Below are positions 1 through 64,000 of a stretch of 64,000 nucleotides of DNA, piece after piece. Every line of letters begins with the position of its first letter. The stretch's first letter is position 1. Under the pieces are notes generated by a model. That model ran no database searches. It was not told the DNA's origin and saw only the letters and a program-made list of their open reading frames with translations. The DNA is taken from assembly GCA_023105745.1 (NCBI GenBank), contig JALGQZ010000015.1:23789499-23853498 (forward strand). The letters run 5' to 3'. The stretch comes from Austropuccinia psidii. Lineage: Eukaryota > Basidiomycota > Pucciniomycetes > Pucciniales > Sphaerophragmiaceae. The translations under genes and the position numbers were made by a program.

Positions 1-900
1 TTGGGATAGAGGTATAATTTTCAAAAGCTTACCACCCTCAAACAGATGGTTCAGCAGAAATAATAATTGAAACCTGAGAAGAAATGATCAGAATATTCCA
101 TTATTACAGCCTGGACTTCAAAGAATCTGATAGTTTTACCCATGATTGGTGTACCTTAATACCAGCCCTTGAGCTGGAATATAAGACATCAATCCATTCT
201 TCAACTGAAAAAAACAGAAATGCTAGAAAATGGTTGAAATCCAAGACTTCCTTATAATACTCTCAAAAAGGACCTGGTGGATATACAGCCATCAGACAGC
301 AGTTTTGAAATTATGCTTGACAAAGAAAGACATCATGCCAACATGTGTATACAAGATTCTTTTGAATATTCAAAAAAAAGGTGGGACAAAAGTGATAAGC
401 CACCTGCTTTTATAAGAGGAGATTTGGTCTTAGTATCACCTCTGAATTCTAATATCATTGAAGGCCCAAAGAAATTGAAAGATTCCTTTGCAGGACCCTT
501 TATGATAAGACCACTAGATGACCCTAATGCTGTGCAACAAGAACTCACAGGTGAATTAATGAATTAACACCAATATTTCCCTGTAACTCTGATAAAAATA
601 TACAACCAAAGTGATAAGGAATTATTTTCCCTGAGAAATAAACCACCACTTCAAATTCTCCCTGTAGAAGATGGTGAAGAAAAGAAAATTGTAAGAGTCC
701 TTAAAGAAAGGAGGACAAGAAACAAAAAGAAAGGGAATACCTTGTGAGGTATAGAAACAAAATTCAAAAAGAAGAATGGCTACTTGAGGAAGATATTACT
801 GATTCTGATAAGCTATTAAGAATGTTCAGACATGAAATAAGACCTAAGGAATAGAAAATTTAAGCATTATTGAGCTAGAAGACTGAAAAAGTCTAATTAA
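1..900 (+). pseudogene. Decayed 3' end of Gypsy G0: integrase C-terminus and chromodomain remnant
   Basis: This is the tail of a Ty3/Gypsy pol gene closely related to that of G3 (36100-36990). The best preserved part is 277-567, which reads through the integrase C-terminal (GPY/F-type) domain, with GPKKLKDSFAGPFM and a P-N-A-V-Q...LTGELMN stretch matching G3 almost residue for residue. Upstream (1-276) the catalytic-core region is recognisable only as fragments in different frames. From about 655 to 855 lies a frameshifted chromodomain-like tail (kERRtrNkk...eYLVRYrN...EEW). Stops and indels make it non-functional. The interior continues past the Copia insertion at 5471. The element's 5' part lies outside the window. 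Confidence 0.85.
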
Positions 901-1245
901 TGTTAGATTTCCGCAGCTCTTCCCCTGACTGAAACCTAATCTAAGTATAGGTTAGGGTCTGGTCAATGTCTCCCTCCTATTTATTATCTCCCACTCCCTT
1001 CCTCTTATGGAATCCGACCATCATTTTCTAGTTTTCTCCTCTTCCCCATCACATAAAAAAACTCCCACTTTTCCTTTGAAACTTTTTTTCTTTTTGTTTC
1101 ATATCTCTCTCTACTCACAATTCTGCTGTTTTGTACTATAATCTCATGAGCCCACTAATACCATAAGACCATCACCTTTGCATCTGCTGTTTATCACTTC
1201 TCATTCATTTTTTGTCCTTAGTTTGAAATTTCTAAACCTCAATAG
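901..1245 (+). repeat. Copia 5' LTR
   Basis: It is a direct repeat of 5122-5470, from TGTTAGATTTCC to a shared AAACCTCAA end. Differences are scattered substitutions and a short A-rich indel, so the insertion is moderately old. The sequence just downstream (1246-1266) should hold the primer-binding site, but I could not match it to a known tRNA end. Confidence 0.9.
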
Positions 1246-1266
1246 ATCTACAGTCTCAATCAAGGC

Positions 1267-2160
1267 ATGAACAATTAAGATCCAATATACGAACTTAGGA
1301 AAAGCATCCCAACACTATCTGAGGAAAACTACCCAGAATGGAGGCTTTGTATATCAATCTACCTAAGACAGAAGAAGCTGTTGTCATACTGCAACAAGCC
1401 AATCACTTCAGCATTGGATGCCGCAAAGCCGACTAAGGCAGAAAGCGATGAACTGGATGCAAGAAATGAGGCCTGTGCCCTAATAACAAGCACACTAGAC
1501 TCCCAAAAATTCTCTGAACTCTTCAATGAGGTAAATTCTCAAAATAGTCACAAACTCTGGAAGATAATAAACGAATTGTTTGCTTCCTCCTCTTTCAATA
1601 GTAAAGCCAGAGTATGGAGTTGGTTTCTCAAAGTCACATATCAGAATGACCTTAGAACATTCATCTCAGAATGTCGTCAATGTCTCAACAAAATCTCCTC
1701 AGTAGGACTGGAGGTTGGAGACATAATCTTAGCATTCACCATCCTCACTAAACTTCCTGAAGAATTCCAACCCCTAATTGAGAAAAGCACTCTAAATTCC
1801 AAACAACAAGGAAATCCCAACAATGTACTAAAAACACTCCATAAAAAGGCTTTAAAAGGGGAAGCACTATCAAGTAAGTCATCTAAGGCTGTAGCTCTCA
1901 ATCGCAAAACATTTCCATCAAAAACTGTTCACTACTGTGCAAATGGTAAGCACAACCCACTAGTAGAAAGCCACGGAACCAAAAAATGTTGGAAACTGCA
2001 CACAGAACTCAGGTCAGAGAGAAGGAAAAAAGAAGCTTAATCAAACTTTACCCTTGCTCAAGCTCTCCTAACCCAAAAGGGAAACTAACCGACCACCGCT
2101 TCTCTAGTCCTGGATACAGGAGCATCAAATCATATGTTTAATGACAAACGCTTTTCCTAA
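1267..2160 (+). pseudogene. Copia Gag and aspartic protease remnant
   Basis: Reading starts at an ATG at 1267 and is interrupted after three codons by TAA (1276). It then runs open to a TAA at 2038-2040. The region carries the Gag core of the UBN2/Copia type (EENYPEW near the start, later FTILTKLPEEFQPL). It ends in a zinc-binding-like tail, CANGKHNP..SHGTKKCWKLH, of the kind seen in basidiomycete Copia Gags. In the same frame after two more stops comes the protease active site LDTGASNHMF at about 2113-2142, followed by another TAA. The catalytic Asp-Thr-Gly is intact, but the chain is broken on both sides. Confidence 0.85.
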
Positions 2161-2494
2161 TCAATCTCACCATGCTCTACAAAAATCTCAACCGGATGCA
2201 ATAGTTCATCCCTAAAGGCAGAAGCCATCGGAACTGCCAAAATCATCAACAGGCAAGGAAAAACCTGGAATCTGCATAACAGCCTATATGTACCAGCGCT
2301 AACTATTAATCTACTCTCCCCAACTCACCTCGCCTCCTCAGAAACCAGAATCAACAAGTAGAAGGAGCACTACAACGTCTACCTAGATAGGGAGATCAAG
2401 CCACTTTATATGTTCCATAGCTCACTCAGTACTGGAAACAAAAATACAACTACCGAAAGATCTATGTTATCACACCAAGCACCATAGTCAACCA

Positions 2495-3742
2495 TGGCAT
2501 GATCAACTGGGGCACATGAACAATTCGGGGATCACAAAGCTAGTTAACAGCCAAAAAGGCAAGCAAACCTGTGATATCTGTCTTAAAGGAAAAATAACTG
2601 CCTTGCCTTTCTCCTCAAAATTTGTACCTGCAACCTCCAATCTAGAAAACATCCATCTCAACCTGTGTGGACCCATATCCACACCAAACGTATCTGGATA
2701 TCAATACTTCATGATTATTATTGATCAATTCAGCAAGTTCATCTCAGTCAAACTGCTGAAACACAAAAACAAAGCATTCACCCACTTCAAAGAATTCAAA
2801 AATGCTGCGAAAAACTTTCACTCAAAGAAAATCAAGAGAATGATCTCAGATGGAGGAGGTGAGCTCAAGAACAACTATTTTGAGAAATTATGCTCCAAAA
2901 GCGGCATTAAACGTTGTTTGAGTCCAGCTTACACCCCGCAACACAATGGTATCTCCGAGAGAGGAAACCGCTCCATTATTGAAAAAGCTAGATTCCTGCT
3001 GATCCAATTCTCTCTTCCAATGAAATTTTGGGGTGAAGCCATAGCAACGGCCGCTTTCCTATGCAACCTAATCCCAAAAAAAGACAACAACACAAGGTTG
3101 TTTGAAAACTGGTACCACCAAAAACCTCCCCTAAAACACTTAAAACCTTTCGGATGCCAATCCCGGATCCAAATTTCACCACAATTATGTACTCATAAGT
3201 TTGCCCCTTTCTCATGGGAAGGAGTACCTCTAGGCTTTGAAAACAATGGATCCAGTTATAGAATACTCAAAAGTTGGGAACAAGCAGTGGTAATAAGCAG
3301 GCACGTGGTTTTTGACGAAACAACTTTCCATTCAATTTCCTCTCCAAACACCATTTCAACCAGCCCTGATCTCAGATCTCTTTTTCTGTACTCCAACAGA
3401 AACCCAAGAGAGTCAACAGACACAGCCCTTCCAGAACCAATCTCTGAGCAGTTGGAACTACTGACCGAAGAGGAAGAAGAGCAAGAGTCCTTATCAGAAG
3501 CTCCAGAATTTCAACCCAGCAGAATCAAAGTCATTGACCAAAGGCATCCCACTCTGATCAGTAGTGATATCAACCCAGCAAACATCCTCTCATTTTGTAG
3601 AAGACCAAGAACCAACCTCACTCAAACCATGGTAGATGAAGTCCCAAATTTCTACAACAAAGCCCTGTCCGGACTGAACAAGGAGAAGTGGGACAAAGCA
3701 ATTCATACCGAGCTCAGGAACATGGAGAAACTGAAGGTATAG
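2495..3742 (+). pseudogene. Copia integrase with first catalytic Asp changed to Asn
   Basis: The frame opens with the pre-integrase zinc-finger signature WHDQLGHM (2495) and CDICLKGK. The core follows: IHLNLCGP, then MISDGGGEL, then YTPQHNGISERGNR. Copia integrases have Asp in the HxDLxGP position, so the Asn at 2660-2662 removes the first residue of the D,D,E triad; the other two are present. About 400 codons are open to a stop at 3740-3742. The C-terminal part is an acidic linker leading into the RT, whose usual start (W..A...E...L) is visible at about 3690-3730. This frame differs from that of Gag, so a frameshift lies between 2160 and 2495. Confidence 0.88.
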
Positions 3743-5080
3743 ACTCCCCGCTCTTGAACTACTGAGGACAAACCAATCACCTGCACTTGGACATTCAAGA
3801 TAAAAAAGGATGCTACAGGGAACCCTGTTGAATACAAGGCCCGTCTCTGTGCACAAGGCTTTCAAAAAATCCTGATGATTGACTGCCAACACACATTCTC
3901 TCCAACTGGCCAACTAAGCTCTCTCTGAACTCTCATCTCTTTCTCTGCTTCCAATCACTATCAGTTCCACCAGATTGACATCAAAAGTGTGTTTCTGAAT
4001 GCCCCACTTGAAGATGATGTGGCAATAGAAATCCCACAGGGAATAACTCTCAATACGAACTCCCTAGTTCTCCAACTAAATAAAGCTCTCTATGGGCTAA
4101 GACAATCTCCCCTGGCCTGGCATAACCATCTCTCTAAATGGCTGATAGGCTTTAATTTTACCCAATCCATCTCTGACCCCTGTGTGTTCTGGAAACCAGC
4201 TCCAGATCCCATCTGGATTTACATTCATGTAGACAACCTTGCTTTATTCGGTCCAAATCTCAACTGATTCCAGAAACTCATATAAAAGCACTTTGAAATG
4301 AAGGATCTCGGGGAAGCCAACTTGCTTCTCGTTATAACCATTCACCAGCTTCAAAACGGCTTCTCCCTGTCACAAACCCACTACTTCAATGAACTAGCTG
4401 AAACATTAAATATTGCTGAACTCACTCCATCAAACACTCCACTGAAACCTTGCCTTCAACTTCTACCTGCCTCTAGTGCAGAAAGCAAAGAATTTGAGAA
4501 TACCAGAATAAACTATTGAAGCACTGTAGGCTCTTTAAGCTACATCAGTTCTAACAAAAGGCCAAATATCACATTTTCAGTGAGCCACCTCTCGCAATTC
4601 CCAGAGAATCCCAGGATTCTCCATTGGAAAGCCTGTTTTCAAGTCTTACGATACTTGTTTCATACAAGGCACCTCTCCCTGCATTACCACCGTCAAGAAA
4701 ACAATCAGATAATCAGCTATGCTGATGCAGATTGGGGAAACAACCAAGTCAACCCAAAATCAGTCTCTGGTTATGTGGTGAGCAGAAATCACCACCTCAT
4801 CTCATGGCGCTCCAAGAGACAAAGGGCTGGCTCCCACTCAACCATGGAAGCCAAGTACAAGGCCCTATCTGACATCACAAAAGAAACCATGTGGTTACTC
4901 AACCTATGTAAGGAAATAAATCTCCCTCTCTCTGACAAACCCATTATCCTGAACGACAACAAAGGGGCTATTGACCTGGCTCTCTGCGAAGCAAACCACA
5001 ACATATTCAAGAGCAAACACATGGACATCAAACTCCACTATATCCCAGAACTCCCCCATTTCACTCAACCTCATGCCTAA
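3743..5080 (+). pseudogene. Copia reverse transcriptase and RNase H, broken, YVDD changed to HVDN
   Basis: RT blocks appear in order: KARLCAQGF (about 3835), QIDIKSVFLNAPL (about 3970), LNKALYGLRQSPLAWH (about 4075), and IYIHVDNLALFG (about 4217-4252). The last block normally reads (Y/H)VDD, and here the second Asp is Asn (4235-4237), a substitution in the polymerase active site. RNase H (4580-5080) keeps the ADADW, STMEAKYKAL and NDNKGAIDLA blocks with their acidic residues. Stops at about 3743-3760, 3926, 4265 and 4517 interrupt the reading. The 3' end stops 40 bases before the 3' LTR. Confidence 0.88.
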
Positions 5081-5121
5081 CTCAGTGTGCTCTCTCCCTG
5101 ATAGTACATTGCAAGGGGGAG

Positions 5122-5470
5122 TGTTAGATTTCCACAGCTCTTCCCCCGACTGAAACCTAATCTAAGTATAGGTTAGGGTCTGGTCCACGTCTCCCTCCTA
5201 TTTATTTTCTCCCGCTCCCTTCCTCTTACGGCATATGACCATCCCTTTCTAGTTTGCTCCTCTTCCCCTTCACATAAAAAAGAAAAAAACTCCCACTTTT
5301 CATTCAACACCTTTTTTCTTTTTGTTTTGTATCTCTCTCTACTCACAAGTCTTCTGTTTCATACTATGGTCTCGTGAGCCCACTAATACCATAAGACCAT
5401 CACCTTTGCATCTGCTGTTTATCACTCCTCATTCATTGTTTGTCCTCAGTTTGAAATTTTAAAACCTCAA
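5122..5470 (+). repeat. Copia 3' LTR
   Basis: It is the direct-repeat partner of 901-1245. The polypurine tract AAGGGGGAG occupies 5113-5121, immediately before TGTTAG, as expected for plus-strand priming. Confidence 0.9.
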
Positions 5471-5968
5471 TAATGAAGAGGTGGGACAATGGATGATAAG
5501 CTAATTAGCTATATCAGATTGTGGTACAATACTTTTTGGGTGGTAGGGAATGTGAGCCTTTAAGATATGACTATATATTCAAAAAGGCCACAAAATAACT
5601 TTACAATAGTAAGAATTAAAAATACTATCTTAAAATAAGTAGAAATGTCATAAATACACATAAATTCTTCATTACCTCACAATCTAATGAATAAACATGT
5701 GAAAAAATCTTGAAAACAGATTCCCCATGGTAAAATACACATATAACATTTTTATGTCATATCTGTAAAAATAATGCTTACTGTTTAATCAGTAGAAATC
5801 CAATAAAAAGGCATAAATTCTTGTTTATCTCAGAAACCAATGGAGCACAATGGGAAATTAATTGCACCATTTCATTCCCCATTCAATGTGAACATTTTTT
5901 GTCCACTCTTTAAATTAAATACCTAAGTAAATAACCTGAATATATGCACTTTTATGATCAGCACATAT
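5471..5968 (+). repeat. G0 3' untranslated end and truncated 3' LTR
   Basis: 5471-5550 aligns with the segment before the G3 3' LTR, including ATCAGATTGTGGTACAAT and the polypurine GGTAGGGAA. The LTR begins TGTGAGCC at 5551 and follows the G3 LTR (37108 onward) for about 415 bp with substitutions and small indels. It stops abruptly at 5968, where an LTR of a different family begins. The rest of the G0 LTR is not found after 7382. Confidence 0.85.
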
Positions 5969-7382
5969 TGTCAGACTGTGACTCAAAACCTGAGTGCAAG
6001 CATGACAGCGAAATACCATAAACCAATGGTAAAGCTAAGATATCACCAAAACATGGAGCTTGGACAAACCAGGTCAAAATGTATCAACACAAATAGGAAA
6101 CTAACCTCTTTCCAAATATACTAGTCCCATCATCATAGGACAAAGAAGAACAAAGTTATTCCTGCTCAAAGTTGTTGCTGAGCATAAACCTTAATTTTCA
6201 CCTCACATCTGAAATCCAGAGGAAGAGGCTTAACCCCAGCAAATTGGTATTCAAATTGAATCTCTCAGTCAGGGCCAACAAATAGTACTAGCCAAATTTA
6301 GCTAACACCAAAATCACAAACATTATGGTCAAGATAAGGTCAAATAAGGGTGAATAAGATATTCACCTCCCATCTAACTTCTACATCTTTAGTGTGGGAC
6401 ACCTAAAGTGGGGTCTCTTTAGAGTGAGAAAAATCAGGTATTTCTTTTGGTTCCATTTTCTTCCTCATGACTCAGTTATAACATAAGCTATGAAGCAAAC
6501 AAACTCCAAAAAGTATTTCAGAGAAATCCAGATCTGAACAATGGAACTTAAACGTGGAACAACTTTGCCATACTAAATTTTATCCATACTAAATGATTTA
6601 CCATTGTGTAGAGCTTATCCAGGGCTACACAATGAATCATCCTTGAGCTAAATATCTTGAAAACTGAAAAAGCTGTGGGACTTTTTTCAGGTTGAAGTCC
6701 CACAGTTTGGTCAAGACACCTGTACTATGGGATACTATTGCAAAGCCTTGAATATGAGTTGTCAATTCCACAAATGAGCTTGTTCATCCTTCAATAACTT
6801 GCATTTTAGCCTGTATGGGATCCCCATACAGGTTCTTTACAGAATTATATGTGTAACACACATCAGTAGAGGGCTATGTGGTCCCCAAATGAAAGTTTTT
6901 ACCCTTTATTGATTAAAACTGCGCAGATGTGGTTTTCAAGCCACATCTGAGCACAATTTAGACTATAAAGGTTACGTGAAAACCGCAAACCAGTCCTTGG
7001 AAGTGAAAATTCTTCACTCTTCTTTTGTGAGCAGGTACAGAGGCCCTTTCCACCCAGTTTCAGGAGAAAAAGGACCTTTTATCTTCCAAAGGAGAACCCC
7101 CATAGTTCTCTTGATATCCTACATATTAGAACATTACACAACAGCTGTACTCTTTGAAAACAATAAGGTTATACTCTAATATTAGTATTTTACTTCTTAT
7201 ATAGCTAATTAATTGATAATAAGTGCACCCAGAACTTTCAGAAATGCTCACCACCACCATATCTCTATAGTAAAGCGCAAATCCTACTATAACCATTCTC
7301 CTTTTATTATCTACACCATGTCAGAGTCATAGTAAAAGCTTCATATACTATTTTACAATCTTTAAAATAGACTCACCTGACA
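5969..7382 (+). repeat. Stand-alone LTR of the G4/G5 family, no target-site duplication
   Basis: It runs from TGTCAGACTGTGACTCAAAACC to CTCACCTGACA and aligns along its length with the LTRs at 42639, 50901, 58479 and 63003. No primer-binding motif follows it and no polypurine tract precedes it, so it is not the edge of a complete element here. The flanks CATAT and CCTGC do not match, so it is not a simple solo LTR from recombination within one insertion. An open stretch at 6976-7179 is just LTR sequence. Confidence 0.85.
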
Positions 7383-7596
7383 CCTGCAATGCTATTTTCT
7401 TCATCCATTGGTCTATTTCCTGATTTCAATTCTGTCTGCTTTCTTTTCCACTCATTTTTGAGAATCTCACAGACTCTTACTAAGTCTGTAGAAGACTCTC
7501 CTGAGGGCTTTCATTCAAAGTGATCCCTTCCTTTCCTTAGAAGATTTCCTCATTACAAATTCCTTCTCTGATTGCTTCAGTATTTTAGGGTGATTC
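7383..7596. other. Short unassigned flank of G1
   Basis: About 210 bp with no recognised gene or repeat. Before G1 inserted it was contiguous with 17127 onward, as the TTATA duplication shows. I see no open frame or splice pattern worth calling. Confidence 0.5.
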
Positions 7597-7601
7597 TTAT
7601 A

Positions 7602-9790
7602 TGTAAGGTTTGTCTATGAAACTCTTGATAATAGTAACAATATCAAGAGTACTATGACTGTCCTCAGTGAAAAAATATAATATAATGAAATATTATAACC
7701 ACAAATTTAAATATAATTATTAAAAATAATTATATAAAAAAATAAATTTAATTATTATTATAATAATATAATAATAAAAAAAAATATAATAATTATAATA
7801 AATTATAATTATTCTATTATTGTTATAGTCACTGACAGTTATAACAATAAGAAGTGTAAAGCTCTTAATGAGACAATTACACGTGGAAAATAAGAATATT
7901 AACCACTTATAAATAATAAAAATATTATTTATAAAAAGAATTAATCACACACTGTGCAGAAATAATTCTTTATAGAATAAAATTCTATATAAAAAAACTA
8001 ATAATAGATAAAAAAAATATAGAACTTTAAAGAAAACTTACTTATAATATTTATTTAATACAACAAGTTATAAAACAACAGTTATTATATTAAATAATAA
8101 TTATAAGTTAAAAACACGCCAAAAATCAATAAAATCAAAGATAAAACAACTTTTTATACTAAAATTTATGATTAAAGAGTTTTTGAGAGGAATTTGTGGA
8201 TTTTAAAAGATATTTAAGATGATAATTTTATATAATAAAATTTATTATAGATGATTACAACAATAATCTGAATTCTATGACTTCAATTCTTTAATTTAAT
8301 AAATAAAGAATAAAAATAACTTAAGAATTACTTTTAATAATAAGATTTTATATTTAATAAATCTTTACCTGTTTAAATGTCTAATATGATTGGATTGATT
8401 ATGAATGATGGACAAAAACAGTGATGAAAAGACTCTTTTTATGTCTACAGAGCAGCTCTCATGATTCATAATGGATGTAGAGGGCGTGCTCAGGTCAAAA
8501 CTGAAAAACCATGCTTAAAAATTAAGTTCTTAACTTAAGGCAACTTATTTTTACTTCCAATTTAAAGTTACCAGTGTTATTCTTAACTCCAAGTAACTTT
8601 AATCCTCATTTAGTTTAATTATTTTAAGTTTTAATATAAAATAAGTTTATTTATATTAAAGTTCATCACATGAACAACATAAAATCAGAGTTTCAAGCAG
8701 AAATCTCTTAAACTGAATTTTTAATTAATTTTTAAAGAAATCATAATTTTCTTTAAGCTTAATTAAAAAGTAATTTTCCAGGCTAATTACCCAGGAAACC
8801 TATTGATAAAAGATACTTAAAATTTAATTTATATATTGATAATATTAAATTCTAAGCTATGTGAAATTTTCAAGCAAATCCATTAAGATTTGGATTTTTA
8901 ATGAATTTTTGAAGTTATTACTATTTTTCCACGTAAAATAGCAATACACACAAAACCTTAAGTTTTGATAAGGTTTTGATGATTGAAACCTTAAAGTTTT
9001 AAGCTTATTTAAGCTTTTTAAGCTTGATTAAGCTTTGACAGTTCTTAAAACCTTGATTCCAAGCCTGCTTATTGGGATTTACCCTCTTGGCAGCTTGAAA
9101 TTCCTGTCCAATTTAGGATAAAACCAATTTAAACCTTCAGGTTGGATCAAAGTCTAATCTTAAAGTTTAAATAAGGTTTAAAATCCTCCAATACAGGTGG
9201 ACAACCTTAATTGAATCCTTGCAGATCCAAAAAGTTGGGTACCCCAGCTCTATTTGGTCTTTTTCCTTTGTCCCACCTTTTTGCGTGGATTTTGCCCTTT
9301 TATTTATTTAAAGCCATACTATGGCCTTAAACCCTTTAAATTGAGCTCACGCAGGATTTACATTCTGTATGGCAAATCCTTAGCCAATTCAGTAAATATA
9401 CACCACACCTCAATTTTAACTAAAATTTTGGTAAAGTTGCATAAACCTTATGTAACTTTAAATTTAAGCTTAATTAAGCTTAAATTTAACAATTTTAAAA
9501 AAATGTTAAAAAAGTTACATTAGTACTGTGAGATTCTTAAATCTTCTAATAACACAAGAAATAAGTGTTTTTGGGTATAACACCCTATGGGTGTACCCTA
9601 GGTTATTTTTGGTGTAGAATCCAAAAATGACATAATAATTATAACTTTGTTTATCCAAAAAAAAGTTATACTTATTTTTTATTATTTTTTATTTTAAATT
9701 CAACTAAAAAGTCTGTTTAAGACAAATTTAATTGTTTATAAAATCATTTGTGGCCTTATGGGTATGTTAAACATACCTCACAGGCTCACA
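7602..9790 (-). repeat. G1 3' LTR
   Basis: Read on the minus strand it begins TGTGAGCCTGTGAGG (at 9790) and ends AAACCTTACA (at 7602). It has the same length as the partner at 14933-17121. It is extremely AT-rich. The polypurine tract (minus-strand GGTGGTAGGGAA) occupies 9791-9802. Confidence 0.95.
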
Positions 9791-12700
9791 TTCCCTACCA
9801 CCAAAAAAAATTGTACCACAATTTTCCTTTGTAGTATACCATCAAACAAATGAAATCTTCCATTATCATAAGATGTTTTCCAAATATCATCCAGAGAATT
9901 AGCCAAGGCTACATCTTTACAATCTTTGTCAAGTAGAGCAGTAAGAATATGACAATTCTTATCTTGCCTGTAGCTTTCTCTAACCTCTTCAAAGAATTCT
10001 GTTCCAACATCTGTGATATTGATTCCTTCAATTGGGATTTGAGGTTCTGCACTTGTAGGAACATAGGCAGGATTATCAGGTGTATTGGGTAATGCCCATC
10101 TACTTAAGCCATCAGCATTCTTATGAATATTTCCAGCTTTATGTACTATGGTCATGCTGCCTCTATACTCCTGTATAGCAATCTGCCATCTGAACATGTG
10201 TCTGTTTGGAGTCTTCATGTTAAGAAGTGATTTTACTGCATTACAATCAGTAATTACTTCAAACACACTACCATCAAGATAATAATGAAGTTTTTCCAGA
10301 GCCCAAACAAGGCAAAGGCACTCCATTTGGCTAGCTCCATATCTTGCCTCAGTAGGTTTAATTTGTCTTGAAATAAAACAAACTGGACCTTCATAAGGTT
10401 TGTCATTGACAATTTGAACTTGATGAAGAGCAGCTCCTAAACCATCACCACATGCATCAATATACAGCTTAAAAGGAAGTTTCCAGTCTGGCATCAATAA
10501 TAATGGTGCATTGGTCAAGGCATACTTGATTTTATCATATGCTTGAATTCTCTCCTGTGTCATTTCAAAAACAGTTTGTTGATCACAAATTCTGTATAAT
10601 GATCTGGCATGGATTGCAAAATCTTTAAGGTGTTGCCTGTAATAGCTGGCAAATCCTAAGAAAGACATCATCTCTTTTTTGTTCTGGGGCATTTGTTTGA
10701 GTAAAACTGCAGCCACTTTGTTTTTGTCAACACCAAGGCTTAGTCCTGATACTACATGTCCCAGAGCTTTCAACTCATGAAACCCAAAATTACATTTTTT
10801 AAGAGAAATTTTCATGTTCACTTGTAGAATTTTCTTAAGTACTAATGAAAGTCTCTCTAAATGTGATTGCCAGGTTTCTGAACAAATGATAATGTCATCA
10901 ATATAAATGATTAACCATCCCTCTGATAATTCATGTGGGAATATGGTATTCATCATTCTTTGATAATGAGAGGGTGCATTTTTAATACCAAAAGGCATCC
11001 TCAAATATTCATAAATACCACAATGGGCTATTATTCTCAATAATTTCCTTGCATGAGGTGTTAAAACATTCTGATGGAAGCCTTTAAGAGCATCCATGGA
11101 AGTAATAAACTTTGCTTTGGATAATTGAGTCAAAGTCTCATGGATTCTAGGGATTGGATACCTGTCTGGAATAGTATAGGTGTTCAATGCCCTAAAATCC
11201 CCAACCATCCTTGACTTATCATTATGCCAAGTAATGATTACTGGAGTTGTGACTTCCACTTCCTCATTGTGTCCAACTTTTCTAAGAACTCCCAGTTTCA
11301 TTAGTTCATGAATATGACTTTCTAATGCTTCTCTAGCCCTAGGGCTAGCTGGGTAAGCTGGTCTTCTTAATAGTGGGGGATAAGGTCTCTCCACGTTAAG
11401 CATGATATCCACTTCATGGCCTTTTATAGCCCCAAGTGGTTCATCATCAGAAGCAAAGGCTTTTTGAAATTGAAATAAAATTTCAATAAGTTCTTTCTTC
11501 ATTTCTGGTGTTAATTCAGGACTAATTTGTGCTTCACTTAATTGATCTGACACAAATTTTTCTTTATTAACATTTTTTACTTGTTGAATGACAGTAATTT
11601 CTTTTCTTTCTGGAGAAAAAGCAAATTTTTGCCTTTTATTTTCCCCTATAGTGAAATATCTGTCCTTATAATTATTAATATCAATACCATAGATATTGAG
11701 ATAATCATTCCCAAGTATAAAGTGTTGTGAAGTACAATTATTCATAACAACAAATTCAGCTTTCAATCTCATACTTCCTGCAGGGTGAGGAAATATTATT
11801 GTAGCTTCAAATATACCCAAAGGATGCATATTCTGTCTAGCACTGCTGAATTTTACACCTTCAATTGGCATCAACTTGTCTTGCCAATTGGTATAAATTT
11901 TGTCAAGATAATCTTTCTCAACACAAGTGCAAAAAGCACCTGAGTCAAGATGTATCTTGGCTTCTGTGTTATTTATCACAATATTAGTGATACAAGATGA
12001 CCCAGCTGTATAACCTTTACCTCTGGCAGGTTTGGTTTTTTGCATTCTGGCATCTTGCACATGTATGAGATCCATACATTCATCACTGTACTGTGGTAAG
12101 TGAGTATGTACCTCAGTGACCTCAAAAGAAACATTAATATTCTCTATACTAAGTTCTTCTGATGTTTCTTCTTCTTCTGAAGGTTCAGAATCACTTTCAT
12201 GTAAAGCTACATCAGTTTCTTTTGTGTCTTCCACTTTTTCAACACTTATCTCATTGACTCTTGTCTTTTTTGGACAAGTGTTTGCTAAATGAGATGTGCT
12301 TCCACATTTATGACATTTCAAAGGAGGTCTGTCATGTGGTTTATTTGGTTTTGAAATTGGTTTCCCACTAGTCTTGTTGTCTATTGGGGGTTTATACCAA
12401 TTTCTTCCAATTTTTGTTCTAGTAGTGATATCCTCCATAGCATTGATATAATCTTCTGTAGAGCAAGGCTCAATACATCTGCTTCTTATAGCATGCTCAA
12501 GGTCACCACCACACTTTCTTAATATCCTTTTATGTACCATTGGTTCAGACATATCAGGATGAAGGGCAGTTAATCTGTCCTTCTGTTTAAGAAACCAAGT
12601 CATGGGCCTGTCCCTCTCAATATTAAAAATGGCTTCCTCAAAAGAATTTTCCATTCTAAATCTCCAGGAATCATTTGCCCATTTGGAAATAACTTGTTCT

Positions 12701-14217
12701 TTCCACCAAGGCCAGGAATGTTTTCCATGGTCTTGTCTCATTTTATAATACCATTTCTTAGCTGATTTGGTAAATAATGAGTGTAATCTGGCACTTATGT
12801 ATTCATCTGGTATGTTAAAGTCTTCTTTGAACATATCAATTGTTTTCATAAATTCCATATGATTATATTCTCCTTCACCACTGAAGGTTGGCCATTCCTC
12901 TAATCTTGGAATGTCTTTGTAATTGCAAGCAGTTTCCACATCATTACTTGAAATTGTATGATGTAAATCATTATTCAAGTTAAGATCATTTCTGTCAAGA
13001 AATGGTGTGGATTGCCTTGGCAATTCATTTTTTAGTGATATATTATTAATACTTGATTGAATATCTTCTTTCAATTCAAGTCTTGCTTTATCACTTTTTT
13101 CCAATTGTTCTTGAAAAAGAGCTGCATTGTGGCCAGTTGAATTTTCCAAGTTTTGAACTTGTATTTTCAATTCTCTTAACTGTCCAGTTATAAAAGAAAT
13201 TGAATTCTCATCTGGTTGATTGAGTAAGGTAACTTTATGCTCAAGTCTTTCACAAATTTGCGTCAAAGACAAAATATTTGCCTTATTAACATTTTCAAGG
13301 CCAATAATGGTCTTTTGTTGGTCTTTAACTTGTACTATCTCATTGCCCAGCTTTTGTTGGACATGATCAAATGCTTTAAATTTTGCCATAATTTCTTTAT
13401 TACAAGATTCAAAGTAAGTTACAAGCTTTACAGGGTCTATTTCTTTGGAAAGGATTGGTTCAATCTTTCCTCCTCCTTGTTTTTGAATTCCATCAAAGTT
13501 CTTGCCATATTGAACACATTGTCCATGGCTGTCTTTTCCTTCTTTGGAATTCTGTAATTCTGAGGGTAGGGCTTGTTCCACTTGGGCTTTGCCTTTCCCT
13601 TTGCCTTTTGCTTGCCCTTCTGGTTGGTCTTTGGGGCTTGCTTGGGCTTGTTTGGCACTTGTTGAGGCGGATTTTTGCTGGTGGATGCTTGAGGAGCTTC
13701 CACTTGGCTGTTGTCCTTGCCCTGGGCCAACTTCTTCTTCTGGTCTTCTGATAACATGCTTTGGTTTTTCAACCAAGCTTTTATCTGTTGGACTTGTCCT
13801 TTGACAGACATTGGTGTCCAACCCAATAGAAGATCTTCTGTCTTTTCTGGCCCCATGAACTTCTTCACTTGAAGATAAGAGTTCATGGTGCCTATCCAAA
13901 GACTTGGAAGGAGTTCCCACTCTTGTTGTTTTGACGCCAGGAACCAGTTTTTCCATTGGGATTGATAAATTTCCACAGTTGCCTGTTGGAAATGGTTCAG
14001 GTCTAACAGCAATAGCAGTTATGTCAGCTTCTGGACTCTCAATAAGAGGTTCAAAGGTGCTGGCTAACCTTTGGGAACTGGTGGAAGTTCTGGCATCCTC
14101 CATTTGTGCCTCTCCTCTGGGAGGACATTCTTGCCTTTTGGATTTATGGCTGGAATGTCCTGGTCCAGATCCATTTGATTGGATGGAGTAGTTGCTTCCA
14201 CTTCTAGTAGGAGTCAT
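9778..14217 (-). CDS. G1 Gag-Pol polyprotein (Gag, protease, RT, RNase H; no integrase)
   Basis: This is one open frame of 1,479 codons from ATG at 14217. Residues 1-260 are low-complexity (Ser/Gly/Lys/Gln) and overlap the accessory gene. About 270-420 is coiled-coil-like. About 440-600 is the Gag core ([29 protein letters not shown]), and about 635-650 is a CCHC knuckle [14 protein letters not shown]. The protease signature is [11 protein letters not shown] (about 750). RT shows [37 protein letters not shown] and YIDDII; RNase H shows [34 protein letters not shown] and [10 protein letters not shown]. All catalytic acids are present. Beyond RNase H the frame enters the integrase N-terminal linker, then runs out as WW-like codons across the polypurine tract into the LTR. 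This is an intact but integrase-less polyprotein. Confidence 0.93.
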
Positions 14218-14382
14218 TTCACGTCAATTTTAATAAAAATTAGAGAAAAAGTGGATTGAATTCACCTGCAGGACCTTTAAAGGGCTCTTTGGTTATTAAA
14301 CCCCTTGGTGCTGGGCTGGTTTGAATTTCAATACTGGACTCTGAGGCTTCAGAGTCTGAAGAACTTTCTCTGATGGAAGACA
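13437..14382 (-). CDS. G1 overlapping spliced accessory protein (alternative frame)
   Basis: Proposed exons are 14382-14266, 14203-14069 and 14002-13437. The introns are 62 nt and 66 nt (both GT-AG) and all junctions are phase 1. The first exon starts right after CTAG with TG, so an upstream exon ending in A would complete ATG. The product would be about 272 residues: an acidic Ser-rich start ([10 protein letters not shown]), SNQMDLD, then a conserved core VEIYQSQ...WELLP...GTMNS...KKF...GWTP, a Lys/Pro/Gln-rich linker, and a C-terminus [15 protein letters not shown]...PKK. The core and C-terminus match the G3 counterpart, which is the main evidence that this frame is real. No known family is recognised. 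It lies in the +1 frame over the Gag-Pol N-terminus, and the Gag-Pol ATG (14217) is inside intron 1. Confidence 0.7.
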
Positions 14383-14913
14383 CTAGAGAAAATTTAAAAA
14401 TATAAGTTATTTTATCAAATAATAAAAATAACTTATAAACTCAACTTATTGAATAAAGTTGTTTTTATGTAATTTATGGCAAATTACGTCAAAAATAAAG
14501 AAAAATGTCTAAGATAAAAAGAAAAAATGTTTTTAGTAAAGATTTTTATTTTTAAAGATTTTTTATTTGATTTATTATTTTCTTTAAAGAAATAATAATT
14601 ATGCAATTAAAAAGTTAATTAATCAAAATTATATTATTATTCACTTTATACTAGAATAACTCAAAGAATAAATTTCAAGTCTGTGATGTGAAAAAGCCAC
14701 TAGTTAGACAAAAGAAATTTATTCCAAGTCACTCAATAGTATATTGTTTCAAACAATATTCTTAAGAAAAAATAACTTTATTAATATTATAAAGATTATT
14801 TATAAGGGATAAGTCCCAAAAAGCCAATATTAAGACAAATATGGCAATTTTACGTCAAAAAACAGTAAAATAAGGTCTAGAATATGATTTATGTCCCAAA
14901 AATTGGTTTAAAA

Positions 14914-14932
14914 TCACGGCCAGGCCCCCAAA
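14914..14932 (-). other. G1 primer-binding-site candidate
   Basis: On the minus strand TTTGGGGGCCTGGCCGTGA directly follows the 5' LTR end TTACA. The same core, TTTGGGGGCCTGGC, follows the 5' LTRs of G2, G4 and G5, and a mutated form follows that of G3. Position and conservation fit a primer-binding site. I could not name the tRNA, and the discriminator base it implies is unusual. Confidence 0.7.
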
Positions 14933-17121
14933 TGTAAGGTTTGTCTATGAAACTCTTGATAATAGTAACAATATCAAGAGTACTATGACTGTCCTCAGTA
15001 GAAAAATATAATATAATGAAATATTATAACCACAAATTTAAATATAATTATTAAAAATAATTATATAAAAAAATAAATTTAATTATTATTATAATAATAT
15101 AATAATAAAAAAAAATATAATAATTATAATAAATTATAATTATTCTATTATTGTTATAGTCACTGACAGTTATAACAATAAGAAGTGTAAAGCTCTTAAT
15201 GAGACAATTACACGTGGAAAATAAGAATATTAACCACTTATAAATAATAAAAATATTATTTATAAAAAGAATTAATCACACACTGTGCAGAAATAATTCT
15301 TTATAGAATAAAATTCTATATAAAAAAACTAATAATAGATAAAAAAAATATAGAACTTTAAAGAAAACTTACTTATAATATTTATTTAATACAACAAGTT
15401 ATAAAACAACAGTTATTATATTAAATAATAATTATAAGTTAAAAACACGCCAAAAATCAATAAAATCAAAGATAAAACAACTTTTTATACTAAAATTTAT
15501 GATTAAAGAGTTTTTGAGAGGAATTTGTGGATTTTAAAAGATATTTAAGATGATAATTTTATATAATAAAATTTATTATAGATGATTACAACAATAATCT
15601 GAATTCTATGACTTCAATTCTTTAATTTAATAAATAAAGAATAAAAATAACTTAAGAATTACTTTTAATAATAAGATTTTATATTTAATAAATCTTTACC
15701 TGTTTAAATGTCTAATATGATTGGATTGATTATGAATGATGGACAAAAACAGTGATGAAAAGACTCTTTTTATGTCTACAGAGCAGCTCTCATGATTCAT
15801 AATGGATGTAGAGGGCGTGCTCAGGTCAAAACTGAAAAACCATGCTTAAAAATTAAGTTCTTAACTTAAGGCAACTTATTTTTACTTCCAATTTAAAGTT
15901 ACCAGTGTTATTCTTAACTCCAAGTAACTTTAATCCTCATTTAGTTTAATTATTTTAAGTTTTAATATAAAATAAGTTTATTTATATTAAAGTTCATCAC
16001 ATGAACAACATAAAATCAGAGTTTCAAGCAGAAATCTCTTAAACTGAATTTTTAATTAATTTTTAAAGAAATCATAATTTTCTTTAAGCTTAATTAAAAA
16101 GTAATTTTCCAGGCTAATTACCCAGGAAACCTATTAATAAAAGATACTTAAAATTTAATTTATATATTGATAATATTAAATTCTAAGCTATGTGAAATTT
16201 TCAAGCAAATCCATTAAGATTTGGATTTTTAATGAATTTTTGAAGTTATTACTATTTTTCCACGTAAAATAGCAATACACACAAAACCTTAAGTTTTGAT
16301 AAGGTTTTGATGATTGAAACCTTAAAGTTTTAAGCTTATTTAAGCTTTTTAAGCTTGATTAAGCTTTGACAGTTCTTAAAACCTTGATTCCAAGCCTGCT
16401 TATTGGGATTTACCCTCTTGGCAGCTTGAAATTCCTGTCCAATTTAGGATAAAACCAATTTAAACCTTCAGGTTGGATCAAAGTCTAATCTTAAAGTTTA
16501 AATAAGGTTGAAAATCCTCCAATACAGGTGGACAACCTTAATTGAATCCTTGCAGATCCAAAAAGTTGGGTACCCCAGCTCTATTTGGTCTTTTTCCTTT
16601 GTCCCACCTTTTTGCGTGGATTTTGCCCTTTTATTTATTTAAAGCCATACTATGGCCTTAAACCCTTTAAATTGAGCTCACGCAGGATTTACATTCTGTA
16701 TGGCAAATCCTTAGCCAATTCAGTAAATATACACCACACCTCAATTTTAACTAAAATTTTGGTAAAGTTGCATAAACCTTATGTAACTTTAAATTTAAGC
16801 TTAATTAAGCTTAAATTTAACAATTTTAAAAAAATGTTAAAAAAGTTACATTAGTACTGTGAGATTCTTAAATCTTCTAATAACACAAGAAATAAGTGTT
16901 TTTGGGTATAACACCCTATGGGTGTACCCTAGGTTATTTTTGGTGTAGAATCCAAAAATGACATAATAATTATAACTTTGTTTATCCAAAAAAAAGTTAT
17001 ACTTATTTTTTATTATTTTTTATTTTAAATTCAACTAAAAAGTCTGTTTAAGACAAATTTAATTGTTTATAAAATCATTTGTGGCCTTATGGGTATGTTA
17101 AACATACCTCACAGGCTCACA
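14933..17121 (-). repeat. G1 5' LTR
   Basis: It is 2,189 bp, the same length as 7602-9790. The differences I find are two adjacent changes near 15000, one near 16136 and one near 16510. The near identity places the insertion as recent. The open stretch at 16585-16854 is a duplicate of one in the other LTR and is not a gene. Confidence 0.95.
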
Positions 17122-17126
17122 TTATA

Positions 17127-18118
17127 TGTATCCTGAATAAATTAATTACTGCTCTACATTTCAAACAGCTTTTTAGCTTAGAATAATTCCTTTCATAATT
17201 TTTCAAATTAGTCTATTACTATTTTGTTTTTCTAGGTGTACCAGCTGGTATACCATACTATACAGGTGAGTCCTCTTCATGAGGTGTTTCTCCCCTTTTG
17301 GGATAATACTAATATGATACTGAGTTTTCTGAGAAAAGATATTATTATGGAGCTCTTCTTGGACTATTATAATATGATTTATCCAGATGGATTAAACTGT
17401 GAATTTTGAATTGGTTTCTTTATGATTGAAGTTATTATTATTACAGATATCTCAATATACTGAAAAAGACCATAAAATATTATAATATAATCACTAAATA
17501 AATATCACAATAGAATTTGAAATTATAATTAACAAAATTGTAAAAATACCATTTTTATTAAAAAATGAAATTAAAAACACAATTTTCAATACAATCATTG
17601 AAAAAGAATATCTTTTGAGAAAAGGGTGAGTGAACTTTGTTTTAATATCTTTTCTGATACTTATGGAAATTTATTTCATTTAACTGGTGGATTTCATATC
17701 AAAATTCAGGGTAGGTCACCACTGGATGAAATTTCTGTAGGTAAACTCCAAGGTTAAATTAAATTTTAGTCTTTTCTGTATGGGAGTGTGAGAATCCTTG
17801 AGAAATTTATCTAATTTTCACTACATGTGGTGTTTATCATTAATTTCTGTGTTGAAATTTCAGTTTTGTGTGCAGATTATAATATCTGAGGAATTGAAAT
17901 ATTTTCAATCGAGATTTCAAAATGTGCAGGTGTATTACATAAGTGAACACAAATTTAAAAATGAAGGATTGATACTTCCAGTTTTTAGTTTGATTTTCCA
18001 GCTTAATATCATTATTAAGTTCTAATTAAAGTAAGCTTTTTTTAATTGAAGAATAAATAAAGGGTATTTGTAGAAACACGTAAGCAAATTGCTAAAAAAC
18101 ATGTAAGAGCTTATTTGG
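17127..18118. other. Unassigned AT-rich sequence between G1 and an inverted LTR relic
   Basis: About 1 kb without a convincing gene. A short exon-like segment sits at about 17236-17265: a pyrimidine-rich TTTTTCTAG, about 30 bases, then GTGAGT. A small open frame at 17798-18025 has no recognisable similarity. The right part may be very old LTR sequence, but I cannot align it. Confidence 0.4.
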
Positions 18119-18319
18119 TATTACTGAATAACTTGTTTATTCTGTGTCCTATGATTATCGGAGTTTTATATTTGGAAACAGGTTGCTTTAATATTTCTTT
18201 CAATACCTTTTATGAGCCATTTTGGCTCAGTTACATTTTGGGTGGTATCTTGATCTACCATTGTTTTATGGTATTTTGGCTGTCATGCTTGTGCTCTGGT
18301 TTTGAGTCACAGCCTGACA
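18119..18319 (-). repeat. Decayed inverted fragment of a G4/G5-type LTR start
   Basis: Read on the minus strand from 18319 this begins TGTCAGGCTGTGACTCAAAA and continues through the conserved CCAGAGCACAAGCATGACAG and the ATACCATAAA...ATGG block. Matching becomes patchy toward 18119 (GGACACAGAATAAAC resembles GGACAAAGAATAACA). It is the first about 200 bp of an old LTR in inverted orientation relative to the other copies. Confidence 0.75.
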
Positions 18320-18456
18320 CCAGGAGTATTAAGAATGAAATTATCTATCTCACATATACCTTGATTCACTTAATATAGGAACATTCATACTTGAATAATG
18401 GCACAAAATGCTTTTCTCCCATAGATATGATTACATAAATGACTAAGTACAAATGT

Positions 18457-20436
18457 TGTGAACCTTTGAGATATGACCACATACCCAAAAAGGTCACAAG
18501 AAATATTTAAAAGAATTATACATTAATAATAATTACCTTAAAGCTACAAAAATGCCATAAATTGGCATAAACCTTGGTTTAACTTAAAGACCAATGAATA
18601 AACATGTGAAATAAATTATACCATTTCATTCCCCATGGTAAAATACACATATACCATTTTTATGGCATATCTGTAAAGTCAATATTTAATGAGTTATAAG
18701 TAATAATACCTTATAAAAAACATAAATCCTTAATTCTTTCAAATACCAATGAAGCAACATGTAAAATAAATGGTACCATTGGATTCTCCATTAAACTCCA
18801 CACATAAAACAATTAAGAATCTAATCTCCAAAGTCAATACTTAAGGAGTTGAGCTGAATATATGCAATTTTTTGGTCAATGCATATATTCAAGGATTTTA
18901 GCAAATATCTTTTTAAATATGCATGATAGAGGGATGAACCAAAAAAAAAGTCATCACGTAATTACTGTAGAAATACAGAAATTAACTTTATTTCACAACT
19001 TATAAACAAGGTTAAAACCTGTAAGGGATTATTGATTAAAATCAATAGAGCTGTTGACCACTTTGTTGTGAAAGTGGTCCAAACTTAAAAAGAAGTAGAC
19101 AGTTGGATTATACTAGTTTATTTTTGAAGAATGATGTATTTATTATTATAATTTTCAAGGTATAAACCCTTGAAAACATGGTTTGAAGTTTAAAATATTA
19201 AATTTTGACAGAAAAGATGAGTTACAAGAAAAATCATCAAAAATAGAGTTTTGATGATGTAATGAAATGCTCTTGGCAGCATAATAAGGTTATGCCAAGG
19301 TATTATAATTCACTCTCAATTGCTGTAGCATTTGAAACTTAAAATTTATCAAGAATCAAAGTTTGATCTTAATTTGATCATTTATGATCACTTACTGTAA
19401 CCTTAAATTAGGTTTAACAGACATATGGGAGATACAATTGGTGAATACTATTAGTTTATGATTAAAACTAATAAAATACACAAATTCTGGGGTTCTTCCA
19501 AGCCTTGACGCCATCAAACTTAGAGTTATAGTGATAACTCTAAATAATGGCGTAATAATGAGATAATATGGTTTGATCATGATGTGATCATCACCAAACC
19601 TTCAACTATTGATCAATTCCAGTGGATATGATCAGTGCACGTCTACTAGAAGCCTTTTGGACTCTAGGAGGAAGGAATTTAATATAAATAGAGCTCTTTT
19701 TACTCTATTTCCCCCTCAGACGCTTACAAAACATTAAATCATTAAATAAAAATGTAATTTCTTTATTCTTTATATATAAAACCTTTATATTATTAAAGAC
19801 CGAAGATAATCTTATAGTAATCTTCATCTTTGACGTTATTATTGCAATTATTCAATTGTTTTGTTTAAATTTCCCTTAAAAACCTCAATTCGACATAAAA
19901 CCAAGAAAATTTGTAATTTCTCTTAAATTGTATTGTAACTACAATTTAAATAAGTTGAATTGACATTTCTAGTTGTAAAATCATTCAAAATTATTATATT
20001 AAGCATTAAAAGTAGGTTATTTCTCTCATTATAATAATTTTTCTCCATTATTACTTTTAATAATTCTATAATTGATATAAATAGTATTTATATTAATTTA
20101 TAGCTTTAATATTGGTAATATTATTGTTATTAATTGTTTTTTATTAATAAAAAACAATTTTTTAAGCCTTTATTATTTGTTGGTAACAATAATGAAGTTC
20201 TTTTAAATATATAAATTATCTTATATTAGTATATTCATTTTATATATATTTTTTTTTATAATATAAATTATATTATTATATTTATTTAATAATATAATTA
20301 TTTTATGCCATACTTATAATAATTCTTTATTATTATAATTATTTTTATCTTATTTATTTCATTTATAAGGACATTCATAGTACAATAAGTGAAATATTAG
20401 TAATTTTTAATCATTGTTTCATATTCAAACCTTAAA
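18457..20436 (+). repeat. G3 5' LTR
   Basis: It pairs with 37108-39089, with several per cent divergence by eye and small indels, so this is an older insertion than G1 or G2. The stretch after about 19690 is extremely AT-rich and is probably transcribed leader. Confidence 0.92.
19683..19691 (+). promoter_or_regulatory. TATA-like box in G3 LTR
   Basis: TATAAATAG lies in a less AT-rich part of the LTR, and the same motif is kept in the 3' copy near 38338. Its position about two thirds of the way along the LTR suits a U3 promoter. Surrounding AT-richness lowers confidence. Confidence 0.45.
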
Positions 20437-20900
20437 TTTGTGGCCCTGGCCATGATCTTTACTCTAAAAGACCTTGAAAAGATTCTAATTGGGGTTATCC
20501 AATAATAAATTATAATTATAATAATAAAATTCTATAATAATATTATATTTATTGCTTTTAAATACTATTGAGGCATTTGGAAAGTAATTGTACTGCCTTA
20601 CATGTGGTTTTTCACATCCTTAGACTTGTAAGAACTTTCTTTGAGTGACTCTAGTAATTAAAAAAGATATTTCATAAATAAAGAATAAATTTATATGATA
20701 AATTAATTTCATAAAAGAATCATATTCATTTTTGTATTTTTTAAAAATAAAAATATGAAGAACAAAAAAAATTATAAATAAAAAACAATAAAAACAAAGT
20801 TATATTTTTTATTCATTTCTTTATTTATTTTCATTTTTTAAGATATAAAAGAAATTTTGTTTGTGGAAAATTGACATATCTTACCAAAAATAAGACTTTT
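20437..20900 (+). other. G3 leader (5' part) with mutated primer-binding motif
   Basis: It starts TTTGTGGCCCTGGCCATGA, a mutated form of the motif seen after the other 5' LTRs. It shares a segment (TTTTTCACATC..AGACTTG...CTTTGAGT) with the G1 leader. No coding potential is seen. The leader resumes at 31005 after G2 and ends at the splice acceptor at 31039. CTTTT at 20896-20900 is the left duplication of G2. Confidence 0.75.
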
Positions 20901-22402
20901 TGTCAGCCTGTGACTCCAAACAGAGCACTAGCATGACATCCAACATACCATAAATAATGGTATGACAAGTATTGAACAAACATAGTCAATACAGGTAATA
21001 ATTAAGAGAAAACAATCCTCTTACATTAAACACCAACCTTATCCAAACAGAATAAGGAAACCTAGAGGTGAATAAACAAGTCAAAACCCTTATTTTCACC
21101 TCTCATCTAACTTATGCATATTTAAGTTATCCTATACAAAAATGGTATTTTTCTTAAAGCTCACATAGAGAGCTACACAATGATATCATCCATTTTGTTG
21201 TGACACCACTACAACTGGAGATACCATATAACCTCATTTTCAAAACCAAGTCCCCCTGAAAGTCAAAGAGGGCTTGTACAAAACTGTACAAAAGTATAAC
21301 CAAATTAAAGATCTCAACAAGAGCTTTAATTTGAGACACCTTAGACCTCTGTATCTCTTAAATTGACTGAGGGATCTTGGTTCAAAGGTTTAATAACCAA
21401 AATACAGATATTCTGAAAATAAGAAAATAAACAAACCCCTGTAGCTTTGGCATACACTCATACAACTGTACAGTGTCATATACCAAACTGTAGGGCTAAT
21501 CAAGCCCTACGAAGCTGTATCATCAGAATACAGATATCTTCCAAATTGAAGAAGATATCTAGCATGGAAGTTTTTGAAGCCTCATACTGATGTACAAAAT
21601 TACATCCAAAAACTTAAAACCCTTATAACTTTTGCTATTTGCAAGAAGGGTAAACATGAAGCATACCAAATTGAAGAGCTCATTAAGCCCTTCAATTCTG
21701 TGCTCTTAGTTTCTTGATATCTCAAAAACTGACTGAGATATCTTGGTTGGAAGTATTTTGACCAATACTGGTCTGTACCAAACCTGTACCAACTAGTACA
21801 GCCTTGATACTTAAAATAATGGTTATTTAAAGCTTAAACCCGCCCAGAATGACCAATATTAATCATACAGACACCAGAACAACGTCATCCAAGTGCTGAC
21901 GTGGCAGGTGAAAGGTTTTTTCACCCTGTATTGATCCAGAATGATCATTTGTGGTTCCAAAACCACAATTCTGTCTATATTGACGTCAGAATTGAGGATC
22001 TAGAACCACAGACTGACCACTGGAGTGAAAATTTTCACTCCTCTGACGTGTGAAGAGTTAATAACTCTCGACAGTCTTGGAAGATATAAAAAGGAGGGTT
22101 TTTCCCTTGAAAACCCATCATCTTATCTTACCTTACCATTATTCTTACGTGACAAGACTATTATTCATCAGTAGTGTCCTTAGAATTATTTAAGATATAA
22201 TTAGAATATGATTATTGTAGTGTTTCTTTACAGTCAAAGATATTAGAGTATTGCAACCCAGGTCCTCAATAGACTCATCACCACTGTTACCACGTAGCAG
22301 TAGGACCTGAAGATTTAATTTTTTATTTATTTTGACGTGTCACAGTCATAGTACTAGCTTGTATTTACTATTTTTAAGCTACTACATAGACTCACCCTGA
22401 CA
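20901..22402 (+). repeat. G2 5' LTR
   Basis: It pairs with 29497-30999, with substitutions spread along the length and one T-run length change. Its ends share TGTCAGCCTGTGACTC and CCTGACA with the G4/G5 LTRs, but the middle is different. Confidence 0.95.
22085..22094 (+). promoter_or_regulatory. TATA box in G2 LTR
   Basis: TATAAAAAGG follows a moderately GC-rich stretch with three TGACGT(G/C) motifs upstream (CRE-like, e.g. at about 21898, 21983 and 22046). The same box is retained in the 3' LTR near 30682. G4 has the related GATAAAAAGG at the equivalent place. Transcription should start shortly downstream, in the CCATCATCTTATC region. Confidence 0.6.
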
Positions 22403-22421
22403 TTTTGGGGGCCTGGCCGTG
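22403..22421 (+). other. G2 primer-binding-site candidate
   Basis: TTTTGGGGGCCTGGCCGTG follows the LTR end TGACA directly, as in G4 (44079) and G5 (59891). Confidence 0.7.
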
Positions 22422-22496
22422 GTTTTTCAACCTTATTGGACGTGTTTGAACTGAATTAGGCATAAAATTCAGTCATTTAAAAGATATTTTACTAAC

Positions 22497-24326
22497 AGTA
22501 AGTAAAAATTTCAAATTTTTTTTCATCTTTATCATTATTTTTTAGAATCATATACTATATATACAAATTTTTCCTCCAAAAAATATATATTATAAATATT
22601 TTTTGTTGAGAGTAAGAGTACATATCCTCTTTCTTATTATATTGCAATAATTTCCACGTAATTTGATAATAATACAACAGTATTATTCAAATTTCAATAA
22701 AAATAATAATATACAAACAGTATATTATTCATTTTACTATTATTTTTCACCAAAGTGCGTGAAAATTAATATAGAAACAATTTATTAATAAATAATTAAT
22801 AAATATTAAATGATAAAATAATTTTTTATTATTTATAAGGAATATTTTAATTAAATATTTCCTTTAAAACAAGATATCACTCAAATTGACGTGAAAACTT
22901 GTAATTAATTGATATTTTTAATCAATATCAAGTGTTATAATAAATATTATCTATAATATTTATAATAACAAATCCAATATATTATAATTTAATAAATTTG
23001 ACGTGTTTACATAAAAACACAATAATATCCAAGTGAATCATTCACAAAACACTTGGATATTACAGTTTTCACTTATAAAACATAAGTGAAAAACTCAAAA
23101 ACTGTTATTTTTCAATAAACAAAACATAAAAAAAAAAAAAACCTCAAAAATTTCGAAAAATAACAGTAGAATTGAATATAATCATTTTGTTTTATCATAA
23201 AATACTGATATACAATCTGAAATATCTTTCCTGAATAGTGGAAAAAGACTATATTCCACTAGAAACCCAGTCACAAAGAAAACCATCTGTGACAGCCTCA
23301 GAAGACAGAGAAGTGCTGCCAAAAACCAAGGGCAAGCAGAAAAGGCACAGTGAAGTGACAATCAACTCAAAAGATTGGACACCAATAGCCATGCCAAGGG
23401 CCAAAAAACCCAGAAAAGGTCCAACAAAACCAGTTGGATCACCAAAACAGATTGAGAAACAGAAAATCACTGTTATCAACCCAGTTGTAAACTCTAAAGG
23501 CAAATTGCCAAAGAGTATAGACCATAAATTTGTACAAGGGCCTGATAAAGGTAAATAAACCTTGAAAAATACAACATTTTTTATTGTCTGTCATTTTTTA
23601 ACATTGTTAACATGACACCTCCACTTCTTAGAGATCTTGGATTCCCAAGAAATCAACCAGAACACTGGCCAAGAAGACACAGAGGAAGAAGAACTGGAGC
23701 AAATGACCAGCAAAGGACTTACCATCAGGGAACTCCTGCCCAAGGTCCTGTTCCAAATCAAATTCAACCCAGAAGTCCAACCAAGAGATTGGACAGATGC
23801 AGAACAGGTCCTCCAAATACACAAACTCCTGAGAGACCTCTTCACATGGAGCATGGACAACAAAATGTTCACTATGGCAGCATCATGGGCAGAAGTGGGG
23901 ATAACAACCCAGAAGATCTGTCTCAAGCAAATGGCTTGGATGGAACTTATGACAGAAATGCAAGGTTGGAATCCCAACAAGAATTTCAAACCCTTAGAAG
24001 AAAGAGCAACCAGAATCAAAGAGAACCAGGCAGCCATACAAGCCATAGAGAGATCTTGGCACAAGGAAGAGCCCAGTCAGATTCAGGTACCCCCAGAAAT
24101 GGAAGGAGAAGTCCCATCTTCCCCCCAACAATCCAGCAGTTCCAGGCCCTACAAGCCAAAGGAAACTTCATCCAAGGCTCCCCAACCCTTCCAGGTAGTT
24201 TCGAACAGGAGAAAAGGAGCCCAAGGGAAAAACAAAACTTCTTTCAACCAGAGGAAGAAAGAAGCAGACCCATTGATGAAAAAGCTGATGGACTTAGTCC
24301 AAGAAGTACACAAAAGCAAGAAATAG
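22497..24326 (+). CDS. G2 overlapping spliced accessory protein
   Basis: Proposed structure: a leader exon ends in A at 22497 before GTAAGT; a leader intron covers 22498-23238; exon 23239-23550; an 81-nt GT-AG intron 23551-23631; exon 23632-24326. The ATG would be assembled across the first junction (A|TG). The product is about 335 residues. It begins EKDYIPLETQSQ, is basic and Lys-rich in the first 100 residues, and keeps KITVINPVVNSKGKLPKS just before the intron. An acidic patch (EDTEEEELEQ) follows, then a core LRDLFTWSMDNKMF...GWNPNKNF..LEERATRIKENQA, and a Lys-rich C-terminus ending VHKSKK. G4 and G5 share the same blocks. The exon 23632-24326 lies in the +1 frame relative to Gag-Pol. 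No known domain is recognised. Confidence 0.7.
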
Positions 24327-27300
24327 TTGTACCTACAAATAGTTATGATAGTTCTGACTCAATAGACCCAGAATTAATGACTTAAACTACAATCCACACT
24401 CATGAGTTTGAAAACAAATTCACATGGACCAAATTGGCCCAATTCATGGATTGGACATATGAAACCTCAGGAAAAATGAGGACAGAAATGGAAACATTGA
24501 AAGAAGAAAATTCTTTCCAAGGAACAGTCATTAAAGACTTAAATACAAATCTGGCCAAATTTGGACAGAATTTGAAAAAACTAACAGACAGTTGAATTCA
24601 ATTCTAGAAGAACAACAAACTGTGAGGAGGGATCTGAGCAATATCCAGCAGCAGCAGGATAACCTTGACAAAGAAATTGATTACCTCTATGACAGGGAAG
24701 ACAATCAATACCCTCCAACACAAGGTCAGCCTACTACCTCTACAAAATTGAAAGAAGAGGATAAAGACTATGACCAGGAACCTGAATATCAGATTCCAAA
24801 GTTAAGATCAGAGTCAGTGTACCAAGATGGGGAAAATCTCAACTATTCAGAGAAACAGGCACTAAAACAGTTACCAGAAGTAACAAACTGGCCAAAGTTC
24901 TCAGGAATTGGGGAATATGACCATATGGAGATCATTGACTATATTGATGGACTCTTTGTTGATGTCCCAAAGATACCAGACTACTGGATCACAACAAGAC
25001 TTAACACAGCATTCAGAGGCCATGCAAACATATGGTATACTGAGATGAAAGAAATACATGGCAGGAAAAGCTGGCCATGGTGGAGGAACCAGATTATACA
25101 AGAGTATAGCAATGGTAGTTGGATCTGGCAAAAGACCATGTCCTTTTAAAGTGATAGATACTCCACAGAAAAAGACCCTTATGAATGGTGCCTCAAACAA
25201 ACAAAGAGGCTAAAAGCTATTGATCCCAATATGACAATAGAAATGAGAAACCATAAACTCCTAACAAAATTGCCAGGAGATCTAGAACATGCAGTCAAAT
25301 GCAGATGCAACAACATCAGCAGCATTGATGACATAGCAAATGTCATACAAGATGTGAGAAAGAAAACCTCCATAGGAAGGTACACATCCTATAAACCAAA
25401 CTTCAAAGACAAGAGGTCTGAAGTTAAAGAGACAAACAAAGAAAAAGGGAAAGAAACCCCAAAAAAGAAATATGTGTGCCACAACTGTGGATCACCAGAC
25501 CACTATGCCAACAATTGCACAAAACCAAAAAAGAAAATATATGCAATTGATGAAGAATCAGAAGAAGAACAAACAGGTGAAAAATCTGATTCTGACAGCA
25601 TGGGAAATGGTATGAGAGCAGAATCACAAAGTGAACCTGATACCATGGAAGAATACATAGTGGAATGCAATGAAGAAAGTTCACTTGACATACAACACAT
25701 TGAATTGGATTCAGGAATACCACAAATAACAACAGACAAAGAGCTCTGTAAGCACACACAGAATGCACAAACATTCCTGGTAACCCCAAATAGAGGGGTG
25801 GGATTCATTCATGGAACACCTACAAAATTGACAGTTTACATTGAGAACTGTAAACACCCAATGATCATTGACACAGGAGCAAGTTGCTCCATAGTGGCAA
25901 AAGAATACTTGGAACAACACTTCCCCAAATGGGAAGAAGAGATAATCCCAACAAAAGCTAGAAACTTTAAAAGTGCATCAGGCAAAATGCACTCACTGGG
26001 GACAATAATCAAAGAGATAATTATCCCACACCAAAAAGGAAATATCAGACTGGAACCTGAATTTGTAGTTCTAGAAAATGCACATGTACAAGGATTCTTA
26101 CTAGGTACAGAGTACCAAAGAATGTATGGCATGGATATTTGCAATAGTAAAAACAGATATCTTACCATAGGTACAAACAAAGACAAAAAATTTTCCTTTG
26201 ACATAAATCATGTAACAAATGATAACACCTTGAAAGAACTAGTGGAAGAATTCAAAGAAGCTCAATATGGCACTCAACTCACCAGTAAAATGAAACTCAA
26301 CTTACTGAAAGTATTGAGAAAACATAGAGAAGCTTTTGAAATAGGAGATGAACCACTAGGAAAAATCAAAGGACATGATATAGAATTATATCTAGATGTA
26401 GAAAGACCATATCCACCTATGCTTAGGAGACCACCATACCCAGCCAGCATGGAAACTAGGAAAGAAATTGAGAAACATATCAATGAACTCCTAGAAATGG
26501 GGGTAATAAGAAAAATAGGACATAATGAGATAGTAGAGGTCACTACACCAGTCCTTATAACTTGGCATGATGGTAAATCCAGACTATATGGTGACTTCAG
26601 GGCTTTGAATAATTACACCAAAGCAGACAGGTACCCCATCCCAAGGATACCACATGCACTAGATTAACTAGCAAAAGCCAAGTTCATTACAAAAATGGAT
26701 TGCATGAAAGGTTTCCACCAGAATGGGGTGAAACCAGATTCCATCAAACTGCTGAGAATTATATGCCATATGGGCATATATGAATATACTAGAATGCTAT
26801 TTGGCATTAAGAATGCACCAGCCCATTTTCAGAGGATGATGGATACCATATTTCAAGATGAAATTATGGAATGGTGGATGGTAGTGTACATTGATGATAT
26901 CATAATATACTCAGAAACATGGGAAGACCATGTGAGGAAAATTGATAAAATATTGGGAAAATGTACACCAATCAACATGAAGATATCTCTTAAAAAATGT
27001 AACTTTGGACAGCAAGAGCTGCTAGCCCTAGGACACAAAGTTTCAGGTTTGAGTCTAGCTATAGACCAAAATAAAGTTGCTGCAGTACTGAAGAAACCAG
27101 TACCAAAGAACATTAAGGAAATGCAATCTTTTTTGGGCTTTGCTACGTACTACAGAAGCCACATTAAGAACTTTGCACACATCACTAGTAGTCTATACAA
27201 ACTTTGCTCAAAGGATGTAGTCTTTGAAATCACCAAAGAAAGAGGGGATGCATTTGAGAAGATCAAACATGAACTGACCAATGCCCCTGTCCTGATGATG

Positions 27301-29472
27301 CCTGATTTTGAACTACCATTCAAACTATATATAGATGCAGCATGTAGTCAAGGACTAGGAGCAGCACTACACCAGAGGCAACTAGTGGATGGAATACCCA
27401 AAGAAGGGATAATTTGCTATATATCAAGACAACTGAAAGACTCAGAAGCCAGATATGGAGCTACTCAGACAGAATGTCTCTGTTTGGTATGGGCATGAGA
27501 GAAACTCCATTACTACTTAGAAGGAGCAGTATTTGAAGTTTTTACTGATTGCACAGCCCTCAAATCACTGTTTAACATGAAGACAACAAACAGACACATG
27601 CTTAGGTGGCAAATAGCCATACAAGAATATAGAGGGAATATGACTATCATCTATAAAGAAGGGAAAAGTCATACTAATGCAGATGGCCTCAGCAGGTGGC
27701 CACTGAAAAATGACCAAGAAAATCCAGCATATGACCCAGAAAATGGGGCCAAAATACCCATACAATGCATGGAGATAGATAAGAGAAAGAACTTCAAACT
27801 ATCAAACTGGGCATTGGGGAATGATCCATCAAACCCAGCACAGAGCTTTGGAGAGAGCAAAGAGATACCCATACTGGGAATCAGCTCCTCTAATCTGAAC
27901 ACAGAGTTCTTTAGCATAGTACAATCATCATACAATAAACACAAAAAGTGTAGTATATTGATACAACTACTAAAACAAAAGTACAGGAGTCCTGAACTAG
28001 AAAGCCAATTGGAAGAGCCATGGCTCAAAAACTTCAGACAAAATAGATTTTTCCTGATAGATGATCTACTATACCATAGGGAAAAACACACAAGTGCCCT
28101 GGTAATAATAAATAGAGAACATATTTCCCCGATACTACAGGAATGCCATGACTGCCCATAAATGGGACATATGAGTGAAGAGAGAACTAAGGAAAGAGTC
28201 TTTAGCACAGCTTGGTGGCCAAAGTGGGAACAAGACTTGAGTGAATACATCAACACTTGTACCAGATGCCAGAAAGCCAACAGAAGTCATGGCAAAAGAT
28301 ATGGATTACTCCAGAGTATAGAAGAGCCCAAACACCCCTGGGAAATAATAAACATGGATTGGGTAACAGGCCTGGTCCCTGGAGGGAAGGACAGCTTTAA
28401 TGCGTGCCTAGTAGTAGTAGACAGGTACAGCAAGAGTGTCAGATGTCTCCCCTGTCACAAATAGGACACAGCAATGGACACAGCCATATTGTTCTGGAAC
28501 AATGTGATAGCTAACTGTGGAGTTCCAAGAATCATAATTAGTGACAGAGACCCTAAATTCACATCAGAATTTTGGACTAATCTATATGAGATGCTGGGAA
28601 CCAAACTAGCATTCTCCACAGCTTACCATCCACAAACAGATGGTCTAGCAGAAAGAATGATCCAAACATTGGAAGACATCATTAGAAGGTTTTGTGCATA
28701 TGGCATGGAATATAAAGACAATGAGGGATATACCCATGACTGGGTAACCCTCCTACCAGCTGTACAATTGGCATACAACACAAGTGTACACTCAGTGACA
28801 GGAAAATCCCCTGCCACATTAGAGAAAGGATGGAACCCACTACTCCCAGTAGACTACTTGAAGAAGAACCTCCTCTCAGTACACCCCACAGCTAAGGACT
28901 TCCACACAATGTGGAAGACTGCCTGTGAAAAAGCAGAGCAATGTGTGGCTGAAGCCAAATTATATAACAAACAGAGATATGACAAAAGTCACCAAGAACC
29001 TGATTTCAAAGAAGGAGACCAAGTTCTAATCTCAACTCTCAACTTCAACAACCTAAGAGGACCCAAGAAGATGAGAGACTCATTCATAGGACCATTCACC
29101 ATTATTAAATTAATAGGAAAGAATGCAGTAGAAGTCAACCTGACCAAAGAGTTCTCTAGGAAACACCCAGTTTTCCCCGTGAGCCTGGTCAAACCTTATC
29201 ATCAGACAGATGAGGAGAAATTCCCTGACAGGAAGAAGACAGTCACCGATGAAAGATTGGTAGAAGAAGATGACTCACCTGGACCAGTGAAAAAGATCAT
29301 TAAAGCCAGGAAAATAAGAATCAATGGGAAAGACAACAGGCAATACCTGGTTAGATTTAAGAATCAACCAGCAGATAAAGACAAAAGGTTAACTGAGAAA
29401 GAAATCCCAGATGGACAAATACACCTCAGAAGATTCAGAGCCTCCAGGAGGGCTGAAGAGTCTCATCAATGA
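23612..29472 (+). pseudogene. G2 Gag-Pol polyprotein with stops and a frameshift
   Basis: The presumed ATG (23612) lies inside the accessory-gene intron. The N-terminal 250 residues are low-complexity and overlap the accessory exon. TAA at 24383 and a one-base deletion near 24587 precede the Gag core (TNWPKFSGIGEYDHMEI), the knuckle CHNCGSPDHYANNC, protease IDTGASCSIV, RT with YIDDII, RNase [18 protein letters not shown], and an integrase with a zinc finger (C..C at TRCQ), NMDWV, SDRDPKF and [14 protein letters not shown]-type domain and chromodomain-like tail end [11 protein letters not shown]. From 24592 on everything is in one frame, interrupted only by stops at 25147, 26665, 27496, 28159 and 28462, each a single codon change relative to G4. 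This copy is inactive, but its domains are preserved. Confidence 0.92.
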
Positions 29473-29496
29473 TGAGCCTTCTTTTGAGGGAGGGTA

Positions 29497-30999
29497 TGTC
29501 AGCCTGTGACTCAAAACAGAGCACTAGCATGACATCCAACATACCATAAATAATGGTATGACAAGTATTGAACAAACATAGTCAATACAGGTAATAATTA
29601 AGAGAAAACAATCCTCTTACATTAAACACCAACCTTATCCAAACAGAATAAGGAAACCTAGAGGTGAATAAACAAGTCAAAACCCTTATTTTCACCTCTC
29701 ATCTAACTTATGCATATTTAAGTTATCCTATACCAAAATGGTATTTTTCTTAAAGCTCACATAGAGAGCTACACAATGATATCATCCATGTTGTTGTAAC
29801 ACCACTACAACTGGAGATACCATATAACCTCATTTTCAAAACCAAGTCCCCCTGAAAGTCAAAGAGGGCTTGTACAAAACTGTACAAAAGTATAACCAAA
29901 TTAAAGATCTCAACAAGAGCTTTAATTTGAGACACCTTAGACCTCTGTATCTCTTAAATTGACTGAGGGATCTTGGTTCAAAGGTTTAATAACCAAAATA
30001 CAGATATTCTGAAAATAAGAAAATAAACAAACCCCTGTATCTTTGGCATACACTCATACAACTGTACAGTGTCATATACCAAACTGTAGGGCTAATCAAG
30101 CCCTACAAAGCTGTATCATCAGAATACAGATATCTTCCAAATTGAAGAAGATATCTAGCATGGAAGTTTTTGAAGCCTCATACTGATGTACAAAATTACA
30201 TCCAAAAACTTAAAACCCTTATAACTTTTGCTATTTGCAAGAAGGGTAAACATGAAGCATACCAAATTGAAGAGCTCATTAAGCCCTTCAATTCTGTGCT
30301 CTTAGTTTCTTGATATCTCAAAAACTGACTGAGATATCTTGGTTGGAAGTATTTTGACCAATACTGGTCTGTACCAAACCTGTACCAACTAGTACAGCCT
30401 TGATACTTAAAATAATGGTTATTTAAAGCTTAAACCCGCCCAGAATGACCAATATTGATCATACAGACACCAGAACAACGTCATCCAAGTGCTGACGTGG
30501 CAGGTGAAAGGTTTTTTTCACCCTGTATTGATCCAGAATGATCATTTGTGGTTCCAAAACCACAATTCTGTCTATATTGACGTCAGAATTGAGGATCTAG
30601 AACCACAGACTGACCACTGGAGTGAAAATTTTCACTCCTCTGACGTGTGAAGAGTGAATAGCTCTTGATAGTCTTGGAAGATATAAAAAGGAGAGTTTTT
30701 CCCTTGAAAACCCATCATCTTATCTTACCTTACCATTATTCTTACGTGACAAGACTGTTATTCATCAGTACTGTCCTTAGAATTATTTAAGATATAATTA
30801 GAATATAATTATTGTAGTGTTTCTTTACAGTCAAAGATATTAGAGCATTGCAACCCAGGTCCTCAATAGACTCATCACCACTGTTACCACGTAGCAGTAG
30901 GACCTGAAGATTTCATTTTTTATTTATTTTGACGTGTCACAGTCATAGTACTAGCTTGTATTTACTATTTTTAAGCTACTACATAGACTCACCCTGACA
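29497..30999 (+). repeat. G2 3' LTR
   Basis: It pairs with 20901-22402. The polypurine tract GAGGGAGGGTA immediately precedes it (29486-29496). Confidence 0.95.
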
Positions 31000-31039
31000 C
31001 TTTTTATATAGAAGACTGATATTTATTTGTTGTTTTTAG

Positions 31040-31918
31040 TGTTTGAAGAAAATCCAACAGAGGACAACCAAACCACTGTTGCAAGATTGGTGGAAGAAAC
31101 TTGTCAAAGATCTCAAACACCAATAATCACTAAGAAAAAGAAAGCCCAAAAATTGGACTTTCCAGGACCCACTATTCAGGACTCTGAAGGTGAGTACCTC
31201 ATTTATAAATTGCCATAAGAAGAATTCCTGTTCTGAAATCCTCTTATTTCTTTTTTTTCTTAAAATATGACTACCAGAAGAGGCTCCCAATACTCGATCC
31301 AATCAGATGGAGCTGGACTCAGAGGTAGAATTGATTACTCAAAAGCAAAAAGGAAGGGCAATATCCCCAGTGGAACAGAATCCACACAAGGAAGTGCCTT
31401 ATCTCAAAGGCAAGTCCCAGAAATGCCCATGATATCTGAGCCCGAATTGGAACTAAGTATTAGTGACTCCAACAGGAACAAAGCACATTCAGAGGGCTCA
31501 AATAGACATTTACATGAGCCAGTACAAACAGTACTACACAGTGTACAAAGACAAGGATTGGGAAATGTTGCCCGAAATACACCAAGGAGTGATGAACTCC
31601 TGGCACATCCTGAAAAAGTTCCTCAAAGAGGAGGAAATAGTGAGATACTCCAATGGATGGAATCCACTATCATCCAAACCTCAGATCAAAAGGATCAAGG
31701 AGTACCATGCCAAAAAGAAGGAGGCAACCAAGGAAGAAGCCCCAGTAGCTTCTACCAGCAAGCCGCAAGCCAACCCACTTCCCCAAGAAGGGAAGAAGAA
31801 CAAGAAAAAAAAACTACAGGATGCCATGGAAAATGTATTCAACATGGCCAGAACCTTGATGGAATTCAAAGACAAAGAGGAGAAAAAAATGAGACAACCC
31901 CATTTCCCAAAGAAATAA
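31040..31918 (+). CDS. G3 overlapping spliced accessory protein
   Basis: Proposed exons are 31040-31189, 31278-31409 and 31476-31918. Intron 1 is 88 nt (GTGAGT...CTACCAG). Intron 2 is 66 nt and has a GC donor (GCAAGT...CAACAG). All junctions are phase 1, exactly as in G1. The product is about 241 residues: FEENPTEDNQTT, a Lys-rich segment, SNQMELDSEVEL, then the conserved core IDIYMSQ...WEMLP...GVMNS...KKFL...GWNP, a linker and C-terminus [15 protein letters not shown]...PKK. The frame has no stops although Gag-Pol of the same element does, so it decays more slowly or is simply short. The upstream exon that would supply the A of ATG is not resolved here, because G2 has split the leader. Confidence 0.65.
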
Positions 31919-34900
31919 CCTTGTCTCCTGATGTTGTAAATACTTTAACACAGCTTAAAAATAGTATTTTACCTCTTAACGACATTAAAAACAGTTTATT
32001 ATCTTTCCAAGAAATAAATAATAGCTTATCATCTTTTACAAAACTTGTTGTACAAAATAAAAAAGAAATTGATAAAATAAAACTTATTATTGAAAATAAT
32101 AAACCAAAAGTATTAAAAGAGTTGTACAAATACATAAGTGATATAAAAGAGAAAAATTTGAAAATCAATTATGACGTGAGTATTGATAATCTTATGGAAA
32201 AACTCAACAAATTAAGCATTTCTGTAGAAAGATTTGAAGAAAAGACTTCATCACACCAAAAATTACTTTTGGACCATGTGGAAAAGAGTGATGAAGCAAG
32301 AATGCATCTGAAAGATGAGATTCAAGGTGAAATGAGGCTCATCACCGATAAGATGGATAAAACTAATGAGGCTAACTCAAATATGCCAAAGTTATAAACA
32401 CCATTTTCTCACATAAGAAGCCCTGTTAAACCAAAAGAGGAATTAACAAATCCATTCATAACAGACTTGAGTCACCAAGACAATAACCAAGTCTTAATGA
32501 AGGAAGCACCTCAATTAAAAGAATGGCCAACATTCACAGGAGAAGGTGAATATGACCACATGTCATTTATCAAAACAATTGACATGCTACAAGAAGATTA
32601 TTCCATACCAGATGAATTAATTACTGCAAGATTACATTCATTGTTTGAAAAATCTGCAAAAAGATGGTATTATGGCATAAGGCAAACAAATGGCAAAAAT
32701 ACCTTCTGTTGGTGGAAAAAAGAAATAATCACCAAGTGGGCTAATGATTCCTGGAGGTACAAGATAGAAAATGCATTTGAAAACTCTTTCTTTGACCCAG
32801 ACAAAGACAAACCTTTAACTTGGTTCTTAAAACAAGTTGAAAGACTCAATGCATTGTACCCAGAAATGTCACAAAAAATGGTGCACATGAAAATACTTAA
32901 GAAATGTGGAGGAGAGCTAGAACATGCCCTAAGAAGCAGGTGTATAGAGCCATGCTCCACAGAAGAGTATATCAATGCACTAGAAGACATAGTGACAAGA
33001 ACAAAAATTGGCAGAACTTGGAAGAAATTGGACATTAAAAGTCCAAATAAACAATTTATCAAGAAAGATAAATCAAAAGAAGCTTTCAAGCCCAATACAT
33101 CCAACAATAATGAGCAAAGAAAATGCCATAAATGTGGAGCTATTGGACACTTAGCCAATAATTGCCTCAAAAAGGCAAAGATTAATGAAATTGTGGGAAC
33201 AGAAAACCTCAATGATAAAGAGGAGGAAGCTGAATCTGAAAAAGAAACAGAAGAGTCAGAAAGTTCTGAAAGTGATGAAAGTAATATAAATAATGCACAA
33301 ATTAATAATATTTATATAATTTATGAAGTACTAGATGTTAACTCAAACTTACCACAAGTTGGAACATCTGACACAAACCTGACAAATATACAAGATGCCA
33401 AAATTTACATAACCAAACCTGCAAAAGGAATAGGAAATACAGCTGGAAATTGAAGTATAAGTATTGTTATGGTTGATAACCAAGAAGGAAAAGTGAACTT
33501 GGATACAGGAGACTATTGCACCTGTGTTGGTAAAAGTTATTTATAAACAATTGTCCCAGACTGGCAAGAAAAACTTATGCCAATCCAAGGTGTCAAACTT
33601 AGTAGTGCAAGTGAGAGCATGAAGCCCCTTGGAATAATTGACTTAACACTAATTTTTCCTCACCCCTCACAATGTGTCAGAACTAAAGTAGAGTTTTTAG
33701 TAATGCACAACTGTACTAGTAATCACTCCATACTTGGAAATGACTACTTATTGATTTATGGTATAGATATCTCTGACCAAAAAGATAGATATTTTACCAT
33801 AGGAGACAACAAAAGACAAAAGTTTGTCTTCTTAAATAACAAAAAAGAAATCACAGTTATTAAGAATGAAGAGAAAATTCCAGAAAAGGAACTTTTTATA
33901 TCTGAACAACACAAAGAGGCAGAATTCAATCAAGAATTAACAGAAAAAATGAAAGAAAAATTGATTGACCTCTTATTTAAGTACAAAAATGCCTTTGCAA
34001 CTGACAAAGAACCACTAGGTGCCATAATTGGGCATGAAGTGGATACAATTATTAATGTGGAAAAGCATTACCCACCTTTACTAAGGAGACCTGCTTACCC
34101 AGCTAGTCCAAGGGCTAGAGAATTCTTGGAGGTACACATTAAAGAATTAATGGACCTTGGAGTATTAAGAAAGGTAGGACATAATGAACAGGTAGAGGTC
34201 ACTACACCTTTCATTATAACTTGGCATAATGGAAAATCAAGGATGGTAGGAGACTTCAGAGCCCTGAACACCTATACCATTCCAGACAGATATCCAATAC
34301 CCAGAATCCATGAGACATTGACACAATTGTCACAAGCTGAGTGCATTACAGCCATGGATGCTTCAAAGGGTTTTCATCAGAATGTCTTAACAGAAAATGC
34401 CAAGAAACTACTGAGGATAATAGTCCACTGTGGGATTTTTGAATACTTAAGAATGCCATTTGCCATGAAAATTCACCTTCCCATTATCAAAGGATGATGA
34501 ACACCATATTTCCTGAATAATTATCAGAATGATGGTTAATTATCTATATTGATCATGTCATAGTTTGCTCAGAAACTTGGGGAAATCACCTTACAAGACT
34601 AGAAAGGGTACTACAAAAAATATTGCAAGTGAATATGAAAATTTCCTTGAAAAAATGTCATTTTGCATACAGTGAACTAAACGCACTAGGACATGTTGTA
34701 TCTGGACTTAGTCTAGGCATAGACAAGAATAAAGTAGCAGAAGTACTACTTAATCCAATGCCTCAAACCAAAAAAGAGATGCAATCATTTCTAGGTTTTG
34801 CTGGTTACTATAGACAGCATATAAAGGACTTTGCAAAAAATTGCCAAATCCTTGTATAAGCTATGTGACCAACAAACAGTCTATGAAATGACAGAAGAAA

Positions 34901-35400
34901 GAGTCAAGGCATATGAAGAATTGAAAAATTCCTTATCAAATGCCCCATTTCTTGTAATTCCAGATTGGAAACTGCCCTTCAAACTGTATATTGATGCTTG
35001 TGGAGAAGGATTAGGTGCTGCACTTCACCAAACACAAATTATCAATGATAAGCCAGTGGAAGGACCAATTTGTTTCATTTCAAGACAGATAAAGCCAACA
35101 GAAGCAAGATATGGAGCAAGCCAAATGGAATGCCCCTGCCTAGTGTGGGCTTTAGAAAAATTACATTATTACTTGGATGGAAAAGTATTTGATGTGATTA
35201 AAGACTGTAATGCTGTAAAATCTCTATTAAATATGAAAACTCCAAATAGACATATGGTGAGATGGAAAATTGCTATCCAAGAATATAGAGGAAATATGAC
35301 TATTGTTCATAAATCTGGTAATATTCATAAAAATGCAGATGGTCTCAGGAGATGGGTTCTAGCAAATACCGCAACAATCCAGCATGGGTACCACAGGAAG
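31267..35400 (+). pseudogene. G3 Gag, protease, RT and RNase H, broken
   Basis: The ATG at 31267 lies in accessory intron 1; the N-terminus reads MTTRRGSQYSIQS, like G1 [15 protein letters not shown] coiled-coil-like segment runs to TAA (32395). The Gag core LKEWPTFTGEGEYDHM, knuckle CHKCGAIGHLANNC, a TGA (33451), protease NLDTGDYCTCV and a TAA (33544) follow. RT blocks continue to about 34465, where a frameshift occurs. The YIDD box then reads YIDH (34545-34556), so the polymerase site is lost. Further frameshifts lie near 34840 and 35360. RNase H keeps [16 protein letters not shown]. Confidence 0.9.
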
Positions 35401-36989
35401 AAAACCATATAGAAAGAATATGTGTTACAGACATTTGCACAGAGTTCTTTAGCCAAGTTAAAGAAAGCTATAAGATAGACAAGAATTGCCATATCTTAAG
35501 CCAACTTCTAATGAAAGACTGCAAAGATCCATCAATTTCATCAAAATTAGATGAAACATGGAAAAAGGCATATGATGAAAGAAGATTCCACCTCCTTGAT
35601 GGAATCCTTTGCCATAGAACAAAACACACATGTGTTATGGCCTTAACAGATAGAACCCTGATAAACACTATTTTACATGAGTGTCATGATAGTGTTGCAG
35701 CTGTACACCTTTCAGAAGACAGAACACTAGAGAGGGTGAAAACCTGCTCTCAGTGGCCAAATTGGAAAAAAGATGTTGCAGAATACTGCCAAACCTGTGA
35801 CAGATGTCAAAAAGGCAACAGAGCCACAGGAAAGAAATTTGGAATGATGATTCAAATCCAAGAGCCAAAATCCCCTTGGCAAATAGTTCATATGGATTGG
35901 GTAACAGAATTACCTTCAGGAGGAGACAGAAGCTATAATGCATGCCTAGTATTAGTTGACAGGTATAGAAAAACTCCCATGTTCCTACCATGTCACAAAG
36001 ATGACACAGCTATGGACACAGCCATAATGATATGGAATAAAGTCATTATCCATACAGGCATATTCCAGAATATTATGAGTGACAGAGACCCAAAATTCAC
36101 TTCAGCATTATGGAAAAATGCCCATAACTTGTTGAGGACCAAATTATCATTCTCAACAGCTTACCATCCTCAAACTGATGGTTTAGCAGAAAGAATGATA
36201 CAAACCTTGCAGGACATGATCAGAAGATTCTGTGCTTATGTACTAGAATTCAAAGATTCTGATGGCTTTACCCATGATTGGTGTACACTAATACCAGCCC
36301 TTGAGCTGGCATATAAAACTTCAATCCATTCTTCTACTGCCAAAACACCAGCAATGCTAGAAAAAGGTTGGAATCCAAGACTTCCTTATGATACCCTCAA
36401 AAAGGACTTAGTGAATATACATCCAACAGCAAGCAGTTTTAAGATAATGCTTGACAAAGCAAGACACCACGCAAACAGATGTATGCAAGATTCTTTCAAA
36501 TATGCAAAAGAAAGATGGGATAAAAGTCATAAACCCCCTGACTTCAAAATAGGAGACTTGGTTGTAGTATCAACCCTTAATTTCAATAACATAAAAGGTC
36601 CAAAGAAATTGAAAGATTCCTTTGCAGGAACATTTATGATAAAAGCACTTCATGGACCCAATGCTGTGCAATTGGAACTCACAGGTGAATTAATGAACAA
36701 ACACCCAACTTTCCTTATAATTCTGATAAAACCTTACAGCTCAAGTAACAAGGAATCATTTCCACTAAGAAATAAACCCCCACTTGAAATTTCCCCCTTA
36801 AAAGAGAGAGAAGAAAAGGAAATTGTAAAAGTCCTTAAAGAAAGAAGGACAAGAAACAAAAAAGACAGAGAATACCTTGTAAGGTATAAAAATTCAACTC
36901 AAGAAGATGAATGGCTACTTAGCAAAGATATAACAAATGCTGATAAAGAACTAAGAAGGTTCAGACATGAAAGAAAACCTGAAAAATAG
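35352..36989 (+). pseudogene. G3 integrase module with chromodomain-like tail (open 545 codons)
   Basis: This is the longest open part of G3 pol. It has the HHCC-type zinc finger (HECHDSVAAVH...CQTCDRCQK), catalytic core Asps in HMDWV and SDRDPKF, and the Glu in [14 protein letters not shown]-type domain (GDLVVVSTLNF...GPKKLKDSFAG) follows, and a basic chromodomain-like end REYLVRYKN...DEWLL. All three catalytic acids are present. It is translated only as part of Gag-Pol in a functional element, and upstream frameshifts separate it from any start here. It covers exactly the region missing in G1. Confidence 0.88.
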
Positions 36990-37107
36990 AAAATTTAAGC
37001 ATTCTTGAGCTTCAAGACTAACAAAGTCTATTGAAGAGGTAGGACAGTGGATGATACCCTAATTACACATATCAGATTGTGGTACAATATTTTTTTGTGG
37101 TAGGGAA

Positions 37108-39089
37108 TGTGAACCTTTGAGATATGACCACATACCCAAAAAGGTCACAAGAAATATTTAACATAATTATACATTAAAAATAATTGCCTTAAAACTACAA
37201 AAATGCAATAAATTGGCATAAAACTTGGTTTAAATTAAAACCCAATGAATAAACATGTGAAATAAATTATACCATTTCATTCCCCATGGTAAAATACACA
37301 TATACCATTTTTATGGCATATCTGTGAAGTCAATATTTAATGAGTTATAAGTAATAATACCTTATAAAAAACATAAATGCCTAATTATTTCAAATACCAA
37401 TGAAGCAACATGTAAAATAAATGGTACCATTGGATTCTACATAAAGCTCCACACATAAAACAATTAAGAAGCTAATCTCCAAAGTCAATACTTAAGGAGT
37501 TAAGCTGAATATATGCACTTTTTTGGTCAACACATATATTCAAGGATTTTAGCTAATATCTTTTGAAATATGCATAATAGAGGGATGAACCAAGAATAAA
37601 GTCATCACGTAATTACTGTAGGAATACAGGAATGAACTTTATTTCTGAAGCTATAAACAAGGTTAAAACCTGTAAGGGATTATTGATTAAAATCAATAGA
37701 GCTGTTGACTACTTTGTGGTGAAAGTGGTCCAAACGTAAAAAAAAGTAGACAGTTGGATTCTACTACTTCATTCGTGAAGAATTATGTATTTCTTATTAT
37801 AATATTCAAGGTCTAACCCCTTGAAATCATGGTTTGAAGTTTAAAATATTAAATTTTGACAGAAAAGATGAGTTACAAGAAAAATCATCAAAAATAGGGT
37901 TTTGATGATTTAGTAAAATGCTCTTGGAAGAATAATAAAGTTATGCCAAGGTATTAAAATTCACTCTCTGAATTTTTTGTAGCATGTAAAACCTGAAAGT
38001 TATTAAGAATCAAAGTTTGATCTTAATTTGATCATTTATGATCACTCACTGTAACCTCAAATTACGTTTAACAGCCATAGGAGTGATACAATTTCTGAAT
38101 ACTCTTATTTTATATTGAAAACTAATAAAATTCACGAATTTTGTGGTTCTCCCAAGCCTTGACATCATCAAACTTAGAGTTATAGTGATAGCTCTAAATA
38201 ATGTCGTAATAATGAGATAATATGGTTTGATCATGATGTGATCATCACCAAACCTTAAACTATTGATCAATTCCAGTGGATATGATCAGTTCACGTCTAC
38301 TAGAAGCCTGTTGCACTCTAGGAGGAAGGAATGTAATATAAATAGAGCTCCTTTTACTCTATTTCCCCATCAGATGCTTACAAAACATTAAATCATTAAA
38401 TAAAAAGGTAATTTCTTTATTCTTTATATATAAAACTTTTATATTATTAAAGACCAAAGATAATCTTATAGTAATCTTCATCTTTGACGTTATTATTGCA
38501 ATTATTCAATTGTTTTGTTTAAATTTCCCTTAAAAACCTCAATTCGACATAAAACCAAGAAAATTTGTAATTTCTCTTAAATTGTATTGTAACTACAATT
38601 TAAATAAGTTGAATTGACATTTCTAGTTGTAAAATCATTCAAAATTATTATATTAAGCATTAAAAGTAGGTTTTTTCTCTTATAATAATAATTTTTCTCT
38701 ATTATTACTTTTAATAATTCTATAATTGATATAAATAGTATTTATATTAATTCATAACTTTAATATTTGTCATATTATTGTTATTAATTGTTTTTTATTA
38801 ATAAAAAACAATTTTTTATGCCTTTATTGTTTGTTGGTAACAATAATAAAGTGCTTTTAATTATATTAATTATCTTATATTAATATATTTATTTTATATA
38901 TATTATTTTTTATAAGATAAATTATATTATTATATTTATTTAATAATATAATTATTTTATGCCATAATTAGAATAAGTTTTTTTATTATAATTATTTATA
39001 TCTTATTTATTTCACTTATAAGGAAATTCATAGTATAATAAGTAAAATATTAGTAATTTTTACTTATTGGTTCATAGTCAAACCTTACA
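37108..39089 (+). repeat. G3 3' LTR
   Basis: It starts TGTGAACC after the polypurine GGTAGGGAA and ends AAACCTTACA. It pairs with 18457-20436. An antisense open stretch (38046-38270) lies at the same place in both LTRs and is not a gene. Confidence 0.92.
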
Positions 39090-40909
39090 AATGGTATAGC
39101 TACAGTAAAAATTAAGGAAAATTTGAAATTGAACTTTTTGTTCAAAATTTCTATCAAATAGTAATAAGTAACATAAAAGAGTTATCAGAGAATGAAGGGA
39201 AAATTGGAAAGATATAGAAACCTAAATAAATCTTTGCACTAAGGGTCAAGAAATCAGAAAATATATTGAAGGAATTCTAGGATATTAAACAGCTTATTGA
39301 ATAAAAGTACAATTAGATAAGGAATATGTGGCAAGGCGCCACCTTAAAGAAAATCAAAGACTTGATAGATGTCCAATTTATTCCCAAATGTCCAAAAAGA
39401 AGGGGGAATTCCAAATATTACCAAATGGAAGAAATTAATGAGGAATATGGTGCAATCATAACCAAAAATATACCCTTATATACAAGATGATATCAATAAA
39501 AATTAAGAAATATTGGTGTTTCTTGTTCAAGTGTAAGAAAATAAAGCTATGAGAAAGTGAGAATTACAAATCTCTTGTTCAAGCTCTGGTTGGAGGATAT
39601 ATAATAACTAGAAGGGATGTCTTGAGATTATATATTGAGTAAGATCTGGATACCAAACGTCTCAGTCATAAAAAAGAAATATTCTCAAAGTGAAGCTCAA
39701 TACAAAGGGACTAGGCTTGAATAAAAAGCCTGGGAAGAATTTTTGAAAAAAATGAAATATATTTGACTCAAAATTAAGAATTCACAACAAGAAGAACCTC
39801 AAAAAATGATTTTGGGGGAAAGAGTCAGTGAAAGAAGTATTGAGTCAATTAAGAAATATCTTAGAAAAAATTAATCTTAAAAATAGGAATTGAAGGGACA
39901 TGAATTATAATTATGATAAGCATACTCCCCAGAATAATCAACAATACAAGAAAAGAAGTCCTTTAACACCTGTATCATATAGCCACCAAATGTATATTCC
40001 TGCACAAATTGTTCCAAAAAAACTTTCCAAATTTATTGCTCTATAGAATAAGGGAAAAAATCAGCAATAGAAGATTTTCAGAAATAGGAAAATCAGAAAC
40101 CAACAAAAATTTCTGAAGCAAATGACCCATTTTCATGAAAACCTGTACTCAGAACAATTAAACAAAGAGTTAAAAGACAAAGTCAAACCCCCATAAATTT
40201 AAAAGAAAAGTCAAATATCAACACATATTTCAGGGAGTAAATGGAAGAAGAAATAGTAATTGTAATGAAAATTCAAGAAATAAACTCTCACAGAGAATAA
40301 TAAGCTCAACTATTGAGTTTGGAAAGGTGAAAATAAGAAAAAAAATGAGGAAAACTAAATTAAGAAAAGAAAGTAATAAAAACTTAAAACTTCTATCATC
40401 AAGATTTTGGAGTTGATTTATATAAAAAATTATATTTAAATCATGATAATAATTTTTTACCCAATTTTTTAAGATTCAAGCTCAATTGAAATATGTATTG
40501 AAAAAACAACAAATATCAGAATAATATCATTTTATGTATATCACCTGAGTTCTTTGATTATTGAAGTTAAGCTTTCAATTGATATGATAAAATAATAGTA
40601 TAATTTAAATACTTAAGACAAATATGAAAGACTGAAAAACTGAAATATAAACATTGTTTCTGGGTAATTAAGTAAATAGCTTACACACAAAAATACTCAA
40701 TAAAAATATAATAAAGTTTGAATATGAAGAAATTTAAATTATTAAAGTAAGAAAATAATATAATAAATATATTATTTCTACAAAATACCACAAGATAAAA
40801 GAGCTTGAGATATGATTCCCATAAGACATAATGGTGAAAATACTTGAAAATATTTCTTGGTAAAATTAAACTTTCAAATGTTTATCTTTCTTTCATAAAG
40901 AGTAGCATT
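39090..40909. other. Decayed A-rich sequence, probably old transposon
   Basis: It is strongly purine-biased on this strand (A-rich with GAA/AAG runs), as are the Gypsy interiors, but it holds no open frame and no motif I can align. It is most likely a very old element interior leading into the fossil gag at 40910. Confidence 0.45.
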
Positions 40910-41560
40910 ATTGTAATATACATGAAACACAGTCACATGGAAATCCCTCTGTGACTTCTTAAGGGTTAAAGAGGAATTGAAAAAAAACACAAGAAAGAAA
41001 AAGAACAGTGAATCTCTAATCAACTTCAAAGACCAGACACCATTAACTGTAGAAAGGGCCAAGAAATCAAGGAAAACCCCACAAAAATAGGCTAAGACAA
41101 TAATAGTTATGAAACAAGCTTTCAACTTCAAAGGAAAATCTACAAAGAATGTAGAGCATTCAACTTCTCAAGGCCCTCAAAAGGGTTAATGAAGCTTGAA
41201 AAAAAATATTTTTTTCCAATGTTATTTTGGACATTGTCAACATGAAAACAACATTCGTTAGAGATCTTGAATAACTAAGAAAGCCTTCATAAATATGGAA
41301 AGTAAGAAGAGGAAGAAGGAAAAATAATTTTGGATCAAATGACTAACAAGACACTCATAATCAGGGTGTACTTCTGGAAGTATGATTCCAAATGAAATTA
41401 CACACCAAGGTTCAACTAAGGGTTCGGAAAAAGATTTAGCAAGTCATTCATAAGCATAAACTCCTGAAATACATTTTAAAAGGGGGAATAGACTAAACAA
41501 TTTCTAGAATCACATATTTATGAGAAGAAATAAGAACAAAAACTAAGGAGATCCGAAATT
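40910..41560 (+). pseudogene. Fossil of a G2/G4-type accessory gene, intron included
   Basis: Between stops one can still read the G2 exon-1 order: ACACAGTCACA (from ETQSQ), a CATCTGTGAC-like block, AAGACCAGACACCATTA (from K-W-T-P-I), AAGGGCCAAGAAA, and AACTTCAAAGGAAAATCT (from S-K-G-K-L). A degenerate intron follows, ending TTCGTTAGAGATCTTG, where G2 has TCTTAGAGATCTTG. The second exon is traceable to about 41480 (CATAAACTCCTGA from H-K-L-L). This shows the same exon-intron-exon plan in an old relative. Confidence 0.7.
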
Positions 41561-42638
41561 ACCTTTTTAGTATATATGATGGACCAATGAATTTCACTTC
41601 ATTATTAATGGTCATGAGAGCATACTTGAAAGAAATGTTTTTTATAATAAGGGTGTGATATGAGTTCCTTCAAGTATTGATTGATATTGTTGTTTTGAAT
41701 AGTTATGAACAGCTCAAAAAACCTTTTTTATTTCAAAATAATAGTGCTTCAATTGAAAATTTTTGTGATATTCTCCATTATATTAATCTCTAACTTAATT
41801 ATACCTTGAAACATAATATTCCTTAGTCACTATATTTCAAGGAAAAGCTCATGGAATTTCTATCATCTGAAATTTAAACTGAGATGAATGGAATGTTAAA
41901 AAATGGTCATTTTTACAATATATATTCAAGTAGAATTTTGCTTCACTGTAAATACTTTTTAGACCATGGAGATTTTAATATTGACCAAATATCCCATCTG
42001 AGGCTAACTCAGGATTATTAATGAGGAAAATATTAAAGATTTAATTTGAGATATATTGTCATGCTAATATTACCAAATGAGGTAGCAAATGTGTCCCTAT
42101 CAAATTCATCTATATTTTTTGGATAACAAGTCTGCTTTTTTTACTTGATAACATTTTTAGCTGAGAATTACTGTTTTAAGTATTTATCTTACTATGATGA
42201 TTATATTGAAGGTGAATCTTCAAGAAATATTAATTATGAACAGTTTTTCTAGCCAAACTTGTCACAAGATATACATTTAAGCAATGATCTCAGCCTGTGA
42301 AGGGATATCGCACTTAGAATTCCTGAATTCAAAGATCTCCAATTGAGATTGAAATTCACAATTAAGAAAATTTGGCGGTATTTTTTTCAGCTCTGGAGTT
42401 TATTATTAATTGGACGTCCTCTATGATGTGTTTTGTGTTCCATTATTTAACAAAAACTGGATTTGAAGGTGAAAGATATTAATCCATATTCAATTCAAGC
42501 TAAATAATATTCAATAAAACAATTCAAAACCATGGGAAAAGGGGGGCCAACCAAAGGTAAAAATTTGTAAATTATGGAAATCTTCATTCATTAAGAATTA
42601 TAATTACGTAACAGTGTGAAAATCACTATGTATATTAA
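41561..42638. other. Unassigned AT-rich sequence left of G4
   Basis: There is no recognisable gene. It may be host intergenic DNA or more of the fossil element. ATTAA at 42634-42638 is the left duplication of G4. Confidence 0.45.
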
Positions 42639-44078
42639 TGTCAGCCTGTGACTCAAAACCAGAGCACAAGCATGACAGCCAAAATACCATAAACCAATGG
42701 TATAGCCAAGATACCACCAAAACATGGAGCTGACCCAAATCAGCTCAAAAGGTATCAAAACAAAGAGGAAACTCACCTCTTCCTGAAAATATAAGTCCCA
42801 TCACCATAGGACAAGGAATAACAAAGTTATTCCTGCTCAAAGTTATTGCTGAGCATAAACCTTATTTTCACCTCTCATCTATAATCTAGAAGGAGAGGCT
42901 TAACCCAATCAAATGGGTACTCAGAATGAAGCTCTAAGCCAGGGCTATCCAATGGTACCAGCCAAACTGAGCCAGCACCAATATTACTGGAGTTATGGTC
43001 AATTTCAGGCCAAATAAGGGTGAACAAAACATTCACCTCTCATCTAACTTCTACAGTTTTAGTGTGGGATACCTGAAGTGGGTTCTTTTTGGAAAGAGCA
43101 CAATCAGGGCTATCTGATGGTGTCATCCATTTCCTCATATCTCAACTACTGCAGAAGGTATGGGGCAAACAAGCTCAATACAGCTTTTTGCCTAAAACAC
43201 GCAAATGTACAAAAATCCTGTACATGGGATAACTTTGCCATATTGAATGATATGCATATCAAATGAGGTACCATTGTGTAGAGCACATACAGGGCTACAC
43301 ACTGAACCAATTTTGAGGTTGATATCTCAAGAATTGACATAGCTATGGCTGTTTTAAGGTAAAAATCCCACCTGCTGTCATATACAGCCTTACCATGGGA
43401 TAATATCCCATAATCATGAATATGAGGTGTCAAATAGACAAAGAAGCATTTTTTTACTTCAATACCTCATATGTCAGTCAATACTGGGGTCCTATACAGT
43501 TTCTGTACAGCATTCTACGCGTCATACATGTCAGAATCAGGCTGTGAGGTCCCCAGATGAAAATTTTCACCCTGTATTGGTGAAAACCACCCAGATGTGG
43601 TTTCAAAACCACATCCAAGCCCAATACAGGCTATAAAGGCTGTTTTCAAACCACAAGCCAGTACTAGAAAGTGAAAAAAATCTTCACTTCCTCTACGTGG
43701 AAAGGTCTAGCACCCTTTCCACCCCATTTCAGGATAAAAAGGAGGCTTTTCACAGCCAGAATTGTCTCCTCATCCTGCTCTTGAATACCCTATGTAGTAA
43801 ACTGTCAAAAACAGTTTTACTCTTGGGTAATAAACAGGTATAATTATATATTTAATTATTGTAAATCGTATTATAGTAACCCAACTGGCAAGATTGCACC
43901 CTGGGTTTTCAATAGCGCTCACCACCACGATTTCGCAATAGTAGAACCCCTTAATTATATTATAAATCATCTTTAAAAAACCAAAAACCCTTATTTTAAA
44001 TCAATTTTCTACGTGTCACAGTCATAATTCTAGTTGTAAATACCCTTATTACCACTCCAATAAAGACTCAGCCTGACA
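42639..44078 (+). repeat. G4 5' LTR
   Basis: TGTCAGCCTGTGACTCAAAACC to CTCAGCCTGACA. A promoter-like GATAAAAAGG at 43733-43742 follows a CTACGTGG box. Small open stretches in it (43078, 43146, 43427) recur in other copies and are LTR sequence only. Confidence 0.94.
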
Positions 44079-44124
44079 TTTTGGGGGCCTGGCCATGTTT
44101 TTTTACTTATCCTTGGACCTTACA

Positions 44125-45742
44125 AGTAAGTTTTTCTCTTTTTTATCATTTATTGACACCTGTTTTACCTTTTTTAGGCGTCATTTTTCTCTTTAAATAT
44201 ATCTTTTATATATATTTTTTAATTTTTAAAAATAAATACTCATATATTATAGAGTATCTGTCACGTGGCTAATAACCACAAGACTAGTATTTTTGGCGTG
44301 TTTTATATATAAAAACACTTTAAGCCACTGATACAGTCTTAATTCTTAAGTGAATTAAGAGAGCTCATACTGATAAACCAACAGTTGAGGCATGTCTGGG
44401 CACATTGTTCACTCAATTGCCCTGTAATACACCATCTTTTGACAGAGTATACTTGCTAATTACAAGTATTCTGTGAGATATTGGTATACAAACAGTATAC
44501 CACATATCAGTAAGCTGTATTTTTGACATGGAATTGTTGATTCAATTACATCGTCATAATACAAGGGCATATTGTAATAATATACAAGCCCAGAGGCCAT
44601 TCTTAGACGTGCAAAACCAGCCTTTTAAGAAGTCTTAACTGACATAACCCCTCTTTTTTTCCTGTTTGATTCAGTGGAAGAAAACTTCATACCACTTGAG
44701 ACCCAGTCACAGGCCAACACACCAGTGACACCCTCAGAACCAGAGGCCAGCAAGGGCAAGGGAAAAAGGCTTAGTTAAGGCCTCATTACCGCCAAGAAGT
44801 GGACACCAATAGCCACTCAGAGAAGTAGAAAACAACGAAACTCTGCATCCATACAAGGTAAACCAACCTTAACCACTTGTACAGGAAAGATTACAATTAT
44901 TAACCCAGTTGTAACTTCCAAAGGCAAACTTCCCAAGTCAGCAGACAGTAAATTTGTACAAGGCACAGTCAAAGGTAAATACCCTAAGAACATAAAGTTT
45001 TTGACTGCTTACAAACACTGATATGTCCCCTGTATACCTCAGAGACCTTGGCTTCCAAAGGAATCAGCCAGAGGATAGAGGAGGATTGTCCAGAACCAGA
45101 AGACGTGAAAGAGGACACCCTGGACACAGTGGTGGATGGCAAAACAATGAGGGAGATAATATCAACCTTGCCATTCACACTCCAATTCAACAGAAACCTC
45201 AAACCAGAGGACTGGAAGGATATGGATCAAGTTCTTCAGATCCACCAACTCCTCAAAGACTTATTTCAATGGAGCATGGACAACAAGAGGTTCAACCTAG
45301 CAACTCACTGGGCAGAACTTGGATCAAGTTGCCATAAGATCTGTCTCAAAGAGATAGACTTCAAAGACCTTATGGTAATCACCAAAGGTTGGAATCCTAC
45401 CAGGCAGCACAGACTCCTGGAGGCAAGGGCACAGAGGATAAGGGAGAATCAAGCCACTATCCAGGCAATAGAAGAACAATTAACCCAGACAGGGCCTCCT
45501 CAGATTCCTTCAGGTTCACAGGGAGCAGGCCAAATCAGATCTCCAGTGGCTTCACACCATTCAGAAACCAACAGATCAGTGGCCAAGAGTCACCATTCTT
45601 CACAATTCCAGGAAGTTTCCAGGAGAAGACAGGGAAACAAGGGCAAGAACAAAGCTTCCTTCAACCAGAGGAGGAAAGAGTCAGACCCCATGATCCAGAA
45701 CTGTTAGATTTGGTAAAAGAAGTACACAAGAACCAGAAGTAG
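44125..45742 (+). pseudogene. G4 overlapping spliced accessory gene, one stop and one frameshift
   Basis: The leader exon ends in A at 44125 before GTAAGT. The leader intron is 44126-44674. Exon 44675-44974 follows, then a 68-nt GT-AG intron (44975-45042), and an exon from 45043. The splice-built start would read ATGGAAGAAAAC. It matches G2 and G5 throughout: EENFIPLETQSQ, KITIINPVVTSKGKLPKS, LKDLFQWSMDNKRF, GWNPTRQHRLLEARAQRIRENQA. A TAA at 44776 replaces the GAA seen in G5. A one-base deletion near 45700 moves the conserved ending (LLDLVKEVHKNQK) into the neighbouring frame, where it stops at 45742. Introns and phases are the same as in G2. Confidence 0.72.
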
Positions 45743-48700
45743 TTGTAAACCACTCTAGAATCAGTAGTCCTAGTAATAGAAACATTACCCCCACTCAGAC
45801 TGAAAATAACATTGTCACATCTGAGAGTAACATCAACAGTGATACACTGTGGTTACAAATGTCCCAATATGCTTAACAATCTGCAAAGCATTTTGCAGAA
45901 ATTAAAGCTAGCCAAGAGAGGATGAGACAAACTCAAGCCTCCTTGGAACAAATAGTTAAGAATCTTCAAGAAGGATATGCTCAACTGAGCAAAGCCTCTG
46001 AAGAAACCAACAAAAGACTGAATATAGTTTTTGAAGAACAACACCACAGCACAAGGGACAGGGAGTATCTGGATCAAGACATTAACAAGTTGTTTAATGC
46101 CTACCATAGCTTGAAGCCCCAACCACAAGGCCAAGTTATGGATAATCCATATCAACCAGATGACATCAAACCAGATGCCATGTTGATGAATAAGGCAAGA
46201 TCTCCATCACAATACCAAGATGGAGATGGCATTTCTTATTTAGAGAAGGAAGCCTTGAAACAGCTTCCTGAGGCCTCAAACTGGCCCAAATTCTCTGGAT
46301 CAGGAGAATATGATCATATGGAACTCATAGATTATATTGATGGACTCTTCATTGATGTACCAAGCATACCAGACTACTGGATTACTGCTAGATTGAATAC
46401 TTCATTTAAAGGTCATGCAAGTATATGGTACACAGAAATGAAAGAAATCCATGGCAGAAGAAACTGGCCATGGTGGAAGAGTCAAATCATCCAAAAGTAC
46501 AGTGATGGAACATGGATATGGCAAAAGACCATGTCATTTGAAAATGACAAATACTCTGTGGACAAAGATCCATATGAGTGGTGTCTTAGACAGTCTAAAA
46601 GACTTACAGCCATTGATCCTCAGATGAACATCCAAATGAGGAATCACAAACTCCTGACACAATTTTCAGGAGAGCTAGAGCATGCAGTAAAATGCAGATG
46701 CAACCAGAATTGCACTCTAGATTACATTGCCAACACCTTACAAGACATAAGGAAAAGGACTAATATAGGGAAATTCACCCCATATAAGAGCAGTAGTTTC
46801 AAAGAGAAACAACCTTTCAAGGTAGAGATTAAAGACAAACCCAAAGAAAGAGTGGCAGAGGTGGCAAAGAAGAGGAATTCTTGTCACAATTGTGGTTCAA
46901 CAGACCACTATGCCAACAACTGTTGAAAGGTAAAGAAAAAATTCTATGCCATAGAAAAAGTCCCTGAGGAAGAACCCCCAACAGAGGATTCTGAATCAGA
47001 CTCCATGGGTGATGCAATCAGAGAACCATCTGATGATGATCAAGACCCAAGAGAGGAATTTCTAGTTGAATAACAAAAGGAAACCCCACTGGAAATCCAG
47101 GACATACAGTTGGAAGCAGGTATGCCACAGGACACTGCTAACAAGAACTTGTGCAAACACATACAAGATGCACAAACATTCCTGGTTACACCAACCAAAG
47201 GAATGGCATATATACATGGGACAGCCACAAAAATGACTGTTTGCATTGACAATGCTCAGCACCCACTGATCATGTATAGTGGAGCACACTGCTCCATAGT
47301 GGCCAGAAACTATCTGGATACCCACTTCCCAAACTGGGAGAAACACCTCTTGCCCACTAAGGCAAAGAACTTTAAAAGTGCATCAGGGAAGATAACCTCC
47401 ATTGGGACAATTATCAAAGAGATAATTATACCCCACAGGAAGGGTAATATCAGACTCAACCCAGAGTTTGTAGTGCTGAATGATGCCTATATCCAAGTGT
47501 TTTTACTGGGAAAAGATTACCACAGGATGTATGGCATAGACATTTACAACAGTAAAAATAGGCACATCACTATTGGTACTAACAAGGAAAAGAAATTTTC
47601 ACTTGACATATACCAGATATCTTCTCAAAACCCACTAGAAGAACTTCTGAAAGAATTCAGAGAGGGAAAGTTTAGCACTACCCTCACCAGTAAACAAAAA
47701 CTAAGTTTACTGAAGATGCTGAGGAAGAACAGACCAGCATTTGCCATTGGTGAAGAACCATTAGGCAAGATCAAAGGCCATGATAAAGATCTATATCTGG
47801 ATGTGGAAAGGCCTTACCCACCCATGCTGAGGAGACCTCCTTATCCAGCAAGCCTGGAAACCAGGAAAGAAATTGAGAAACATATCAATGAACTCCTGGA
47901 TATGGATGTCATCAGGAAGATTGGACATAATGAAATAGTGGAAATCACCACCCCTGTCCTAATCACCTGGCATGATGGCAAGTATAGACTGTGTGGAGAC
48001 TTCAGAGGTATGAATAACTACACAAAAGCAGACAGGTACCCCATACCTAGGATACCTCATGCCCTAGATAAACTGGCTAAAGCCAAATACATAACCAAAA
48101 TGGATTGTATGAAAGGCTTCCACCAAAATGGAGTTAAACCAAACTCCATGAAGTTACTCAGGATAATATGCAATATGGGCATATATGAGTACACCAGAAT
48201 GCCATTTGGCATCAAAAATGCACCAGCCCACTTCCAAAGGATGATGGACACAATATTTCAAGATGAAATATTGGAAGGCTGGATGGTAGTATATATTGAT
48301 GATATCATTATATACTCAGAGACATGGGAAGACCATGTGCAATACATAGACAGAGTGCTAAGTAAATGCACACCCATAAATCTGAAAATTTCACTTAAAA
48401 AGTGCAATTTTGGCCAACAAGAGTTACTAGCTCTAGGACATAAAGTCTCAGGTCTTAGTCTGGCAATTAACCAGAAAAAAGTAGCAGCAGTACTGCAAAA
48501 AAAAGTACCAAAGAACATCAAAGAGATGAAACCCTTTCTTGGGTTTCCTAGCTACTCTAGAAACCACATCAAACATTTTGCCCACATAACCAGTCGTTTG
48601 TACAAGTTATCTTCAAAAGATGTAGTTTTTGAAATAACCAAAGAAATGAGGGATGCATATGAGAGGATCAAATATGAACTCACTAATGCACCTGTGCTCA

Positions 48701-50876
48701 TCTTACCTGACTTTGAACTACCATTCAAGTTATATATATATGCAGCATGCAGTCAAGGCCTAGGAGCAGCCCTTCACCAAAGACAAATTGTGGATGGTGA
48801 ACCAAGAGAAGGAGTAATTTGCTACATCTCAAGGCAGCTGAAAGATTCACAAGCCAGGTATGGGGCCACCCAGACTGAATGTCTATGTCTAGTCTGGGCT
48901 CTAGAAAAACTCCATTATTATCTGGAGGGTTTAGTCTTTGAAGTCTACACAGACTGCACACCCTTGAAGTCTTTACTAAACATGAAGACTACAAATAGAC
49001 ATATGCTGAGATGGCAAATAGGCATCCAGGAGTATAGAGGGAACATGACCATCATATACAAGGAAGGTAAAAGCCATACCAATGCAGATGGCCTCAGCAG
49101 ATGGCCACTGGACAATGTCAAAAGCAATCCAGCTTATAACCCAGAAGTTGCAGCAAAAATCCCTATCCATTTCATGGAAATAGATAGGAGGAAAAACTTC
49201 AGATTATCTGAATGGGCACCAGAAAGTGGTACCCTTGACAGGGGAACCACTGACTCAGAAGGGACAGAAACTCCCATACTGGGAATAAGTTCCTCAGAAC
49301 TGCACAATGAATTCCTCAGTGCAGTACAGAAGTCTTATTCCAAACACAAACAGTGTAGCATACTACTCCAACTCCTTCAACAAAAGTACAGTAGTCCAGA
49401 ACTGGAGACCCAGCTGGAACAACCTTGGTTGAGGGCCTATAAGGACAATAATGTTTTCTTATAGATGGCCTGCTCTACCACAGAGAAACGCACACAAGTG
49501 CACTCACAGTGCTAGACAGAGACCACATCTCATTGATCCTACAAGAATGCCATGACTGCCCCTATATGGGACACATGAGTGAAGACAGGACCAAAGAGAG
49601 GGTAGCAAGCACAGCATGGTGGCCCAAGTGGGAACAAGAGTTGAGTGAATACATCAAGACTTGTGAAAGATGCCAAAAGGCAAATAGGAAACATGGGAAG
49701 AAGTATGGGTTACTTCAACACATGGAAGAACCCAAACACCCATGGGAAACCATCAACATGGACTAGGTTACAGGACTTGTCCCAGGAGGCAAAGAAAACT
49801 ATAATGCCTGTTTGATCATAGCTTATAGGTTCAGCAAGAGCATGAGGTGTCTACCATGCCATAAAGAAGACATAGCCATGGATACTGCTCTGTTGTTTTG
49901 GAACAACATCATATCTACCTGTGGAGTCCCTAAGATCATCATTAGTGATACGGACCCAAAATTCACATCTGACCTTTGGATTAACTTATATGACATGCTT
50001 GGTACCAAAGTTGCTTTTTCCACAGCTTACCATCCACAAACAGATGCCCTAGCTGAAAGGATGATACAAACAATGGAAGACATCCTCAGAAGATTCTGTG
50101 CCTATGGCATGGAATACAAGGACCATGAGGGATACACCCATGATTGGGTTACCCTCTTACCAGCAGTCCAACTGGCTTATAATACAAGCCAGCACTTCAC
50201 CACAGGTAAAACACCTGCACTGGTGGAGAAAGGGTGGAACCCCCTGTTGCCTGTGGATCACTTAAAGAAAAATCTCCTGACTATCCACCCCACAGCCAAA
50301 GACTTCCATGATATGTGGAAGAGGGCCTGTGACACAGCTGCCAAATGCATAGCTGAGGCAAAAGAATACAATAAGCAGAGGTGGGACAAATCATATATGG
50401 AACCTGACTTCAAGGAAGGGGACCAGGTGTTAGAGTCTACACTGAACTTCAACAATATCAAAGGACCTAAAAAGATGAGGGACTCATTTGTAGGACCTTT
50501 TACTATGATTAAGTTGATAGGAAGAAATGCAGTGGAAGGCAAACTCACTGAGGAGTTTTCAAGGAAACATCCAGTCTTTCCAGTGAGTTTGGTCAAACCA
50601 TACTTCCAGACAGAGGAGGATAAATTCCCCTCCAGGAGAAAGAACCCCACGCCACAGGAGATAGTGGAAGTGGAGGACTCCCCTGGACCTGTGAGTAAGA
50701 TCATCATGGCCAGGAAGATCAGACTCAATGGGAAGGATCAAAGACAATACCTAGTCAGATTCAAGAACCAGACAGCAGATAAGGACAAATGGTTGGCATA
50801 GGATGCCATACCAGATGGGAACCTTCATTTAGGGAGATTCAGAGCCTCTAGGAGGACTGAACAGTCTCATCAATGA
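45023..50876 (+). pseudogene. G4 Gag-Pol polyprotein, inactivated
   Basis: The presumed ATG (45023, MSPVYLRDLGFQRNQ) lies in the accessory intron, like G2 MTPPLLRDLGFPRNQ. After several stops and the shared one-base deletion, Gag is open at 45922-46926 (SNWPKFSGSGEYDHMEL, CHNCGSTDHYANNC, then a stop). 47110-49464 is a 784-codon stretch. In it the protease reads IMYSGAHCSIV, with Tyr replacing the catalytic Asp (47275-47277). RT keeps YIDDII. RNase H reads LYIYAACS, with Tyr replacing the first Asp (48739-48741). A frameshift near 49460 precedes the integrase. NMDW has become NMD-stop (49764), while SDTDPKF and ALAERMIQT keep the other catalytic acids. The tail stops at 50799, with RASRRTEQSHQ readable beyond. 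Confidence 0.92.
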
Positions 50877-50900
50877 TGAGCCTTTTTTAGAGGGAGGGTA

Positions 50901-52340
50901 TGTCAGCCTGTGACTCAAAACCAGAGCACAAGCATGACAGCCAAAATATCATAAACCAATGGTATACCCAAGATACCACCAAAACATGGAGCTGAGCCAA
51001 ATCAGCTCAAAAGGTATCAAACGAAAGACGAAACTCACCTCTTCTTGAAAATATAAGTCTCATCACCATAGGACTAGAAATAACAAAGTTATTCCTGCTC
51101 AAAGTTATTGCTGAGCATAAACCTTAATTTTCACCTCCCATCTAAAATGTAGAAGGAGAGGCTTAACCCCATCAAATGGGTACTCAGAATGAAGCTCTAA
51201 GCCAGGGCTATCCAATGGTACCAGCCAAACTGAGCTAGCACCAATATTACTGGAGTTATGGTCAATTTCAGGCCAAATAAGGGTGAACAAAACATTCCCC
51301 TCTCATCTAACTTCTACAGTTTTAGTGTGGGATACCTGAAGTCGGGTTTTTGTGGAAAGAGCACAATCAGGGCTATCTGATGGTGGCATCCATTTCCTCA
51401 TATCTCAACTACTGCAGAATTTATGGGGCAAACAAGCTCAATACAGCTTTTTGCCTAAAACACGCAAATGTACAAAAATCTTGTACATGGGATAACTTTG
51501 CCATAACTAATGATAACCATATCCAATGAGGTACCAATGTGTAGAGAACATACAGGGCTACACACTGAACCAATTTTGAGGTTGATATCTCAAGAATTGA
51601 CATAGCTATGGCTGTTTTAAGGTAAAAATCCCACCTGCTGTCATATACAGCCTTACCATGGGATAATATCCCATAATCATGAATATGAGGTGTCAAATAG
51701 ACAAAGAAGCATGTTTTTACTTCAATACATCATATGTCAGTCAATACTGGGGTCCCATACAGTTTCTGTACAGCATTCTACGTGTCATACACGTCAGAAT
51801 CAGGCTGTGAGGTCCCCAGATGAAAACTTTCACCCTGTATTGGTGAAAACCGCCCAGATGTGGTTTTAAAACCACATCTGAGCCCAATACAGGCTATACA
51901 GGCTGTTTGCAAACCACAATCCAGTACTAGAAAGTGAAAAAATCTTCACTTCCTCTACGTGGAAAGGTCTAGCACCCTTTCCACCCCATTTCAGGATAAA
52001 AAGGAGGCTTTTCACAGCCAGAATTGTCTCCTCGTCCTGCTCTTGAATACCCTATGTAGTAAACTGTCAAAAACAGTTTTACTCTTTGGTAATAGACAGG
52101 TATAATTATATATTTAATTATTTTAACTCTTATTATAGTAACCCAACTGGTAAGATTGCACCCTGGGTTCTCAATAGCGCTCACCACCACTATTTCTCAA
52201 TAGTAGAACCCCTTAATTATATTATAAATCATCTTTATAAAACCAAAAACCCGTATTTTAAATCAATTTTCTACGTTTCACAGTCATAATTCTAGTTGTA
52301 AATACCCTTATTACCACTTCAATATAGACTCAGCCTGAGA
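50901..52340 (+). repeat. G4 3' LTR
   Basis: It pairs with 42639-44078. Its terminal TGACA has become TGAGA. The duplication ATTAA follows at 52341. Confidence 0.94.
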
Positions 52341-52345
52341 ATTAA

Positions 52346-53178
52346 TATCTATGCTTTAATTTACATAGAGTATAAATTTATTCAATTCAACACCCGTAGT
52401 TATATCACAATCCATTAAATCCTAATTTGTGAAGCTTTCTTATAATATAGACTTATATCTATCAATAACATCTTGCCATTTTCCTTTTGTAGAAGAGAGC
52501 TTTACAGGAATATGTAATTTAAAGAATACTTATTAGCTTTATATGGTGGGCCACTTGGAAGTACATAAGTTATTTTAGCGGAATGAAGAAATTTTTAGCG
52601 GAATATTTATCATTTCTACGCATGAGAATATGCAAATTTGGTTTATATCAATATTTCTTAACTCAGAATTGATTTTTTTTCAAATTATTCCATTATGAAG
52701 GTATTGGGCCATTTCTGGGAATCAGTGGAGTGATCGAAAAAGAAAATGAGTTTTTCGATGAAAGTTTCTTAAAATATAAATTTAGAATTTTGTAAAATAC
52801 ATTTGAAAATTCATTGATTGCAATCTCTAACATGGAGCTCTGGTTTCAAGTGTGGAAAATAAAGTTTATTAAAAGATTTAAGGGAGAACTTCTATTCAAG
52901 TTCTTCCTCATCTTGGGTTATGCAGAAAACTGAGAATCTCTGTTAAAATTTATCTCTATCATTAATTAAGCTATTCCTTTGTAAACTGTACAGTTCAAAA
53001 ATTTAAATTGAAATAAAGTTTGAATTATTTCTCAGTCGTGTTTATGAAATTTGGTCTTTATGAAGGGCTGAGCTCAAAGATGATCACTATTCTTTAAGAG
53101 TGTTCCACTGAGCGTCGGGGGAGCTCATAGTTTTCCAAATATACCAAAAAAAATACTAGTCAAATTAAATCTTCAATC
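52346..53178. other. Upstream region of the host gene
   Basis: About 830 bp without open frames or recognised repeats. It presumably contains the promoter of the gene at 53179. I see no clear TATA box. G4 sits directly upstream of it. Confidence 0.4.
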
Positions 53179-55086
53179 ATGGAAAATAATCCATCCAGGG
53201 TCAAGCGCCCTGCCACTCCTCCTGGTATCTCCTCCCCTCTCTCTAGCTATCCTACTGGATCCCCCAATCAAAGATCTAAAAAAAGGCGCCTAAACAATAG
53301 AATTCAGACAGACAATGTTCATATGGATGAAGGCTTTGCTCAAAGCGCCCCTTTTCAAGTTTGCAGCCAAAGCCACACCTTCCGTGTGAGACCTAATGGC
53401 ACACTAAAAATTGTCAAACACCGAAGGCCAATGGACCATAGGCCAGATGATGCAAAATTTGCCGATGTCGTAGAGGAATTTGAGGAAGATGATGATGAGG
53501 AGGATGACCAAGATGATGACGAGGATGACCAAGAGGTTGAAGATGACGAAGAAGCTGAAGAGGATGACGAGGAAGAAAATGATGACAAACATGAAGATAA
53601 CGAAGATGAGCTCAATAATGAATTTGAGGACGAAGATTATCAATCTGCTGAATTTGACGAAAATCATGAAGATGAAGATGTGGAGCATGATGAAGAAGAC
53701 GAAGATGCGGAATATGTTTTGGATGAAGATTATTACCAGAATCAGGCATACGAGGATGAGAAGGAATATGAGTACGTTGATAATCATCTCTCAAAAGGTT
53801 TTTTTGGGATGTTAATGTTGATCTATTGACTTCTGAATATCGAATTATTTTTTTCAGTAAACAGTTCTAAAATTTGCCTATTCACCTGTTTGGGTTTTGG
53901 TAGTTCACGATAACTTCATTTATATAATTACATGACTATATCATTTCTGACTTTACGTTTTATGTTTTTTATTTCTAGAAATTCAGCCTCAAAAGAGCTA
54001 TTATGAAACGAAATCTGACGACTGTGGTCTTAATCAATCCTCCTGGTGGGGAGAGACCTGTAAGCTGGTGTAACTACTCAATTTTCTGTGGCATTCTAAA
54101 TGGATTTTTAAATCTGATTCCCGTATTTTATTGGCTTGATGTTACAGATTATTAAATAATTTCTTTTCCTTTGCGAAACATAGTTTTATGGAGAATTGAG
54201 AAAAGGTAAGACGTATATTTTGGTATCTGGAATTATCTTTTCATACGAAATGAACTAAAATAGATAAATTATTTTATCAATTTCTGCAAAGGACTGCGAT
54301 TATTTTTGACGAAAATTTATTGTTCTCTCATTTTGATTTTTAAAATTTATTGTTTTTGATATTGCAAAGAATTGTTTTTATGAAATCTATTTGAATTAAG
54401 TGAGTCGTGAGGAATAAATGGAATGAGCTTTGGGGAAATAGGCTTTTTTTTATAGAAAGGAATGAAAGCTTACAGCCAAAGATGAATAGAGATATCCGTG
54501 AGACCAATAAAACTATGAAACTGAATGTTCAAGAAATCTGAATCCATAGGAATTCAAGTCCAATGAACTGATGAGCTCAACATTTCAATGCATGAAGCTC
54601 TTAAGAATTCAGGGAAAATCACTTCGTGTTAAGTTCAAAATGTTTTAGTTTAAAATAAATAGGAAGTCTTAGTAATGTCGAATACAATGGTTTGATAAAA
54701 TGCCTTGATAGCAGATAACTTGTCGATCCCTGTTTACCTCTTTATGAATTATGAAATACCAGTTCTAACTACGTCTATATTTCTTTCATTGCTTGTCTTC
54801 CTTTTTATTTCCTTAGGCTCCTTGGTCACTGCGTCACTCCTCTGTCCTAGTCCATCGGGTAAGACATATTGTATTGCATCTTAAGGTTTTCCTTCTTTCT
54901 TTTCAAGGATTAGGACACCAGATAACCCATATTTGAAACTTGTCTCATTTTCAGCTGGTTATGGCAGAGCTCAATGTAGAGATAACAAGAGATGGAAAAT
55001 GCATCCATCAGTTACATAGAATAGGAATAAAGAATGGAAAGTTTAACTTTTCCCCAAAGCTCCCTTTGAATTTGTCTAGAGAATGA
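53179..55086 (+). CDS. Host gene: acidic, NLS-bearing protein, four exons, function unknown
   Basis: Proposed exons are 53179-53775, 53979-54059, 54817-54858 and 54955-55086. All introns are GT-AG and phase 0, giving 283 residues. Residues 1-60 are Pro/Ser-rich with a nuclear-localisation-like KKRR at 34-37. About 93-195 is extremely acidic (Asp/Glu runs). The last 84 residues are not low-complexity: KFSLKRAIMKRNLTTVV and LINPPGGERP in exon 2, APWSLRHSSVLVHR in exon 3, LVMAELNVEITRDGKCIHQL in exon 4. The frame stays open through three junctions to TGA, which supports the model. I do not recognise the family; acidic tails of this kind occur in chromatin and histone-binding proteins, but that is only an analogy. 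Donor 1 (TAC|GTTGAT) is the weakest splice site, so exon 1 could end elsewhere. Confidence 0.6.
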
Positions 55087-55159
55087 AACTCCTGCAGAAA
55101 ATGACACTAAGAACCCAACAAGGGAAAAATGGCACTTTCTTTACTTAGAATCAACTGCA

Positions 55160-55901
55160 TGTAACAACCATCCATCAGGGGTAAGGGTATTCATTCATAC
55201 ACCCACTCAAACACCTCAAATCAGCAAATCCAGTATCTGCATCAGCAGTCAGTTTCAGCAATCTTCATTCTGAAACATGCATACAGCTTGGTACATCAAT
55301 ACAGCCTGTCAATACCTGTACAGGTTGGATTCACCCAATACAGTTTCAATACACCAGTATGGAACTGTATGATCACTCAAACACACCACACCTCTTGTAC
55401 AGGACCTGTATTGGCCAGACTCAATTCAATCATCAATCATTCTCATGAAAATTCTTCCTCTGGATCAGGGCTGGTGATTCTCACATATACCAGCCCCTCT
55501 TTCTCCCCCCTGGGGACTTTTCCCCAGTTAATTAATATAGTTTATTTATTATTTTATAATTATTCCTATCCTTATTTTGGGTATTATAATTATTTAATCT
55601 TAAGTTAGTCTTTGCATTTCTCTCTTCGCCTGTACAGTATGAGTTGGGTGGCCATATCCTTATTAACCCTTCTCTTTCCATTCTGACAGGTTGAAACAGT
55701 GGACTTGGACTTGTTTGTGGTTGGCTCTTCTATTCTTTTACTCTTATCTTTTGTTGCTGCTTTTTCTTATATTCATTCTTTAGCAATTTATCTTTAACAC
55801 TCTTAAGTGTATCTCATCTTATCTTATCTTTGAGCCCTCCATAAGTGAGTCCCAGTTTACTGAGTGCCAGGCCCTCTTCACTTCGAAGAGCCCCTGTGAC
55901 A
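55160..55901 (+). repeat. Solo LTR (family S) with CTGCA duplication
   Basis: 742 bp from TGTAACAACCATCC to CCCCTGTGACA, flanked by CTGCA on both sides (55155-55159 and 55902-55906). No coding interior is present, so it is the product of LTR-LTR recombination. It contains the hairpin CTGGGGACTTTTCCCCAG (55510-55527), followed by TTAATTAATATA. A longer relative lies at 61623. It lies 73 bp after the stop of the host gene, so it probably falls in or next to its 3' untranslated region. Confidence 0.9.
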
Positions 55902-55906
55902 CTGCA

Positions 55907-58478
55907 TTGTGAATATTTCTCAAATATTTTATACCAGCTTAAGGAAGGATCCCACCAACGTTTCGAAACTGGTGCAAGAGTACTACCCATAAAATCTCAT
56001 TGAGAACCATTCCTCATACCTTTCAAAAATATTTTTTACAAAACACAATGTCTTTTATTATTGAAGCCAACGAAAAACTACAATTTCTCTTTTCAGGAAT
56101 GACAATATCACCTGAAGATCTAATTGACTTGGTAATTGAATGTAGGTGATATTTAATCTTCCTCATATATTCGAGACTACAATGAAAGTGTGGCTTGAAG
56201 AGTGAACAATTAAAGAAAAACCCCCAAAAAAATACAATTTCTAGATATATATGGGGATATTTCTCCGCATTTAGGAAGGCAAAAATAAACAAAATTGATT
56301 TAAGAAAACTTCAGGAGAATCCAGGAGAAAAAATGAAATATCGTGGAGCCAAATGAGGAAAGGAGAAGACAGTGACTATCCCAAATGCACACCCAGATAG
56401 CACAATGCTATCGTAAAATACGCTGAAAGTTTTTCCTTTCTAAAGAATAGCAAATTTAATAAAGGAAAGAGAAAAATCAAATCACTACATTATTGGACGA
56501 ACTTAAATACCTCTAAGAAATTTATCATATCTTGTGGAGAAATGAAATAGACCCCGAAAAATCTCTCTATCTTCGAAAAACTGAAACAAAAATCTCAATC
56601 AATAGATAATTCCAATGGAGATTCATTAAATTCATATGGAGTTCGAGTATACCACGTTTAGCTACCCCACTACTTCCCGAAACTGAAATGATCTCTACGT
56701 GTTGATTCTCTAGACAGAAATCTAATAATATTAGGTTGGGGTGTGAATCCGACGTACAAGCTGATGTAAAGATAAACCAGCCTTTTTAAGGTCATTTGAG
56801 AGATATAATCATTATATCTCATTGGTAGAATTCATGAGTGGTAGTTTTGAATTCTACGAGGAAACAAAGAATTCCTTCTCAAATATGAAAAAAACTAATT
56901 TTACCCAGCTTTTGGCAATCTATCCCCAGGATATTGAAAAAGAATGTTTCCTAAACAGAAGGTAAACCAACCTAAGTGCACAGGTTTTTCACTAAGTAAA
57001 GCTGTCCAAACTCTATTCAAACCATTTTTCCCACCTGTTATAAGGAAGCTAAAAAATTCTTATGCAAAGCACTTTGGCCCTATTGACACTGCTGGAAACC
57101 TAGGGTACTAATATGAACTTAGAGTATGCATTAGATATATTTGTTCTCTATGGCGCAGATTTGTGAAAGGAAAGTCTTGAAAAGGACAAATTTTACAAAA
57201 TTCTATTCAGAAGGTTCTAAATCAAGCCAAAAAAAGAACTCAGCCTTATTACAGAAACTGGAAGTGAATTGAAAAGTGAAAATTACAACCACATATATGA
57301 CACCCTCAGGATAGGTTCCTGCTACACGTCTATAGCCTTGATGACTTATTATGGAAAGAGGAGGTGAGAACCACCACCTAAATTTGAACCATCATTCCTA
57401 AAAGATATTTCAGTATATTAACCCCTCACCCCAAGTGGTTCAAATGAGAATCATCTCAAATAAATAATAGGACTTTTGTATTTTTATGCCTGTACTTAAA
57501 TAATATTAAAAGGGAAATAACTGAGCAAAAGGATCAGAAGGGGTCTTCCTTTAATATTGGGTGGGACAAGAGGCATACCAAAAAGTAAAGAGTAATACAG
57601 CAAATTATGAAATGACACACCATTCTAAATTTGAAAATGACACTTTTACAATGAAGTTCTCAAAAGATACCAATTACTTCCTGATTTCACTACTTTCAGG
57701 ATTTCTCTATGAAACAATAAAGAAGCTACAAAGTCTGTGAGTAGGATTTTTGAAGGATGGGGAGATTTGTAAATGAAAAAGGTCACATTAAATCTAATCT
57801 AGGGAATAAATAGGTCCTCTTTGTCTTCCCATATGAATTAGGAAAGCTTCCACCCAAAAAAGACAAGTTCTGTCCCTAGAATCTGATGAAGACTTTCTAT
57901 TGCCTCATCTGTGCTTCTGGATCCACATATGGGTTGTTTCTGATCCATTAACAGTGAACACATCTTTCAGGGAACAAATCAGTAACATTGAGATATCTGT
58001 GACACATTGGAAACTGCACATAAAATGTCTATGAGGTGATATTTAGTCATATTAGATGTAGTACTCTTATATGAACTTTGTAATGGGTCATGATGGGGGT
58101 ATATCCTTGTATGGATCTTCTATACGAAATTGTGGCTTTGAAATATTTCAGCCCAAGTCATTTTTAGAGATAATGATTGTGTAGTGAATATATGAGCTGG
58201 ATGTTCGAGTCATAATGGACCTTATGATGATAGAAGAATTACAACTCATGAATAAATCCATGTTCCTGTGCCTGTTTGGCTTGATTTAAGATAAATGACA
58301 GATTTACTATGTGACAATGCTAATTAATGGATGATGGGTTCTTTTCCAGAATAGAAGGCCTTATTTTATCCCTTTTGATACTGTGAGGGGCTTTTAAGCT
58401 CTTCACACATCTGAAGAGTGAAATTTTTCATTATGGAGGTTGGATTGTGGTTTTTTACTATCAATTCTGATTTAAGCT
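55907..58478. other. Intergenic sequence, nothing recognised
   Basis: About 2.6 kb, AT-rich, with only short open frames on either strand (for example 56023-56292 minus), none with recognisable similarity or splice support. It may contain very old transposon remains. Confidence 0.45.
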
Positions 58479-59890
58479 GTCAGCCTGTGACTCAAAACCA
58501 GAGCACAAGCATGATAGCCAAATACCATAAACCAATGGTAAAGCTAAGATACCACCAAAGCATGGAGCTGAGCCAAACCAGCTCAAAAGGTATCAAAAGA
58601 AAGAGGAAACTCACCTCTTTACAACTATAAAAGTCCCATAATCATAGGGAAAAGAATAACAAAGTTATTCCTGCTGAAAGTTGTTTCTGAGCATAAACCT
58701 TAATTTTCACCTCCCATCTGAAATCTAGAGGAAGAGGTTTAACCCTGGAGAATGGGTATTCAAAGTGAAGCTCTGAGTCAGGGCTATCCAATAGTACTAG
58801 GAAAATTGAGCTAACACCAAAACCACATAATTTATGGCCAAAATAAGGCCAAAAAAGGGTGAATAAAATATTCACCCCTCATCTAGCTTCTACAGTTTTA
58901 GTGTATGATACTTAAAGTGGGGTCTCTTTGCAAAGATAACAATCAGGGCTATCTGATGGTGCTATTCATTTCCACATATCTCATCCAGAAAAAAAGTCAC
59001 AGAGAAAAGAAGCTCCATACAGATATTGAGAAAAACAAATATCTGAATAATAAAGTTGGACATCACATACCTTTGCCATATTTTGTATTAACCATGGAAA
59101 ATGAGGTACAATTGTATATATCTCATCAAGGGATACACAATGAACCATTTTTGACCTCAATATCTTAAGTTCTGACAGAGCTATACAAGTTTTAAGGTTA
59201 AAATCACAGAATTGGGCCAATACACCTTTTCTGTGGGATAATATCCCATAACCAGATTATGAGGTGTCAAACAGACAAAGAATCATTTTCATAATTCAAT
59301 AACGCATAGTTCATTCAATACTGGGGCCCAATACAGCTTCTGTACAGAATTGTATGTGTCATACAGGTCAGAAGAGGGCTGGGTGGTGCCCAGATCAAAT
59401 GTTTCACCCTGCATTGGTGAAAACTGCTGAGATGTGGTTTCAAAGCTACATCTGAGCCCAATACAGAGTATACAGGGCTTGTGGAAAGCACAAACCAGTA
59501 CTCTTAAGTGAAAAATTTTCACTTCATCCGAATGAAATTCTCTAGAGGACCTTTGCACCAAATTTCGGGATAAAAAGGCCCCTTTCTCTGCCCAAAAGAG
59601 GAATCTCACCCCACTCTTGAATTCCTACATATTACAGATTTCAAAACAAGCTATACTCTTGGAAAATAATCAGTTATAATTATATTCTGAATTATTGTAG
59701 ATTTTATTATAATAAGACAATTGGTAAAGCTGCCCCCAGGGCTTTCAACAGTGCCCACCACCACTAAATGTTTTTAGTAAGTCCCTTCATATGAAGAAAA
59801 GAAATTTTTCTTATAATTTTAACCATGTCAAAGTCATATTTAAAGTTGTATATACTGTTATTATCACTTTATCATGGACTCAGCCTGACG
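58479..59890 (+). repeat. G5 5' LTR
   Basis: It aligns to the G4 LTRs throughout, with many substitutions. It starts TGTCAGCCTGTGACTCAAAACC. Confidence 0.9.
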
Positions 59891-59944
59891 TTTTGGGGGC
59901 CTGGCTGTGTTTTTAAGCATTAGTTTGGACTATTTTCATGCAAA

Positions 59945-61285
59945 AGTGAGTTTTTCTGTTAGATTTCTTTTATTGACACTATTTTTTAGCATAAAAATAA
60001 TAAAAAAATACTATTATAGTATATAGTTTTTTTTTGAGTGGTATATATATTTACATACCACTGTGTTTTTAATTTTTCACATTGATGATTATAATTTAAT
60101 CACCATAAGTGTTATTTTGGGAATTTTTTGCATGTTAAAACACTTAAGCCGTTAATATTTTTCCTTTTTAATTAAAAATAGAACCTCTTTTACTTTAAAT
60201 AACAGTATGAGAGGAGTGGTTGGGAATATTGATACTTTCAATTTTCCATTACAGAACCACTTTATGTTACACTTCTTAATAACAAGTTAATCTGTGAGAT
60301 AATTGTATACAAAAAGTACACCAGAAATCCACAAAACAGTACTTTTGGCATGTAATTGATAATTTCAATTACAAGACCATAATAAAAGGGCATAATATAG
60401 AAATATATTGCGCAGAGGCCATTACTAGAAATGAAAACAGCATTTTAAGAAGTCTTAACTGACATAAGCCCTCTTTGATTTAGTGGAAGAAAACTTCATA
60501 CCACTTGAAACCCAATCACAATTCAATACACCAGTGATACCTTCAGAACCAGAAGGCAAGGGCAAAGGAAAGAGGCATAGTGAAGGCCTCATCACAACCA
60601 AGAATTGGACACCAATTGCCACTCACAGAAGTAGAAAACCACAAACCTCTGTATCAATACAAGGTAAACCAACCTTGATAGCTTGTACAGTGAAGATTAC
60701 AGTAATTAACCAAGTTTTAACTTCTAAAGGAAAATTGCCCAAATCAGTTGATAACAAATTTGTACAAAAAACAGTCAAAGTTGAATAACCTCAGAACGTT
60801 AAGTTTCTGACTGCTTGGAAACATAGATCTGTCACCTGTACACCTCAGGAACCTTGAAATCCCAAGGAACCAGCCAGAGGACAGAGAAAGCCTTTTCAAA
60901 ACCAGAAGACCTGGAACAGGACACCTTGGGCATAGTGGTGGATGGCATGAAACTGAGTGAAATAATACCCACTATGCCATTCACTTTTCAATTCAGCTGA
61001 AAATCTTGAACCAGAGGACTGGAATGATATGGATCAAGTTCTTCAGATCCACCAACTCCTCAAAGATCTTTTTCAATGGAGCATGGACAACAAGAGGCTC
61101 AAACTAGCATCCCACTGGGCAGACCTTGGAGAAACATTTCAGAAGATAAATCTCAAAGAGGGACCCTTCAAAAATCTTATGGTAATCACCAAAGGATGGA
61201 ACCCCACCAGGAAGTTCAGACTCCTGGAGGAGCCGGCAACCAGGATAAGGGAGAATCAAGCAATTATCCAAGCTCGAGAATAACA
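59945..61285 (+). pseudogene. G5 accessory gene remnant, donor site lost
   Basis: The leader exon ends in A at 59945 before GTGAGT. The acceptor at 60483 is followed by TGGAAGAAAAC, giving a splice-built ATG as in G4. The first coding exon (60484-60785) is open and matches G2/G4 (NFIPLETQSQ, KNWTPIATHRSRKP, SKGKLPKSVDNKF). At its end AAAG|GTAAAT has become AAAGTTGAAT, destroying the donor, so reading runs to a stop at 60788. The second exon is recognisable after CACCTCAG (about 60848). A frameshift separates it from an open part at 61029-61283 with LKDLFQWSMDNKR and GWNPTRKFRLLEE. Gag-Pol in the other frame is open at 61076-61627. Confidence 0.72.
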
Positions 61286-61622
61286 GGTGAACCAGACAGG
61301 GCCTACTCTGATTTTTTCAGGCTCACAAGAAGTAGACCAATCCAATTCTCCAGTGGCTTCACATCATTCATGAACCAGCAGATCAGTGGCCAAGAGTCAC
61401 CATTATTCACAATCCCAGGTAGTTTCCAGGAGAAGACAAGGATAAAAAGGAAAAAACAAGACTTCTTTCAGCCAAAGGCAGAGAGAGTCAGACCCAATGA
61501 TCTGCAAGCTTTTGGAATTGGTGAAAATAATTGTAGAATAAGGAGCCCCAATAGTGGAAATACTTCCCCCACTCAGAATGAACACAGTGTTGTTTTATCT
61601 GAGAGTAACTGTCACAACCATG

Positions 61623-63002
61623 TGTAATAACCCCCCAATGGGTGTTTGAATCAAATATAGCCTGACCCCATTTTATGGCCAATTGGCCATGTCATCAGAT
61701 TTATGGCCAATTGGACCTTTTTGGTGTTTTATAGCCTTTGGTACATATCACTTTTCAATGGCCACTAATGGCATGAGGCGTCATCCTGCAACCATTGGCC
61801 CTTTTGGCCAATTCTCGACCTCACCACCCCCAGGCCAAAACCTTTGTTCTGGGACTGGGGGGTCCATCACCAGGCCCTTTGGCCCAACCCCTTTAATTAT
61901 GGGGCCAAAGGCCTAAATGGCCCAAAAAGGCCATTTAGGCCCCCTATGGCCTCCAAAGCCCATTGTCCATGTTTTGTAGTCCATGGGACCTTTAGGCCCC
62001 TTTTGGCCTATATCCAATGAGGAAAAAGGGGCCAAGGGGGAAGTACACCAGCCTCAAACGCCAGGTGGGTCCCAAACCACAAGTGGGCCAACCTGAGCCT
62101 ATTTTGGCCCCAGTCTCAACAATCCCAAAATGGCCAAAAGGAACCCAGGACACAAAATTGGCCACTTTCAAGCCCTGGCCTCTGGCAACCACCAGAGGCC
62201 ACAAGATCAGGTCCAGAACAATTTCCCCTCAATTCAGGGGATGAACTCTTGTTCACCAATTTACTCTGTACCAAAGGATCCAGGAATGGTGCATATATGG
62301 TATGATATACCATTATGCACCAATCTTGCTCAGCAATCAAATGTTGATTTTTTCAGGATAAAATATGCTTTTTCAATTAAAGTCTCCAAATACATGACCC
62401 ATTTTGAAGGAACTCTTTTCAGTCAGTCAGCCTTGCAATCCTTGGCGGCTACCAGAAGACCATTTGAAGACCCAACCACCTGGCCCTGCAGGAGTTGGTT
62501 TGTATTTTCTTTTCAGGATTTCTCAAAGGTTAATTTCAACAGGTTATCAATCAGTCAATCAGTCGTCAAGACATCAAGTACTTCAGTATTCTTTGGAAAA
62601 CTCAATTGGTCCATACAGGCTGTATTCAAGCAAGCTGTATGGCCTTGGACCTTTTGGACCAATTCATATTACACTGTGGGAGTTCAGTCAAACAGTTCAA
62701 TTCTCAAGATGGCAAGACCTGTATTGACCCAAAGCAGTCAATACATCTGGTTAATCAACCCTCAAGGATCAGTCTTCAACATTTCACTTATACTGGCCAC
62801 CTTTTTTTCCCTGGGGACCTTTTCCCCAGTTAATTAATATATGGGATTTATTTTTATCCTTATGTTCTTTTCATTTATGAAAGTAAATAATGATAATATT
62901 AAGTGAGTCATTTTCACCTTTTCTTCTTTGCCTGTCAGTGGATATTGGTGGTCATATCCTTTACTAATTCCATTGTTCTTTCTGGTAGGTTGAAACTTTT
63001 AC
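61623..63002 (+). repeat. Family S repeat, long GGCC-rich copy, 3' end truncated
   Basis: It starts TGTAATAACCCCCC, like the solo LTR at 55160 (TGTAACAACCATCC). It shares its 3' half: the hairpin CTGGGGACC..TTCCCCAG (62811-62829), TTAATTAATATA, the CTTTGCCTGT and GTGGTCATATCC blocks and GGTTGAAAC. About 61670-62220 is an extra, GC-rich segment dense in GGCC and TTTGGCC/GGCCAAA. The last 200 bp of the family are missing, and a G4-type LTR begins instead. It interrupts G5. Open frames here (61683, 62017, 62130) are by-products of the GC-rich composition. Confidence 0.75.
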
Positions 63003-64000
63003 CCTGTGACTCAAAATCAGACCACAAGCATGACAGCCAAACACCATAAACCAATGGTATAGCCAAGATACCACCAAAACATGGAGCTTAGCCAAATAAG
63101 CTCAAAAGGTATCAAAAGAAAGAGGAAACTCACCCCTTTCCAAATATACAAGTCCCATCATCATAGGACAAAGAATAACAAATTTATTCCTGCTCAAAGC
63201 TGTTGCTGAGCATAAACCTTAATTTTCACTTCTCTTCTGAAATACAGAGTAAGAGGCCTAGCCCCATCGAATGGGTATGCAAAATGAAGCTCTAAGCCAG
63301 GGCTATCCAATGGTACCAGCTAAACTGAGCCAGTACCAGTATTACAGAAGTTATGGTCAAATTTAGGCACAATAAGGGTGAATAAAACATTCACCTCTCA
63401 TCTAACTTCTACAGTTTTAATGTGAGATACCTAAAGTGGGGTATTTTTGGAAAGCGAACAATTAGGGCTATCTTCTGGCTTCATTCATTTCTCAATATCT
63501 CCACTAGAACAAAAGGTATAGGGCAAACAATCCCAATACAGCTTTTGCCTAAAAACACACACATGTACAAAAACCTTGTACATGGGATAACTTTGTCATA
63601 TTTAATGATAGCCATACCAAATAAGGTACCATTGTGTAGAACACATACAGGGCTAAACACCAATTCAATTTTGAGGTTGATATCTCAAGAAATGACAATG
63701 TTATAGCTGTTTTAAGGTCAAAATCCCACATCTTGACCAATACAGCCTTACCATGGGATAATATCCCATAACCATGATTATGAGGTTTCAAACTGAGAAA
63801 AGAGCTTTCTTTTACTTCAATACCTCATCTTTCATTAAATACTGGGGTCTCATACAGGTTCTGTACAGCATCCTACGCATCATACATGTCAGAATCAGGC
63901 TGTGAGGTCCCCAGATGAAAATTTTCACCCTGTATTGGTGAAAACAGCCCAGATGTTGTTTCAAAACCACATCTGAGCCCAATACAGGCTATACAGGCCT
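63003..64000 (+). repeat. G4/G5-family LTR, cut by window end
   Basis: It starts at CCCTGTGACTCAAAATCAGACC, lacking the first bases TGTCAG, and aligns with the G4 LTR (from about 42645) to the end of the window, about two thirds of the LTR. It could be the 3' LTR of G5 or a separate copy. Confidence 0.85.

Follow-up and report, generated by a model that had tools for sequence, protein, structure and literature searches.

Ty3/Gypsy-type elements in a 64-kb window (the whole stretch of DNA analysed, 64,000 nucleotides) from the genome of the myrtle rust fungus Austropuccinia psidii appear to carry a two-way start-codon switch that operates through splicing, a reading to which we assign, from the sequence, a probability of roughly three in four. 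RNA initiated in the LTR and left at full length would carry a leader of 1.3-1.5 kb, AUG-free in the youngest copy, and scanning ribosomes would first reach the Gag AUG, which lies inside intron 2 of an overlapping accessory gene; older copies seem to have gained other ATGs ahead of it. This unspliced RNA would double as the genome. Removal of introns 1 and 2 (plus intron 3 in the elements G1 and G3) would delete the Gag AUG, and the exon 1/exon 2 junction would then form a new first AUG, A|TG, opening a basic accessory protein of 245-335 aa that overlaps the N-terminal part of Gag in a different frame. The fuller version, which we judge reasonably probable, is a reciprocal switch behind an otherwise AUG-free leader: intron 1 splits the accessory AUG, the Gag-Pol AUG sits within intron 2, and two groups of elements preserve the arrangement. 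That the splices occur, that ribosomes reach the start codon by scanning and that the unspliced RNA serves as genome is what we infer from these features.

A first-pass annotation had proposed that unspliced RNA gives Gag-Pol, whereas splicing drops the Gag AUG and brings the accessory frame together, and this part fits the sequence tests described below. Its claim that retention of the intron around the Gag ATG exposes the Gag start proved insufficient by itself: because splicing of intron 1 would create an accessory AUG upstream of the Gag AUG, intron 1 would have to be retained as well. Four features go beyond that annotation: an intron further upstream, the split A|TG, the AUG-poor leader and the third intron of G1 and G3.

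Ty3/Gypsy elements in the window

The window contains four Ty3/Gypsy-type elements with an overlapping accessory gene, G1 (minus strand) and G2, G3 and G4 (plus strand), together with a fifth, decayed copy (G5) at 58.5-61.6 kb on the plus strand. All four matched reverse transcriptase (RT) and RNase H domains, with the RT of G3 under the Pfam cut-off. Integrase matches comprised a zinc-binding domain over the cut-off and a core domain under it in G3, and a Tf2-1-like SH3 domain as the sole match in the integrase region of G2 and G4; the domain search of the G1 Gag-Pol ORF found no integrase domain. Paired LTRs showed 99.8%, 98.8%, 93.3% and 95.8% identity in G1, G2, G3 and G4, and 5-bp target duplications were read, for G1 and G2 only, as TTATA flanking G1 and CTTTT flanking G2. 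From their RT-RNase H-integrase order, paired LTRs and target duplication, the elements are predicted to be Ty3/Gypsy LTR retrotransposons. RT-RNase H identity is 64.6-67.7% between G1 and G4 or G2, and 75-85% over pieces of G1 compared with G3.

Among the four, only G1 retains an uninterrupted Gag-Pol ORF (9778-14217, minus strand; 1479 aa, with RT and RNase H found), the frames of G2, G3 and G4 being broken. G1 (9778-14217 and 7605-9800, minus strand) looks very young, and its Gag-Pol ORF stops near the start of the 3′ LTR. Since its LTRs are young yet no integrase domain was found, G1 may have been mobilised by the proteins of other copies.

Several further features were noted in the window. 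G2 (20901-30999) lies nested in G3, within its proposed intron 1, and has the CTTTT duplication at both flanks. A G2-like element remnant at 40920-41290 contains exon-2-like sequence, a decayed intron 2 and a Gag ATG kept at 41242. A Copia-type remnant with copia gag and integrase domains (1381-3742) is flanked by direct repeats at 901-1244 and 5122-5472, and a GGCC-rich segment at about 61620-63010, unlike its surroundings by eye, seems to interrupt G5. The motif TTTGGGGGCCTGGC is conserved directly after the 5′ LTR in G1 (about 14932, minus strand), G2 (22403), G4 (44079) and G5 (59891), and G3 carries a variant of it near 20437.

The Gag-Pol start codon lies inside a predicted accessory-gene intron

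The first-pass annotation placed the Gag-Pol ATG within an intron of the accessory gene in all four elements, and a script reproduced these introns to the base. Intron 2 has GT-AG borders throughout and spans 14204-14265 in G1 (minus strand, 62 nt), 23551-23631 in G2 (81 nt), 31190-31277 in G3 (88 nt) and 44975-45042 in G4 (68 nt), the last three on the plus strand. Each contains a single ATG, which opens the Gag(-Pol) ORF: 14215-14217 on the minus strand in G1, and at 23612, 31267 and 45023 in G2, G3 and G4. The spacing of 10-20 bases to the acceptor that had been claimed is borne out, the distance from the Gag ATG to the following exon being 14, 20, 11 and 20 nt in G1, G2, G3 and G4. The nearest in-frame stop lies 3, 20, 2 and 7 codons upstream of the ATG in the same order, and intron 2 splits the accessory frame in phase 1 in all four elements.

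In the decayed G5, exon 2 and a decayed intron 2 with a GTTGAA donor and without a Gag ATG occupy 60484-60848 (plus strand); the intron itself (60780-60848) has no ATG and, by reading, a CTG at the corresponding place. In the older remnant, the ATG at 41242 is followed by an exon-3-like start at 41262.

On the minus strand, the G1 accessory gene is predicted to comprise exon 2 (14266-14382, whose opening TG would complete A|TG), exon 3 (14069-14203), intron 3 (14003-14068, with a branch-like GCTGACA and within the open Gag frame) and exon 4 with the stop (13437-14002, also found by tblastn). The plus-strand G3 has the same plan, with exon 2 at 31040-31189, exon 3 at 31278-31409, a GC-AG type intron 3 at 31410-31463, likewise within the open Gag frame, and exon 4 with the stop at 31464-31918. 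A third intron is present in these two elements. G2 has exon 2 at 23239-23550 and exon 3, with the stop and overlapping Gag in a different frame, at 23632-24326; G4, a decayed copy, has exon 2 at 44675-44974, with one in-frame stop, and exon 3 at 45043-45707 (all plus strand). Joined, the exons give open frames of 272, 335 and 245 residues in G1, G2 and G3, while the joined frame contains one stop in G4 and several in G5.

If only intron 1 were removed, the frame of exon 2 would stop inside intron 2 after 47, 106 and 59 codons in G1, G2 and G3, and earlier in G4, at its own nonsense codon.

Intron 1 would assemble a split accessory start codon

Exon 2 opens as AG|TG, directly after an acceptor-like AG, in all five elements. 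The proposed intron 1 spans 14383-15372 in G1 (minus strand; donor TTATAA|GTAAGT in U5, acceptor CTCTAG|TG), 22498-23238 in G2 (CTAACA|GTAAGT, GAATAG|TG), 20012-31039 in G3 (TTAAAA|GTAGGT, TTTTAG|TG, with the nested G2 inside), 44126-44674 in G4 (TTACAA|GTAAGT right after the primer-binding site, PBS; GATTCAG|TG) and 59946-60483 in G5 (GCAAAA|GTGAGT, TTTAG|TG), the last four on the plus strand. We chose these donors from the 41-56 GT sites that each leader offers. The leaders of G1, G2 and G4 each have one GTRAGT and that of G5 has two; G3 has none, and GTAGGT was used there.

The base at -1 is A in all five chosen donors. In contrast, it is G in all six intron-2 and intron-3 donors of G1-G4, a comparison from which the decayed intron-2 donor of G5, with A at -1, was excluded. 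The chosen donors lie 332-408 nt from the start of the leader string near the TATA box; in the same numbering, the PBS lies at 314-345 nt in G2, G4 and G5 and at 757-838 nt in G1 and G3. With A at the donor and TG after the acceptor, splicing would build an A|TG start codon, and we infer that excision of intron 1, from donors whose position is itself derived from the sequence, assembles an accessory AUG that is absent from the unspliced RNA. A GTG start for the accessory frame on unspliced RNA was also considered and appears unlikely, as the TG sits after an acceptor-like stretch.

The leader is depleted of AUG on the sense strand

In G1, no ATG occurs between the TATA box (15773) and the Gag AUG, an interval (14218-15770, minus strand) that takes in R-U5, the PBS, the leader, exon 2 and the start of intron 2. 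Dinucleotide shuffles (1000 per element) predicted 19.6 ATGs for these 1553 nt. The leaders of G2 (1522 nt), G3 (1479 nt) and G4 (1288 nt) contain 3, 7 and 4 ATGs against 23.2, 21.5 and 15.5 expected, and for each of G1-G4 none of the 1000 shuffles was as low; the G5 leader has 11 in 1262 nt, with 19.9 expected (P 0.006).

Ranked by depletion among trinucleotides, ATG comes first on the sense strand of G1, G2 and G3, second in G4 and fourth in G5. Its antisense ranks are 27/54, 7/59, 44/54, 17/60 and 20/56 from G1 to G5, with ATG mildly low on this strand of G2 as well, and each leader holds 23-29 antisense ATGs (25 CAT in that of G1). Directly upstream, the U3 of G1 contains 16 ATGs in 1350 nt, the last of which (15793) adjoins the TATA box.

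The density of leader ATGs is ordered like LTR divergence in the four elements with LTR pairs (G1 0.2%, G2 1.2%, G4 4.2%, G3 6.7%; n=4). Five ATGs fall within the 5′ LTRs of G2, G3 and G4; three are missing from the partner LTR and two are common to both LTRs. A straightforward interpretation is that AUG is avoided ahead of Gag in active copies and acquired in decaying ones. As the counts for G2, G3, G4 and G5 show, this avoidance is not absolute. Sense-strand depletion from the TATA box to the Gag ATG implies that scanning of unspliced RNA should initiate at Gag; in G1, where no AUG precedes that of Gag, the accessory ORF thus has no AUG of its own on the unspliced RNA.

Gene models from MF-1 and alternative routes to the two proteins

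The G2 accessory query retrieved 12 proteins, all named Austropuccinia psidii MF-1, and the G1+G3 accessory alignment retrieved 808, of which the best 120 are all named A. psidii MF-1; identity reached 88% among the matches listed for the G1+G3 query. We compared our exon structures with these 132 MF-1 proteins (12 plus the 120 listed), all of which are predictions. At intron 2, eight of the 13 spanning models join the same codons and four are gapped; P0012, not counted among the eight, is aligned gap-free there and, by eye, continues in the Gag frame. P0011, which stops at the junction, is not one of the 13. At intron 3, 50 of the 54 spanning G1-type models are aligned gap-free, and the sole G3-type model that reaches it reads differently. 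Another group's gene finder, working on other copies, would thus have picked mostly the same sites.

The start of exon 2 could be compared in 13 models, excluding P0008, whose alignment opens at residue 8. The split codon is read as M in three, V in three and L in three, residues that NTG codons give; the remaining four begin one codon later and are all named partial, with P0013 and P0015 starting at the second codon of G1 exon 2. The six models with V or L imply predicted upstream exons ending in a base other than A, as would be expected if intron 2 were real and the accessory gene spliced, but translation started in an ordinary AUG-bearing exon upstream, such as one in a transcript that begins in U3 or flanking DNA. 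The PBS of G4 also has an AUG upstream of the donor, in the accessory frame by reading. Against such an exon, the G1 leader lacks any ATG from the TATA box onward, the upstream sequences of the MF-1 models differ among themselves, and all five chosen intron-1 donors end in A; we consider this origin of the accessory start unlikely.

Gag might also come from spliced RNA, with exon 2 joined to the Gag frame through an alternative acceptor and the intronic ATG incidental. By reading, P0011 and P0012 do pass from exon 2 to the Gag frame, and P0006 links accessory sequence to the Gag capsid region. However, the ATG is found in four of the five introns and in the remnant, an AUG-poor leader is expected only if unspliced RNA is scanned to the intronic ATG, and the models P0010, P0022 and P0132 begin at the Gag ATG instead, which together make this route improbable. 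Initiation of Gag at the intronic AUG of unspliced RNA, and of the accessory protein at A|TG, remains our preferred reading.

Both overlapping frames bear signatures of selection

Estimates of dN/dS were made with stop-containing codons skipped, G4 and G5 being decayed copies. For the accessory frame, exon 2 gave 0.41 (G1-G3), 0.31 (G2-G4), 0.25 (G2-G5) and 0.24 (G4-G5), where the G1-G3 value derives from 37 codons without a third-position excess. In the region overlapping Gag, the values were 0.28, 0.28 and 0.50 for G2-G4, G2-G5 and G4-G5; for G1-G3, dS was saturated and differences at codon positions 1, 2 and 3 numbered 68, 65 and 113. The accessory dN/dS therefore lies at 0.24-0.50 in seven of eight comparisons, those with a computable value. 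Read in the Gag frame, the same overlap gave 1.24, 1.36, 1.15 and 0.87 (G1-G3, G2-G4, G2-G5, G4-G5), and the amino acids of Gag look little constrained there.

The openness of the Gag frame was assessed by permuting the accessory codons synonymously and counting stops in the Gag frame. The expected numbers were 9.1, 6.7, 5.0 and 9.1 for G1, G2, G3 and G4, and the observed numbers 0, 0, 0 and 1 (0 of 20,000 permutations for G1; P 0.0001, 0.0015 and 0.0003 for G2, G3 and G4). The Gag frame has fewer stops than synonymous permutation predicts, and the accessory frame is under purifying selection. A Gag frame that is held open should be entered by translation before the overlap begins, and the natural place for this is the intronic ATG. 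Given a leader otherwise depleted of ATG on the sense strand and selection on both overlapping frames, the placement of this ATG within the intron is more than chance.

Properties of the accessory protein

The accessory proteins are basic, with a pI of 9.3-9.9 in all eight measured. The predicted model of the G1-type protein is helical and disordered in stretches, its confidence being modest (mean pLDDT 65.5), and that of the G2-type protein is not usable (mean pLDDT 35.3). A Pfam search gave nothing convincing (best E 0.0035, in 4 of 42 members, and 0.016), a search of solved chains with the accessory proteins gave a best E of 0.099 for one query and none for the other, and a fold search, run with the G1-type model only, gave a single, unconvincing match (E 9.5). 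Profile comparison detected no homology between the two accessory families (probability 0.4%); by eye, GW[NT]P and, after it, (Q/R)IK can be seen in both. Scans of viral contigs found no relative, one of the two queries being read in the Gag frame, and with Gag residues 1-450 as query no homologue scored among 7987 candidate proteins.

The poor predicted folds, the want of a convincing family match and the fact that all accessory homologues seen are predictions would suit an artefact in which a frame opposite Gag is open, its splice sites arose by chance and no protein is made. The dN/dS values of seven of the eight comparisons and the numerous homologues in MF-1 (12, and 808 of which the best 120 are listed) speak against it, and we regard it as highly improbable. 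For an accessory protein that is made, our guess, by analogy, is a Rev/CERV-like regulator of intron-containing RNA. A scan for Rev-like motifs placed sites resembling a nuclear localisation signal above shuffles in two of eight proteins, none of them clear, and a site resembling a nuclear export signal in one of eight, not above shuffles.

Comparison with known systems

Complex retroviruses share with the proposed switch a donor near the PBS, an unspliced RNA that is both genome and Gag-Pol mRNA, and spliced RNAs that give accessory proteins. They differ in the position of the Gag AUG, between the main donor and the acceptors, and in that the accessory frames lie mostly downstream in pol or env, not over the start of gag.

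The closely comparable Cer1 of Caenorhabditis elegans is likewise an LTR retrotransposon whose full-length RNA serves Gag-Pol and whose spliced mRNA gives an accessory protein, CERV, partly off the gag frame and needed for export of genomic RNA (PMC10309623). CERV exons 1-3 are in the gag frame and exon 4 is in a frame of its own, and the available portion of that report mentions neither an intronic Gag AUG nor a split accessory AUG (PMC10309623). The export role of CERV has been tested (PMC10309623), whereas any such role of the accessory protein described here is conjectural. For a splice-made AUG, the likeness is to EBNA-LP of Epstein-Barr virus, where joining an upstream exon to W1′ produces the start codon; this is a herpesvirus, and the part of the account available describes no competing AUG in a removed intron of genomic RNA (PMC12451641).

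Splicing also alters the protein made from the RNA of the LTR retrotransposons BARE1 and Drosophila copia, but the available text has the spliced RNA giving Gag alone, in BARE1 via a splice-made frameshift after gag and in copia by removal of nearly all of pol (PMC3735527). Additional ORFs have been discussed for plant elements (PMC7264820). The very large A. psidii genome consists mostly of elements of the Gypsy superfamily, and the accessible part of the genome paper describes no such accessory gene (PMC8063080). Among the open-access titles and openings of abstracts listed, none mentions an intronic Gag AUG or split accessory AUG for LTR retrotransposons.

If the switch is real, members of the Gypsy superfamily would regulate their expression by retrovirus-style splicing, following an unusually clean logic that can be read in the sequence alone. 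The separation of genomic RNA from accessory mRNA in elements of this kind would become open to testing, and one would have to ask how fungi export unspliced RNA from the nucleus. Precedents exist in these systems both for spliced accessory genes and for AUGs made by splicing; their combination in a two-way switch looks new.
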